The notes beneath the pieces are model-generated. The model was not told the DNA's origin, did not search any database, and saw only the letters and a list, made by a program, of their open reading frames with translations. Below, piece by piece: positions 1 through 64,000 of a stretch of 64,000 nt of DNA; the stretch's first letter is position 1; each line of letters begins with the position of its first letter. Source of the DNA: Isoetes taiwanensis (Eukaryota > Streptophyta > Lycopodiopsida > Isoetales > Isoetaceae). The stretch spans positions 19,390,386 to 19,454,385 of the forward strand of contig JAJEKV010000003.1 in NCBI GenBank assembly GCA_021234155.1. Direction: 5' to 3'. A program made the position numbers and the translations under genes.

Positions 1-240
1 CAGTTCATTTCGCTTATGCGAAACTATTTCTGGTTCGCGTAAGCGAAAAATCTTGTTTAAACTTTACGCTGGAACCAGACTTCGCGTAAGTTTAAACAGC
101 TTTGTTTTCGCCACGCCGAAAGTTTTCGACGGAAATTTTTAGTCGTATTTTTTGACGTATTAAACGCCAAATTTGTGCCAGATCAAACTAAAAAATAATG
201 TATTGCATATAAAAACGATATACTGATTGAACCTATCCCT
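1..240. repeat. Palindrome-rich AT DNA, probable end of a mobile element
   Basis: The first 100 bases hold several overlapping near-palindromes: a TTCGCTTATGCGAA block, a TTCGCGTAAGCGAA block, CTGGAACCAG and two copies of GTTTAAAC. No ORF is credible here. The closing part (about 180-235, with a phrase like ATTGAACCTATCCC) resembles bases 48060-48110 further on, so this may be the terminus of a repeat family whose other copy lies inside the CACTA element. The family is not identified. Confidence 0.35.
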
Positions 241-539
241 GCTTCAAAGAGGCCTAAAAAGATAATTGACTAAATTTTTGAATTGGTTGCATTGCAGATC
301 AGTTCACACCCTCGAGATGCAACAGATTGCAATCCGAGGAAGAAGAGAGAGGCATTGGCTATAAATCTTGGTGAGTCGATGTTCTCTAAAAATGCTTTGG
401 CATTGATTGTTCATGAAAATAAGTTTGATGCTATTTAAAGCAAAAAAATAAAATGACCCGTTGATTGGTCTGATAATGCAATTGGTACAATGCTATCCCT
501 GATGAAAGAATAATGTTCATAACAATGGGAATATTAATC

Positions 540-1226
540 TTTGCGGCCGTTAATGTAGAGAGATCATGATCAAACTTCAACACTCAGTGGAAGGCTTAGA
601 AGATTTAAAGCAATTGAAGAACAAATGGGATGTTGCAGATCAAATTTAGGAATGAAAAAGAGGCTTTTAATAGAATTGGTGCAGAGCCTTCAAATCGGCC
701 ATAGTTTGAATCCATGGAAGATTTAAAGCATGGACAGACTAATGAGAGAGATATACCTGGTGGAGAAGATGATGGAGATTTCAGCCCCGAAGCATTTGAG
801 AAAGCTAAAATATATACAAATGAATTCATGTCCCAATCATTCGATGAGACAATTGGTGTCGAAGCAACCTTTCTTGAAGAGTAATTCATAGCTGTTGACA
901 ATATTGGAGCAGCTCCTGATAGTCCTATTGATAATGGAAGGAATAGCAGCGAGGATACTTCAAATGCTCAAAAAGAAAATGGTGGGAAAGAAACACCAAG
1001 TGGATGCAATATCTCTGAAGCAAGCCCAAGATCAGCTACTTGCAATAAACCTGGAGTGTGTGGGAAGCCAATAGCGAAAAGAAGATTATGAGTTCATGTT
1101 GGTGAAGATATAGCAAGTGGTATCTCAAAAATGGCAAACAGTTTTGGTGAAAATGAAGCAAGAAAATTGGAGTTCATGAGAGAGGATTCATTGAAGAAAC
1201 ATGAATTGATCAAAGAATTGAGGTAA
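540..1226 (+). pseudogene. Decayed Myb/SANT-like DNA-binding protein gene
   Basis: One plus-strand frame from 651 to the TAA at 1224-1226 reads as 191 protein-like codons with only three internal stops (after ..SNRP, after ..FLEE and after ..AKRRL). Just upstream, in another frame, is EDLKQLKNKWDVADQI, which resembles the LKNKWD signature of the plant Myb/SANT-like (Myb_DNA-bind_3) domain found in L10-interacting MYB proteins and in Harbinger partner proteins. The rest is acidic and serine-rich with a C-terminal charged helix (ENEARKLEFMREDSLKKHE), as in that family. Stops and a frame change show it is dead. No intact start was found. Family assignment is moderate; coding origin is likely. 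Confidence 0.5.
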
Positions 1227-1735
1227 TGAGATCAGCAAACAAATTTTTGAAAATTGTTGAATCCATGGCTAGCATGACACAAAATATATATCAAATGACC
1301 AAGGATACACCCTCGAGATTGTCAAGCCAGCTTCATCCAAACGTAATTCTTAAGCACCGAGGTTAATTTTTCCCGTCATTCTCTTATTTTTCTTATTCTA
1401 TTATCCGTTATTCTTGATCCGATAATGTTCCTTAGATTTAATTATATTCTAGTAGCATATGATTGGAAGACAAAAGTATAAAGTTGTTATATAATTGTCT
1501 TTTCCTTTGCTGTCTCAAAAAGTTTTTACATGATGTAGATTCTCCAAAAGCTTAATGTTTGCTGCCAACTTTTACCTCTAGCTACACAATCTCCTTAAAC
1601 ATTGTTGCCACATTGCCTGGTTGCTATAAATTTCATAATACTGCAACACTTACCATCGCTTAATTTAAAAGTGCTTCAACATGCCAATGACATCAAAAAT
1701 CAAGAACATCAGTCCATATACCACAGTAAAAAATG
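1227..1735. other. Intergenic, no gene seen
   Basis: AT-rich DNA between the Myb-like remnant and the left LTR. The phrase CACCCTCGAGAT occurs at about 1308 and, nearly identically, at about 307, so a short repeat may bracket the remnant. No coding or RNA gene is recognised. Confidence 0.4.
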
Positions 1736-1740
1736 CTCTT

Positions 1741-3334
1741 TGTTGGCCGGGTCAACCTACCCCAAGCCCGACAGAGTTCTTAGGCAATGGATGACAAAAT
1801 AATAATACGAATGACAGCAAAAATATAATTCCGTTAATTACTTACGCCAACACCACCACAACTAGGCTCATAACTTCCGTTATACCCCTTAAGCCTAGCC
1901 GCACCGCTTCCTTTTACTCCTTGCTTAATATATATATATTTTTTTTTATTATATAATATTAACAATTTTATACTGTGGACATATATTTGTATCACAATTA
2001 TCAATAATATATATTAACCTTGGTTGTCATGCTCATGCCCATTAATGCATTCGAATTCCTTAATCACCCATGTTAACCCCTTTTTACTCTTATTTTTAGA
2101 CAACAATATCCATTAGCTTTTAGTTAGGTTATTATTGAACAAAAATAAAAAAACACAAGGCAAGAAATACCTGTTAGGGCAAATGCCGTGCCGCCGGCGA
2201 CCGACCGGGCCGGGGCTTCAATCTCCTCCCTGCTTCAATCGATCTCTCTGCTTCAATCGATCCCTCCTTGCCTTTCTTTTACCTGCAGATATAGCAATGA
2301 GCAAGCAAGATGCATGCAGATTTCGGATTGGGGGGTCCGCTCTTGGATGAGCGCCGATGGATGAGCAGCAATCCGTGCATATTCAATCCTCTATTTTGGT
2401 TTTATCCTTTTCTTAATATTTCAATCACAGATTTTACAGGAACTAATCGCAGATACATCCTCTTCCTTAACTCCTTTTATTTCCTTACTTCTTACTCTCT
2501 TTCCTTCCATACAGTGCAAGCTTGCATGATGCCCCAAGACTCTCTTACAATTCTGACTTTATCTCTTATTTTAATCCTTCTTGCTTTTACACAGGAAGCA
2601 ACAGATCAGTACAATCAAGTCTCAATTCAGATTTTTAATTCCGGATTCTTAGTTCCTTCCCTCAATCATTACTTCAGGCAGCAACACGATATTCTCAATT
2701 CAGATTTTTAATTCCATTCTTAGTACTTCCATTTATTTCTTATCAAAGCGGATCACCATTCTCACAGATACAGAGTAGGATGCTTGAAATTCAAAAGAGA
2801 TTTTTAGCAAGCCTATCGATCTTACACAAAGATCATTAATTCTTTTCTCACACATCATTATCTTATTAACTTAGAAATAACCTCAAGCAAAGATAATCTT
2901 GGAGGGACCAAATTAGCTAAGTAAGATAAGATTACACATTAGCATCACTCAAGGCAAAAATTGATTCCAGGCCAAAGGTAAAATTCGAATTCATTCGTCA
3001 ATGTACTTATACACAACTGAACAGATCTGAGCCCTTGAGACAAATCAATCTGGAGCACCCAAGTGTTAAATAACTAATCCTAAACAACCATGGAGATGTT
3101 GACACCTCATCAATCCAAAAATATGGTCTCCTCCAATCAAACTGCTTTGTGCTTTCTCCTTACCATTAAAATTCGAATTTCTAATGGTCTTCAATAATAT
3201 AAGCATCAAAATCTTCAAAATAACCTTGTAACTATGCACTTTGGTCGATTTTGAGCCCATACGTCTTCATTGCAGCTTCTTTTCACACTGTTTCACTCAA
3301 AAATCAAAATTTCTGTTGTGTTGACCGCTCCACA
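1741..3334 (-). repeat. LTR (3' LTR of the Athila-like element)
   Basis: 1594 bp. On the plus strand it begins TGTTGGCCGGG and ends GACCGCTCCACA. It aligns end to end with 13474-15066 and is preceded by CTCTT (1736-1740). Most of the length is identical to the partner, but the differences are clumped into short patches (about 2185-2215, 2340-2375, 2515-2540, 2815-2840, 2890-2905). Short ORFs inside are not credible genes. Confidence 0.95.
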
Positions 3335-3374
3335 TTATCCCCCCTTACTTGTATTCGACGTCTCGACGAACTTG
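3335..3374 (-). promoter_or_regulatory. Polypurine tract next to 3' LTR
   Basis: Directly abutting the 3' LTR, the minus strand reads AAGTAAGGGGGGATAA, a typical plus-strand primer (PPT). Just upstream of it is a small hairpin-like TCGACG..CGTCGA motif. Two further copies of this PPT-plus-hairpin module lie at 4179 and 8909. Confidence 0.75.
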
Positions 3375-4178
3375 CTTTCAAAAATCTGCTCAGTATGATA
3401 AAAGATTGGACTAGAACTTCTCATTTCTCTTAGCAAGGTAGCAACACCATTATTAACCGGGATTAAAAAACCTCGCCCTTTCGGGTGTTCGAGGAAAAAC
3501 CCTGGTAATAATGATGTCACTATATCAACCTCATCCTATTTCGTGCCTATTGTGAACTTGCTGGAATGGAGACAATGGCCAGCAATACGGGAAATGGAAA
3601 AACAATGGTAAAGAAAACAATGGTCATGGTTGGTAAGCCAACTAAAAACAGATGAACATGAAATGATGGAAAAAATGATGCTCCTGCAGCGAAAAATAAC
3701 GTTAGTAGAACATATGGCTGCTAATATGGTGAAGCTGATTAAAAAGACTTTATGATTTGAATGATATGGATGAATGAAAGGCGATGGTTTGACTAATTAT
3801 TTAAGAACAACCATGTGAACCTGCCATGGAAACAAAAAATTAGTAAAAACATTGCTGCCTGATGGTAAAGCTTACATGGCAGACTTTAATGGATTGACAT
3901 GGAGTGGATGAGTGTAATGTGAAATGAATTGACTAAAAATGGAGACAAGCAGGTGAACCTATCATGGAAACATAAAAGTTAGTAACAAATTGCTGCCTGG
4001 ATGCGAAGTTGATTTGGCAGTCTTTATGGATTGAATGAGGTGTAAGAATGAAAAATGAGATGAATTTGAGTAATACGGAGAGCAAGCAGATGAATAATAA
4101 GAAAAATCAAATTCTTTAATTTTATTTTTTATTTATTTTTTTTTTCACTTTTTTAATAATTTTTCCCTTATTATGCTA
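3375..4178. repeat. Non-coding spacer with degenerate ~150-bp tandem repeats
   Basis: Between two PPT modules. From about 3750 to 4100 there are at least two and a half degenerate repeats of roughly 150 bp, recognisable by the recurring phrases GTGAACCTGCCATGGAAAC / GTGAACCTATCATGGAAAC and ATTGCTGCCTG..GATGG/GATGC, then ..GGCAG.CTTTA.TGGATTGA. It ends in a T-rich stretch (4110-4165). No gene. Confidence 0.55.
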
Positions 4179-4215
4179 TTATCCCCCCTTACTTGTATTC
4201 ATCGCTCTCGATGAA
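4179..4215 (-). promoter_or_regulatory. Second polypurine-tract module
   Basis: On the minus strand AAGTAAGGGGGGATAA is repeated exactly as at the 3' LTR, here immediately downstream of the integrase stop. It is preceded by an ATCG....CGAT mini-hairpin. It is either the original PPT, with the following 840 bp inserted before the LTR, or an internal PPT. Confidence 0.6.
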
Positions 4216-5410
4216 TTACATTGCATCTGGAAGTTTCTTGAAAGTCCTTGGTGCATAATATGGCTTAAGGCGGGCACCATTAATTCGCGTTGGGAGCTCA
4301 TTCCCCTGTAAATCTTGCAATGACACAGAACCGTTAGGAAAAATCTTAAGGACTACATATGGTCCTGCCCATCTCATTCTCAACTTTCCAGGTTTCTTCC
4401 AATGTTTTGAATCATATAACAATACCAAATCATTTTCCACAAATTCTTTATTTTTATTATGAGCATCATACCATGTTTTACGTTGCCTTTGGAGTGCTTC
4501 TCTAGCCATGTATGCATGAAGACGTACTTCATCTAGCTTCTCTAATTCTTGCAAGCGTGCCTTAAGACTACCATCTTCATCAAGCTTTTCCCTTACAGCC
4601 ACTCGTAATGATGGAATTTCTATTTCAATAGGTAAGATGGCCTCTTGGCCATACACTAACATGAAGGGAGTAGATTTCGTGGTAACTTTGTAAGCTATTC
4701 TATAGGCCCATAATGCATCTAACAATCTCTTATCCCAATCAGTCCTATTAGCGTTACAAATCTTCGTCATTATATTACATAGAGTTTTATTGGTTCTTTC
4801 AACCTGGCCATTAGCTTGAGGATGATAGGGTGTACTCTTTCTATGGGCTATGGCGTAGCGTTCAGTCAAGGTAGCGACCACATCATTGATAAAGTGTGAA
4901 CCTCTATCACTAACCAACTCTAAGGGACACCCAAACCTAGTAATGATGTTTTCATATAAGAAAGTTGCTACACTAGCTGCATTAGCATTTCTCAATGCTT
5001 TTGCCTCAACCCATTTGGTAACATAATCCGTGCACACCAATATATACTCACAACGGGTTTGAGCTGAAGGAGGATTAATGGGACCTACAAAATCTATCCC
5101 CCATTTTTCAAAAGGTAATATGGGAACTATCGGGTTCAGAGGCATAGAATCTCGTCTAGTAGGCCGACCCAATCTTTGGCAAAGGTCACAATGTTTTACC
5201 TGGATTGTTACATCATGGTACAAACTAGGCCACCAATAACCAGCATTTAACACTTTCTTAGCGGTGACATCGCAAAGAAAATGACCTCCAAAAGGGGAAT
5301 CATGGCAAGCTCTAATGACCTTTTGCACTTCATAAGGGAATATGCATCTACGCTAGGATATCATCTTTACCTACCCTATACAAGGTTCCGCCAGCAAAGT
5401 GAAAGGTTTA
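4216..5410 (-). pseudogene. Ty3 integrase, frameshifted at the N-terminus
   Basis: The open part (5328-4216, 370 aa) starts just before the zinc-binding HHCC region (ACHDSPFGGHF...CDLCQRLG). It continues with the DDE core: first Asp in WGIDFVGP, second in VSDRGSHF, Glu in QVERTNK. A basic C-terminal domain with a WAGPY motif follows; there is no chromodomain. The segment upstream of 5328 is still recognisable (KDDIL.. MHIPL) but holds a TAG near 5352 and two frameshifts (near 5340 and 5400), so the natural junction with RNase H is lost. Integrase inserts the cDNA into the host chromosome. The pattern fits Athila/Tat. Confidence 0.88.
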
Positions 5411-7045
5411 CATTTTTGAATTAATCTTTTCCTTTCTATGGCTCTCATATCATCTGGAAATTCACCAGTGGAAAGGAATTCGGCCACATCAACATACCAT
5501 TCTGGAACTGCAGTCACCATAAACAAGTTAGCATCAGGCAAGTCATCTTTTACCCCTTTATCGTTAGAATCACTCAATAATCGCGATAAATGGTCAGCAG
5601 GTGCATGAGATTTTCCTGGTTTTACAATTATACGAAATTGAAACTCTTGCAACATGAGTAACCATCTAGTTATTCTTCCCGTTCTGCAAGGTTTTAAAAT
5701 TAAATATCTCAATGCTTGGTGGTCAACAAAAATACAAATTCTTTTCCCAATAAATAGTGGCTAAACTTTATAATTGAATAAATCATGCCCAATCCTTCCC
5801 TTTCGGTTGTTGAATAATTCTTTTCTGCATTAGACAATTGACGACTAGCATAATAAATTGGATGATCCCACCCATCTTGTTGTGGTTGTGACAAAATACT
5901 TCCTATTGCATATCCTGAAGAGTCTACATGGACATGAAATTCCCTTTCCCAATTAGGAAAACTAAGTATGGGTGCAGTTATTAGTGCTTCTTTTAAACTT
6001 GTAAATGCTTTTTGACATTCTTGTGTCCACTGATATTCTTTCCCCCCTTTAAGGAGTGCAGTTAATGGTAAAGCCTTATTAGCATAATATCTTATGAATC
6101 TTCGATGATACCCTATATGCCCAAGAAATGCTTGTAATTGCTTAATGTTAGTAGGTGGCTCCAATTCCGAAATAACTTTAGTCTTATCAGGGTCAATTGC
6201 AATACCCTTGCCCGAAATGATCCTACCCAACAACGTCCCATGGGTAACTCCAAACAAACATTTCATAGGGTTTAGAGATATACCATATTCTCGACATTTC
6301 ATAAAGCATAATCTGAGTTTCTCCCGATGTTCTTGCCTGGTACTAAAAACACAGAAATCATCAAGAAACACTTCCATAAACTCTCTTAGATAATCTTTAA
6401 ATGCACCCGTAACTACCCTTTGGAAAGTGGCAGGAGCATTACACAACCCAAATGGCATAACCTTATACATGTAGCACCCCCATTCCGTGACAAATGTGGT
6501 TTTTTCCCTATCTTCCTTGGCAATACTCACCTGGTTGTACCCACTGAACCCGTCAAGAAAAGAATAATACTCATGGCCAGCAACCGAATCAATAACGTTA
6601 TCAGTGAAAGGAACAGGAAACCCATCCTTAATGGTGGCAGCATTTAATTTCCTATAGTCCACACACACCCTTAATTTTTTAGACTTCTTTGGAACTATAA
6701 CTATTGGGGACAACCACTCACTAGTTTCCACTGGTTCAATAAACTTAGCTTTAATTAAATTATCTAGCTCTTCCCTTACCACCTTTGAGTAATGAGGGTT
6801 CATCCCTGTAGGGTGATTTGCCTTATAGCTTTTGTGTTAGCTTCAAGTACAATTCTATGCACACTTAACTCGGGTGATATACCCTTCAGATCCTCATACG
6901 TCCATGCAAAGACATCCTTAAACTCCATGAGGAGATCCTTATATTCTTTATGTTCTTCACCAAGATTAAGTTTTCCCAATCGCACCATCTTGGGTTCTCC
7001 CGAAGTACCTAAATTCAACTCATCATAAGTGGGACGGGTTAGCAT
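5371..7045 (-). pseudogene. Ty3 reverse transcriptase and RNase H, two frameshifts
   Basis: Three overlapping open pieces make one RT-RNase H. 7045-6800 is the linker before RT (FAWTYEDLKGI). 6803-5709 holds RT with VCVDYRKLN, MPFGLCNAPATFQR and the catalytic FLDDF, the thumb (FLGHIGYHRRFI), and RNase H starting at FHVHVDSSGYAIG. 5712-5371 is the RNase H tail (KSHAPADHLSRL). One-base frame changes lie at about 6800, between ..ITLQG and MNPHY.., and in the T-run near 5730, before the expected DHQALRYL. FLDDF in place of YxDD is normal for the Athila branch. It is non-functional as it stands. Confidence 0.88.
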
Positions 7046-7159
7046 TTGTTGGACTTCCTTGGATGCACAATGGGAGGGGTTTCTTTTTAGCTTGGGTTCT
7101 CCTCCTCAAATTTTGAGAAGTACTCGGGATATCTCTCCTCTTCTTCTTCCTTTATAGTT

Positions 7160-8299
7160 TCATTTACTTCTTCCACATTTACAAAGAAAACATTTACACC
7201 ATTCATCCATTCCTCTAAAGCCCACGGATGAAGTATCATCCCTCATTGTTAGTTTTTCATAACCCTCTTGCTCTACATAAACTTGGTCTACTTCTATTTC
7301 ATTATTATTTTCGTTACTATCTACATCATCATCATTATTATCAACATGCATATCTTCAATTGAGGAACTAGTATCACTATCATTGTCATCCTTATTACCA
7401 GATTGAACATGGACCCTTATCTTGATTAAATTATTCCCATCTCCAATTTGCAAATAGCCTGTAGACCAATCATGTTTAGCTGATGCTTGCATTAACCATG
7501 GCCTTCCTAACAATAATGGATAAGTGCATGCACTATTTGGCATCTTTAAAATGACATAATCCACAAAGAAAGTCACACCAGCAATTAAGGTTTTAATCCC
7601 AGTAACTAATCCCAAAGGTGTTACCTTTTCGTTGATCACCATCCTCACTATAAAACTTACAGGCATAGGTTCCGCAAATCTAGTTTCCTCCACATACTCT
7701 CGGGCATAATGTTCACTTGAGCCCCCATCAATAGTGCAATTTCGTATCACTCGCCCACTTATTTCCACATCCAGACAAGGTGAACTCATATCTGCAATTA
7801 TAGGCCATGCAGAATTGACAACTACTTCTTTATGACTTTTTAATGCGGCCAAGACCACCTTACGACAACTAGGAGCGATTTGCAATAATTGTTTGAATGT
7901 TAAGGAAGGACTTTTATTTTCCAAATCCTTCAAAATATCATAGGGTTGTTCTTCCTTTAAATTCAAAACTCTAGTGTACTTCTTACGTTTACCCTTATCC
8001 GTATTTTCTTTATTAGACTCGAAATCATTTAAAATTTCTTTAACTTCCATTGGATGGGGGAGTTGGTCAATATCTTCAAACAACGCTTCGGGTTCCTCAA
8101 CCTCACTAACTTCATTATCCCCTTCATTTATCACATGTGCTTCATTTTCTTCTTCTCTGAGTCTTCTTGCCCCACGAGTCTCCACAACATAACTTGGGAT
8201 ATTAACTTCGTCCACATACACAACTCGACTATCTACCACCACTTCCTTTCCCTTATTATTAGAAGATGGTTCCCCTCTTGTTCTCGGAATACCCCCCAC
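7160..8299 (-). pseudogene. Ty3 gag C-terminal part and aspartic protease
   Basis: A 379-residue open frame starting at GTG/ATG inside the primer-site-like motif. The first third is charged (LREEENEAHVINEGDNEVSEVEE). Residues about 195-280 are an aspartic protease: IDGGSS at the active site, as in Tat/Athila elements in place of DTG/DSG, and LLLGRPWL as the flap-side motif. The tail is very acidic. No capsid region or CCHC knuckle is visible, so the front of gag is missing or replaced. A stop and frame change near 7050-7160 separate it from RT. Confidence 0.75.
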
Positions 8300-8300
8300 T
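8281..8300 (-). promoter_or_regulatory. Primer-binding-site-like motif (inner copy)
   Basis: The minus strand reads AGTGGGGGGTATTCCGAGAA, 19 of 20 identical to the motif beside the 5' LTR at 13451-13470. It directly follows the LTR-like block 8303-8908, so it has the position of a PBS. It does not match the usual iMet primer site, and the cognate tRNA is not assigned. Confidence 0.5.
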
Positions 8301-8302
8301 TA

Positions 8303-8908
8303 TGTAATCCAACATAATGAACCAAACCCCAAGCTGAGCAGAATGCAAAATATATGCATCAGGCTGCGCCACACTCTACCAGCAAGCACTCACAAGGCAA
8401 GACAATAGAATTGAAGAGAAGAATTTGAAGAATGGAACAACAGATCAAATACACTTCAATTGCACAATCAAATAATAATCTAGATAATCTGGAGGTTCTT
8501 CCTCCTCTTCATTAATTGTTTCTTCCATGGAACACTCTATAACAAAGGATTTGCTTCCAAACACCAAGAGTGAGAGAGAAAGAATGAGGAGACGTACCCC
8601 TCCTCTTAAACTTACACATCAAATCTCCTCCATTCATCTTTAAGCAATCTCCACCATTAGATCTCCAATAACTTACATGTCTCCTAGGATTGCGCCACCT
8701 CACCCCCATGCTTTAACCATTGAAAAGGACTTTTATACACCTTCCAAGTCCATAAGTTCAACTTCTATACATCATAAATGCTTCATCCCCAATATTTTCA
8801 CATTTTTTACATTTTCTCCATATTACACCCATATTATTCTCCATTTTTGCACACATTTCACCAATTTAGGCATATCATGAAAAAATAGTCAAGAAAAAAC
8901 GCACAACA
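8303..8908 (-). repeat. LTR-like block between a PBS motif and a PPT motif
   Basis: 606 bp, beginning TGTAATCCAACA and ending CGCACAACA on the plus strand (TG...CA). On its left is the PBS-like motif (8281-8300) and on its right a PPT module (8909-8950). This is the arrangement PPT-LTR-PBS expected where two elements sit in tandem sharing one LTR. Its sequence differs from the 1.59-kb outer LTRs, and I see no second copy in the window. It could be a solo LTR of a related family. Confidence 0.45.
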
Positions 8909-8950
8909 TTATTCCCCCACAAGATTATGCATCGTCCCGATGAATTCTTC
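8909..8950 (-). promoter_or_regulatory. Third polypurine-tract module
   Basis: Minus strand reads CTTGTGGGGGAATAA next to the LTR-like block, preceded by CATCGGGACGATG, a perfect 5-bp-stem hairpin. It matches the modules at 4179 and 3335 in layout (hairpin, spacer, G-run, AATAA or ATAA). Confidence 0.5.
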
Positions 8951-11900
8951 AAAAATCTTTTCTTCGATCTTCATGTCTTCAACTTGGTCCTCTAAATAGC
9001 ATCACAACTTAACAAAAATCCAATGTCCAAATGTCTTCAAGCCTTCAAAAACATCTATAGAAGTCTTCCAAGGAAAAAAAATACTAAAAACTTCTAACAT
9101 CACTTCATCTTCATCAATTATAGGGTGGCAAGTCCCATCCAGGTCAGTGGCACCCTCGCTCTACTGCCCAGTATGGCGCTATATCCCCTTCACATCACTT
9201 ATAATTTTTCATCACATTTTACATAGGTCATGAGATGCTGCTGCCTTTCTAGGTCAGCACATCCATCATGCCATCCATAATCACTTAAATAAAAACTAAA
9301 ACTTGTAAAACTTCTTTTGATGCTTTTAAATATTGAATAACTTAAATATTAAACTTCCGTCAATTGCAAAAGCAAAATACCGACCATTGTTTCTTGATCT
9401 TCATACTTGACTTGGAAATGTTCAACATAGTACTTGAACTTTAATTTACCTTGAGAGAACACGTCTTCCAACAATAGATAATGGCTTCAACATCATTTCA
9501 TCTTCAAAGACAATAGATAATGGCTTCAACATCATTTCATCTTCAAAGATTTTGTGGATTCAATAACTTGTTGAGGAATAAATATATGGGATATTCTATC
9601 TCTTGCATAAAACTTCATCTCCAAAAATATCATAAACACTTGCATGTTGGATGATGAGCATAGAATTTGAACTCATGATCAAGAGGTTTGACAACCAACA
9701 ACTCATCCAATGGACTATGTGCCAAGACATCAAACTTTTAAAATTTCCATCTTTTCTTATCATTTAGTATTTTCTTTATTTCCCTTCAGTTTCACGATTC
9801 TCCACAACCCCTTTTTTATTTTTTTCATTCCTCTGCTGCTGTGCGCGCGGGCAGGCAGTTAGGGCATGGAATGGAATGAAGGAAAACCGACTCTTTCCTC
9901 CTCTTTCCTTGTCGCCAGCTCAACATCAGCTATGGCATGCTAGGGTCATTCAGATCAGACATCCTTTCTGTATTCATATTCTGCAAGCATAGGTCTGAGG
10001 CAAACAGAGGATAGATCTGGTAGAAGGCAGATGGGTAACCGGTTTAGGGTATGGCAATACAGATGGAGCAGCGGCTTGCCGGATCCATGACTGGGAACAA
10101 AAGATGGATAGGATATGGACGAAAGAGGTTAGAAACAAAAGAATGAGACAAAAGAACAAGAACGACATGGCAGAATCGGCAGTGGTTAAGGTCGATTTAG
10201 GGTATGGCAGAACGATTTAACACTAGAGTCGTCACATGATGAACCAGAAAAGGTGCATTTGCACTGTTTGCTTTAAAATTCATATAAAATCAAAGGTTCA
10301 ATAATCAGTCAAACCCTTCTTACATGTTAATATATAGCAGTCACATTGCATGGGAAAAATACCTAAAAATCTATTGGTCCCCATTCATGAGAGTTACACT
10401 TAGGTAAACCCAAGGGGGTCAAGTCTGTTTCGCTACATGTTTAGATAAAGTAAAACTGTCTCAGTAAGATGATTTTTTTGATTTTTTTCATTATTTTTGT
10501 ATTTTTCTAGACGAGTTAGAGAGTAAGACACAAAAAACTGCACCTCAATCCGAGGTCTGAGAAGGGAGATAGGGCTGTTTGAACATGACAGGTCAAAGCT
10601 GGCTGCTTGTCTTACGTGAACCAATCTTGGTTTTCAAAGTCGTTCCCAAATCAAATCTCTAACTTTTGCAGGAAAATGAATTTTGACCCAAAATTTTGAA
10701 TATAAGTATTAGACAACTTGCCTTATCTAAGAAAAATGTCCATTAGCCTTGATGATGAGGTTTTGATTTTCTTTTATTTTTTCAATTACAAGTGAATGAT
10801 AACTTATGTCTATATAGGAGTAAAATGATTCAAAGTCATCCATAAAAAATCACATTATGAAAGGTTACCACGATATGGAATCACCCCAAAAACAAACACG
10901 TAAAAAAGCCATAGCGTTTGTTTTCAAGAAATCAAGAAAGGTTCGTATTACCTGAAACCATTACCGGTCCACCTTCTTTTTAAAATTAAGAACTCCCTCA
11001 TGTTAATCAATTTCAGTTTCAATTGCGGGATATAAGCACCTCATGAGCTAATCTATTCATTAAAAATAATCAATGCTCCTGATCTTGAGGTTTAGCATAA
11101 ACTTTCTAGTGTTCATTCCAAGTTATCTGTTAGAGTACGCGTTCCATGGATTTCATAAACCTATGTATTGAATGGTGAACTCAAAACTTGTATTTTTTAT
11201 CTTCTCAAGTTGTGGAAGCAATGCAAAAGAATGAAAAACAAATATAAAAAGCTAGAACTATGAAAAATAAAGATAGACTGCTATGTCTGTTTCCCATAAC
11301 CCGATTGGGTTCCGTGGACGTTAAAATTTTCTTCCTTCCTTCCTTCCATTGCTGGTCCACATGGCTTATGATCATTCAAGAAGCCAGAACATCCTCATCT
11401 TAATTAGTTGGTTGCTAGAATTGCATTATTTAATGGTAAAGTTGAAGCACAAGCAAACTGAACCTATATGAATCTCCACCTACCCTTCCAAAAATTATGT
11501 TAGAGAAGGTAGAAATTTGCCATATCATTGTATAAGTGACAAATGAACAATAAATAAAATTGGTAATCATAATTAGAGAGATTTAATTCTATACCCAATT
11601 CGTTAATTGTGGACCATAATGGTCCATGCCCATTTATATTCAAATTTTACATATAGTAGTATGTTATTTTTAACATCAAATTGGAGATCTATGTTGCCAA
11701 TGAAGCTTGAACCCATAAAAATTATAGTCTATCATGAAAGACAAGCTAAAGTTACTATTATTATACCTAAAGTAGGAACTCTTAAGCAGCAAACACGTGT
11801 ACTAAGTTTATGATAGTAAAAAATAAGAAGATTTCATCGTGTGTTTTGCACTAAAACGATACAAACTATATTTTAAACTTCTATCACATGTTTCGTCAAT

Positions 11901-13450
11901 CATGAGTTGAAAAAGAATGCTATCTTGCTTTAAAATATGGCAAGCCTAAGTACAAACCAGAAATGGTCCATGTCTATTTTAAATCAAATCTTGTACATAA
12001 TATGTTACTTTAACATGAAATTCAAGATCTATGTTGCCAAGGAAGGGTGACATTCATAAAAAAAATATTGCCTACCATAAAAGATGAGTTTTTGTATTAT
12101 TACCTTAGCTAAACTCTAATTTTGTGTAGTGGCAACCACTTTTAAATGTAAAGAATACATGGTTATTCACCATATTTAAGTTCATAAAATTCTTTATTAT
12201 GAATGTATAAGTGGAATGAATGGGAGTGCATCATTTATTGCCTTTAGAAAGCTTATATATAAGTTTAGTTAAACCACGTTAGTTCTATTTTTGTCCTGGA
12301 TTCTGTATCGAATCTTCTTTAGTGAAAATTGAGATCAACATGACTTATAGACATTTCAAAAATTATTGGACTATAGATCTTAGAGTTGACAACTTATGGC
12401 CATAAAGTCTTATGTCAAAACTTGTTATAGTAAAGGAGAAACAATTCACAACCTCAAACAGCTTTTTTTGAGCTAAAATGGTTTGACGACTTCATATAAT
12501 GCCATCTAATAGCAACGAAACATGAAAACATGTAAATCAACATGTTTTATCATAAAACGTAAATTATTTTCAATTTTAGAAACGTTTGGACCCCTTTATG
12601 CTAGAAAGTTTGAAGAATGCAGTTCTGGCCTGGCGTAAAAACTGCTAAATTCAATGAGGTTTGGGCAATCACCACAACATATCAGTAAATCTATTGGTCA
12701 TGAAATTCTCCACGGCCATAAAGAATCGAGTGAAGATTCCAAAAGTGGTGGTATCTTGTGAAATGGAAATTTCTCTTGTTAGATACCTGGGTTTAAGTGG
12801 CAGAGGGTATGCTGGACCAATTATGGTGGATGAACCCAGAATAGTTCCAGTAACAACTCTAGTGTTAAGGCCTTCGGATTTCTTAGGCAGTGTCTTCATG
12901 GGCTATGGCAGCATGCATATCAATAGAATCAAAGCAGAAGAGCCGATTTTTCTTTGCAGGGATTGTAAATACAGATCATAGGCAGGGCTTGGCAATTCCT
13001 TTCTTTTCTTTTCTTCTCTCTCTTTTTTTTTCCAGGGTCCGTGGTGGAAGGAAATGGCGTGAGCATGGTTTTGATTGGGCTTTGCTTAAAGGAATAAGCT
13101 TGATAAATGATAATACAGGGCTTGGTTTTAATTGAGATACGACAAATTCTGATAGCAAACGAGCACGGTGTTTTAGAGACGCAGAGATTTATACCATTTA
13201 TACCATTTCTGCTTTTGCTAAGGCATTTTCTTTTTAGAAGCATTTGGCATTCCATTCAATCATGCTGGCCAGGCATAGAAGAAATAGAAGCCTTTTCATC
13301 CAAAATTATTTTGCAAGTAAATACTTCATCATTCAAAAACCAGATCCATACCTCAGAAATTAATCCTTGTTCCTCACAGATGGTCCATCTCAGATCTGCA
13401 TCTCTATGTGACACTTTGTTTGAAGATATCATGGTGATAGAATGCTGCTA
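8951..13450. other. Long non-coding internal region of the Athila-like element
   Basis: About 4.5 kb with no protein-like ORF over 110 codons on either strand. Things visible: a tandem duplication of about 39 bp at 9471-9550 (AATGGCTTCAACATCATTTC phrase twice); a G/C-richer island at 9835-10120; many A/T-rich segments. The stretch 12661-12981 is open on the plus strand for 106 codons but matches nothing I know. It may be leader sequence or foreign DNA picked up by the element. Confidence 0.4.
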
Positions 13451-13470
13451 TTCTCGGAATGCCCCCCACT
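13451..13470 (-). promoter_or_regulatory. Primer-binding-site-like motif beside the 5' LTR
   Basis: Minus strand AGTGGGGGGCATTCCGAGAA begins three bases from the end of the 5' LTR, where a PBS belongs. Its complement would end ..CCCCCCA like a tRNA 3' end. It is not the iMet-type site, and the tRNA is unassigned. Confidence 0.5.
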
Positions 13471-13473
13471 AAA

Positions 13474-15066
13474 TGTTGGCCGGGTCAACCTACCCCAAGC
13501 CCGACAGAGTTCTTAGGCAATGGATGACAAAATAATAATACGAATGACAGCAAAAATATAATTCCGTTAATTACTTACGCCAACACCACCACAACTAGGC
13601 TCATAACTTCCGTTATACCCCTTAAGCCTAGCCGCACCGCTTCCTTTTACTCCTTGCTTAATATATATATATTTTTTTTTTATTATATAATATTAACAAT
13701 TTTATACTGTGGACATATATTTGTATCACAATTATCAATAATATATATTAACCTTGGTTGTCATGCTCATGCCCATTAATGCATTCGAATTCCTTAATCA
13801 CCCATGTTAACCCCTTTTTACTCTTATTTTTAGACAACAATATCCATTAGCTTTTAGTTAGGTTATTATTGAACAAAAATAAAAAAACACAAGGCAAGAA
13901 ATACCTGTTAGGGCAGCGTCCAGCGGCCAGGGCGGCGACCAGCGGCCAGGGCTTCAATCTCCTCCCTGCTTCAATCGATCTCTCTGCTTCAATCGATCCC
14001 TCCTTGCCTTTCTTTTACCTGCAGATATAGCAATGAGCAAGCAAGATGCATGCAGATTTCGGATTGGGGTCTGCTCTTGGATGAGCGTCAGATGGATGAG
14101 CAGGCAATCCCAGGCATATTCAATCCTCTATTTTGGTTTTATCCTTTTCTTAATATTTCAATCACAGATTTTACAGGAACTAATCGCAGATACATCCTCT
14201 TCCTTAACTCCTTTTATTTCCTTACTTCTTACTCTCTTTCCTTCCATACAGGCAAGCGACAGACAGCCCAAGACTCTCTTACAATTCTGACTTTATCTCT
14301 TATTTTAATCCTTCTTGCTTTTACACAGGAAGCAACAGATCAGTACAATCAAGTCTCAATTCAGATTTTTAATTCCGGATTCTTAGTTCCTTCCCTCAAT
14401 CATTACTTCAGGCAGCAACACGATATTCTCAATTCAGATTTTTAATTCCATTCTTAGTACTTCCATTTATTTCTTATCAAAGCGGATCACCATTCTCACA
14501 GATACAGAGTAGGATGCTTGAAATTCAAAAGAGATTTTTAGCAAGCCTATCTGATCTTACACAGCATCATTAATTCTTTTCTCACACATCATTATCTTAT
14601 TAACTTAGAAATAACCTCAAGCAGCATACTGGAGGGACCAAATTAGCGCAGAACAGATAAGATTACACATTAGCATCAGCTCAAGGCAAAAATTCGATTC
14701 AGGCCAAAGGTAAAATTCGAATTCATTCGTCAATGTACTTATACACAACTGAACAGATCTGAGCCCTTGAGACAAATCAATCTGGAGCACCCAAGTGTTA
14801 AATAACTAATCCTAAACAACCATGGAGATGTTGACACCTCATCAATCCAAAAATATGGTCTCCTCCAATCAAACTGCTTTGTGCTTTCTCCTTACCATTA
14901 AAATTTGAATTTCTAATGGTCTTCAATAATATAAGCATCAAAATCTTCAAAATAACCTTGTAACTATGCACTTTGGTCGATTTTGAGCCCATACGTCTTC
15001 ATTGCAGCTTCTTTTCACACTGTTTCACTCAAAAATCAAAATTTCTGTTGTGTTGACCGCTCCACA
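13474..15066 (-). repeat. LTR (5' LTR of the Athila-like element)
   Basis: 1593 bp, partner of 1741-3334, followed by the target duplication CTCTT at 15067-15071. In the element's own orientation it would hold the promoter; the U3/R/U5 limits cannot be set by eye. ORFs inside are shared with the other LTR and have no protein-like features. Confidence 0.95.
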
Positions 15067-15071
15067 CTCTT

Positions 15072-16445
15072 CATGTGGATTATTGGAGTTAGTGATTGAA
15101 AATGGGATACGTATATGGACATGCCAAGTGTGATTCCAGGATATGATGGATGGAGCGATTCATACAGATACAACAACACTCTACACTGCCAGTCATTGGT
15201 TTCCATTGATAGCTATCCTCTATTCAATTCTTTTTAGAAATTCTAAACTACATTTGATGCAAGAGCTATGCAAATCCACACACATAGAGGATCAAAGAAA
15301 CTGCTCAAAACTTAGAGCTCAAAGAAGCGAACTGGACTTGTGTATTATTAAATTTAATAGCTAATTAATACTTCAAGACAAGGCATTCAATAATTAGTAG
15401 AAATTTGTCTCTTTCTTTTACTACAGTTCACCCATGTCTGTATCTAGCATATCAAACCTCTAACTTAAGCATCTTTCTCATATAATTAAGTTGGCTTCTA
15501 GACCCCGTTTACAACACAATTGCGAGGGCAATCCACAGTGTATTAGCATATTATTTTTCAAGGCTTTAGTGCACATAATGTATTTTTATATTGTCGGTTT
15601 TGCACCATTGGAAGTTGCACATAAATATTTTTTGAAAATTCTCCATTGATTTAGTATAAATCATAAGGTACTACATATAAAGGGTTGCCCTCCGGTGGCC
15701 GAGAGTGTGTCTTTGTGTTTTTTGTTTGATTGTTCCTTGAGGTCAAAGTTTTGCGATATGACCACTTGGATTTCAAAATAGGCCAACATTAGCACAATAT
15801 ATTCAAATCATAAATTACTTTTTGACGCTATATTTTCTTCACTATGGCATGCAAAAACACAATATGCTAGGAAAAGCATACAACTTCTCTAAGGCATTTT
15901 GCTATCAAGTTTAGAATTTGAAGGGGGTAATGGGAATTTTATAAGACCTTCCACTTATTAATAATTTGTGTCATAATCTTCGAGCCAACAAGTTTGAGCA
16001 GATATTCTCATCAATAGAGGACCAATTAATCACATCTTTCTTTGTGTATAGATGTTGAATATCAATCTTCTTGGATGCTTCAAGCATTGAAAGGTGCTTT
16101 TTGTGATGCTTCAAAGTCTGAATGACATGTTATGTATTTTTGACATTGCTCTAGTGTGATATGGAATGGTAGGCAGAAGTTAATGCCTGCCCAGCTTACC
16201 ACGTACTTAATTAGGCTCTACCTTTCCAGCCTAAATCACACATATGATGTTGATACATCGTAATATGTAACCTAATAATCTAATAACAGCTAACCTAATT
16301 ACCAGTCACAATATTGAATTATGTTATATGAAGTTAATGCCTCTCTAAAACCGGAACTTTTATAGTAAATAGAAAAAGTTAAAACTTTAATTTTGGATTT
16401 CCATCAAGAGAACCTCATAGCCTTGAATTTTAAACATGCAAGGGC
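15072..16445. other. Intergenic; 16330-16445 resembles a LINE 3' end
   Basis: No gene seen. The last 115 bases share an ordered set of phrases (GCCTCTCT, GTTAAAACTT, CATAGCC, GCAAGGG) with 20755-20885 in the LINE tail, so a 3' end of the same LINE family may lie directly upstream of the next LINE copy. Confidence 0.35.
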
Positions 16446-18203
16446 TTTTTCCAAGTGTATTGGAGCTGGTTAGATGATGAGATCCTCAATGCTTTCTCTG
16501 AGATTCGTTGGTTTAGGAGTTTGAATAAGATCCTCCACATTGATTGCGTTGCTCTTATCCCTAAATGCAAAGAGCCTAAAACTATTTCTGATTGGCGCCC
16601 CATAACTTTGCTGTCTACAGTGTATAAGATCTTTGCTAAGGCCTTGGCAGAGAAAGTGCGAGATATTTTGGCAGAATCTATCTTCCCCACACAGGCAAGT
16701 TTTTTGCCTAAGCGTTGTATTCTTGATAATGTGGCTACAGCTTATGAGGCGATGTACTGGGCGCGTTTAAAAGGTCAGTATATTGTGTACCTTAAATTGG
16801 ATTTTGTTAAAGACAGTGTTATTGGAATTTCCTGCAAAAATATCTTCTGGCATTAGGATTTGGAGAGTTGTTTACCAATGATGTTATGAAGTTCCATCTT
16901 TCTACTCGATCTACCATGCTTTTCCAAGAATTCGCTGCAGGTAGAAGAGTGTCAGGGATGCCCCTTTACTCCATTATTGTTCACTATCGTGGCAGAGGTC
17001 TTGTCACAGTTGTTCTCTTCCCCTACGTAAGATGGCGTAATTCATGGATTGACTATGGAGGATGGATCTCAAGAAATCTGCAACTAGTATGCTGATGACA
17101 CATTTCTCTTTCTAGTTGTTGGGATGATAATCTTCAGAGTGCTAAGCTTCTTCTGGACTCTTTCTCATTGGCATCTGGGGTTCTTGTTGGATGGTTGAAG
17201 TGCTCTGCTTTATGAACTTTAGATGCTGCAGAATATCCGTGGAAAGTACTTTCTCATAGTAAGGCCGCTAAACTCTTGGGCATTCCTGTGGGTATACATA
17301 TTTCTACCTCAGATGCATGGGATGTTATAGTCAAAGGCTTGTGTAAGCATCTTTTCTAGTAGAATACAACTAAGCTCTCTTTGGTAGGGCGGATAATAGT
17401 TGCTAAGCATGTTCTCAACAACACTCATGTTTGTTTGGCATCTGCAAGGCTGGCATCACAATCAAAATTTTAGGAGGTTATAGCAATTGTTCGCAACTTC
17501 ATTCAGTGTGGTTGTGTATCAAGCCAAGATTTGCGGGTGGGCTAGGTATGGTTGACTGTGCCTTAAAGAATAAAATTATGATCTCTAAGTTCATCTGTCG
17601 CTGCCTGATGGGCATGATCTATTCACCTGGAATGAGGTTGGTTCAAACACTTGGGCAGTGTGTTTCTTTTGGGAAACTAGCACTTAAGATATTTCTTGGG
17701 ATCCCTTTTTTCAGTTTCGCCCATTCTATTTGAGTTTTGGGAGATAGTTCGAACCTTGTTTCAAATCAATTCTGATGCTTGCGTATAGTTAAGTGCTCCA
17801 CGCTGGTGGATTCCTCTCAACATTCATATGCCTCTGTGTGCTACGATACATCCATTGACTCAGTGGTGTTGGAGGCTTGTTGACATCCTCACAGTTGATG
17901 CTTGATATGAGGCTAATCAGTTGTTGTCACTGGATGCTTTTCAGACTATTTGGCAAGCGGTGGCTAATATTCTGCCAACCACTCCCTCTCAGCCAGCTGA
18001 TATGCCTATTTGTATTGGTCCCCAGATTGTTAATGTACAACATCTTATGCATTCTTTATATTAGAAGCTAGTGGATGTTGACATTGTCCCCCTTCGGGCT
18101 GGTTCGTAGTTTTGTCTTCCCCCTCTTCAGTGGAAGCAAATATGGTCTTGGGCTTGGGATAAATTGCTTCATCCCAAAGTTTATGCCTTGTGGTGGCAGA
18201 TCC
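16446..18203 (+). pseudogene. L1-like LINE reverse transcriptase, decayed, 5' part
   Basis: Non-LTR RT is recognisable in three frames. 16455-16856 gives CVALIPKCKEP, SDWRPITLLSTVYKI and ILDNVATAYEA (RT motifs 0-2). About 16950-17020 in another frame gives QGCPFTPLLFTIVAEV (motif B). About 17088-17120 gives YADDTFLFL, the catalytic box. The thumb region follows to about 17480, and the zf-RVT segment starts at 18130 (WDKLLHPKVYALWWQIL). The frame is then cut by the LTR at 18204; its continuation follows each LTR copy (19887 and 31345). At least two frameshifts and several stops are present. The family is plant L1. Confidence 0.85.
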
Positions 18204-19881
18204 TGTGACGTCCCCTACTCATATACGGTGCACCCACCGTATACAAACAGGAGTTCATCCCCCATACCAGCTTCACGCTGATACAGGGCCCTCCACAATC
18301 ACTGCACCCGTAACGAGTCCAAGTGGGAAGAGTGAAGGGGTCATTTTACCCCGTCTCCCTCAGGGCCTACCTAGCTGCGGAAGCGTAAACATACATGTCA
18401 GTATACAACATAAACACATATCCACCCCGAAGGGTGGGGCATCAACATCTGCATAGATAACGATCAGCATCATACATAGGGGTCCTACCCAAGGCTCAGA
18501 CTCGAAGGGATGACTGACGGCTTGGGTCTCCAGAGTTCATTGCAGACAGAATTCATGGCAATGGATTTGGCTGGCATAAGAACATGGCATTGGGTTGTCC
18601 ACTCCATCCGCCCCTCCTGTGCACACTTTGCAGAGTAGGCTGAAAAGTGTTGGGACCTGACTGTAGCCCGTCGGATGCGTAGCCAAAGGGGCTACATCCT
18701 GGGTTGTATCTCCCCAGTTCCGATGGGGCAGGTAGGGATCTCTCCCTCCAGAGATCTACATGCTGACTCAAGGAGACTAGAGGGCCACTGCCCTTACTCG
18801 ACTTGAACCCACTGGAGAGTGACGCATCACTCCACGGGTGTCGAGCCTATGCCTTGCCCACACTCAGTGGCAAGCCATTAGGCCTAGTCCCAATGATCCC
18901 CGGTAGACATTACACGCCAGAGGGATCGTTCAAGAGTCAGAACACGAACCTCTTTATAAGCCAGTCTGGCCCCTTCACCCACAACCAGGTGTGGCTCTTG
19001 TACACAGGCCGAATCTATAGTGTGCTAGAGAGGCTAATCTAGGAGCATCTACTACCAAGCTTTAGGTCTCTACCCCCCTTCCCAATACAAGGAGCTCATA
19101 GAGATACATCATCCATATACATCACAGAAGAACTAAAGAACTAGATCTAATCTATATCATAGAGTTAGGTTCTTTAGTTAGAGTCTGGTATCTAGAGATC
19201 TAGAGGGCTGCTATGGGCAATTTAATAGGCTAAACCTACTGATTTGATGACTAGAAGATGGTTAAAGGCTATTAAATTGACGAAATACCTGATCCTTGAG
19301 TTCCTCCTCCTGACCTGAGCTCAACCATCCTGCTAAACTGCTCGAATCAAGGGAAACTAATGGGGCAATTCGCTCAGACAGAGTCTGGGAGGCGGTTTTG
19401 ACCCCTGGGGCAGCCAAAACAGAGCTCTAAAACCCTAGAAACGAAAAATGGGCAAGTTAGGGTTTCCCTCCTTAAATAGACAAGGGGGTTGGCTAGGGTT
19501 TCCAATTATCCCCTTTTGGCATGTGGGATAATTGGGAATGGGCCCACTTGCCTTTAATGGCTAGGTGGCAAAATGTACCCACATGGAAAGGTGTGCACAT
19601 TAATGAATATGCACATTGGTAAATGTGCACATTAATTGCACACTTGGGTATGGCCCACTTGGCATAAAGTGTCCACATGGGAAAATATGCACCTAGATAA
19701 ATGTGCACATGGTTAAATGTGCATATTAATAAATGCACATTCCTTGCAAGTTGCCCCCTAGGGGCTACCCGCCTGGCTACACGTTGGCGTACACGTCAGT
19801 CGGGGTGGCGGTAATGCAGCGTGGCGGGCAAAGATCAAGATATCGTCTTGGGACCAGATATCTTTGTCTTTGAACGCCACG
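18204..19881 (-). repeat. LTR copy A of the chromovirus (solo-like)
   Basis: 1678 bp, the same length as copy C (29662-31339). Begins TGTGACGTCCCC. It is preceded by GATCC (18199-18203) and followed by CATCC and the LINE continuation, so it sits in the LINE exactly as a solo LTR would. ORFs within it (for example 18803-19042) recur in copy C and are not genes. The right-hand part has repeats built on TGTGCACATTAAT / AAATGTGCACAT. Confidence 0.92.
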
Positions 19882-19886
19882 CATCC

Positions 19887-21509
19887 CATAGATAGATGTC
19901 TCGCGGGTTAATGTCTTTGGTCCATAAGTTTGCTCTCAATATTTCAGAACTTTGCCCATTGCGTGAACGACAATTTCAGACCCTCAAGCATTGTTTTTTT
20001 CTCTGCGACCAAGTCCGACCAGTTTGGTCGTGGTTGCTGTCTCTTTTTCATGTGGCCTTGACTAGCCAGCATGTGTTTTTTGCTATCTATCCCTGGGGGA
20101 TTCACCTTTGATCAGCGTATAACCCATGAGAGTTCAACGGAGGAGTGTTTTTTAGACCATTTGCGTACATATGCTTAGGGGTTAGGGGTGGTTTTAGGCA
20201 CTAATTTAGAGCAATATCTATGTACATAGGGGTCAAATTGCCTTTTAAAATTGTGTATACAATGGGGATTTTTTGCTACCCTACGAATGCAGATGCCATA
20301 CCCCCCTTATGTATAAGTGCATTCCCCAGGTATCTATCCCTCCACTTGGAATAGGTGGCAGTAGCAAGCTTTTCGTTTAGCGTCAGGTTGGTTGGTGTGG
20401 CCTATCTGGAAAAGGCGGCGATGGTGTATCTTCAAGGGCTTAGCAATTATTGCTAACAAGTTCTTCGCAAGGCACAAGATAGATTCATAAAGGCGTACCT
20501 ATCTCACAGCTTGCTCATGAGAAGAGACGCTTGATTTTTGAGGAATTTTTGGGTATATCATCTCTTGCATAGGTGGGTTGCTCCATTTAGTGGATTATTT
20601 TTGTCTACTGAGATTTTATTCCTGCCTCTGGAATTATACGTGTACTTTCTTGGGATATTGAACAAAGTTTGACGTCCTTCAAAAAAAAGGAGGGGAGGGA
20701 TTGAAAGAGATGTAATAACTATATCATTTCTTGCATTACAGTGAAGTTTCATGTTCTCTGATGCCTCTCTGGAGAATGAACTCTAAAGAAAGTAATAAAT
20801 GAGAGGGTTAAAACTTAAGCTATCAGTGCACAATTCCCAAGAGAGCTTTCATAGCCCTAAATTTTGGACTTGCAAGGGGTTCTGTCATGCCATCTGTTAG
20901 CTGGCTACCAGTAGGACATAGTGCGAGTTGGTGTATTGAGGGAAGTGGAACTTGTAGATCTTGAAAGGGGCCAGTGCATAGCTTAAGATCCAGCTTTGCT
21001 TGTGCTTAGACTAACTCCAACTTGCACAAATGAATGCAAACCTAATAATGAAGATACGAACATAGCTCAACACGACGGACAAATGACTATAAGAGGAAAA
21101 AACGTGCAAAATAAAAAGATTTATAGCACAACCAGCCATTAAATTTTGCCGTCACCAATAAAAAATTGACAATGTTTGATAACAATTTACAACAACCATC
21201 TTACTGAAATAGTTTAGGGTTTAACCAATCTTTGCAATTATTCAATAGAAAACTTGATCTAGCACGATGAGTAAAATAAGAATGGTGTTGTATTAAGCAC
21301 ATGGACATGGAGATCCAAGATAAGCTAATGACGCAATTGCATACCTTTTCCTCATAAAGATAATCTTATACTATGTTCTTGTACTTTGAACAACCTAGAA
21401 TAAGGAGCATGCCATAATCCAAGCTTTAAAAATTTATGAGGTTCGTTGCTACTGACATACATACATGCATGGAAAACAAAATGGGAAAATTCAAGCTTTA
21501 ATAATCCAC
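19887..21509 (+). pseudogene. LINE tail, copy 1 (zf-RVT domain and 3' end)
   Basis: It continues the LINE broken at 18203. The zf-RVT zinc-binding segment reads HKFALNISELCPLRERQ..CFFLCDQ, followed by VRPVWSWLLSLFH. The second cysteine of CPLC is changed to Arg here (CPLR), while copy 2 keeps CPLC. The 3' part ends at a sharp junction with LTR sequence at 21510. Copy 2 (31345-32969) is nearly identical over about 1.62 kb. Confidence 0.85.
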
Positions 21510-21955
21510 GGGGCAGCCAAAACAGAGCTCTAAAACCCTAGAAACGAAAAATGAGCAAGTTAGGGTTTCCCTCCTTAAATAGACAAGGGGGTTGGCTAGG
21601 GTTTCCAATTATCCCCTTTTGGCATGTGGGATAATTGGGAATGGGCCCACTTGCCTTTAATGGCTAGGTGGCAAAATGTGCCCACATGGAAAGGTGTGCA
21701 CATTAATGAATATGCACATTGGTCACTTGGGTATGGCCCACTTGGCATAAAGTGTCCACATGGGAAAATATGCACCTAGATAAATGTGCACATGGTTAAA
21801 TGTGCACATTAATAAATGCACATTCCTTGCAAGTTGCCCCCTAGGGCTACTCGCCTAGCTACACGTTGACGTACACGTCAGTCGGGGTGGCGTGTACGCG
21901 TGACGGGGCAGTACAGTATACGTCCTGGTACCGTATACTGTGCTGGAACGTCACA
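21510..21955 (-). repeat. LTR copy B of the chromovirus (3' LTR, truncated)
   Basis: Matches only the right-hand 446 bp of LTR copies A and C (from CAGCCAAAACAGAGC on), with a small internal deletion near 21722. It ends AACGTCACA followed by the polypurine tract. The left junction with the LINE tail has a shared GGGG (21510-21513). Confidence 0.9.
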
Positions 21956-21968
21956 TTCTCCCCACCTT
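21956..21968 (-). promoter_or_regulatory. Polypurine tract of the chromovirus
   Basis: Minus strand AAGGTGGGGAGAA directly abuts the TGTGACGTTCC start of the 3' LTR, as a plus-strand primer should. Confidence 0.8.
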
Positions 21969-22831
21969 GAAATGATGCTGTCCGCAGCATCGTGGGTCTC
22001 TCCACCTTGGGATCTTCCTAACCTGCAGTCAACCTGATACATACAATATACTACTATAATACTTACACGTTTACTAAGATTACCTTAAGGTAATATTTTT
22101 AAAGCATTATTACGCCCTTAGCTTATAAAATAACTTATCAATTCATGACATCGTCAACAAGTTACTCAACAATTCACTTATCACAACAATTCAGTTTGTC
22201 AAAATTTTAACATTTCCTAATTATTGTTCGAGGTACTCTTCATTCCTTGCAACACATTCCAACAAACTTTGTGTTGCAAGTCTTCGTAGCTCGACCTCCT
22301 TGCCCTCCGGAGCGCTCTATTGGCCTGCAGGTCGACACTACGTTAGTACCATTTTAATTAATAAAATTTTGGTTATATGGTGACCACCCCACCTATCTAT
22401 ATGAATGCATGGCTAATCTCCCGGCGTAGGAAGAGGATGAATCTTCCATTATGGCCGCGGAGACAGCACCTATATGCCTATATGCCGCTCATGCCTACAC
22501 CTCTAGTTGCCCAGCGTGGAGGATATCCTTCCCGTATATGGGGCGTGAAGGATAGATTCCTCCTATCAAAGCATATATGGAGCTAAAGGTGCCTTTCCTA
22601 TCAATGCATCTCTCCATGACCTCCTTTCTCTCGAGGTCGTCTACTTCCGTAGGACAGAAGTAGACTCTCTAATCTACCTTCCACTCGTCCAAGCGGAAAC
22701 GCGGTCATGCCTATCTTGACATTACACCACGCCCTAGAGATCACCGTAGTGGTCTCATCATCGGTAACAACGCATGCGACCCATACCTAGCATAGGTTGC
22801 ATGTGTAGATTAATCTTAACTACACATAGAA
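21969..22831. other. 3' untranslated part of the chromovirus
   Basis: About 860 bp between the integrase stop and the PPT, with no credible ORF. Short restriction-site-like runs (CTGCAGGTCGAC at about 22325) look like chance. Confidence 0.5.
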
Positions 22832-24313
22832 TTAATCTACACGAATCGACATGCCTGAGCCGATTTCTTCGGAGATGATCTTGCCATCCCATTGCTCCAT
22901 GAACTGTGGGTACTGCTTTAATAGATCCTTCTTGAGTACCCATGTCGCATCTTCCACTGGCAAGTGTTTCCACTTGACTAAGTATTGGAGGAACTCTGAT
23001 CTCCTTGTTTTCTTGAAAGCTTTATCAAGAATTAATTCTGGAACTATTTCCAGCTGCTCCTCCGTCATTTCCAACAATGTTGGAGTGTCCAAGACTTCGT
23101 CTGGATTTGGAGTGTGTTTCTTCAACAAACTCACGTGGAAGACCATATGAATCTTTAGGTGTGCTGGCAAGTCTAGCTTGTAGGATTGATTGCCTACTTT
23201 CTGGACTATTCTGAAAGGTCCAGCCCACCTTGGAGCAAGCTTCTTGCAATTCCCGATCCTGAGCTTCGCCTGCTTTACCTTGATCTTTAACCAAACATGG
23301 TCTTCAACTTGGAATTCTCTAACTGTTCGATGCTTGTCGGTGATGCTCTTTTGTCGACTCCTTGCCGCTAGGAGATATCCTCGAACTTCTTCCATGAGCT
23401 GCTGCATGTCGGCCAACATCTGCTGCGAAACTTCTACTTTTGACACGGGGTTGTGCCAAGTTTCTGGAGTTAGGCATTGATAGCCGTAATTGATCATAAA
23501 CGGCGACATTTGGGACGATTCCTGCTTGGTGCTATTGTATGCAAACTCCACCAAGTGAATAAATTCTTCCCACATACCTTGCTTATTCCAGACATAATTT
23601 CGTAGCATGTCCTCCAAAATCCTGTTGGTCCGCTCCGTTTGGCAATCCGTCTGAGGATGATACGCCGTGCTCATTGATAGCTTCGTCTGAATGGTCGCAA
23701 AGAGGTCTTGCCAAAAGGCACTCATAAACTTCGGATCCCTGTCGGAGATAATCTCCCTTGGCATGCCATGAAGCCTGAAAATCTCTTTGGTGAAGAGCTT
23801 TGCTGTATCCATAGCCGTATCTGTGGTCCTGCAAGGCACAAAATGTGCCATCTTCGACAACTTGTCGACCACTACCATCAAAGCATCCTTCCCTCTTACT
23901 GTCCTTGGAAGTCCTGTGATGAAATCCATGCTGATCACCTCCCACTTAGCGTTTGGCACCGCTAATGGCTCTAATGCCCCTGGAATTCGAAGCTGCTCCG
24001 CCTTTGTCTGCTGACATAGCTGACATTCCCTGATGTAGCGAGCTACCTGCTTCTTCATTCCTGGCCAATAATAGCTGCTGCGCACTTTGAAATATGTTTT
24101 CATGAATCCCGCATGGCCAGCTATTGGACTATTGTGCGTGTCATGGAGGATCAATTTCCTTACCCCTGATGATTCGGGTACGCACAACTTATTCTTATGG
24201 TATAACAGGTTGCCTTCCTTCTTATAATGTTTAAAGGCTTCCCGTTCTTTATCTATTCTAGCCTCTCTAGAGAGACTCGCCCATACTTCCCTGAAATCCA
24301 CATCTGTGGGCAA
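22832..24313 (-). CDS. Chromovirus integrase with chromodomain
   Basis: 493 codons, continuous with the RT/RNase H frame upstream except for a single TAG at 24317-24319. Order of domains: HHCC zinc region (HDTHNSPIAGHAGF..CQLCQQ, residues ~75-125); DDE catalytic core with D in SMDFITGLP, D in ISDRDPKF and E in QTERTNR; GPY/F module (RWAGPFRIV..LPAHLKIHMVFHVSLLKKH); C-terminal chromodomain (ILDKAFKKTRRSEFLQYLVKWKHLPVEDATWV, ~425-465). Chromoviral chromodomains steer insertion to chromatin carrying methylated histone H3. HPQTDCQTERTN has Cys where Gly is usual. The frame is open, so this part could be functional if read through the stop. Confidence 0.9.
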   Translation of the reverse strand: MPTDVDFREVWASLSREARIDKEREAFKHYKKEGNLLYHKNKLCVPESSGVRKLILHDTHNSPIAGHAGFMKTYFKVRSSYYWPGMKKQVARYIRECQLCQQTKAEQLRIPGALEPLAVPNAKWEVISMDFITGLPRTVRGKDALMVVVDKLSKMAHFVPCRTTDTAMDTAKLFTKEIFRLHGMPREIISDRDPKFMSAFWQDLFATIQTKLSMSTAYHPQTDCQTERTNRILEDMLRNYVWNKQGMWEEFIHLVEFAYNSTKQESSQMSPFMINYGYQCLTPETWHNPVSKVEVSQQMLADMQQLMEEVRGYLLAARSRQKSITDKHRTVREFQVEDHVWLKIKVKQAKLRIGNCKKLAPRWAGPFRIVQKVGNQSYKLDLPAHLKIHMVFHVSLLKKHTPNPDEVLDTPTLLEMTEEQLEIVPELILDKAFKKTRRSEFLQYLVKWKHLPVEDATWVLKKDLLKQYPQFMEQWDGKIISEEIGSGMSIRVD

Positions 24314-24316
24314 GGA

Positions 24317-25486
24317 CTATTCAATCTTCTTACCAAAGTCGCTGGAGAGCGTCGAAATTGCATTGCAATGCACTCTAGTTGTCAGGGGATGCCTTGAAAG
24401 CGCATCTGCTACCAGATTGAGCTTCCCTGGCTTGTAGACTATATCAAAGTCATACTCTTCAAGAAACTCCATCCACCTTCTCTGCCTCAGGTTGAGGTGT
24501 GGTTGCGTGAATACATACTGGAGGTTTTGATGATCTGTATCCAATTGGAACTTCCTTCCCAAAAGGTAATGCCTCCAAATTCTTAATGCCCTGACAACCG
24601 CAAGCAATTCCTGATCATGCATGGGGTAGCGCGTTTCGGCGTCGTTCATCTTCCTGGAATCGTACGCTACCACACGCTCTTCTTGCATAAGCACTGCACC
24701 TGTAGCTATCTTACTCGCATCTGTGGCTACAAGCTTATCTTTCCCTGGGTCCGGCAGGGTTAGGACTGGGGCGGTTGTTAAAGCTTCCTTCAACAATTCA
24801 AACCCCGCTTGGGCTTTCTTGTGCCAATGCTCTGCCCAATCTTTCACCTTCTTCGCCCTCGTCAAGTCTGTTAACGGGGCCGCTATCTTGGCAAAGTTCT
24901 TCACAAACTTTCTGTAGTACCCTGCTAGCCCGAGAAAACTTCTGACCTCATGCACATTCTTCGGTGCCGGCCACTGAATCACTGCTTCAATCTTGGCAGG
25001 ATCCGTCGAAATTCCTTCTGCTGATATCACATGCCCTAGGTATTCCACCCTCTCCGTTGCGAAGTGACACTTTGACAACTTGGCGTACAACTGGTGCCTC
25101 TTCAACTTCTCCAGCACTCCCCTTAAGTGTTGTACGTGTTCTTCAAGGAATCTGCTATACACCAAACTGTCGTCAAAGAATACAATCACAAAGGTGTCTA
25201 AGAACTCCCTGAAGATGTCGTTCACGAGCCTCATGAACGTTGCTGGGGCATTCGATAAGCCGAAAGGCATTACCGTGAACTCATAGTGCCCATACCTGGT
25301 CCTGAAAGCCGTCTTATGGATATCTTCTTCCTTTATCTGGATCTGATGATAACCTGACCTTAAGTCGATTTTGGAGAAGACCTTTGCACCTTGGAGCTGA
25401 TCCATCAAGTCATCTGATCTGGGGAGCGCATACTTGTTCTTAATGGTGTGCTTATTCAACTGCCTATAGTCTATGCACATCAATCT
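24317..25486 (-). pseudogene. Chromovirus RT and RNase H, missing RT start and ended by a stop
   Basis: 388 codons. RT begins abruptly at [10 protein letters not shown]; the fingers region and everything upstream (gag, protease) are absent. [16 protein letters not shown] and the catalytic FFDD box follow (residues ~75-110), then the thumb ([17 protein letters not shown]) and RNase H ([14 protein letters not shown]...DHQNLQYV...[10 protein letters not shown]). The frame ends in TAG at 24317-24319, and the integrase continues in the same frame, so one base change separates the two. The junction with the foreign DNA lies at about 25487-25501, at GACTCTTGATCCCGG. Confidence 0.9.
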
Positions 25487-25504
25487 CCGGGATCAAGAGT
25501 CTAA

Positions 25505-27031
25505 CTAATCTTGAAATCGCCGGTAAGATGGGTTGTCCTCAAGGAACTTCTTAACTTGGGCCGTTCCTACTGAATGACCCAAGTTCCCGAAGACGTTTGC
25601 TGACGAGCCGCCCTGCAAGGCTCTCGCCAGCTCTTCCACCCTGCGGTCGGATGTGCAGGCCGTGGTCACCGCCAATCTCGCCTGCCGTTGATGGGGTATG
25701 GCAAAGTCGAAGAGGTCAAGTGCCATTGCTCTCTTGACTAGGACAGCATAGTCGACATTTGCCGCTATTCGAGCATGCCTGCCGAAGCCTGAGAGTGCAA
25801 TAAGCATGAACACTCCTTCTTCACCCCGGGGGCTGAACTTGCGGTGTACCACCGCTATTCTCCCATCCAGCAGTAGGGGCAGGTAGTACCTCAGCGACCT
25901 GTCGTTGTGTGTCGCAGATGATTCCCCGCTTGCTTGGCCCCCAGCTCTGTGTCGTCCCGCGTAGTCGTCGACCTCTATCTCCGTCAGCTCTCGGTAGTCT
26001 TCAATTGTGGAGTCGACTCGCCTGAGGCCGATTCCTGCTCCTCTTGCTGGAGGTGGTGTCGAGGGCCTCGGCATCAGGATGCTGGTGGTATTGCCTCTAA
26101 TCCCCATCCGTTCCTGGATGGCGAGGAACTCTTCTTCCGACGGCAGGTCTCCGGCCTCCATGATCTGTCTTATGCTGCTGTAGGCCTGGATATCAGACGT
26201 CGACTCCCCTGTGTAGGTGTCGGCTTCTCGCACTTGAAGCGGGAAGTCTGAGGCTCCCCGGACGATGAAGTCGTCCATTTCTGGTTGTTGCCGTAGTTGG
26301 TGCAGCAACTCATCAAGTCTGAGCTCCCTCTCCCTGCATTCCGGGAGGTTTTGGATGTCACTGAGGAGTAAATACTCCTCTTCGTTGATGATGATGGGGG
26401 CTAGGCTTGTGATGCCTAGCCCGAGTGGGGGAGCAATTCTGAGGGTCTGCCGGCTCCGCTCCATGTTGGCCAGCTCCTCCTCTGCTTGGCGCCGTTCTTC
26501 GTCTGAGTCGAGCTCCGTGTACTCGTCGTCGTCCGACTCCTCTTCTTCTTCTCTTCCTTCTTGCTCCTGCTGATACTGCAAAAGCATCTGCTCTGCTGCT
26601 TGGGCTGCTATGGGGTCCACCTCCATCGGAGGGATAGAGGTTGCCCCCATTGGATTTTCGGCACGGTGGGATAAGAAAATAGATAGGGCGGCAGTGTAGG
26701 AGAAATATTTGGTCCTGTCAACTGTCAGAACCATGTAGTCTGGCAGTCTCTGCGCCTTGTTAGTCAAATACTTGGCGATGTTGGGGACATCGCCCAAGGC
26801 TGCTTGAAGGGATGGTCGGGGGACAAAGTAGCCTATGCAAGGAGGGAGCTGAACGAGGGAGGGTCCTACCCTAGCTTGGAACTCTGCTAGAACTTGTCTA
26901 TATGCTGGGGTTGCATTCAAAGTGGCTTGGAAATCTATCTCTCTCCCAAAGACTCGGAAGATGTCATTGACATCCGCCTCGGCAGCATGGGCACTGGCGC
27001 TGTACCATCGCCTGAAGTCAGCAGTGGCCAT
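25505..27031 (-). CDS. Captured ORF 1, unknown 508-aa protein
   Basis: Chosen start is the ATG at 27031 (MATADFRRWYSAS), because its leader aligns with the leader of the ORF at 28998; the open frame extends 27 codons further up without an ATG. Not recognised. Visible: a folded-looking N-terminal region (1-150, with DVNDIFRVFGREIDF and RLPDYMVLTVDRTKYFSYTAALS), an acidic linker (EEEEESDDDEYTELDSDEE, ~180-205), a Pro/Gly-rich middle, and a second globular region (~395-490, YYLPLLLDGRIAVVHRKFSP..GVFMLIALSGFGRHARI). No zinc knuckle, protease or membrane segment. It sits where gag-protease should be, but reads unlike Gag. G+C content is clearly higher than in the flanking LTR DNA. TATA box at 27144-27153. 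Confidence 0.7.
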   Translation of the reverse strand: MATADFRRWYSASAHAAEADVNDIFRVFGREIDFQATLNATPAYRQVLAEFQARVGPSLVQLPPCIGYFVPRPSLQAALGDVPNIAKYLTNKAQRLPDYMVLTVDRTKYFSYTAALSIFLSHRAENPMGATSIPPMEVDPIAAQAAEQMLLQYQQEQEGREEEEESDDDEYTELDSDEERRQAEEELANMERSRQTLRIAPPLGLGITSLAPIIINEEEYLLLSDIQNLPECRERELRLDELLHQLRQQPEMDDFIVRGASDFPLQVREADTYTGESTSDIQAYSSIRQIMEAGDLPSEEEFLAIQERMGIRGNTTSILMPRPSTPPPARGAGIGLRRVDSTIEDYRELTEIEVDDYAGRHRAGGQASGESSATHNDRSLRYYLPLLLDGRIAVVHRKFSPRGEEGVFMLIALSGFGRHARIAANVDYAVLVKRAMALDLFDFAIPHQRQARLAVTTACTSDRRVEELARALQGGSSANVFGNLGHSVGTAQVKKFLEDNPSYRRFQD

Positions 27032-27143
27032 TGATCTAGCGAAGAAGGGAGTATCAAACAGATGCAGAACCACCTCAAGGAGCTGGAAGATTGCCTTGGC
27101 AGTGGAGAGCAAACTTGTAGGGTGCTAATTGAGGAATGGGGGA

Positions 27144-27153
27144 CCTATTTATA
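27144..27153 (-). promoter_or_regulatory. TATA box of captured ORF 1
   Basis: Minus strand TATAAATAGG, 113 bases before the ATG at 27031. The following leader (C-run, ..TACCCT, AAGT.TGCTCTCC..TGCCAAGGC.ATCTTC) is homologous to the leader of captured ORF 2, which makes a real promoter likely. Confidence 0.6.
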
Positions 27154-27343
27154 GAAAAGGGGAAAACCCTAATTTTGGGATAACTTAGAATTTACTGGGG
27201 TTGGGTGATTCTGATCTAATAAGAGGTGCAATTGAGAGTTTGAAGACTACTTTTAGGGTTTGAGCATGCTAAGATGGGCTAATGAACCTATTGCAAGAAA
27301 CTGGAGATGATTTGGATGTGGCATGGTGACAAAATGCTGAGAG

Positions 27344-27410
27344 GTCTCACACGTTGCGCCCAGACCGATAATGAAAAGTTCATTTTCTGCCCTGGCGCGA
27401 CGTGTGAGAC
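27344..27410. repeat. 67-nt palindrome, copy 1 (type a)
   Basis: Left arm GTCTCACACGTTGCGCC, right arm GGCGCGACGTGTGAGAC; the centre AATGAAAAGTTCATT is itself partly self-complementary. 190 bases upstream of the TATA box of captured ORF 1. Confidence 0.85.
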
Positions 27411-27542
27411 ATGGGCTCTAAATGGGTTAAACTTGATCAATTTGGGTGATCTAAGGGTGTAATTCTACTGGATCCTTAAGTTAGGCAGAATTGACCCTTT
27501 ATTTGGTCAATTTGGAGCTGTTTTGGGGCATTTTTGAGCATG

Positions 27543-27609
27543 GTCTCACACGTTGCGCCCAGCCCGAAAATGAGATTCTCATTTTCTGTCCTGGCGCGAC
27601 GTGTGAGAC
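27543..27609. repeat. 67-nt palindrome, copy 2 (type b)
   Basis: Same arms as copy 1; the centre GAAAATGAGATTCTCATTTTC is a near-perfect inner palindrome. It begins 199 bases from copy 1. Confidence 0.85.
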
Positions 27610-27970
27610 ATCGTCTCAATTTTGCTCAAAAAGTCCAATTTGATCAAAACAAAAGCTAGAATTCAATATCTTAACCTAGTTAAGCAAGATTGAACACATT
27701 ATTTACACAAAAATTCTTTATATTAACAAAATTTTTCATTATTTACAAAAAGGTTCAAGGGCGTTCTCCCTTGATGTGTCTAGCTAAGTACATATCCTGC
27801 CTCATGAGCGTGACCCTCTTCGCGTGAACTGTGCAGGCCATGGAATCTTCAAAATGCTGCACTATTTTCGCCTCTGCTGCCTCCTGTAGGCACAACAGCA
27901 TTTCATTGGTCACTCACATGTCCGTGTTGTACTCCTGCATGACTTCTCGGACCAAGCGTTGAAACGGTGC
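27610..27970. other. Spacer between the two captured units
   Basis: AT-rich to about 27760, then G+C-rich. In the minus orientation it follows the stop of captured ORF 2 and probably holds its 3' end. The phrase GACTCTTGATTCCCCGG at its start (27971-27987) recurs at the end of unit 1 (25487-25501). No separate gene. Confidence 0.4.
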
Positions 27971-27978
27971 CCGGGGAA

Positions 27979-28998
27979 TCAAGAGTCCGTAACTTCGCTG
28001 GAAGTGCCGGATTTCCTTGAGGGCCCTCTGCTCCTCTTGGTCCGCTTCTTTCCTGGTGCTCTGGGAGGCTTGGGCTTGGGTGGCGGCGGCTTCAGGGTCT
28101 GGCTTTTTGTTGGGCGTCCGCCTTCAATCGTTCTCACCCTGTGCTCCTGGTAGTAAGCGTTGTACGCCTCCCACTTCGCCATGTAGGCATTGTGCTCCTT
28201 AATCTTCTTCTGATAGACCTTTACGGGGTCTATCACGTACGCCTCCCGTTGTGGCCGTGGGGCTTTGGCTCTATCCCACGTCGGGAATGGTGGGGGCTTC
28301 GATGCTTGCCCGGGCTGCTCCTGCTCAGGTGCCACCTGCTCGGGTACTTCCTTCTCCACGACCGGGGGTTTTGAAGAGCTTGCCCCCTCAGTGTTGGGGA
28401 CGTAATCTTCGTCCGAGTCGTCGGTAGAAGGCGGGGTCTGCTCGCCTGATGGCTCGTTAATGACGGGACCCATTGCTCGCTTACCAACCTTTACAACTTT
28501 CCTCTTGCCCGCCTTAATGCCTTTGGCCTTCCTCTTCTTCGGCTCACCGGCTGTGGTAGGCTCGTCCTCCCGTCTCTTCATCCTCCTCTCTCGGCGGCGC
28601 TCTCTGGCTTCATATTTGCTGATGAACGCCGCGAGGTCTGCTTCTGCAGCAGGGCTAAGCCTCGGCTGCCGCTGCTCCTCTCTCTCTTCCTCCTCCTGCA
28701 GACGGGCCCAAGCCTCGAGTTGCTCCTCGACGGTCGGCTGCCCTATCTGCTCCCGTTCCTCCCTGTTCCTCCTGTCTTCCTCGGCGATCTCTTCGAGAAT
28801 CTGCTGCATAATATCCGGCCGCTCCTCGCCTATGACCTCAGTCTGGTCGCTCCGGTCCAATTCTGCCTCCTCGCTGGAAGAAGATTCGCCTTGCCGGAAA
28901 AGGCGTTCTTGGAGTATCCTCTGAATGAGGGCAGGGTCGCTGGCGCTGGATGATTCGCCTCAGCGGGGCTTCCTAGCGGTCTGTTTTGTCCGGGCCAT
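27979..28998 (-). pseudogene. Captured ORF 2: nuclear-type protein with histone H3 tail mimic, stop at codon 13
   Basis: From the ATG at 28998 the protein starts MARTKQTARKPR. Residues 2-10 equal mature histone H3 residues 1-9 exactly; PR then matches H3 16-17 if STGGKA is skipped. Codon 13 is TGA (28960-28962), after which the same frame runs on to 27979 (339 codons in all). The rest is not histone: Glu/Arg-rich coiled-coil-like stretch (~60-145), a strongly basic patch EPKKRKAKGIKAGKRK (NLS-like, ~160-185), an acidic Ser region, a Pro-rich part, and a basic tail ([15 protein letters not shown]). One base change would open the frame, so the stop may be recent, or this copy dead. Function unknown; a chromatin-binding or chromatin-decoy role is an inference. 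Confidence 0.7.
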
Positions 28999-29098
28999 GT
29001 TCGACGGTTCGCTGATCCGAGCTATGCGCCAGAAGATCGCCTTGGCAAAGGAGAGCAGACTTTCTAAGCAGGGTACGCGAAAATGAGGGGGGTCTAGG

Positions 29099-29110
29099 TC
29101 TATTTATAAG
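29099..29110 (-). promoter_or_regulatory. TATA box of captured ORF 2
   Basis: Minus strand CTTATAAATAGA, 101 bases before the ATG at 28998, followed by the leader shared with captured ORF 1. Confidence 0.6.
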
Positions 29111-29185
29111 GGTCGATTTTAGGTCAAATTCCAAACTACCTTTTTGGGTTGCCTAGAACATCTAAAACACCTAAATTTAAGCAAG

Positions 29186-29252
29186 GTCTCACACGTTGCG
29201 CCCAGACCGATAATGAGAAGTTCATTTTCTGTCCTGGCGCGACGTGTGAGAC
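29186..29252. repeat. 67-nt palindrome, copy 3 (type a)
   Basis: Same arms and centre as copy 1 with one or two changes; 76 bases upstream of the TATA box of captured ORF 2. Confidence 0.85.
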
Positions 29253-29387
29253 ATGGTGGGTCCTGCTACTAAATTTTATACTTTCTAAGCATATAACATG
29301 TCAATTTTACTATTTCTTAGCTCAAAATTAGAATTATCAAGTTATTTTCCTGTAATTTATAACTTTTTAGTGTGTTTCAAGCTGAAT

Positions 29388-29454
29388 GTCTCACACGTTG
29401 CGCTCAGCCCGAAAATGAGATTCTCATTATCTGTCCTGGCGCGACGTGTGAGAC
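29388..29454. repeat. 67-nt palindrome, copy 4 (type b)
   Basis: Same as copy 2 with two changes; begins 202 bases from copy 3, repeating the a-b spacing (199) seen upstream of captured ORF 1. Confidence 0.85.
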
Positions 29455-29648
29455 CACCCTACTTTTTGAAGGTTGGCTCACCAATTTTTAGTCTTTTTAT
29501 GTTTCCATTCATTTTAACTGTTACTAGCTTAGCATAAACTACAAAAATGAGAAAAAAAAATTTCCCATTTTTCGAGGTTTGAGAATCCTATCAAGTTAGT
29601 ACTACTGGGAGCATGGTCAGTGCTTTGCTCTTGGTCTCCAAGAACATT

Positions 29649-29660
29649 GCTCTGATACCA
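29649..29660 (-). promoter_or_regulatory. Primer-binding site, initiator tRNA-Met type
   Basis: Minus strand TGGTATCAGAGC starts one base after the end of the 5' LTR (29662). This is the standard plant LTR-retrotransposon PBS for the initiator methionine tRNA. Confidence 0.93.
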
Positions 29661-29661
29661 C

Positions 29662-31339
29662 TGTGACGTCCCCTACTCATATACGGTGCACCCACCGTAT
29701 ACAAACAGGAGTTCATCCCCCATACCAGCTCCACGCTGATACAGGGCCCTCCACAATCACTGCACCCGTAACGAGTCCCAGTGGGAAGAGTGAAGGGGTC
29801 ATTTTACCCCGTCTCCCTCAGGGCCTACCTAGCTGCGGAAGCGTAAACATACATGTCAGTATACAACATAAACACATATCCACCCCGAAGGGTGGGGCAT
29901 CAACATCTGCATAGACAACGATCAGCATCATACATAGGGGTCCTACCCAAGGCTCAGACTCGAAGGGATGACTGACGGCTTGGGTCTCCAGAGTTCATTG
30001 CAGACAGAATTCATGGCAATGGATTTGGCTGGCATAAGAACATGGCATTGGGTTGTCCACTCCATCCGCCCCTCCTGTGCACACTTTGCAGAGTAGGCTG
30101 AAAAGTGTTGGGACTGGATCAGAGCTCCGCCGGATCGTAGCCAAAGGGGCTACATCCTGGGTTGTATCTCCCCAGTTCCGATGGGGCAGGTAGGGATCTC
30201 TCCCTCCAGAGATCTACATGCTGACTCAAGGAGACTAGAGGGCCACTGCCCTTACTCGACTTGAACCCACTGGAGAGTGACGCATCACTCCACGGGTGTC
30301 GAGCCTATGCCTTGCCCACACTCAGTGGCAAGCCATTAGGCCTAGTCCCAATGATCCCCGGTAGACATTACACGCCAGAGGGATTGTTCAAGAGTCAGAA
30401 CACGAACCTCTTTATAAGCCAGTCTGGCCCCTTCACCCACAACCAGGTGTGGCTCTTGTACACAGGCCGAATCTATAGTGTGCTAGAGAGGCTAATCTAG
30501 GAGCATCTACTACCAAGCTTTAGGTCTCTACCCCCCTTCCCAATACAAGGAGCTCATAGAGATACATCATCCATATACATCACAGAAGAACTAAAGAACT
30601 AGATCTAATCTATATCATAGAGTTAGGTTCTTTAGTTAGAGTCTGGTATCTAGAGATCTAGAGGGCTGCTATGGGCAATTTAATAGGCTAAACCTACTGA
30701 TTTAATGACTAGAAGATGGTTAAAGGCTATTAAATTGACGAAATACCTGATCCTTGAGTTCCTCCTCCTGACCTGAGCTCAACCATCCTGCTAAACTGCT
30801 CGAATCAAGGGAAACTAATGGGGCAATTCGCTCAGACAGAGTCTGGGAGGCGGTTTTGACCCCTGGGGCAGCCAAAACAGAGCTCTAAAACCCTAGAAAC
30901 GAAAAATGGGCAAGTTAGGGTTTCCCTCCTTAAATAGACAAGGGGGTTGGCTAGGGTTTCCAATTATCCCCTTTTGGCATGTGGGATAATTGGGAATGGG
31001 CTCACTTGCCTTTAATGGCTAGGTGGCAAAATGTACCCACATGGAAAGGTGTGCACATTAATGAATATGCACATTGGTAAATGTGCACATTAATTGCACA
31101 ATTGGGTATGGCCCACTTGGCATAAAGTGTCCACATGGGAAAATATGCACCTAGATAAATGTGCACATGGTTAAATGTGCATATTAATAAATGCACATTC
31201 CTTGCAAGTTGCCCCCTAGGGGCTACCCTGGCTGGCTACGTTGGCGCACACGTCGGTCGAGGGTGGTGGTGTGTACGTGCGTGGAGGGCAAGATAAAGAT
31301 ATCGCCCCGGGACCAGATATCGTCTTTGGAACGTCACTG
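29662..31339 (-). repeat. LTR copy C of the chromovirus (5' LTR)
   Basis: 1678 bp, full length, near-identical to copy A. It has TGTGACG at the left and ..ACGTCAC at the right, then the target duplication GATCC (31340-31344). Differences from copy A are concentrated near 30113-30135 and in the last 130 bp. Confidence 0.93.
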
Positions 31340-31344
31340 GATCC

Positions 31345-32969
31345 TGCATAGATGTCTGCAGGTTAATGTGCTGGTCCATAAGTTTGCTCTCAATATTTCA
31401 GAACTTTGCCCATTGTGTGAACGACAATTTCAGACCCTCAAGCATTGTTTTTTTCTCTGCGACCAAGTCCGACCAGTTTGGTCGTGGTTGCTGTCTCTTT
31501 TTCATGTGGCCTTGACTAGCCAGCATGTGTTTTTTGCTATCTATCCCTGGGGGATTCACCTTTGATCAGCGTATAACCCATGAGAGTTCAACGGAGGAGT
31601 GTTTTTTAGACCATTTGCGTACATATGCTTAGGGGTTAGGGGTGGTTTTAGGCACTAATTTAGAGCAATATCTATGTACATAGGGGTCAAATTGCCTTTT
31701 AAAATTGTGTATACAATGGGGATTTTTTGCTACCCTACGAATGCAGATGCCATACCCCCCTTATGTATAAGTGCATTCCCCAGGTATCTATCCCTCCACT
31801 TGGAATAAATGGCAGTAGCAAGCTTTTCGTTTAGCGTCAGGTTGGTTGGTGTGGCCTATCTGGAAAAGGCGGCGATGGTGTATCTTCAAGGGCTTAGCAA
31901 TTATTGCTAACAAGTTCTTCGCAAGGCACAAGATAGATTCATAAAGGCGTACCTATCTCACAGCTTGCTCATGAGAAGAGACGCTTGATTTTTGAGGAAT
32001 TTTTGGGTATATCATCTCTTGCATAGGCGGGTTGCTCCATTTAGTGGATTATTTTTGTCTACTGAGATTTTATTCCTGCCTCTGGAATTATACGTGTACT
32101 TTCTTGGGATATTGAACAAAGTTTGACATCCTTCAAAAAAAAGGAGGGGAGGGATTGAAAGAGATGTAATAACTATATCATTTCTTGCATTACAGTGAAG
32201 TTTCATGTTCTCTGATGCCTCTCTGGAGAATGAACTCTAAAGAAAGTAAGAAATGAGAGGGTTAAAACTTAAGCTATCAGTGCACAGTTCCCAAGAGAGC
32301 TTTCATAGCCCTAAATTTTGGACTTGCAAGGGGTTCTGTCATGCCATCTGTTAGCTGGCTACCAGTAGGACATAGTGCGAGTTGGTGTATTGAGGGAAGT
32401 GGAACTTGTAGATCTTGAAAGGGGCGGTGCATAGCTTAAGATCCGGCTTTGCTTGTGCTTAGACTAACTCCAACTTGCACAAATGAATGCAAACCTAATA
32501 ATGAAGATACTGAACATAGCTCAACACACGACGGACAAATGACTATAAGAGGAAAAAAACGTGCAAAATAAAAAAAGATTTATAGCACAACCAGCCATTA
32601 AATTTTGTCGTCACCACCAATAAAAATTGACAATGTTTGATAACAATTTACAACAACCATCTTACTGAAATAGTTTAGGGTTTAACCAATCTTTGCAATT
32701 ATTCAATAGAAAACTTGATCTAGCACGATGAGTAAAATAAGAATGGTGTTGTATTAAGCACATGGACATGGAGATCCAAGATAAGCTAATGACGCAATTG
32801 CATACCTTTTCCTCATAAAGATAATCTTATACTATGTTCTTGTACTTCAACCTAGAATAAGGAGCATGCCATAATCCAAGCTTTAAAAATTTATGAGGTT
32901 CGTTGCTACTGACATACATACATGCATGGAAAACAAAATGGGAAAATTCAAGCTTTAATAATCCACGGG
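31345..32969 (+). pseudogene. LINE tail, copy 2 (zf-RVT domain and 3' end)
   Basis: Directly continues the LINE frame from 18203 after removal of the element and one GATCC: WWQIL then HRCLQVNVLVHKFAL, the zf-RVT motif CPLCERQFQTLKHCFFLCDQ and VRPVWSWLL. The Cys pair is intact here. The shared sequence with copy 1 stops at CCACGGGG (32964-32970). Confidence 0.85.
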
Positions 32970-32970
32970 G

Positions 32971-33581
32971 TTCATTGCTACTCATGTGTGCACAAATGCA
33001 TGGAAAACAAAAAAAGAAATTATGCACTTACACTGTAATGTGCTAGGAAGACAATTGTAACGAGCTTGGCCCCTTAGCAGACATGTAATTTACATTTGCC
33101 TATTGATGATTATTGAGAATATTTCAATTAGTCATTACATGAGGAATACATATTATGTATGATAAGTTTTATAAAAATTCATATGATAAAAGCAAAGGGC
33201 ATCAGTTTCTATGAGGGTTTCTGGAAGGAGGCAGAAGGAGCAATTTCTAAGCAATTTTGCTGGCCGAACTTTGAAGCATCATATCTCGATAACCCAAGAT
33301 CCAATTTAGGTAATTTTTACTTTTATGGAAATATTTCCAAATCAGCTTTTCAGATTAGGTCTGATAAGGCCGAAATTCATCCTTATGAGGGAGATATGGT
33401 AGAAAGAGTGAAGTTGTGTCAGAATTGACTGCACCATTGTATTTCTTTGTACAACTTGCTTCCTAGGAGCTGAAAAAGGGCGATATTTTGAGCAGAAACT
33501 AGCTAGAAGGAGTCAAAGGGCCATTGTTGAAGTGGTTTTCAGGCGGGCGGTTTGTCGCTTACACCAGGGGATGCTTATATT
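32971..33581. other. Flank of the CACTA element, no clear gene
   Basis: Begins with a partial tandem repeat of the preceding ~65 bp (phrases TTCRTTGCTACT and GCATGGAAAACAAAA). A plus ORF at 33159-33428 (89 codons) has no recognised motif. The region ends at the GCT target duplication (33582-33584). Confidence 0.4.
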
Positions 33582-33584
33582 GCT

Positions 33585-33614
33585 CACAACAGGAAAAAGG
33601 GCATTTAGCGACGT
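33585..33614 (+). repeat. CACTA left terminal inverted repeat
   Basis: CACAACA start, 30 bp, four mismatches to the right end; preceded by GCT. Confidence 0.92.
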
Positions 33615-34080
33615 CTGAGTCACGTCTATGCGACGTTTGACGACGTGACACGTGACGTCGCGACGTATCGCCGCCGCGGACACGCCGCGATGCGACGCGG
33701 CGCCGCGATGCGACGCCGGCAGACGCGTGACACATACGCGTGACATAGACGTCGCGTCAAGGCGGCGTGACACGTGGAATATACACGCGGAATATACACG
33801 CGGAACATCAACAAAATCCCGCTGCGTCGTAGAAGCCCGCGGTATACGCCGCATGCGGCGTGACGGACACGGAATATACACGTGGAATATACACGTGGAA
33901 TGTCAAAAAAATCCACGCGTGCCGTAGAAGCCACGTGTATACGTCGCATGCGACGTGACACGTGGAATAAACACGTGGAATATACACGTGGAATGTCAAA
34001 AAAATCCACGCGGGCCGTTAAAGCCACGTGTATACGTCGCATGCGACGTCACGCAAAAACAATTATGAAAACCCACGTGT
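33615..34080. repeat. CACTA left subterminal repeats
   Basis: CpG-rich repeats. About three tandem units of ~95 bp from 33775 to 34055 carry the phrases ACACGTGGAATATACACG, a run of A then TCCACGCG, AGCCACGTGTATACG and the 16-nt palindrome ACGTCGCATGCGACGT (33941-33956, 34034-34049). All ORFs in this stretch on both strands are by-products of the repeats. Confidence 0.85.
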
Positions 34081-34185
34081 GATTAGAAAAACGTGAAGGG
34101 AAAAAAAATAAAAAAAAATAAAAAAAATAAAAAAAATGTTTGGCTTAGATAATTATTATAATATGATGTACAAGGAGCAAAAGGG

Positions 34186-34372
34186 CATTTATATTTTTAT
34201 ATTTATATTTTTATATAATCACAAAAGTATTTTTATATTTATATTTCTAAATAATCACAAAAGTATTTTTATATTTATATTTTTAAATAATCACAAAAGT
34301 ATTTTTATATTTATATTTTTTAATAATCACAAAAGTATTTTTATATTTATATTTTTAAATAATCACAAAAGA
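34186..34372. repeat. 36-bp tandem repeat, about five copies
   Basis: AT-rich unit with the phrase AATCACAAAAGTATTTTTAT repeated five times at 36-bp spacing, with one or two changes per unit. A plus-strand frame through it encodes a repetitive peptide and is not a gene. Confidence 0.85.
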
Positions 34373-35029
34373 CTCGTTAAGGGGAGTATCCACCCTTTTA
34401 GCCTAGAGCTAAGCTCGGTCAGATTCAGTGGAGTAGTCATCTGATTCGGGGTTGGGATTGGATGGCCCTCCATCAAAGTTTGCAGATCCCTCGCCGACCC
34501 CGCGCCCCCTGTCCTGGTCTAGGCCTTCATTCAGATCCGCCACTGCTTCCTATAAAAACCAAAAGAATATGGCATTAATGTAGTTCATAGAATTATAATA
34601 ATTTTCTACAACGCACCCCCGCATTCCCGTGAAGTGGGATAGTTCCCTCTTCGTATAACTCTTGATACAGATAAACAGCTCCACGTTCCGTGGCTATTTT
34701 TACGTGCTTCTTGTTAGGGGGAAACCCGTATAGATATTAGCTAATGACATTTAAAGTTCTTATTAAAATTAATGTGAACTAATATAGCTCTTACGAATCT
34801 ATTGTAAAACCCTTTTCGACCGCTGGAGCCCAAATGAGACGGCTTTCGTTTACTTTTAGTTGCTTTGTCGGTCTGAGCTCTATGTTTCTGTTCTGGATCC
34901 TTTGCACGTTCGAATGCAATCTGATTGCAAGGCACACAACATTATCACAAGTTAAAGTGAACGAATGGCAAAAAAAGATAAGAAATACCTTGATATCTTC
35001 CTTGTGGAGATTAAGTGGTTTAGGGACTT

Positions 35030-35395
35030 TTGACCAATTCCTTGTGGAGCATCGTTGGGTTACCAGAAAAAGAATCTGAAAATACTAAAGAAGAAGTTGA
35101 GGAATTTGTGAGAGCTAAACTGCACATACCAGCAAATGGAATCCTAGATGCTTATAGAATTGGTAAACAGAGTGAGAAGGATCGCACCGTAGTGGTTAAG
35201 TTTGCAGATATGGAATCCAAAAGAAGAGTAATGCAGAAAAGATCTTCTCTTAAAGAGGAGCGCATATGGCTGAATAATGACTTGACTGCTTCACAATTCC
35301 AACAGCAGAGGCAAGAGTTACAAAAAATGAAGGAGGCCAAACAAAATGGAAAAATGGTTACCTGGAAGAATGGGAAAGTCATAATACAGGAATAG
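35030..35395 (+). pseudogene. LINE ORF1 C-terminal remnant
   Basis: 121 codons. Protein-like from GLPEKESENTKEEVEEFVRAKL, then RIGKQSEKDRTVVVKFADMESKRRVM, which resembles the RNA-binding middle of LINE ORF1 proteins. A Gln/Lys-rich end follows. The upstream half is missing, so the first codons (MTNSLWS) come from a broken frame. Confidence 0.6.
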
Positions 35396-35424
35396 GGAAG
35401 GGATGTCAGACCATCAGGTTTTGT

Positions 35425-38400
35425 TTGTGGAACATTAATGGTAGGGCGGACGATGTCGCTTTATTACATGATGTTCTCAAATCATGGGATGTGGTCTTCC
35501 TGGTAGAAACACATGAACACGAAGAATATGGACTTCCAGAAATAAACGGATTTATGCTACTGCACTCTGTATGGAATGTAAAAGGATGGAGAAGGAAAGG
35601 TTTTGGAGGAATTGCCTGCTATATTAGAAAGCATCTTTTGGATGCGGTTAAGTTGATTAAGAAGGACTCTTCTAAACAGTACATCTGGCTGGAGTGCATG
35701 GGAAAAACAAGAAAAATATATGTTGCAGGCTGCTACTTCCCACCGAGAGAATCACCAACATATGCAGCAGCAGATATGGATAAGGATGATCCTTTCCATC
35801 ATTTAGAGCAGGATGCTTTGGACCTAAGTGCACAGGGAGATCTTATTCTGATGGGAGACTTTAATAGTAGAATTGCCAATAGGCAAGCATATGTTGCTAA
35901 TGACTCGGGAGATCCTATTTGGATGGAACAAATGAGCAATGAAGAATTGGAAGCAGCTGGATGGGCTAGAGATACGGAGGACCGCTATGGTGAGGTGCAA
36001 CCACAAGGCAACCACTTGCTCAACATGTGTGGAGGTTTGGAGTTAATTATTATTAATGGCATTAAGAAATTCCCAGCTTCAAAAAAATGCACTTCTATTG
36101 GTGCTAAAGGGGATGGCGCTAGTGTAGTAGATCTGTTGTTGACAGGGACGCATATGATAGATTATATATCTGATTATTTTGTGGATGACTCACTGGCCAC
36201 ATCTGATCATTACCCGATAGTGATGCACATGCAGGTGATGTGTAGGCTAATGCCAATGCCCAATACTGCGGAGAATAATGTCTCCATGCGCATGCAAGCA
36301 GGTAAGAAAGAGATATATATGCAGCTTTGTGAGGCACAGGCCAGTAGCATTAAATGGACAAGTCAAGCAGATAGTGATAATGATATGCTGACTAACATGT
36401 TACTAGATGCGGTAACTTCATGTTTTATGTCACAACGGAAAGCAAAAGGATTGCCATGCAATGGATGGTATGACCAAGAATGTAAGACAAAGCTGGCTGA
36501 ATTTAAAATGGCAGCAAAAGAAGATAAATGTAAGCGCAGAATGGAATATCGTAAGTTAGTAAGGAGGAAAAAGAGGGCGTATCTGCATAAGAAGCAAGAA
36601 ATATTAGTTGGTACCTTACTAGATGAACCAAGGCGATTCTGGGCACGATTGAAATCAAAAGGACATCAACCCAATATGCTGGAAGTGGAAGATTTAATGC
36701 AACAGGTACGTGGTCTTTATCACATTGCTGGTTTAAACGATGAGATGCATAGGGAAGGAGAAATTCTTGTTTTTACAGAGGATGATGTGAAGAATGGGAT
36801 AAGTAAATTATCATGCGGAAGGGCAACAGATGCATTTGGGTTAGTAGCGGAGATGATTAAATGGGCTGGTCCTACTGTGGCTAAAGTTGTAACCAATATG
36901 ATGAATGACGCACTATTGCATGGATTCCCATCGGCATGGCAAATAAACAGAGTAGTACCGGTACATAAAGCAGGTGATACTAGGGATCCTAATAACTATA
37001 GGATGATTATGATTAGCGGGGTAAAAGCATGTTAAGGTGTACCACTTTTGGAACCTGCAAAAGTACATACACTAGGTACTTTAGAACTGGGTACTTTCTC
37101 ATTTTTCTTTTCATTAAAACTAGTACAAAAGTTCAAAATAAAAGTCAAGGACGTGTTAATATTCAAAGTTAGGATAAATATAATGCTATCAAAGACCAAA
37201 ATATATCTAAAAGTTCTATAATGTACCTTTTATTGACATATTACACAGGTACCCAGTACCTAGTCCTGGGTACCTTTTTAGGTACTTTTTTGGTCACTAA
37301 ATAATACTTTTTAAGGGACACCCTAACATGCTTTTACCCAGCGGTCTTTTCTCCAAATTGTTTGCAACAATACTGGAGCGCAAAATAAATACATGGGCAG
37401 AGGAGAATGATTGTAGAGCAATGGGACAAGCAGGATTCAGGCCCAAAAAATGCACGGTGGATCACCTAGTCACAATTAGAGCAGTAATGGATTCCGTGAA
37501 GAATACCAAAAAACCCCTCTTTGCTCTTTTTGTGGACCTTACAAAAGCGTTTGATATGCTGCGGAGAAGAAATATATGGGATTATATGAAATGCATTGGG
37601 GTACCACAGGCACTACGTAATGCAGTATCTGTCTTGTATGAGAAGGTAGTAGTGCAGCTCTCCTTTCCGCTGCGTAAGGAATGTGATGAGGATGTAATGA
37701 GCAACATAGGGGTGAAGCAGGGATGTCCACTTTCTCCTACGTTGTTCGGCATATATATAGATCAGCTTGAAGCTTGGCTAAAAACACGCGGAGGTGAAGG
37801 TACCATAATGGCAGGGTATGTGATCACATTGCTGCTTTATGCTGATGATATTGTTATATTTGCCAGAAATGCTGCTGACATGCAAAAGCATTTAGACGCT
37901 CTTGCCGCTTTCTGCAAAGCTACTGAGATGAAAGTTAACCTTAAAAAAACTAAAATCCTGATATTTGGAACTCGAATGCGGGACTTTCATTTTCTCTATG
38001 ATGGTCAGGAGGTGGAGATATCTAGTACATATAAATATTTGGGGCTGATAATTGATCATAATTATACTTGGAATAAGGCTGTTGAGCAAAGGACGGATGG
38101 AGGTACAAAAGCATTATTTGCCATACAAAGAAAATGCAGGAAAGCTGAAATTGTTGATTGGAAGCTTAAAAAGATGTTATATGAGTCCTTAGTGAGATCC
38201 GTGGTGCTTTATGGATGTGAGGCATGGGGGCCGGGACTATCACGAGATATGTGGAAGCGTGTGGAGAAGATACAAAAGAAATTCTTATTAACAGAATTAG
38301 GAGTAAAAATGCAAACTCCCTATCCGATGATGTTGGCGGATTCGGACATGATGCCACTTGAAGCAGAAGCTATATATTGCACATTAAAGTATGTGGCAAA

Positions 38401-39046
38401 GGTCATTGAGATGGAAAATGATAGGCTCCCGAGATTAGCTATGGAACAAAGCAAGGTAAAAGGCTGGTATGCAGACTTACAGAAATGGCTTGGGAAATGG
38501 GGCATGTCAATTGATAGTGTACCCAATGATCAAGCAGTATTACGGGAATGGGTGAAAATTAATGTGCAACACAAAATGTGGAGTAATCCTGGAACAAAGA
38601 TGAGCTTATACAGGAAGGTTGTTAATCCCAATTTATGTGCAGCGCCCCACCTTGCAGGCAAAGTCTCATACAAGAAAAGGCATATGATATGCAGATTAAG
38701 GCTAAGTTCTCATCATTTGGGAATAGAGGTTGGAAGATGGGGGAATCTTCCAAGATACAGACGTACATGCAGAGTATGTGGAGATGATGAGATAGAGGAT
38801 GAGAATCATTTGGTATTACATTGTCCTGCCTACCAGAATCTTAGAGATCTCTATGGTATTCCAGATAATATCTCTTTGCATGATTTCTTTGGAAAACCGG
38901 TCCACACTATTGGAAATTTCTTAACAGATGTGATGAAGATGAGAGAACTATCCATTAAAAATTATAGGCAACTGTTGGACGACTATGAAAAAGAAGAGAG
39001 CGAGCCTAATGATGCCCCACTTGAGGGCATATTAGATGGTATATGA
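35425..39046 (+). pseudogene. LINE ORF2: endonuclease and reverse transcriptase, split by a MITE-like element
   Basis: 35425-37018 encodes the APE-type endonuclease (GDFNSR at ~155; ATSDHYPIV near 270) and the start of RT. 37340-39046 encodes RT (FVDLTKAFD, GVKQGCPLSPTLF, catalytic YADD, YKYLGLIID), a long connector, and a CCHC-type knuckle (CRVCGDDEIEDENHLVLHC). Removing 37019-37339 with one AGCG copy rejoins the frame exactly at the conserved MISGLFSKL region. Apart from that insertion no stop interrupts it, so the LINE is young. Its product nicks target DNA and copies the LINE RNA in place. Confidence 0.88.
37019..37339. mobile_element. 321-bp MITE-like element inside LINE ORF2
   Basis: Ends GGGTAAAAGCATGTTAAGG and, inverted, GGGTAAAAGCATGTTAGGG: about 25 bp of terminal inverted repeat with few mismatches. 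Flanked by AGCG on both sides (37015-37018, 37340-37343). AT-rich centre with GTACC-type repeats; no ORF. The superfamily is not settled; a 4-bp duplication is unusual for plant MITEs. Confidence 0.85.
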
Positions 39047-40741
39047 TTGAGCAATATTGTCTGTAGAATGTACTGTCTTCTAGACCTGATGGTCTCATAG
39101 ACATAATAAACATTCTTCTTCTTCTTCTTCTCCAACTTTTTCGCAATTTTGCTTCAGGTCCTTGACCACTCTTTGCCTTTGACATAAATCGATAGATCAA
39201 CGCAATATCAAAATAATAAAAACAAGAGTATGACTAGGTCATGTACCTCCTTTTCAGATCGGCTCGCCTGGCCATCGGAAGTGACCTTCTTCCGCTTAAA
39301 CTTCGTACTTTCTCTATCTCCGGGAAACTCGTTTCATTTTATTTTTGACGCTCTCTATTTGGCGTTGGTCATAAGCGCCAGCCACCCCCTATACCGCAAG
39401 GGGAGGCCATAAACGAGAGATATTATTTGAGACCGCGTCCCTCAGTATAGTATAAAAGACACTTCCCGCGTCATCCATCTTAGGAAGATCGTCCCTGAAG
39501 CGTAAATGGTGGGTATATAAAAGCGTGTTTATGTCTACCGTCAATATACATATCCCTGGTCCGATAGGAAACTTTTTGAGCACTTTACAATTTATTCTAA
39601 GTGAAGAGAATGAACAAAACAACAAATTTAGATGACAAAGTACTAATATTTAAGGTTGATATCTTAAATAATATGTTCACATAACTTACATCAAAAAATT
39701 ATTATTATTATGATAGTCGGGTATATTTTGGGCCAAATCACCCACAGACTTACATGTCTAAAACAAAGCGAAATGGACGCTCTTCTTCAGTGACACGTGG
39801 ACGTCGTCGGGATCTGGACCTCTCCAAGTCAGGCGATTCATGATGTTCTTCGGATCCGAAACCCCGTGGATGATCGCCGCGATCTTGAACGTTGTGAGTC
39901 CGTTGCTCCACTACTTCTTGACCTGGGAAGTAATGAGAGAATGAGCATCTTTAACATGCTGCAACCAAAGAAATGTTTGGTACGTAGTGAATATATATTT
40001 ACCTGTTGAAATCTACCTCCAAGTTCCTTGCATTAGAAAAATCTGTTCCCGTCTCTTGCCTAGAACGGGAGTCCATACTACGTCTAGCGATCTCGATATT
40101 CTCGCGAGAACGTGGAGGCCGATAATCAACACTATGTCGTTGGGGAATAGGAGCGGGGAGGTGCCTAACTGGCGTTGGTGTCAAAGAGGCAAAATATGCT
40201 GCAATTTGGTCTCTCTCGGCGGGAGACATGTTTGCGAGGAAGGCGGGGAGCGGCGGAGGAGCTGCAGAAGCACAAATATCATGCAAAAAACAATTCATTT
40301 ATTTATTATTTTTATAAAAGCTATCTTAATACCCAAACCTGCTGGTGTAGTGACAGGTGGAGATTGGCTTCTTCGAACATCAGCACGATTGCCCCTACCT
40401 CGTGGAGTCCTCCTCCTATTTTCTCTAAACTCGTCCCTTTCATCTACACAACAAATTAAAACTCCATGCATAAACTCACATACCTAATTAGAGGGTAAAG
40501 GGTATAATAAAACTATATAAATACTTTTTACGTCTTCGTCATTCTCCTGCAGACGATTGCGATTACCTCTATTCATCGCCGAGAAAAAGAGCACACCTAC
40601 ATCAAAAGAAATTGTGAGAGAAACATTTGATAACCATGAATGATATTGGTTGCAATAATAGAATGATACTTACAAACCATACAGATGAAAAATAGTATTT
40701 TCATGGTTCGAAATGTGCCACCAATGAGCCTCGGCAGATTT

Positions 40742-40861
40742 TTATCGCAGCCTTTGACCGCCTTGACCGGGGGAGGGGGGAGACGATAACGCCATGAATA
40801 TTGCATCAGCAGTAAAGAGGGCCACAATGAGGAAGACCGCTAAGAATTGAGCCTCCGCCAT
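40742..40861 (-). CDS. Possible small secreted peptide, 39 aa
   Basis: ATG at 40861, stop TAA at 40742-40744. Residues 1-25 form a strong signal-peptide-like hydrophobic run (FLAVFLIVALFTADAIFMA), followed by a short hydrophilic tail SSPPSPGQGGQRLR with Pro/Gly spacing that recalls plant signalling-peptide C-termini. It lies just upstream of the CACTA second gene on the same strand. It is too short for certainty and could be chance or a 5' exon; no named peptide family is claimed. Confidence 0.3.
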   Translation of the reverse strand: MAEAQFLAVFLIVALFTADAIFMALSSPPSPGQGGQRLR

Positions 40862-41280
40862 GACTATATATATTAATTTGAACATAACGAGAATTAGCTT
40901 AGAGAAAAGCTTTTGAACAAGTGTCTTTGAATAAATACCTAAATTTATATTCTTATCTTCTTATTTATATTAGAAAAGTATCTCGTATATATGTATGGGG
41001 TGCATATCGAACTCTAAATTGCCATATTATCAGGCCATGTATCCACCTGGCGTACACCTAACCCTAAATTATCCCACGTGGCATTTTTAGTGCCACATCA
41101 TGAAACCCTACGTTGCGTGTGGCACATCATCAAACCCTAGGTTGTGTCAAAACATTTATTTGTTGCAATAAGCCTCAAATAGGAAGACAAAATTATATTA
41201 ATCACTTCTTGCAAGCATTTAACAGTAGCTTAGCCATCTCAAGTGGATCACCACACTTCATATGTCGCTCTCTCTCACAA

Positions 41281-41946
41281 CTATATCGTAAGAAAGCCCC
41301 TCGTTGTTTTGAACACATCGACGACGCTGAAAGCAATAGATGGGCGATCCATGTGCACCAGCTCTCTATCCATCATCATTTGGACCTTCATATGTTGGAT
41401 GATGTCCAATGTGCTAGAGTATCGGCCGGTTGGGTTTATCTCAACACACAACCCCATAAGCCGCATTGCCCGGACAAAATCAAGGAGCATCTCGTGAATG
41501 TAGCCCAGGGGAATATATGTCGATATCTCATGCCCCCATGATGCTTGGTCATCTAATGATGATGTAAAAACTCTCTTCTCCCACCAAGGATATCGCACCG
41601 TTCCATCTTGTAGTGTATAACGGCTCTTCAATTTGGGCATTCGCTCCTTGCAAAAAAAACGGAGGGCCGTGTCCCAATCACCAATAGCCACCCACACATT
41701 TGTAAGGGAGTCGTCAAAATGGAGTTTGACCCTTTTGCAATTGAGCTTTGTGTGTGTCCAACCTGGAGCGTGGATGGCATAGACTCCTTCTGCAAGAGCG
41801 AGAGCTATTTCTGGGACGTACTTATACACGAGTCTCATTTTGGCTTTCCACTCCGCACTTATCTTCATATCAGCCCTTCTTGGAGCACTATGCATTGCAT
41901 TTGACCATCTCCTATAAGAAGAGAATTGGCACGGAAGATGGTCAAG
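41281..41946 (-). pseudogene. Protein-kinase-like domain, C-terminal part (exon split by PIF element)
   Basis: The open frame continues from 46202 once the nested element is removed. It reads through LALAEGVYAIHAPGWTHTKLNCKRVKL, which occupies the place of the kinase catalytic loop, and VAIGDWDTALRF in place of DFG. So the HRD Asp is replaced (THTKLN) and DFG is GDWD, features of a pseudokinase. The helical end has VRAMRLMGLCVEINPTGR and DRPSIAFSVVDV, as at the end of kinase lobes. Catalysis is unlikely. It is cargo of the CACTA element. Relationship to kinases is by pattern only; a divergent unrelated fold is possible. Confidence 0.5.
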
Positions 41947-42240
41947 TAAGGGTTCATTCGCACCTGCCGTTTAGTTAAGTTAAAAAAAATTAACTACCTA
42001 GTTAAACTTAATTATAACAACTGCATTCACACTAAAAATAGTTAAGTTTGTGTTGAATACTTAACTTAACTAGAATAAAGTTAAATTTCTTCACACCAAA
42101 CATAGTTAAGTTAGAAAATTATAACCTAACTACTAGTTGTTCAGACATCGTCTTGTTAAGTTAGTGGTTAACCAAAATCCCTTCAGACATGCCTTTAGTT
42201 AAGTTACAAGTTTAACTTAACCAGAATGTGAACCAATCCA

Positions 42241-43690
42241 GTTCTGTTTATTCTTGTTAACTTAATCAAAGCTTATTCAAAACATGTTTTCAGTCAAGAT
42301 ATTTACCTACTTGGAAGAACATGAACCCAAAAAGCTTTGTATACCTAAAAAGCATTTTTGAATAAATGAAAAAGTCTGGCAGATGACAACATGCCAGATA
42401 CTTAAAGTCAAAGAAGCATGATCCTATAGAGGATGAGGACTACAGCCAGGCATTATTCAAATGATTGCCACAACGAATGTGAGCACAATGGTATAGAATG
42501 CAAAACAAAGACTTTCCTCAGCTTAATGAAGAAAAGGATGATCTTATATCCCTATTTCAAGTTTTTTTAAGAACAAGAGAGATGATTGTACAAGAGGTGA
42601 AAGACTCTCCACCCAACGATGCACTTGGCACCATCCTGATCAATTATATCTGATCAATTACATCTGATCAACCATCCAAACTGAGAGCTATTGAATGCCT
42701 TGGACCCAAGGTGATGATCCAAAATAAAAATCCAGATGATCTGACCCCTCTCCTCAGAGACACCCTTTGGGGAACTAGCCTCTACCTTTCACACAAAGGT
42801 AACTTGCCTTTTAGATGTGGCATGGAGTTGGCATTATAAATCCTAGCATCCATGGCATGGTCTGGTCAACTCTAAGTTGATCTGCGCCAACCATTCTAGA
42901 CTGTCACATGATCCAATGTAACGTAAAATACACATAAGGTTCATAGCAGGTATTTTGACAACAGCAAGACAACAAGGTATTTTGACAACAGCAAGACAAC
43001 AGCAATAAAGACCAACATGAAGCACCACAACATTTGGTTATGGAAGAAGACTTCAAGCTGAATCTGTACATGACACATCTTCTGCAGATGTGGATACGAT
43101 ATAAACACATCACTCTTACCCCTCAAGGGAAACGGACATATCCATGGAGATGATAACCTTCACAAGGACTCTGCAACCACTTTAGGTAGAGCATTGCAGT
43201 TGATAATAAAAGTAAGGGGATCTGTTGAACAAAGCAATTTCTCCCTGGAGAGGTTTGAGGAGGCAGAAAAATGTTAAATGTGCAAAAAAATGTTTGTGCA
43301 TATACAAGTAAACCCATGTGCAAAATGTCCATATCAAACTTACCAAGTCCAAACAAACAAAGATATGCTAAAACGAGAAAGTCTAGGTGTTCCAGATGGC
43401 GATTGCAAAAACAAATTCAAAAACTCGATTTTAAGCTAAGATATATTTAGAGATATAAATCTGCATGAGATTTGAATAAATTTGCATGTAGATAAGCAAG
43501 AGAAATAGTACCAGGCAGAGGTCTTTAAATGTAGGCACATGAAATGAGGACCCCAACATACCCAAAACGAGGAGACCTAGATTAAATAGAGGCGGCTTCT
43601 CATAACTGCAATTTACAAACAAGAGCAAAGGACGGTGCAGACTACTAAATGCTAGTTCAGAAACCCCACGTCTGCTGTAAATTGTAAAAA
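42241..43690. other. Internal non-coding part of the PIF-type element
   Basis: No protein-like frame. A short tandem repeat GGTATTTTGACAACAGCAAGACAACA occurs twice in the range 42945-43000. Some phrases look like degraded coding sequence, but no family is recognised. Confidence 0.35.
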
Positions 43691-43779
43691 TGGGATTTAC
43701 TCACTGCGCAGAGCCACCAAGGTAGTCATCTTTATTTTAAGAAGAAACTCCTCGTCATCTTTTTCTGGGTTTTTTTTTG

Positions 43780-45750
43780 GGGAATTCCTCCCTTTCACTT
43801 GGAACCTTCTTCTGCATCTCATGTACCTGTTTCTCACATATCTTCTAATTGTACCTGTTTCTCATGTACTTGGAGCCTTTGCGCTGCATCCCTTCAAAAT
43901 ATTCTAGTGCAAGGTGGCCATTGCCATTCTCGGGCATATAGCTTAAACCATTGTGCTCTAATTTAGACATGATGTTGTACGCAAATTCATGTGAAGTTCA
44001 TCCAAACTCCTGCATTTAGCATACATATCAGCCAATAAGCATGTCCGGCTTTAGCTTTTGTTCAAGCAATAGGCGAGCACAAATGCAATACGCCATTTTC
44101 TTTACTTGTCCATTCTTTAGAAATGGGACTATAATTGAAAGCAGATGAAGAAAATCATTGGGATAAGTAAGAAGCATATTTTCAACAAAGTTCAAAGTGA
44201 AACTAGAAGTAAAGTATCGAGCTTTCAATCACACCCTTGTAAGTGTTAGCAACGTAAAAAAATTTGTAAGAAAATGCTTCTCTAGGCTTGTCACCACTAT
44301 AGTTTTCAAACAACTAGGAACATCGTCGTCGCAAAATCCTATCCGAACCAGAAAACAACATAGCAACCCGGTATTGCATTTTCATCAGCCAATACTTTAG
44401 AGAACCAAGAACGAAAGCATCTGGTCAAATTTCAAAAAAGAAAATATGAAAAGTCATGGACAAGAATAATAAAAACATGGAATTACCTTCCTCCCCGCCG
44501 TTTACGTTCCTCATGTTGCGTGTATTCAAGATCCTGATGTTTCAAGAAAACTTGTCTTCTCATGAGTTTCCCCGAGCCTTCCTGAATTTTGTAAGAAATG
44601 CAAAGGCAAGCTAGATGGTGACTTCACCCAAGAAGTGGATTTAACATCGGAACAAATTCACCCAACGATATGGATCAAGGTCACCTTGAAGTTGTATTTT
44701 CAGAGCTTTGTAGTATCTCCTTAACAAGTCCAAAGGGATTATTTCTACTATAAAGCAAATCAATAGCACTAGAGATGCCTCGCCTCTTTGTAAAAAACAA
44801 TGCAATGCCTCCCGATAAATGAACGATATCTTCATCCTTGATGTCCCATTACTTCCTCAGAGGGAAAACCATTGCCCCGCCAAGAACATTAACAAACTCG
44901 CCAGATGATTCTCATTAGTAAAGCTCTAATAAAGGCCATTGGTTGCCTGCCTTTAAAGACCATTCAAGTGCACGTTTATTTGTTTGTACTGCCGCATTCT
45001 TAATTGGAGGAACCAATTTTGTTGAAAGCTTTTCTATCACACGCAGCAGAAGTGATTCTTTTGCATCAAGATTCATTGGAAGGCAAGATCTGCATCGAAC
45101 CGAAAGTGTTGCAATGGTGATACAACATCCCACATATGTTTCTCCTATGAATCTTTAAGAAATGCCCATGACGATGTGGAATGGACCTTAGTCCAGAATT
45201 TTAGCCTTATGCCTTTATTTTGCATGCTTCTATAATACTCCAATGCAAGCCATCCTTCAGCATGCTCATTAAACCCTAAAATAATGGCACCCCAAGATAA
45301 GACATTTCTATCATTTATTCCATCCAAGGCTCTCAGGCTCTCCAAAGATGCAACCACATCAGTAAAGCATACATATCAATTATGGCATTCCCCACAATTG
45401 TGTCGATTGAGGTTACTCTCAATGATCTGTTTCATGAATGCATCTACCGTGGTTCTACATGGTCGCATGTTTTAGAACACTACTAAAAGCTTAATTTGTC
45501 CGGTTTCATGTGCAACCGCTGCATTCTATCAAACAAGCAAAGTGCAAGCTCTCTTTCATCAAGCTTAGTATAGCCGCGATAGTAATGAATTCCATGTATA
45601 TTGATCGTGGTGTAAAATCCCGCCAATGCTCATGAGCTTGTTTCACCAAATTTGCATATGAGACATGCAAACGGATAAAATGGTTACCAAAACAAAGAAC
45701 ACAATCTAACCCGCTATGCACTATCGTGGATTGCAATCGCCTTTAACTAA
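43780..45750 (-). pseudogene. PPR gene fragments inside the PIF-type element
   Basis: Several minus-strand pieces have PPR repeat wording: at ~43950-43865 SYMPENGNGHLALEYFEGMQRKG; at 44228-44028 a piece ending ICARLLLEQKLKPDM; at 45357-45145 DRNVLSWGAIILGF..GWLALEYYRSMQNKGI; at 45736-45506 CFGNHFIRLHVSYANLV. The pieces are in different frames, with stops, and not all in natural order. PPR proteins bind organelle RNA. Between them (about 44640-45130) are other small open pieces I cannot name. These are captured and decayed host sequences. Confidence 0.55.
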
Positions 45751-46201
45751 CTCCAAGTCCCGCAGTTTTGAGCACTCATGTACAAGCTGATAAGCAAGGT
45801 TGATTCAAAATTTACTCTGGAAAAAAAAATTATCTGTTCATCCCTACTTCGATTCCCTCCATCACGCCCTTCACGCCCATGACCTCGACCGCGCCCAAGC
45901 CCTCCTCGATCCCTCGCCATATCTGCCCGCCGTGTATTAGAAAAGGCATCGCTAACTGGAGTTAAAGTGACCTCGTCGGGGTCACTTTAATTTTTAACAT
46001 TTCGTCGTATATTTTAACGGTCTAGTTAAATTTGTGTTAACAGCGTATTAACTGCGGTAAGGTTCGGTCAAGGTTTTCAAGTTAAAAAAAAGTTAACCAT
46101 CACTAACTAATATTATGATAACTTAACTTGTGGTGTGAAGAGTGTTGTAGTTAAAAATGCTAACTTAACCTAACTTAACGGCTGGTCTGAATAGACCCTA
46201 A

Positions 46202-46440
46202 TTCTGCAAAGGTTCCTCCATTCATGAATGGCAAGACTACCATTGGTCCCTGTGGCTCATCTCCACAAAAGACCTCAGGGGCAAGTCCAAGGGGTGTGGC
46301 CAATGCTGGACTTGGGCTCTTGAAACGGATATACTTGTCAGCCAACAACCATGATGCAGCTCTATGTTGGCCTCTCCACACAATGCCAGTATAATAGTCA
46401 TCTTGATTAAAGTACAGGGTTCCCAAGATCTGGATTTGGT
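46202..46440 (-). pseudogene. Protein-kinase-like domain, N-terminal part
   Basis: Reads YYTGIVWRGQHRAASWLLADKYIRF, then EVFCGDEPQGPMVVLPFMNGGTFAEL, which has the look of a kinase hinge (VVLPFMNGG..L). It joins in frame across the PIF insertion to LDHLPC.. at 41946. The upstream frame changes near 46430 (GNPVL), so further exons or a frameshift lie beyond. Same gene as 41281-41946. Confidence 0.5.
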
Positions 46441-46559
46441 ATATCTGGCAGTCTTGTTTACTACCAATGCACTTTTTATAACGCTTTTACAAAGATCCAT
46501 TGTGAATGCTGTCAATAAATAAAGCACATTTATCATGAGCATGTAATGATAATCTAGCC

Positions 46560-47050
46560 CCTCGCACCAATAGAGCTCCCACCATGGATAAGACTATCTA
46601 ACTCCTTCAATTGCTCATCATTGAGATCAAGCATCGGGTCATCTTGTGATCTTTAAGGCCGACCTTTGCACTTCGCCATTAATTAGCCCATCGTCCCCAC
46701 GTGATGCCTCAAAGATAGGGGCTCATAAGTGGCACTTTATACTTAAGTAGCATCCTCAATTTCGCTCGGATTGCAAACCCAAGACTTTAAGTTCTTTTTC
46801 TCATCATATCTTCCAACTCGGACTCATGCTCCGCCACCTCCCACATAATTCAGACCGACATTCTTTTCTCAACCGATGCTACAAAACGGTTAATTCGATC
46901 ATCGGGTTTGTATATGTCGTTCCGGGCCTGGGCCTGCGGCGATATTTGATTGATGAGGATGCTTCTAATTTCACTAAGCATCTCTCGTCTCCCATCGAGG
47001 CCATTTTATGCCTACAAACAAAACAAAATAATGAATACAAAAGCCAAGCA
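46560..47050 (-). pseudogene. Unrecognised coding remnants upstream of the kinase-like exon
   Basis: Two protein-like minus-strand pieces: about 46990-46830 (MLSEIRSILINQI..NDIYKPDDRINRFVASVEKRM) and about 46650-46560 (DPMLDLNDEQLKELDSLIHGGSSIG). They may be 5' exons of the kinase-like gene or a separate decayed gene. No domain recognised. Confidence 0.35.
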
Positions 47051-47199
47051 TGCACAAAGTAAATGCAACATAATACGACAATATCAAACATGTATGCACC
47101 ATATAATCATTACTTATAACGCGCCTATGGCTTAATTAATACCTTATCCGATCCCCCCAAAAGCAAAAAAAAAAAAAAGAAGAAACAAGAAAACTAAAT

Positions 47200-47600
47200 C
47201 GGTTAGATTAGGGTATTCGCACTCCAAGGTCAATTTACATTCAGATTACATTCAGATTACTAGTTAATTAGTTAGCGTGATAGTCCCAAATTTAGTTACT
47301 TTTTTAACCAAAAACACTACCTAAACTTATCTTCAAGCACATTGTTCGGATTAGTTAGCAAAATTAACTAAAAATTAACTAAAATAGAAATTAGCACTAT
47401 AGAGGTCACTTTAAGTTAGTTAATTGTGCTTATAATGTTTTATGCCTTTGGCTAACTTAAGTAGACATGTTCGAAATAATTTAGTTAATTAGTTAAGTTA
47501 TTTTTTTACCAAAGCTTTTTAATTAGTACTACATTAAGTTAGACTAATCTTTTTTTTTTTTTTTAACTAGCACGGTGTGAAGGGAATCATCCACATTGGA
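47200..47600. repeat. TTAGTTAA-rich segment, possible PIF-family MITE
   Basis: Starts GGGTATTCGCACTCC after TTA and is filled with TTAGTTAA/TTAACTAA, like the subterminal zones of the 41950-46198 element; it ends near GGTGTGAAGGG. Probably a related short element, but the right end and target duplication are not convincing. Confidence 0.4.
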
Positions 47601-47639
47601 TAGGTTCTATACGATAAAATTAAAATTCCCGACGATTTT

Positions 47640-48040
47640 TTTAATAAAATAACGATTTAACGATTAGCAGACGCCGAAAGCTTCACATGGACAACAGACG
47701 CGAAAATTTTTTTTTTTTTTTACAGACGCTGAACCTTTCAGATCACAGACGAAAAAATTTTGCAGACGCTTTCACGTTATTTTCAGACGAAAAATTCAAA
47801 AAAAAAAAATTTTTTTTTTTTTTTTTTTAAAACCGTAATTTTTTTTTTTTTTTGAATTCACAGACGCTGATTCTTTCAGATCGCGACGGGGGAAAATACT
47901 TTCACAGACGCTAGCATTTAGGTTTCACAGACGAAAAAAAAAAAAATTTTTTTTTTTTTTCACAGAGCTGGTTTTCATCAGTTTGCACGTAAAAAAAATT
48001 TCACAGACGCCTTCAAGAGTTACAGACGTAGCCCCAGCGT
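47640..48040. repeat. CAGACG interspersed array with A/T runs
   Basis: At least ten CAGACG motifs (often TTCACAGACGCT) separated by homopolymer runs of A or T up to about 22 bases. No ORF. Confidence 0.7.
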
Positions 48041-48139
48041 GATCATACAATTCCTAGATAAAACGCATAACGTATTGAACCTATCCCCGGTTCAATGTTA
48101 ACTTAACCTAGCCCTAGCTACCTCTAGCTAAAACTCACA

Positions 48140-48560
48140 ATAACGCGGAACTAAGGTTCAACACCGGGTCCTCCCCACTCGCGGTGGAGCCGACCATGTC
48201 CTTGCCGTGAGCCACATCTACCTAAGAATGAGAAGAAAAGTGGATTTGGACCCGACACCGGGTCCTCTCCACGCAAGGTGGAGCCGACCGTGTTCCCTTG
48301 AACAAGCCACTACAATTTTATTTTAAACCTAAAAAATAACAAGTGGAACTGGAAGTGGACTTGAACCCGGGTACGTGGTACTCTCCACTCTAGGTGGAGC
48401 CGACCGTGCCCTTGAACAAGCCACTCATTAACCGTGGAAACATTTATGATTGTAGTGAAAGTGGACTTCGAACCCGGGTACATGGTCCTCCCCACTCTAG
48501 GTGGAGCCGACTCGTGCCCTTGAACAAGCCACTCCATCAATTTTTTTAACCTACTTAAAA
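48140..48560 (-). repeat. Four hairpin-bearing repeats, tRNA-like
   Basis: Units near 48150, 48238, 48340 and 48459 share, on the minus strand, CACGGTCGGCTCCACC then GTGGAGAGGACC, forming a CTCCAC...GTGGAG hairpin. They end in GGGTTCAAGTCC-type sequence resembling a Pol III B box, bounded by AGTGG...CCACT. This suggests a tRNA-derived (SINE-like) unit in tandem. Three relatives lie at 57230-57525. Confidence 0.5.
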
Positions 48561-48689
48561 CTATAAAAATAAAATGCAAGTGCGATCAACTACTTACCAA
48601 AAGAAGGACGCTGCGGTACAAGATCCCCGCCGGGTCCAAATCGTGAAGAGAAAGCCGCAAAATGTGTATAACAAAGCATTAGAAGAATA

Positions 48690-49500
48690 AGAACAAAGAA
48701 GAAAAAAAAAAAAAAGATCAAGAAGAAAGAAAGGAAAAAAAGGGGGGGGATAGAAAACAAGAGATAGAAATAAAACAAGAGAAAGAAATAAGAGAATAGA
48801 AAGGAAGAAATAAGGATAGAATAGAGAAGAAACAAGAAAGAATGAAGAAAAATAAGAGGAAATAAGAGAAGGGAAGGGAATAGAATGGAAGGAAGAAATA
48901 AGGGAAGGGAAAGAAAAGGATCGAATGGAAAGTGAGGAAGAAATGTGAAGAATAAGAAACAAATGAAGAATGAAGAAATGAAATTAAAAAGAATGAAGAA
49001 TAAGAAATGAAAAAAATGAAGAATAAGGAAGGGAAGAGAAGAAAGAAATGAAGGAAGGGAGGGGAAAGAATGAGGAATGAGAAAGCATGAGAAAGAATGG
49101 AAATGAGAAACAAATGAGAAAGCATGAGAAAGAAATGAGAAAGCATGAGAAAGAAATGAGAAAGAAATGAGAAAGCATAAGAAAGAAATGAGAAAGCAAG
49201 AAATGAGAAAGAATGAGGAAGAATGAGAAAGAGTGAGGAATAAAAATATGAGAAAGCATGAGGAAGAAAGAAATGAGAAAGAATGAGGAAGAAAGAATGA
49301 GAAAGAAATGAGGAAAGAAGAAATATGGGAAGAAAGAATGAGGAAAGAATGAAGCATGGAAGAAGGAGGAAGAATGAGGAAGAAATGAAGCATGAGGAAG
49401 AAAGAAGGAGGAATAATGAATGAGGCATGGAAGAATGGGAAGAAAAAAAATCAAGAACAAAGAAGAAGAGGAAGGAAAGGAAACCAAAAGAGGAAGGTTA
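48690..49500 (+). repeat. 800-bp polypurine (A/G) tract
   Basis: The plus strand is almost purely A and G with a few T and C. It contains a loose minisatellite based on GAGAAAGCATGAGAAAGAAAT. Long minus-strand frames here (rich in Ser, Phe, Leu) are composition effects and not genes. Confidence 0.9.
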
Positions 49501-51300
49501 GGCATGCACCATTCAATCCAAAAAACCTATTCAATCTAAAAAACATGATATACTAACCTTAGAATAGTTGTTTGCAGGTAGATCAGGGTACTAGCGCCGC
49601 GGATCGCCCAAGAACCTCGAAGAAGTAGGGGAAAAAGAAGTTAGGGAAAAGCCGGTCGCCCGCGGGTTCAAAAAATTACAGAGCGTCGCATGCGACGTTA
49701 TTTCATATTCGTATAAATACGGTTTTACGTCGCATGCGACGTCCCCGCGACGTATTTTGTTATAGCGACGTTATTTTTTTTTTCATCTTTTTTTAATGTG
49801 ATGCTCATTAAAGTTTGTCCCTAGGCTTATTTGAACAGTCCTGAGGCATGCATGCAGTCAATCACATTCCGGATTCTATTACTACCAGCGAAAATTTTAG
49901 TGGCCTAAATATATCTACCAGAACGTGAAGTTGGTTTTCCGAAATATCGTCATGAAAAGAACAATTATTTGTATGAGGAAGTCGATCGCCGCTCCTCGGG
50001 GGCCGCCGCTTGACGCTTCGCGGGTTTGACATGTTCTCCTGACCGATCTTTGATTTTTTGGTCCCGCCGGAGCTGGATCCTTGAACGGAGGATTCAACGG
50101 TCGGATATATAGGGGAACCGAGCCGGAGGGTGTTCATTAGCATACGCCTCTGTGGGCGGTGTGCCGTGACAGTGCCTCGAGAACTTTTTTTGGGGTCCGC
50201 CTCAGGGGGGACGGACTCTCCCCCACCGAGGTGGCCGCTCAAAGTCCTCGCCTTGTTTGACTTGGGGAAGGGTGCTACCATGCTTGCTTAACAACGGGTG
50301 CCCGGACCGTTCTAACCCCAACGCTTGGGTCCGACCTTATCCAAAATTTTGGAAATTTTCCCAGAGGCCGGTGATGACCATGGAAGCCACCTGACCAAAA
50401 CCATAATTTAATTCCATGCCATGCATTAACTACGAATTTATGAACCATAAATGCAATAAAATGCATAACTAAAAGAGTGTGCATCGAAAAAAGGCGAGTC
50501 TTTGACCAGGGGGACAACAAGGCGGTGCGGACACATTAAAAAAATTTCCACTTGGAAACTATGAAGCAATCTTTCATCAAGGTACAATTGTTTCTAAGAA
50601 ACAAAACCAGTTCATTACAAGTTAGTTATGCCATCCATGTCAAATAGCTTTAGGGAGCAGTCCATTGAACAGGGGCATTCTCTCTATCCATATGCCTTGA
50701 TACTGAAACACAACCATCATCACAAGCCAATGGACTCAGAACGTCGACAATTTCGAAAATTGGGCTGTGTGCTGGAGATGGATTAGGAATCCAGCTGGCA
50801 AAAAATCAGAATTTATTTTCGTACAATGCATTAATTGCGAATTTATGAATGTCTTGCCACTGCAAAAGCGCCCCCCGACTTCTACTTGCCACATCGGGAG
50901 GAGGACAGGCCCAAACTCCGATCCGTCAGTTCCCCTTGCTCCTTATTCTCGGCTGCAGCTTCTCGGCCAGGTCCCAAGTGCAACAGACCAAGTCTCGGCC
51001 CCCAAAACGCAAACCCTTCTAGAACCTGGCAACCCACAGGGTTTACGTTTCGGAGGCCCTCTCCTTATTAGATTCGGCCGGGACCTTGCGTCGTGTCTTG
51101 ACGTGGAGTGGGGGTGTTGACGCCAGAGAGGAGACCCTAAAATCCCCCCGGAAGCTGCTTGCCCCGAATTTCCTCTCTCCAAGGCCCTGGGGACGGACGG
51201 ACGATCTCGCCTCCCCGGAACTGCGATTCGTCTCTGCCAATGGACTCAGGACGTCGACATTGCCCTGGGGACCAATTTCCGTGGCCAGAAGACCACTCAT
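49501..51300. other. Unassigned segment flanked by CACTA-type palindromes
   Basis: From 49683 to 49770 it has two CGTCGCATGCGACGT palindromes and TTGTTATAGCGACGT. A matching TTGTTATAGCGACGT with palindrome lies at 51341-51375. Between them, frames at 50281-49862 (minus, 139 codons, basic) and 50767-51120 (plus) are open but not recognised. Repeated phrases: CAATGGACTCAG.ACGTCGAC (50730, 51238), GAATTTATGAA. Possibly a nested or duplicated end region. Confidence 0.35.
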
Positions 51301-52149
51301 GTTTTCCCAACTAAGAAATGAGTTTTTGACGTCGCTGTATACGTCGCATGCGACGTCATTTGTTATAGCGACGTCATTTAAATTATTTTTTATTTTAGTT
51401 GTGACATGTTTGATACTGGGGCATGTTTGAGCCTAGAGGCAATGTTTGAGCCTAAGAGGCTTGTTTGAACCTAGTTGGCATGTTCGACCCTAAGGGAAAT
51501 GCAACGCCTACACGTTCAACGTCTGTAGGCTCCTCATGCTTCACTCTATGTATTTGGAGTTGTTCATCCTGCAAAATACCATTATTATTATCTGTTTGAA
51601 AGGTAGAGCAGTGATCCACAATAGAAAGCTAGTGGATAGCATCAAATTAAGCAACGATCAGGTTAACTTGGTGGTGGCACTGGTTTAAGGTTAGAGAAAA
51701 TCGGAAGTAACTAAGATACCATTGAAGACTCTTTGGACGAGTTGAAATCCAAATCCTTACCAAAGATTTGAGTGCTTGTGCAAACTGTTTGCTGGCCTCC
51801 ATGTCATTGTGGCAACATGTCATTGTGACGTCATGTGTTGTATTTTTTTCTCTACTTTATGTGGCATATATTTGATCTTCTATTGGAGCCTAGGTGGCAT
51901 GTTCTAGTCTAGAGGCAATGCTTGAGCCTATGTGGCTTCTTTGAGCCCATGTTCCACCCGTTCTTTATTCCTCCGATATAATGTATACCAAAAGGGGGAG
52001 GGGGGAGGGGGGGAGAAAAAAAGAATTGAATTGAATGGGTTTTTATTGCACACGAAGACCAATAGACATAGCCTATCAGAAGGATTGCACTGAGGATGTG
52101 CATAATATTTGACATATAGAATTTAATGATCGTCTCCTCTAGGTGCTAA
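51301..52149. repeat. Palindrome copy and short GCATGTTTGAGCCTA repeats
   Basis: 51341-51356 is ACGTCGCATGCGACGT. From 51400 to 51490 and again at 51880-51960 a ~22-bp motif (GCATGTTTGAGCCTAGAGGC, with variants) is repeated four and about three times. A G-run with GGGGGAGGGG lies near 51995. No gene. Confidence 0.5.
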
Positions 52150-52708
52150 CTAGGAGTCGTCCTTGTTAGCATTGCCAACATTTGTATTAAAATGCACAAG
52201 TACATCGTATTTCGTGGAATTGCTCGGTGTAAGATGCCGCATGAGAGCTGGTGGTCCAAACTCTTGATGCTCGTTTTCCGGTGAGTTTGAATGCCTTGAT
52301 CTGCCAGAGGGCTCTTCAGACGTTATTGACTCCTCTAGCACAACACCTTGGAATATTGGGCGTCCCCTCGGTGTAGTTTGTATGATAAACCACCATGTTG
52401 GGTCTTGTCGATCGGTAAAGAAAAAAATCTGGTCAAAGAATTTTGGGCGTGAGATTGATATTGATGGTCTAAATTTTGAAGTGGATATGTGTATGTGTGT
52501 ACTGTTCACGGTTATGCGGAAGGACAAGCGTCTCACTACCAGGGTACATCTTGCTAGAGTTGACAGTGAAAAAGCCACTTGTTCTATCATACTTTACTGT
52601 AGGCCTGGCCCCCCTTAATTGAAGGTCAAACCAATCGACATCGAATATGAAGGTCTTAAAATTGCCACCAACATCCACCTCCATTATAGTCTTTAACCTC
52701 CGACCCAA
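52150..52708 (-). pseudogene. CACTA transposase C-terminal DUF4216-like domain
   Basis: Two frames: 52708-52469 (NFKTFIFDVDWFDLQ, KMYPGSETLVLPHNREQ) and 52590-52150 (FDQIFFFTDRQDPTWWFIIQTTPRGRPIF, then an acidic tail ending NANKDDS). Together they match the DUF4216 layout found at the C-terminus of plant TNPD transposases (FDCDW...QVFYL.D..DP.W.VV). A short CACACATACACATA insertion breaks the frame between them. Confidence 0.7.
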
Positions 52709-52899
52709 TCACAGTGGCTTCGGGACGATTACGATCGGCAACACTTGGATTGAAACTCCATCGTGAATGATGCCATGACTCGCTAGATCACAAGTCTTCT
52801 GTGTATGTCAAGAGAACTCACCACGATAGTGGGTCCCATGCCACCATATCGAGGGAGTAAGATATATCTTGTCAAAAGCACCATTAATGTCAATAGATA

Positions 52900-55760
52900 C
52901 AATAACATCAAAAGAAAACACTTTCGATTTCGACATCAACATAATTTGTTACAACTACCTTTTTCATGACACCTTGTGCGTATGCCCATTCCAGTAGGCG
53001 TAATATACTCCCCTTGTGATATGCATCGGTCAAAGCACTTTGTAGTACCCATTCTCTCTTTCCATCCGGCAAGGGTTCATATCCATCGGGTGCGGGGCTC
53101 GTCTCTATTATGTCGTCTCCATTCATGCCTCTTCTCTTCCATTTCTTCCTTTGCGTTCTCATAACGAGCAATCCATTTTGCCATTGGTGCCGAATTGTAA
53201 AGAAGAAATTGATTAACCTTAATGATCATATCGGCGGAAATGACTTACGCATACCATTGCCATACGCCACTACCCCCACAATCTTCGTCCCCTTCATCAC
53301 TCCATAAGCGAGGTGCATCCGGATGTCTGGGCGGAAATATATTTCGTCATATAGAAAAGTGACTCTTTTCGCAAGCCATCCCCTCGCCATACTACTGCGG
53401 GGCGTGCTCTTTGGACGCACCATATCCTTCAATACCTTCATAAACCTTTCAAGAAAAACATCCATCTCGCATGTACGGTTCATGAGCTCCACTTCCTCAA
53501 TAAGATGTACCAAAAGATGGGTTTGATTTGTCAAGAAAGCTCGTAGGAAACTCCTTCTCCAACAAGCAACATGCCTCGCCATTTTCACTTTCATCTCTTC
53601 AATTTTAGTCTTTTCGGTATAGTTTTTACACATCCACCTATGAGGTCCAAAAAAAAAAAAAAAAAAAACAAAAACTTAGCCACAAATAAAATAGGCGGGG
53701 GACCACTAAATCAACATGGGTAACAACCTTATGACCTTTGATAGGGCACTTATTGCCTCCAATGGTCCCTTGTCTAAAACTCCCCTAAAGGTCGGGGGCA
53801 TGAAGAAGCGCATGATCCAAACACCAAATATAAGTTATGGGTTACATTTAATAGTATGTGGACTTCAATTGCTTACATGCAAGAACTTATGCCGATCATG
53901 GGACTTTAAACGGTCGGTTTGTGAATGCGGTTCACAATGATTGCATATAACCAGTTGGTGTTCTAAGGGCCCTTAAATCATCATAAATAGCTCGATAGCA
54001 ATAACCCATTTTGCCGGAGGAAGTGGTTGCCCTTCACCTCGGATCCATGCCTCTTTCTTTGTATTACTTACCTTAAGGTCCATCGGCATTTGTTGTGTCT
54101 TTTGACCAAATACATGCTTCCATAAAGAGTTTCCCGTTCTTGAAGATATGCATCGGGTCTAAAAGGTGTTGAATCAATAGGTCGGTCCAATATGGTAGTC
54201 TATAAAAAACAGACTTCCTTTTCATATTGGCAGTAAAGACTTCCTCCTCCGCGGCTTCCTCGCCACCACTGTATAATTCCTCATCCTCCTTTGTCTAGGT
54301 CGGCTCGACCTCCTCATTCTGAGGTGCCCCCTAGCGGATTTCCCCTTGCGGATTTTCCCCTCTTCCTTCTTATCCCAAGCGCTCACCCTATTCTCGTATG
54401 GTAATTACGCTTGGTGGTTCGTATAGTCTCTGATGCCACCCGAATTGTGCTATTTGCTTTACGAGAGGGGTGCGTGAGCGGCAAATACTTCCTAAAACCC
54501 TCGTATACTACTTTCTTCAGATGCTTAGAGTGACGGTGCTGCAACTTTTCCCCACATATCATGCAAGGGAAGTGCCCCGATGTCTTAAACCCAGAACACT
54601 CGGCAAGCCCAGGAAAGTCATGCATAGTCCACAATAGTATACCTCTAAGATTAAAAACGTCATTTTTATGTGCATCGTAGACCTGAATACCTGTGTTCCA
54701 CAAAGGCAGTAACTCATCCACAATTATTCTTAGGTACACATCTAAATTACTTGGTTTTTTCTTCCCAGGTATCAATAAAGTCATCATAATGTGCCCACTC
54801 TTCATCAACAACCATGGGGGTATGTTGTAGTTCACTATCATCACTGGCCATGTAGACCATGCAGTCGATTGTGTACCATATGGGTTTACGCCATCGGTGG
54901 CCAGGCCCAAACGCACGTTACGTGGTTCTTTTCCAAAGTCAGGCCATGTCGCATCGACATGCTTCCAAGCTGCACTGTCGCTCGGGACTCGCATCACATC
55001 ATCATTAGATGCATGTGTAGCCGTGAAGTCCATTAGGCTAGCCAATGTCTTGCAATGAAACATCAACTTTAACCTATAGAATAAATTATAGGCAACATAT
55101 AAGTACCGAAAATAAGTGAATTTACAACTATTTGTAAGAAGTGGTGATGCATATACCTTGGGATTATTGGAAAGTGTCGAATAACCTTCTGAGGTACCGT
55201 TTTCCCTTTAGGTCATTCACGTATCTCGGTTCATTACATACGAGACAATGAGTGGACTTCTCATGCTTTCGGCGAGGGGATAGAAGATCATACAATCATT
55301 TGGACATGCATGTATGACTTTATAACCAAGGCGGTCGCTTGAATCATTTTCTTAACTTGAGATCGTCGGTAGGCATATTGTTCTTCTCACGGAAGGATCT
55401 TCTCGTGCAATAACTGCGCATCTAAGAGTGGTAAGATAAAAGATGGAGATGGTGGTAAGATAGAAAGACTTGATAAGTATGTCACCTTAATAGAGCGAGA
55501 GACACTTGCATTGCTCCACTTGAACTTGGTTTGGAGATTGAGAATTAGCGAGCACGCCGACAAGCGAGAGGTTCGAGACGCAGGAAATAAGCTGCGTTTA
55601 CGCCCGATAACAATAGGGTCATCGTCAGTACGACCAATCCTCGAAGGGCATCCCATATCTTCTACCATATCCTCTCCACCACCATCCTCGACATCATCTA
55701 AATCAATATCAGGTAGTTCTTGAAGAGCGTGCAACATATCGAGCATCGGCTCGTCACGAA
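52900..55760 (-). pseudogene. CACTA transposase TNPD (tnp2 family), multi-exon, broken
   Basis: Blocks in order. 55746-55500: MLDMLHALQELPDIDLDDVEDG, then TKFKWSNASVS. About 55400-55200: GYKVIHACPNDCMIF and STHCLVCNEPRYV, the classic TNPD HACPNDC zinc motif. 55066-54383: KTLASLMDFTATHASNDDVMRVPSDS, LGLATDGVNPYG, WPVMIVNYNIPPWLLMK, GSGPGKKKPSN-like IPGKKKPSNLDVYL, CSGFKTSGHFPCMICGE. 53633-53226: THLLVHLIEEVEL..FMKVLKDMVRPK. 53171-52908: RRGMNGDDIIETSPAPDGYEPLP. The tnp2 protein cuts the element ends. Several frameshifts (for example near 55360 and 54385) and lost segments make it inactive. Confidence 0.85.
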
Positions 55761-55797
55761 AAGACTTTTCGGGTTTAGATCAATAGTTTCATCCTCT

Positions 55798-55990
55798 TCA
55801 TATTGACAGGTATGCAATATCTTCATATTGGTGCGCCTCGGCTTGAAATTCACGACGATAGGTTTCCCTTTTCCTGTAACTTAGAACTAATGGATCGGGA
55901 TGGAGACCGCTCTGAATGAGTTCATTAAACAGGAGTAACGTATTAACCATCATGTCAAATAATGTAATAAGTATAAAATACATACAACCA
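55798..55990 (-). pseudogene. Likely N-terminal exon of TNPD
   Basis: A short open piece (LLLFNELIQSGLHPDPLVLSYRKRETYRREFQAEAHQYEDIAYLSI) immediately upstream of the TNPD block on the same strand. The frame closes before TNPD, so a frameshift or intron intervenes. Weak assignment. Confidence 0.35.
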
Positions 55991-56047
55991 TTTGCATAGA
56001 CTCACGAATGAAAATCCTCTTTATTCCTTTTTTTTAGTACAACAATA

Positions 56048-57720
56048 CTATTGTTCCATCTCAAATGGGAGAGGTCTATCATAGCGATAGTTGATGAATA
56101 ACTCATCTCCAATGTTTATGCTTTTAATAGCACACACCATGATATATCTGCCTTTTACATATCTTGTAAAAAAATCTTCCTCCCCTCCTTGACACTCTAA
56201 AAATTCACAATTGCATCGTTCACGGTTGTCAATAGAACTGTTGATGAACCCTGCAATATTGCCATGAACCCCTAGCCGACCATCAATAAACTTCAACTCC
56301 TCATCACATGCCCCCACAGCTATCGACGCAGCATTGGAATTCATTCCATAAATCCTCATACGCCAAGCATATTTAGTCAAAGTTTGTCAAGTTTTCCAAT
56401 CGTTACTTTCGGGATGCATATGGCATTAATGGAATGTGGGTTTTCGCTCCACTTCTATACGGCGTCTTTGGAGATAATGCGAATCCGACTTACGGACAAA
56501 TGCGGCTCCGCATAATGATGTATCTTCTTCCCCAATAAGCAAATTCTACTGGCCACAAGCCAAATGTCTTGCGGTGCCTAACAAAGGGTCGGACTAATCT
56601 TTGCAATTCTTCAGGAATTTCACGCTCGGACAGTGAGGCCAAGCGTTCTTGGGAAATGTGCGACACATGCAATGTTCTCATGATTGTAGCCCTTCGTGTT
56701 CTTTCACGCAGGGGAACACTCAGCGTTGAGCGGCATCCATCCACATTATTGATGAATCGGGTTACTGCTTCGGTTTCATATGCCTCTATGGACAACATTA
56801 AACCAAAATCCACATCTAGTTTGGAGGAGACATCAGCATCATCTACCTACATATTTAGATATCATAAACATCTTGAATATATACTTGAACTGGGAGAGAT
56901 ACTCTAAAAAAAAAAAAAAAAAATAATAATAATTGTATACCAACTCGATATCCATGGCGAGCATCAGATGCGGTGGGTTGTTCAAATGTACCAAATCTTA
57001 TCGGATGGTCTTCAACAACCGTTCTAAGTCGTCTCTTCTTCCCCATACATCTTTTACAATCGCAAAACTATTTTGTCCCTCGCCAATTACAAAAGGTAAG
57101 TACTATATACTGCACAATAGTTTGAACGGCTGTGATAGATACAATATGGTAGTATAAACCCTAAACCCTAAACCCTAAACCCTAAACCCTAAACCCTAAA
57201 CCCTAAACCCTAAATCCTAAATCCTAAATGGACAGAATTGGGCCTGGACACGTAGTCCTCTCCACTCAAGGTGAAGCCGACAATGCCCTTTCCCGAGTAC
57301 GACCCTTATATAAGTTTCAATTGCAATAAAGATCTTTTGGAGACGCGCTAGCCCCGATACATAGAGTCCCCTCCACTCAAGGTGAAGTCGACATATGACC
57401 TTGACTACGCGACACCTCAATTTTGTAATCTATATTGTACTTAGTAAGGTATGAAGGTGAGTTTGGGCCTGGCACACCTGGTCCTCTCCACTCAAGGTGG
57501 AGGCGACCGTGTCCTTGACCAAAAACACCTGCGTTTTTTTTTTACTACTCGCAGTACATGTCCTCTCCTAGTTTATATATGTCTAGGCTACTAAATACAA
57601 GAATCAGTCACTTACATGTGACGGTTCCGCATATCCAGCCTCCCTTGGTGGTAAGACAGCATCAATCTGTCTCCTGGCCATCTCCAGGCGTCGATCATGC
57701 CGATGACCATGGCGATCCAT
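56048..57720 (-). CDS. SET-domain protein gene carried by the CACTA element
   Basis: Exons by GT..AG: 57720-57616 (MDRHGHRHDRRLEMARRQ, 35 codons, GTAAGT donor); about 57055-56945 (MGKKRRLRTVVEDHPIRFG..RHGYRV); 56842-56494 (DADVSSKLDVDFGLML..RPFVRHRKTFGLWPVEFAYWGRRY, GTAAGT donor; phase joins the previous exon); about 56440-56048. The last exon has SET-domain wording: YAWRM, a GNIAGFINSS block for the usual GN..RFINHSC, RCNCEF, then VCAIKSINIGDELFINYRYD for the GEEL..DY motif. SET enzymes methylate lysine, often on histones. The usual NHS is NSS here, so activity is doubtful. The joins around 56400 and after exon 1 are not clean; damage is possible. Confidence 0.6.
57155..57228. repeat. Interstitial telomere-type repeat (CCCTAAA)n
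   Basis: About ten units of AAACCCT, the last two changed to AAATCCT. It lies between exons 1 and 2 of the SET gene. This is an internal array and not a chromosome end, since normal sequence continues on both sides. Confidence 0.95.
57229..57530 (-). repeat. Three hairpin-bearing repeats related to those at 48.1-48.6 kb
   Basis: Copies near 57240, 57350 and 57470 share CCTCTCCACTCAAGGTG.AG.CGAC and following CC.TGA with the 48-kb cluster. The B-box-like part is less well preserved here. Confidence 0.6.
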
Positions 57721-57839
57721 GTAGGGCAGCAACAAGTATAAGATATGGTTAAAAAGAAGAACACCAAAGGCGCTAGGCTGGAAGAGGAGCGAAAGAAAAT
57801 AACAATGAAGGCCGAGAAAGAGTTGCTTATATAGAAATC

Positions 57840-58340
57840 TTTAACGTCGCATGCGACGTCACGTCGCAGCCGACGTATTATCAACGGTCACCTGCCAGGT
57901 CACCTACGACTTGGCAGTACACGTGGCAACTACGTACAAATGTGACATACATTCTGTACGCCACGTCGCATGCGACGTATAGTCAACGGTCAAAATCCAG
58001 GTCACATGCGACCTGGCAGTACACGTGGCAAATATGTACAGACGTGTCATACGTTCTGTACGCCACGTCGCATCGTCAACGGTCAAAATCCAGGTCACAT
58101 GCGACCAGCAAAGATTGCGTGGCAAATACGCATCGGCGTGTCATACGTTCAGACGCGCACGCCGCATGCGACGTATAGTCAACGGTCAAAATCCAGGTCA
58201 CATGCGACTGGCGGTGCTTGCGTGGCAAATACGCATCGATGTGTCTTACGTTACGTAATGTCACGTGACGTCGCATGCGACATCCACCTGGCGTGACATT
58301 TGTCGTGACAGGTCTGACATTTGTCGTGACGATGCCAGGT
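57840..58340. repeat. CACTA right inner subterminal repeats
   Basis: Four or so units of ~110 bp with GTCAACGGTCAAAATCCAGG, TCACATGCGACC, CGTGGCAAATACGCA and the palindrome ACGTCGCATGCGACGT (57844-57859, 57963-57978; one mismatch at 58268-58283). CACCTG or its complement occurs near 57890, 58290 and 58333. ORFs here on both strands are repeat by-products. Confidence 0.8.
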
Positions 58341-58629
58341 GGGCGATGGCGTTTTTTTGGCAAATTTTGATCAGACGCTTTGACACATGGGACATTAATG
58401 CCTTGGATTTGCAAGGAGTCATCAGAAGCAGTTCTCCCACTATCTTTGGACACCAAGTTCCTCATTGATTGCATTTTGTTGCTTCTCTAAAGATGTTGGG
58501 TGAGGATATGGGAGTCCCACTTTTGACTACCCAATCTTCTCATTGTAGAAATTCTAGGGGTAAATCCATATGTCATTTCTAATTCCTTCTTTTTTTCTCT
58601 TTCTCTGGATCAACCAGAAGCTAAATTAT

Positions 58630-59155
58630 GAGCTCAAAAAATTCTGGATCAACCAGGAGCTAATCTGAGCTCAAAACTACCATATTAGTTATATCAAAAG
58701 ATAGAATTTAAGTTGCTTCAATACCAAATATCGACTCCAAACAGCCTGAAAACTTTACGCAAAGAAAGGGTTTGCATCCGCATCAACGATTAGAGCAATC
58801 GTAAAACCCAAAACCCGATTCTTTACCTTGTTCATACATAAGCTCCTCCATCTCCAACTCCATGTCCATCACTAAATTCATCTGCTTTTTCAAAATACCC
58901 ATAGCACAAATAGGCCTATATAAATTAAAACAAGCAATATTATTGTCATATCCTTATTCATCGTGGCATTCATCTTCTTGATATCCATCCTGATCATATT
59001 CATCTTCTTCATATTTTTATCTTCAAATTCTGAGCTCAAAAAATTCTGGATCAACCAGGAGCTAATCTGAGCTCAAAACTACCATATTAGTTATATCAAA
59101 AGATAGAATTTAAGTTGCTTCAATACCAAATATCGACTCCAAAAGCACGAAAACT
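58630..59155. repeat. 150-bp direct repeat flanking a short spacer
   Basis: 58630-58783 and 59031-59177 share about 150 bp (GAGCTCAAAAAATTCTGG ... ACTTTACGCAAAG). The second copy includes the stop end of the B3 gene. So the 3' end of that gene has been partly duplicated. Confidence 0.75.
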
Positions 59156-59882
59156 TTACGCAAAGGGCATTTGCATCATCCCATCATCAACATTGTATTT
59201 CCGGCACCCTGAGAAGGATCCCTTAGCCCGGTGATGTAAAATTTTTTTACCTTGGATATCTCTCTCAAACGAAACCACATCATTCACCTGCAAATTCTTT
59301 GCCTTGACAAACCTGCTCCAGCCTTTTGTGAAGCCATAACTTTGCGAACTATCCCAATAACAGTATCTAAATTTCCACATGCATTGATTTTCATCTATAA
59401 ACAGAAGCATCTTACCTTTTTTTTTTCTCCACAATTCCATCGCAAGGCAAATGTGCTTCTGCGTTGATTTTTGGAATGACGAGCCTGTTCAATCTTCCAA
59501 CATCACTGGGAGTAAGGATTTTATCAAACATGTGAACTGTATAAGTAGGAAAGAAATGATCTGTGGGACTTGGTGAAGGGCCCTTCACTAAAAAGCAAGG
59601 AATATGTTCCAATTCCACTTTCCATGTATGGATCTCCGAAACAAGGCCATCAACAGGTGTAGCCACATAGTATCTCGGCTTTTCAAAATCCTCATCAATG
59701 GGGTCGGCTTCATATGGAACTTGTGCAATTGAAACGCAAATTCCTCCACCATCATATATCACAAAATCATCCAGACGTTTGGCAGCAGGGAAAATTTTAA
59801 GGGACCTATAATATTGTATAAGTATAATAAATTGGCCATTCCTTGTAAAATATGCCCCCAAAGTATAGCCTGAACTGGCCAT
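59156..59882 (-). pseudogene. B3-domain (RAV/NGATHA-type) protein, one frameshift
   Basis: 59882-59412 begins [16 protein letters not shown] and has an N-terminal part I do not recognise; it then enters the B3 fold at [21 protein letters not shown]. The frame changes in a run of about eleven A near 59425, and 59440-59156 continues [40 protein letters not shown] and [10 protein letters not shown]. The whole B3 domain (about 110 residues) is thus present with a single homopolymer slip. RAV/NGA-type B3 domains bind CACCTG-like sites. It is minus strand, inside the CACTA element, next to a CACCTG-containing subterminal zone. It may be intact if the A-run is a reading error. Confidence 0.8.
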
Positions 59883-59889
59883 TTTTCCT

Positions 59890-60518
59890 ATTTTTTTCTA
59901 ATGTGGCAGCAACGCAATTGGCGATTTTAGAACCAAATATCTAGTAATGTGTAGCTCAAATGGCGATTTTTACCTAGATTCTTATTAAATATAGTGCTAG
60001 TTGCCCAAACATAAAGAAGTTGCTACCCTATATAAATGTGTTTTACATATTGTATGAGTTTGAATTCATACCCCATGTATATCAATAATGCACAGATTGC
60101 TGGTAGGGAGAATCGGAAATCGAATGCCGGAGTCTTTGTAAAGAGGATTGAAAAGTGCCTCGACATTTGATCTTCCAAAAGAGCGAGATTATTCTTAGTT
60201 AGTAGATATATATAGAAATAAAAATTTCTAATAATGTCCCCAACAAGTGACGAATTTATGAGGGGGCCTCTGAATGAGTTAAGATTTGGCGAACTTAAGG
60301 CATTATAGGATTTGGCCAAGCGGCCTAAATGGCCATTCCATAAGCATATCTAGTTCTCACTTGGGACTAAATTGGCTCCAAAGTCGTTACCACTCGAATT
60401 AGCAAACATCTAATTGGCCATTTTAATGTCATAATAGGCAATAAAGTGCCGCGAAATGGCGAATCTGCAGGCAGTCCAAGGGTAAGGCATCCTACTCAAG
60501 ACGGCCGTCGCATTTTGT
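59890..60518. other. Non-coding, repeated ATGGCGATTTT-like phrases
   Basis: Short phrases ATTGGCGATTTT, AAATGGCGA and AATGGCCATT recur (59920, 59960, 60330, 60415, 60455). No gene. May be part of an unrecognised small element reaching to about 61120 (GCCAATCGCCAT). Confidence 0.3.
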
Positions 60519-60869
60519 CTAAACCTGTAATTTGTGGCCAAATGGCCCGTCGGGGCCACTAAAATTTTCGCTGTTGGCAGGTAAAGTTGCAAGTTCAAGC
60601 ATTGCTGCTGATTCCAACCTTGATGTTGATCTTTCAACTTCCATAGTGCCATTAGAATTACTTGTATACCCAGCATGAGATTTTAGATCATAACCTTCTT
60701 CCCCCTGTATTGACGTATCCATATGTGCTTCTTTGGTTTGCTGATATAGTTCCAGACAATGTTTTTCCAGCTCTTGCAAGCTCTCAAAACCCCCAAAAAC
60801 ACCATTTTTCCGCAGTTCGGTTTCTGAAGAGTCTACATGAAGGAGGTAATTCAGACGTCGCAAACCCAC
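60519..60869 (-). pseudogene. Unrecognised protein fragment
   Basis: 116 codons open from a start inside the TIR-like segment. From residue ~25 it is protein-like (GGFESLQELEKHCLELYQQTKEAHMDTS), polar and then Ser/Thr-rich. No domain is recognised. The first residues derive from terminal-repeat DNA, so the true start is unknown. Confidence 0.3.
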
Positions 60870-60890
60870 GTCGCTAAATGACCATTCTCT
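60845..60890 (+). repeat. Internal copy of the CACTA right end
   Basis: TTCAGACGTCGCAAACCC..CGTCGCTAAATGACCATTCTC matches the true right end (62112-62150) almost base for base, but lacks the closing TTGTTGTG. It lies 1.27 kb inside the true end. Confidence 0.75.
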
Positions 60891-61295
60891 TTCACATCTA
60901 GAGATAAGATTACTTCCAGAAAGACCTAATGAAGAAGCCGCATTGATATGGACAGATCAATCAGTCAATAATCAATAAATCCCTTTTGCCGGGGATGTTT
61001 CAGAATTAAAGCTATGTTTCAGAATTCGCCATCGCCCTAAACCTAGAATCCGCCAATCGCCATGCTTGCTGGGGCTTAAGGGCACAACGAAGATGGTGCC
61101 TTTCTGGAACGCCAATTCAAAACCAAATTGACGATCTCTATAGTTATTTTCGATTTTTAAGGTATTATCCTTATGATGACAGAACTGTATTTAACAATGA
61201 AATAAGGAATCGGATCCAAAGAAACCATGTTATGGGGTACAAGCGGCTGCAAGTCATATTAAACACTATAATGCTTCGACGGACAAAACGTAAAA

Positions 61296-61586
61296 GTGTG
61301 GGATTTTTCTTATGTTCTTGCACAAATTTTAAGGCTTTATCATGTTCTTCTCTCAGCAACAATGATTGACAACAAGCCTATTGTCAAGTTACCTTCAAGG
61401 ATTGTAAACTTGGAACAACTAGATTTTGACACAGAACAACGTCAGTTTTATAATGAACAGTTTTATAGCGGTAGCACATCTACTGTGATGATGCATGCGC
61501 AGGCAACACGCTTAAATGAAGCTGCAGGTTGGTCGTCAGAGTCTTTTTCGCAGCGTGTATCAATCGGGCAATTATTGAATTTGTAA
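61296..61586 (+). pseudogene. SNF2-family (RAD5/FRG-like) helicase exon fragment
   Basis: After a splice-acceptor-like TTCTTCTCTCAG (about 61353) the plus frame reads DNKPIVKLPSRIVNLEQLDFDTEQRQFYNEQF, closely patterned on the segment PI..LPP..V....DFS.EER.FY between the two helicase lobes of plant SNF2/RAD5-like proteins. It closes at about 61527 with a GTTGG donor-like site after LNEAAG. One exon with intron edges, trapped between the internal and true CACTA right ends, on the opposite strand to the other cargo. Not functional alone. Confidence 0.5.
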
Positions 61587-61624
61587 TCCTAAAAAACCAT
61601 TAACCTTCGTGTATAAAAAATATA

Positions 61625-62128
61625 TGTCACATGGGACCTTCTACGTCACATACGTCACATATACGTACTGACGTGTCATATACGTCACATACGTCACATA
61701 CGTCACATATACGTACTGACTACATTCTGTGATGTCACGGGACGTCGCATGCGACGTCACGCCGCAAACATCCACTGGCGAGACACACGCCGCCCACGGG
61801 CGACCAAGTCCACCCGGGCGTGGCCGGATGGGCCAAGCACCGTCGCCGCATGTGGCGTGGCGTAAGCGCCCACCGGGCGTGACACTGCCGCCCACTGGCG
61901 CAGCATCCACTGGCGTGACATCTCGCCGTCCACTGGGCGCAGCGTCCACTGGCGTGACACTATCGTCCACGGGCGCAGCGTCCACTGGGCGTGGCGATGT
62001 CGCCGCGTCCGCGCGGTGTCGGGACGTCGCACTAGACGTCGCATGCGACGTGTCTGCGACGTGACGTCGCATTGACGTCGCATGGTCACGTCAATTGCGA
62101 CGTCACGTGACTCAGACGTCGCAAGCCC
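61625..62128. repeat. CACTA right outer subterminal repeats
   Basis: TACGTCACATA repeats (61626-61715), then GC-rich units on GCGCAGCGTCCACTGG / GGCGTGACA, with palindromes ACGTCGCATGCGACGT at 61742-61757 and 62036-62051. Overlapping ORFs on both strands are artefacts of the repeats. Confidence 0.85.
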
Positions 62129-62158
62129 ACGTCGCTAAATGTCCATTCTCTTGTTGTG
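62129..62158 (-). repeat. CACTA right terminal inverted repeat
   Basis: Ends ..CTTGTTGTG, the inverted partner of 33585-33614, followed by GCT. Confidence 0.92.
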
Positions 62159-62161
62159 GCT

Positions 62162-64000
62162 TAGATTGTTCGTGTTGTTGAAGAAAAGAATCAAAATTTA
62201 ATGATTTGAATTAAGAGTATTAAAGGAATCGAAGTGATCTTGAATGTGATAATGTCTTGAATGTGATAACGTGTTATTGAAAGTTTTTTTGCCACGGTGG
62301 AATATAAGAGGAAGTAAGAACTAAGCTAAGATTATTGTAAGAAGTCTGGGAATAATCTTCAGAACTATAGATAGTAGGGCAGATCTTGTATGGAGTAAAC
62401 TTGATCCGGGCAACAACAATATAGAGATTGTTCTGCTTGGAAGAGGCCAAAACTCAATGAGAACTTTGGAGATCATGTAGCTTATAGGGGCTGCATGGAG
62501 GTTCTAGCAAGGGCATGAAAGGCACTATCAGCTCCATGAGACAAGATGCTAATTTAGAAGATGGATAGAAAATGGATATGTACCTTTGGTGATTAGACTG
62601 AGGTTAAGATATTAAACTAAACTATGATATGGAATTGCACTGCTAAGAAATAACCGTGGAGCTAGATGAGACAGATTAATATCCCAGTTGGATAGTAAGA
62701 GGATGTATGCCACAATGGTCTAGAGAAGCTTATGGGGGCTTCTGCAGTATGGCAATAGCATGAAGTGCTGTTGGCCAAATAAAATGCTAAGCTATGTAAT
62801 TAATGTAATTAATTTATTAGTAAGAAAAACAAGCTATACTGAATTGCATATGAGTACTCTATAAAATGTTCACTCCTTATGGAGGGAATGACACTGGAGA
62901 AGCATGCTGGTGGAAGCATGTTGTAGTTGCTACGTGATCCTTGTACCTTATATTGATGTAAATTGCAGAGATATCATGATTGCTTGGGAATATGATATTA
63001 TGCCATGCTAGAATAAGCTTTTCCTATGGGGAGGAAAATGCTAGACCTTCTATGTGTTCTTGTATAATGTATCTAGACATGCTGCATGTTTGATACCATA
63101 ATGCATGCTTGCATTATGTTAGCATGTACTTGTTGAATATTTGACATCATATTGTGGTAGAACATGAATGTGGCCCGTTCTTTATGATATTATTGCATGT
63201 GTTAGCATTGTTTCTGGTAAATGCATAGGAAATGCATGTGAATTATGACTCTTGATTCTTGGATCATACGATGATAAATACGGTTTAAACTCTGACATAT
63301 GGGCCATATGCTAAGTTCTTGGCTGATATATGAGTGCATTTGCGGTGGCTTGGACTCGCGGTTGTTTCTTGTTCTTGACATCGGGCGTTGTCACCCCAAC
63401 GAGGGTGCTTCGTCGCGCTATATGGCTTGGAAGTGGTCCCCTATCGCTGAACACAAGCTAGGAGGGTGTGTACACATGAGGCTTACCCCGCCCATATTTG
63501 CTGCAGGGCCTGATTAGCCCGGGTGGCCTTCATAGAACCGGAGTAGGCACTGCATGCTTATGGATATTTCATGGTTATTTCATGGTTTCTCATGGTCTCA
63601 TGGTTATCTCTTAGTTATTGTAAGGTTATGACATGTGCATTTATAACTTATTTGAATGGCTTGATAATGTTTTGGTTCTTATTATCATTGTTCATGTTAT
63701 GTGCTAATGCTGCATTGCTGGTTTCTAGCATAGAGGGATTCTTACGCGAGGCATCTAAGTCTGAGAATTATTCTTGTGATTGGTACATTGTAAATGTTTC
63801 ACAAATTCACATGCCTATGTTTGCTTTAGTTAGGGCCGAAGGGCCCAAATTTTTTTTCAATATAATAATCAACACACAACCATTAACCATTAATATTATT
63901 GACACAAACCATTGCATCCAACGCATTTAAATTAAAATCCCCCTGAAACCCCCTTTGGTTTGGGTGCATATTCACACGGGGGGTTACGTAGGGCAGCGAG
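62162..64000. other. Right flank, no recognisable gene
   Basis: Mostly AT-rich. A G+C-rich stretch (63340-63550, phrases GACATCGGGCG, CCCCAACGAGGGTGC) looks like part of an unnamed repeat, possibly an LTR running off the window. The frames at 63299-63517 and 63571-63930 show no domain. Confidence 0.4.

Follow-up and report, generated by a model that had tools for sequence, protein, structure and literature searches.

Few host proteins are as conserved and as well guarded as the core histones, and short H3-tail-like sequences borne on a parasite's protein are familiar from viral histone mimics such as the ARSK of influenza NS1. The locus considered here raises the question of why a retrotransposon ORF should begin with an exact copy of the H3 tail, and what kind of protein the remainder of that ORF specifies. 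It lies in a 64,000-nucleotide stretch of the Isoetes taiwanensis genome (contig JAJEKV010000003.1), hereafter the window, in whose coordinates all positions are given.

The histone ORF and its element

The ATG and the codons for ARTKQTARKPR are encoded at 28998-28963(-), as an initial annotation had read them, the whole start being MARTKQTARKPR; H3 residues 1-9 are matched exactly at the extreme N-terminus of this frame (ORF1). The stop which that annotation placed at codon 13 is likewise found at 28962-28960, and is absent from all other rows aligned in frame there. Its description of the remaining codons as not histone holds for the stretch 28959-27979 and fails for the gene as a whole, which ends in a complete H3 fold at 28024-27758(-) that had been missed. 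In the window copy the spacer reading frame departs from the histone frame upstream of the fold, and the tail is separated from the fold by the codon-13 stop, the change of frame and one more stop; taken by itself, the window piece 27917-28123 matches Pfam Histone with E=2.3e-11.

For the comparison of copies we used the best 40 of 1526 first-look candidates for the ORF, window copy included; these are the nearest copies, and counts taken from them are lower bounds. The frame runs uninterrupted from Met to the end of the fold, over 415-422 residues, in 11 of the 39 other copies (L057, L063, L067, L068, L078, L079, L081, L082, L088, L090 and L095), ten of which were aligned; an alternative counting rule gives 13 open copies, which include three with altered ends and exclude L063. 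The ORF of L057, the one open copy searched, matches solved histone H3 structures in the PDB (E=1.3e-27) and Pfam Histone (6.3e-28). ORF1 thus read opens with residues 1-9 of the tail, continues with some 310 residues of spacer and closes with an 89-residue H3 fold that aligns without gaps and is identical to host H3 at 51-52 of its 89 positions; by eye, it retains the positions that we take to be C110, H113, R116, T118 and D123 of H3. The full H3 tail (ARTKQTARKSTGGKAPRK..., about 40 residues) is absent from the window family, residues 1-9 alone being retained, and H3 41-46, directly before alpha-N, are missing. No homologue of the spacer was found at E<=1 among 7972 candidates. Among the 120 matches listed of 1162, the search for full-length ORF1 homologues returned sequences covering at most 55% of the query, with a Histone domain by their listing, and in a second search 62 matches among 68 candidates were again histone-domain proteins by listing.

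On its predicted translation, ORF1 is a long histone H3, not a bare tail on a non-histone protein. The latter was the initial proposal, and the tail itself is indeed present; we give it practically no credence because the H3 fold lies within the same ORF, and in this the window-family protein differs from influenza NS1, its tail sitting on a protein with a full H3 fold. The judgement that the match is beyond chance is vindicated, since the gene ends in a histone H3 fold; this, with the conservation of the tail across copies, rules out a coincidental match.

The assignment of the frame to a retrotransposon also stands, ORF1 lying inside an LTR retrotransposon on the minus strand of the window (Table 1). 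The long direct repeats at 29661-32970 and 18203-21513 are 97.7% identical. The LTRs have TG..CA ends and a tRNA primer site, which in 32 of the 40 rows directly follows the LTR end, and pol has the order RT, RNase H, integrase, both features being those expected of Ty3/gypsy chromoviruses. The integrase C-terminus matches Pfam Chromo (E=2.9e-10), and the same chromodomain sequence recurs in four further copies, a fifth having a broken version. The gag zinc knuckle and the aspartic protease, lost in the window copy, are seen in L054, where a single open gag-pol frame of 1618 codons bears zinc knuckle, protease, RT, RNase H, integrase and chromodomain (motifs by eye). Across eight downstream stretches of copies, ORF2 homology is found in seven and window-pol homology in six; in L050 homology stops within the fold. 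The element is, from its predicted domains, a chromovirus with the order H3 ORF, ORF2, gag-pol with chromodomain.

Table 1. Positions of the element's features in the window
Feature	Position	Strand	Remark
5' LTR	29662..32970	-	97.7% identical to 3' LTR; apparently truncated at its 5' end
Primer binding site TGGTATCAGAGC	29649..29660	-	directly after LTR end
Palindrome 1 upstream of histone ORF	29388..29454	.	pair of ~67-nt palindromes
Palindrome 2 upstream of histone ORF	29186..29252	.	
TATAAATA box	29101..29108	-	~110 nt before histone ATG
Met + H3 tail residues 1-9 (MARTKQTARK), then P-R	28969..28998	-	exact in 31/38 rows
Stop at codon 13	28960..28962	-	damage of window copy
Spacer of histone ORF	27979..28959	-	charged, coiled-coil-like and NLS-like by eye
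Histone H3 fold (alpha-N to C-terminus)	27758..28024	-	different frame in window copy; stop at 27916-27914
Palindrome 1 upstream of ORF2	27543..27609	.	
Palindrome 2 upstream of ORF2	27344..27410	.	
TATAAATA box before ORF2	27146..27153	-	
ORF2	25505..27031	-	508 aa; counterparts in both other H3-bearing families (copies read)
Deletion point	25481..25505	-	~2.3 kb (gag, protease, RT start) missing vs other copies
Reverse transcriptase (5' truncated) + RNase H	24317..25492	-	Pfam RVT_1, RT_RNaseH
Integrase with C-terminal chromodomain	22832..24316	-	Pfam Integrase_H2C2, rve; chromodomain 22886-23044
3' LTR	18204..21955	-	starts TGTGACG after purine tract, ends CGTCACA; start by eye

This pol layout is shared with the plant group II chromodomain chromoviruses (RT-RH-INT-chromodomain, with two cage aromatics missing; PMC3350952, PMC6317226), for which the portions of these two reports considered here describe no histone ORF; the same portions record the 5' part of plant elements as a place where extra ORFs are known to occur (eORF-5'F). 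In the window element two of the three cage positions, taken from PMC3350952 and compared by eye, are non-aromatic, and ordinary reading of methylated K9 by the element itself is therefore unlikely; the idea that its chromodomain binds the methylated tail via a normal aromatic cage was set aside as unlikely.

In the window copy, two palindromes and a TATAAATA box stand upstream of ORF1 and again upstream of ORF2, and because each ORF has such a module of its own, separate transcription of the two is suggested. Upstream of ORF1, 38 of 40 rows have one or more of the four palindrome arms and 32 have the full set, and TATAAATA lies 105-113 nt upstream of a located ATG in 35 of 40. In a 279-nt comparison that takes in the palindromes, the two modules of the window copy agree at 76%, and in the leader stretch 27 of 31 nt are alike; the palindrome arms have eight matches in the window and no others. 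These two pairs of near-palindromes, of the form GTCTCACACGT.GCGC..., are possibly binding sites for a regulator of the element or the host.

Conservation and selection across copies

The alignment comprises 40 rows, the window and 39 copies, of which 38 reach the start (L032 and L044 do not). MARTKQTARK is exact in 31 of these 38 and the whole MARTKQTARKPR in 28, although the first ten codons occur in 23 nucleotide versions (30-mers); taken with the 11 of 39 copies open through the fold, this confirms the expectation that other copies would join ARTKQTARK to an open downstream frame. The seven exceptions are the frameshifted L018 and L023 and the single substitutions in L014, L015, L028, L042 and L043. 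A proline follows K9 in all 38 rows. Five rows (L030, L031, L035, L046 and L048) begin with ATGATGG, where a start one Met earlier could leave Ala1 unexposed.

The initial annotation had also called for a dN/dS comparison, and our counts, which are simple pairwise values of pN/pS rather than estimates from a tree-based codon model, point to purifying selection: pN/pS is 0.037 for codons 2-10 as against 0.287 for the rest (36 rows, local frame mask, L018 and L023 left out), and with the same masking and in-frame rows 2 of 318 alignment windows have a lower value than the tail. With the frameshifted rows kept, pS and pN are 0.478 and 0.047 for the tail and 0.310 and 0.096 for the rest. Against strong selection on the tail, 81 of 317 windows had a ratio no higher than that of the tail when every third row was taken, frameshifted ones included, so the result for the tail depends on how frameshifted copies are treated.

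In a longer alignment (40 rows, masked) pN/pS was 0.082 for the tail, 0.268 for the spacer and 0.131 for the fold. Values measured in the same way for other parts of the same elements, from 3 to 8 rows each, are 0.187 for ORF2 (8 rows), 0.119 for gag, 0.046 for protease, 0.160 for RT, 0.138 for RNase H, 0.072 for integrase and 0.074 for the chromodomain. By this comparison tail and fold are retained to about the same degree as proteins which the element requires.

Related families and the origin of the element H3

A genome-wide search with Pfam Histone (PF00125) gave 8705 first-look candidates, of which 150 were scored, 15 at 164-165 bits and 135 at 144-155 bits. Two of the former (L096, L097) are canonical host H3 with the full tail. 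From the latter we picked, for their long open frames, six places (L098-L103), all of which are fusions of 417-459 residues joining a different N-terminal domain to an H3 fold; these constitute a second family. Its folds are identical to host H3 at 73-75 of 89 positions, and the copy L098 matches histone H3 in the PDB with E=1.2e-50. A search with the oak CENH3 P0123 gave 7980 candidates, of which 150 were scored, including host-type H3 and some of the PF00125 places. Seven of these places (L107-L113, some picked for long and some for short open frames) make up the third family, and all of them have a third type of fold, identical to host H3 at 75-78 of 89 positions. Its N-terminal domain was seen in four of the seven (L107, L108, L109 and L113), L110-L112 being shorter, or incomplete in the stretch examined; that of L108 is related to that of family 2 (L108 and L098 share 44% identity across the protein). 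The region IPYPI.HF.E.FLI.LN ... VEQPD is observed fused to H3 in L098-L103, L107-L109 and L113, and Pfam scans of L098 and L100 gave no significant match for this type of N-terminal domain, which we predict to be a new domain of families 2 and 3. The exact tail is specific to the window family; the copies of families 2 and 3 that were read have other N-termini and retain the fold.

The flanks of L098, L101 and L108 show the same neighbours, and at least three chromovirus families accordingly have H3 in the same place. The flank of L098 (L104) has an ORF2 counterpart, gag and protease (Pfam RVP_2, 8.6e-14; zinc-knuckle and gag matches below the curated cut-off), with no RT seen in 7 kb; that of L101 (L105) has an ORF2 counterpart, gag, protease and an RT sharing 79% identity with the window element across 435 residues; and that of L108 (L114) has an ORF2 counterpart, gag, RT, RNase H and integrase pieces, its pol being 71-89% identical to the window element in the longer pieces. 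The comparison shows three families of one chromovirus lineage with predicted genes for H3 upstream of gag-pol, followed by ORF2. The folds of families 2 and 3 have pN/pS of 0.064 (6 copies) and 0.047 (7 copies), values lowered by the choice of copies partly for long open frames. That several element families carry an oversized H3 gene points to elements that supply a chromatin protein of their own.

ORF2 adjoins the H3 ORF in all three families, its counterparts being those in L104, L105 and L114, and the family 2 version shares 20% identity with that of the window family (E=2e-4). It has no Pfam match up to E=0.1, one match at E=0.51 being taken as chance, and no credible match in the PDB (best E=0.034); an AlphaFold model built without an alignment had a mean pLDDT of 35 and was unusable. 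We regard ORF2 as a putative constrained protein and a candidate partner of the element H3.

As to origin, we infer that an ancestral element captured a copy of H3, the fold of which was then retained by selection. Between host H3 and family 3, pS is 0.85-0.95 with pN of about 0.11, which fits an old capture kept by selection; this pS does not date the capture, because two host H3 genes differ from each other at pS 0.78. In trees, families 2 and 3 group with canonical H3 (support 86/87 and 87/86, not strong) and with each other (82/81, not strong). The window family forms a long branch on the CENH3 side in two trees, with weak support (90/87 and 91/85), and a third gives it no placement; a single clade of all element H3s was not rejected (p-AU 0.073 and 0.068). 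The window family can be aligned with family 3 along 157 residues, some of them ahead of the fold, and proline is the last residue in both; these similarities favour one origin.

Possible roles of the element H3

The factor common to the three families is the fold with a large element-specific N-terminal part, and not the tail; on this ground we prefer a role in which that part is displayed. To the proposal that the element H3 enters nucleosomes, displays its element-specific N-terminal part and so alters silencing or aids integration we give about an even chance. The element H3 would pair with host H4 and enter nucleosomes, its N-terminal part would thereby be exposed on chromatin, and the displayed part would change the action of host chromatin enzymes on the element or, alternatively, would offer a landing site to the integration complex of the element. 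In the window family the part of H3 so replaced would be most of 10-46, and in the other two families its free end (1-9). The free ARTKQTARK end of the window family might also be read or modified like H3 K4/K9, and it is possible that it recruits or titrates H3-tail readers and writers; since the copies of families 2 and 3 that were read do not have the exact tail at their N-terminus, one mechanism based on the tail does not account for the whole lineage. Against display stand the 28 of 39 window-family copies that are not open through the fold and the missing H3 41-46 of that family, and at 51-52 of 89 positions identical to host H3 the window-family fold does not assure nucleosome assembly.

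Other readings of the same evidence were weighed. The protein might act unassembled, as a soluble decoy whose partners would be H4, histone chaperones or, for the window family, the proteins that read and write the H3 N-terminus, and so weaken silencing of the element. The exact tail at a free end and its very low pN/pS would suit such a protein, as would a large spacer that is both acidic and basic and the P for S after K9 in 38 of 38 rows, which would abolish the S10 phosphorylation site; we nonetheless consider it unlikely, in that a decoy for tail readers needs no fold and the copies of families 2 and 3 that were read, without the N-terminal tail, have a strongly constrained one. It is distinctly unlikely that the window-family H3 derives from or acts like CENH3, marking element chromatin or steering insertion to centromeres. 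The EIRHFQ and LLIP.APF motifs and an 11-residue stretch do resemble the plant CENH3s P0123 and P0156, unlike host H3, and two trees place the family beside CENH3 with the weak support given above. Yet loop 1 has the length of that of H3, in place of the longer loop with an R-W motif of CENH3, and lacks the CENH3 tryptophan, identity to H3 and to CENH3 is about equal (51/89 and 48/89), the third tree leaves the family unplaced, and the AU test does not reject a common clade for the element H3s (p-AU 0.068). Furthermore, no host CENH3 was recognised in the seven places read of the 150 listed in the P0123 search, all of which hold element-type folds or fragments.

A role in packaging, with the histone coating element cDNA or RNA within the virus-like particle, would make use of a basic protein with a DNA-binding fold from the same element. 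It appears very unlikely, the gene being a separate ORF with its own promoter-like module and not a part of gag, and H3 being normally stable only in company of H4. Transposons commonly capture genes, and the H3 could in principle be a captured fragment without function for the element that is merely copied along, as the open state of just 11 of 39 window-family copies might suggest. The selection results make such a passenger highly improbable: pN/pS of tail and fold is near or below the values for RT and gag, and H3 is found in three families, with the pS and pN between host and family 3 given above.

Returning to display within nucleosomes, its boldest extension is that the retrotransposon lineage builds its own nucleosomes, an H3 fused to element domains and expressed from the element's own promoters replacing host H3 on element chromatin, controlling silencing and marking landing sites. 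We offer this tentatively and hold it to be on balance doubtful; were it true, chromatin identity itself would belong to a selfish element. If the element H3s enter chromatin, they would provide a natural test of replacing the H3 tail by a foreign domain and of a transposon acting on silencing from inside the nucleosome. They would also be candidate partners, encoded by the same element, for the group II chromodomains, whose partner is not identified according to the part of PMC6317226 considered here.

The search for precedents covered the open-licence literature, with subscription papers and preprints outside its scope, and brought up no description of a histone gene in a retrotransposon, nor of a retrotransposon H3 maintained by selection. 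The single comparable case in the portions of that literature considered is a hAT DNA transposon of the wheat-pathogenic fungus Pyrenophora tritici-repentis with a histone H3-like gene, H3L (PMC3538342), which according to its authors matches neither H3 nor CenH3. As in Isoetes, the element carries and multiplies an H3-like gene, with insertions in the tail and an adjoining ORF of unknown function. It differs, as far as that portion of the report goes, in being a fungal DNA transposon with 26 very similar copies, for which the authors consider drift, whereas the Isoetes elements are plant LTR retrotransposons in diverged families with measured purifying selection and, in one family, exact H3 1-9; LTRs, RT and integrase are found in place of the terminal inverted repeats and transposase of a hAT element. 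Histone capture by a transposable element is also described, in the part of the source considered, for Helentron-Cq-32A of Culex, but there the captured H4 and H15 superfamily fragments contain stops, frameshifts and indels and the gene is not kept intact (PMC4067079). Orchid Ty3/gypsy elements carry an ORF for an AlkB m6A demethylase that is active in vitro, identified in a screen of 121 angiosperm genomes and no lycophytes (PMC9289625); as described in the relevant part of that report, these are likewise plant gypsy elements with an extra ORF of host-gene kinship, but it specifies an RNA demethylase and not a histone.

Several further repeats were noted in the window. Tandem repeats of 36 nt (34156-34407) and about 93 nt (33762-34053) adjoin the element. 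A second, different Ty3/gypsy element lies at 4216-8299(-), with RT and RNase H by Pfam and an integrase-like frame by eye, and a LINE-like element at 35024-39046(+) has endonuclease-like and reverse-transcriptase-like frames, also by eye. The frames 2301-2711(+) and 13912-14445(+) have long identical protein stretches in common and represent repeated sequence. Finally, a Transposase_21 (tnp2) frame at 54383-55207(-) (Pfam E=5e-70) is probably the remains of a CACTA-type DNA transposon.
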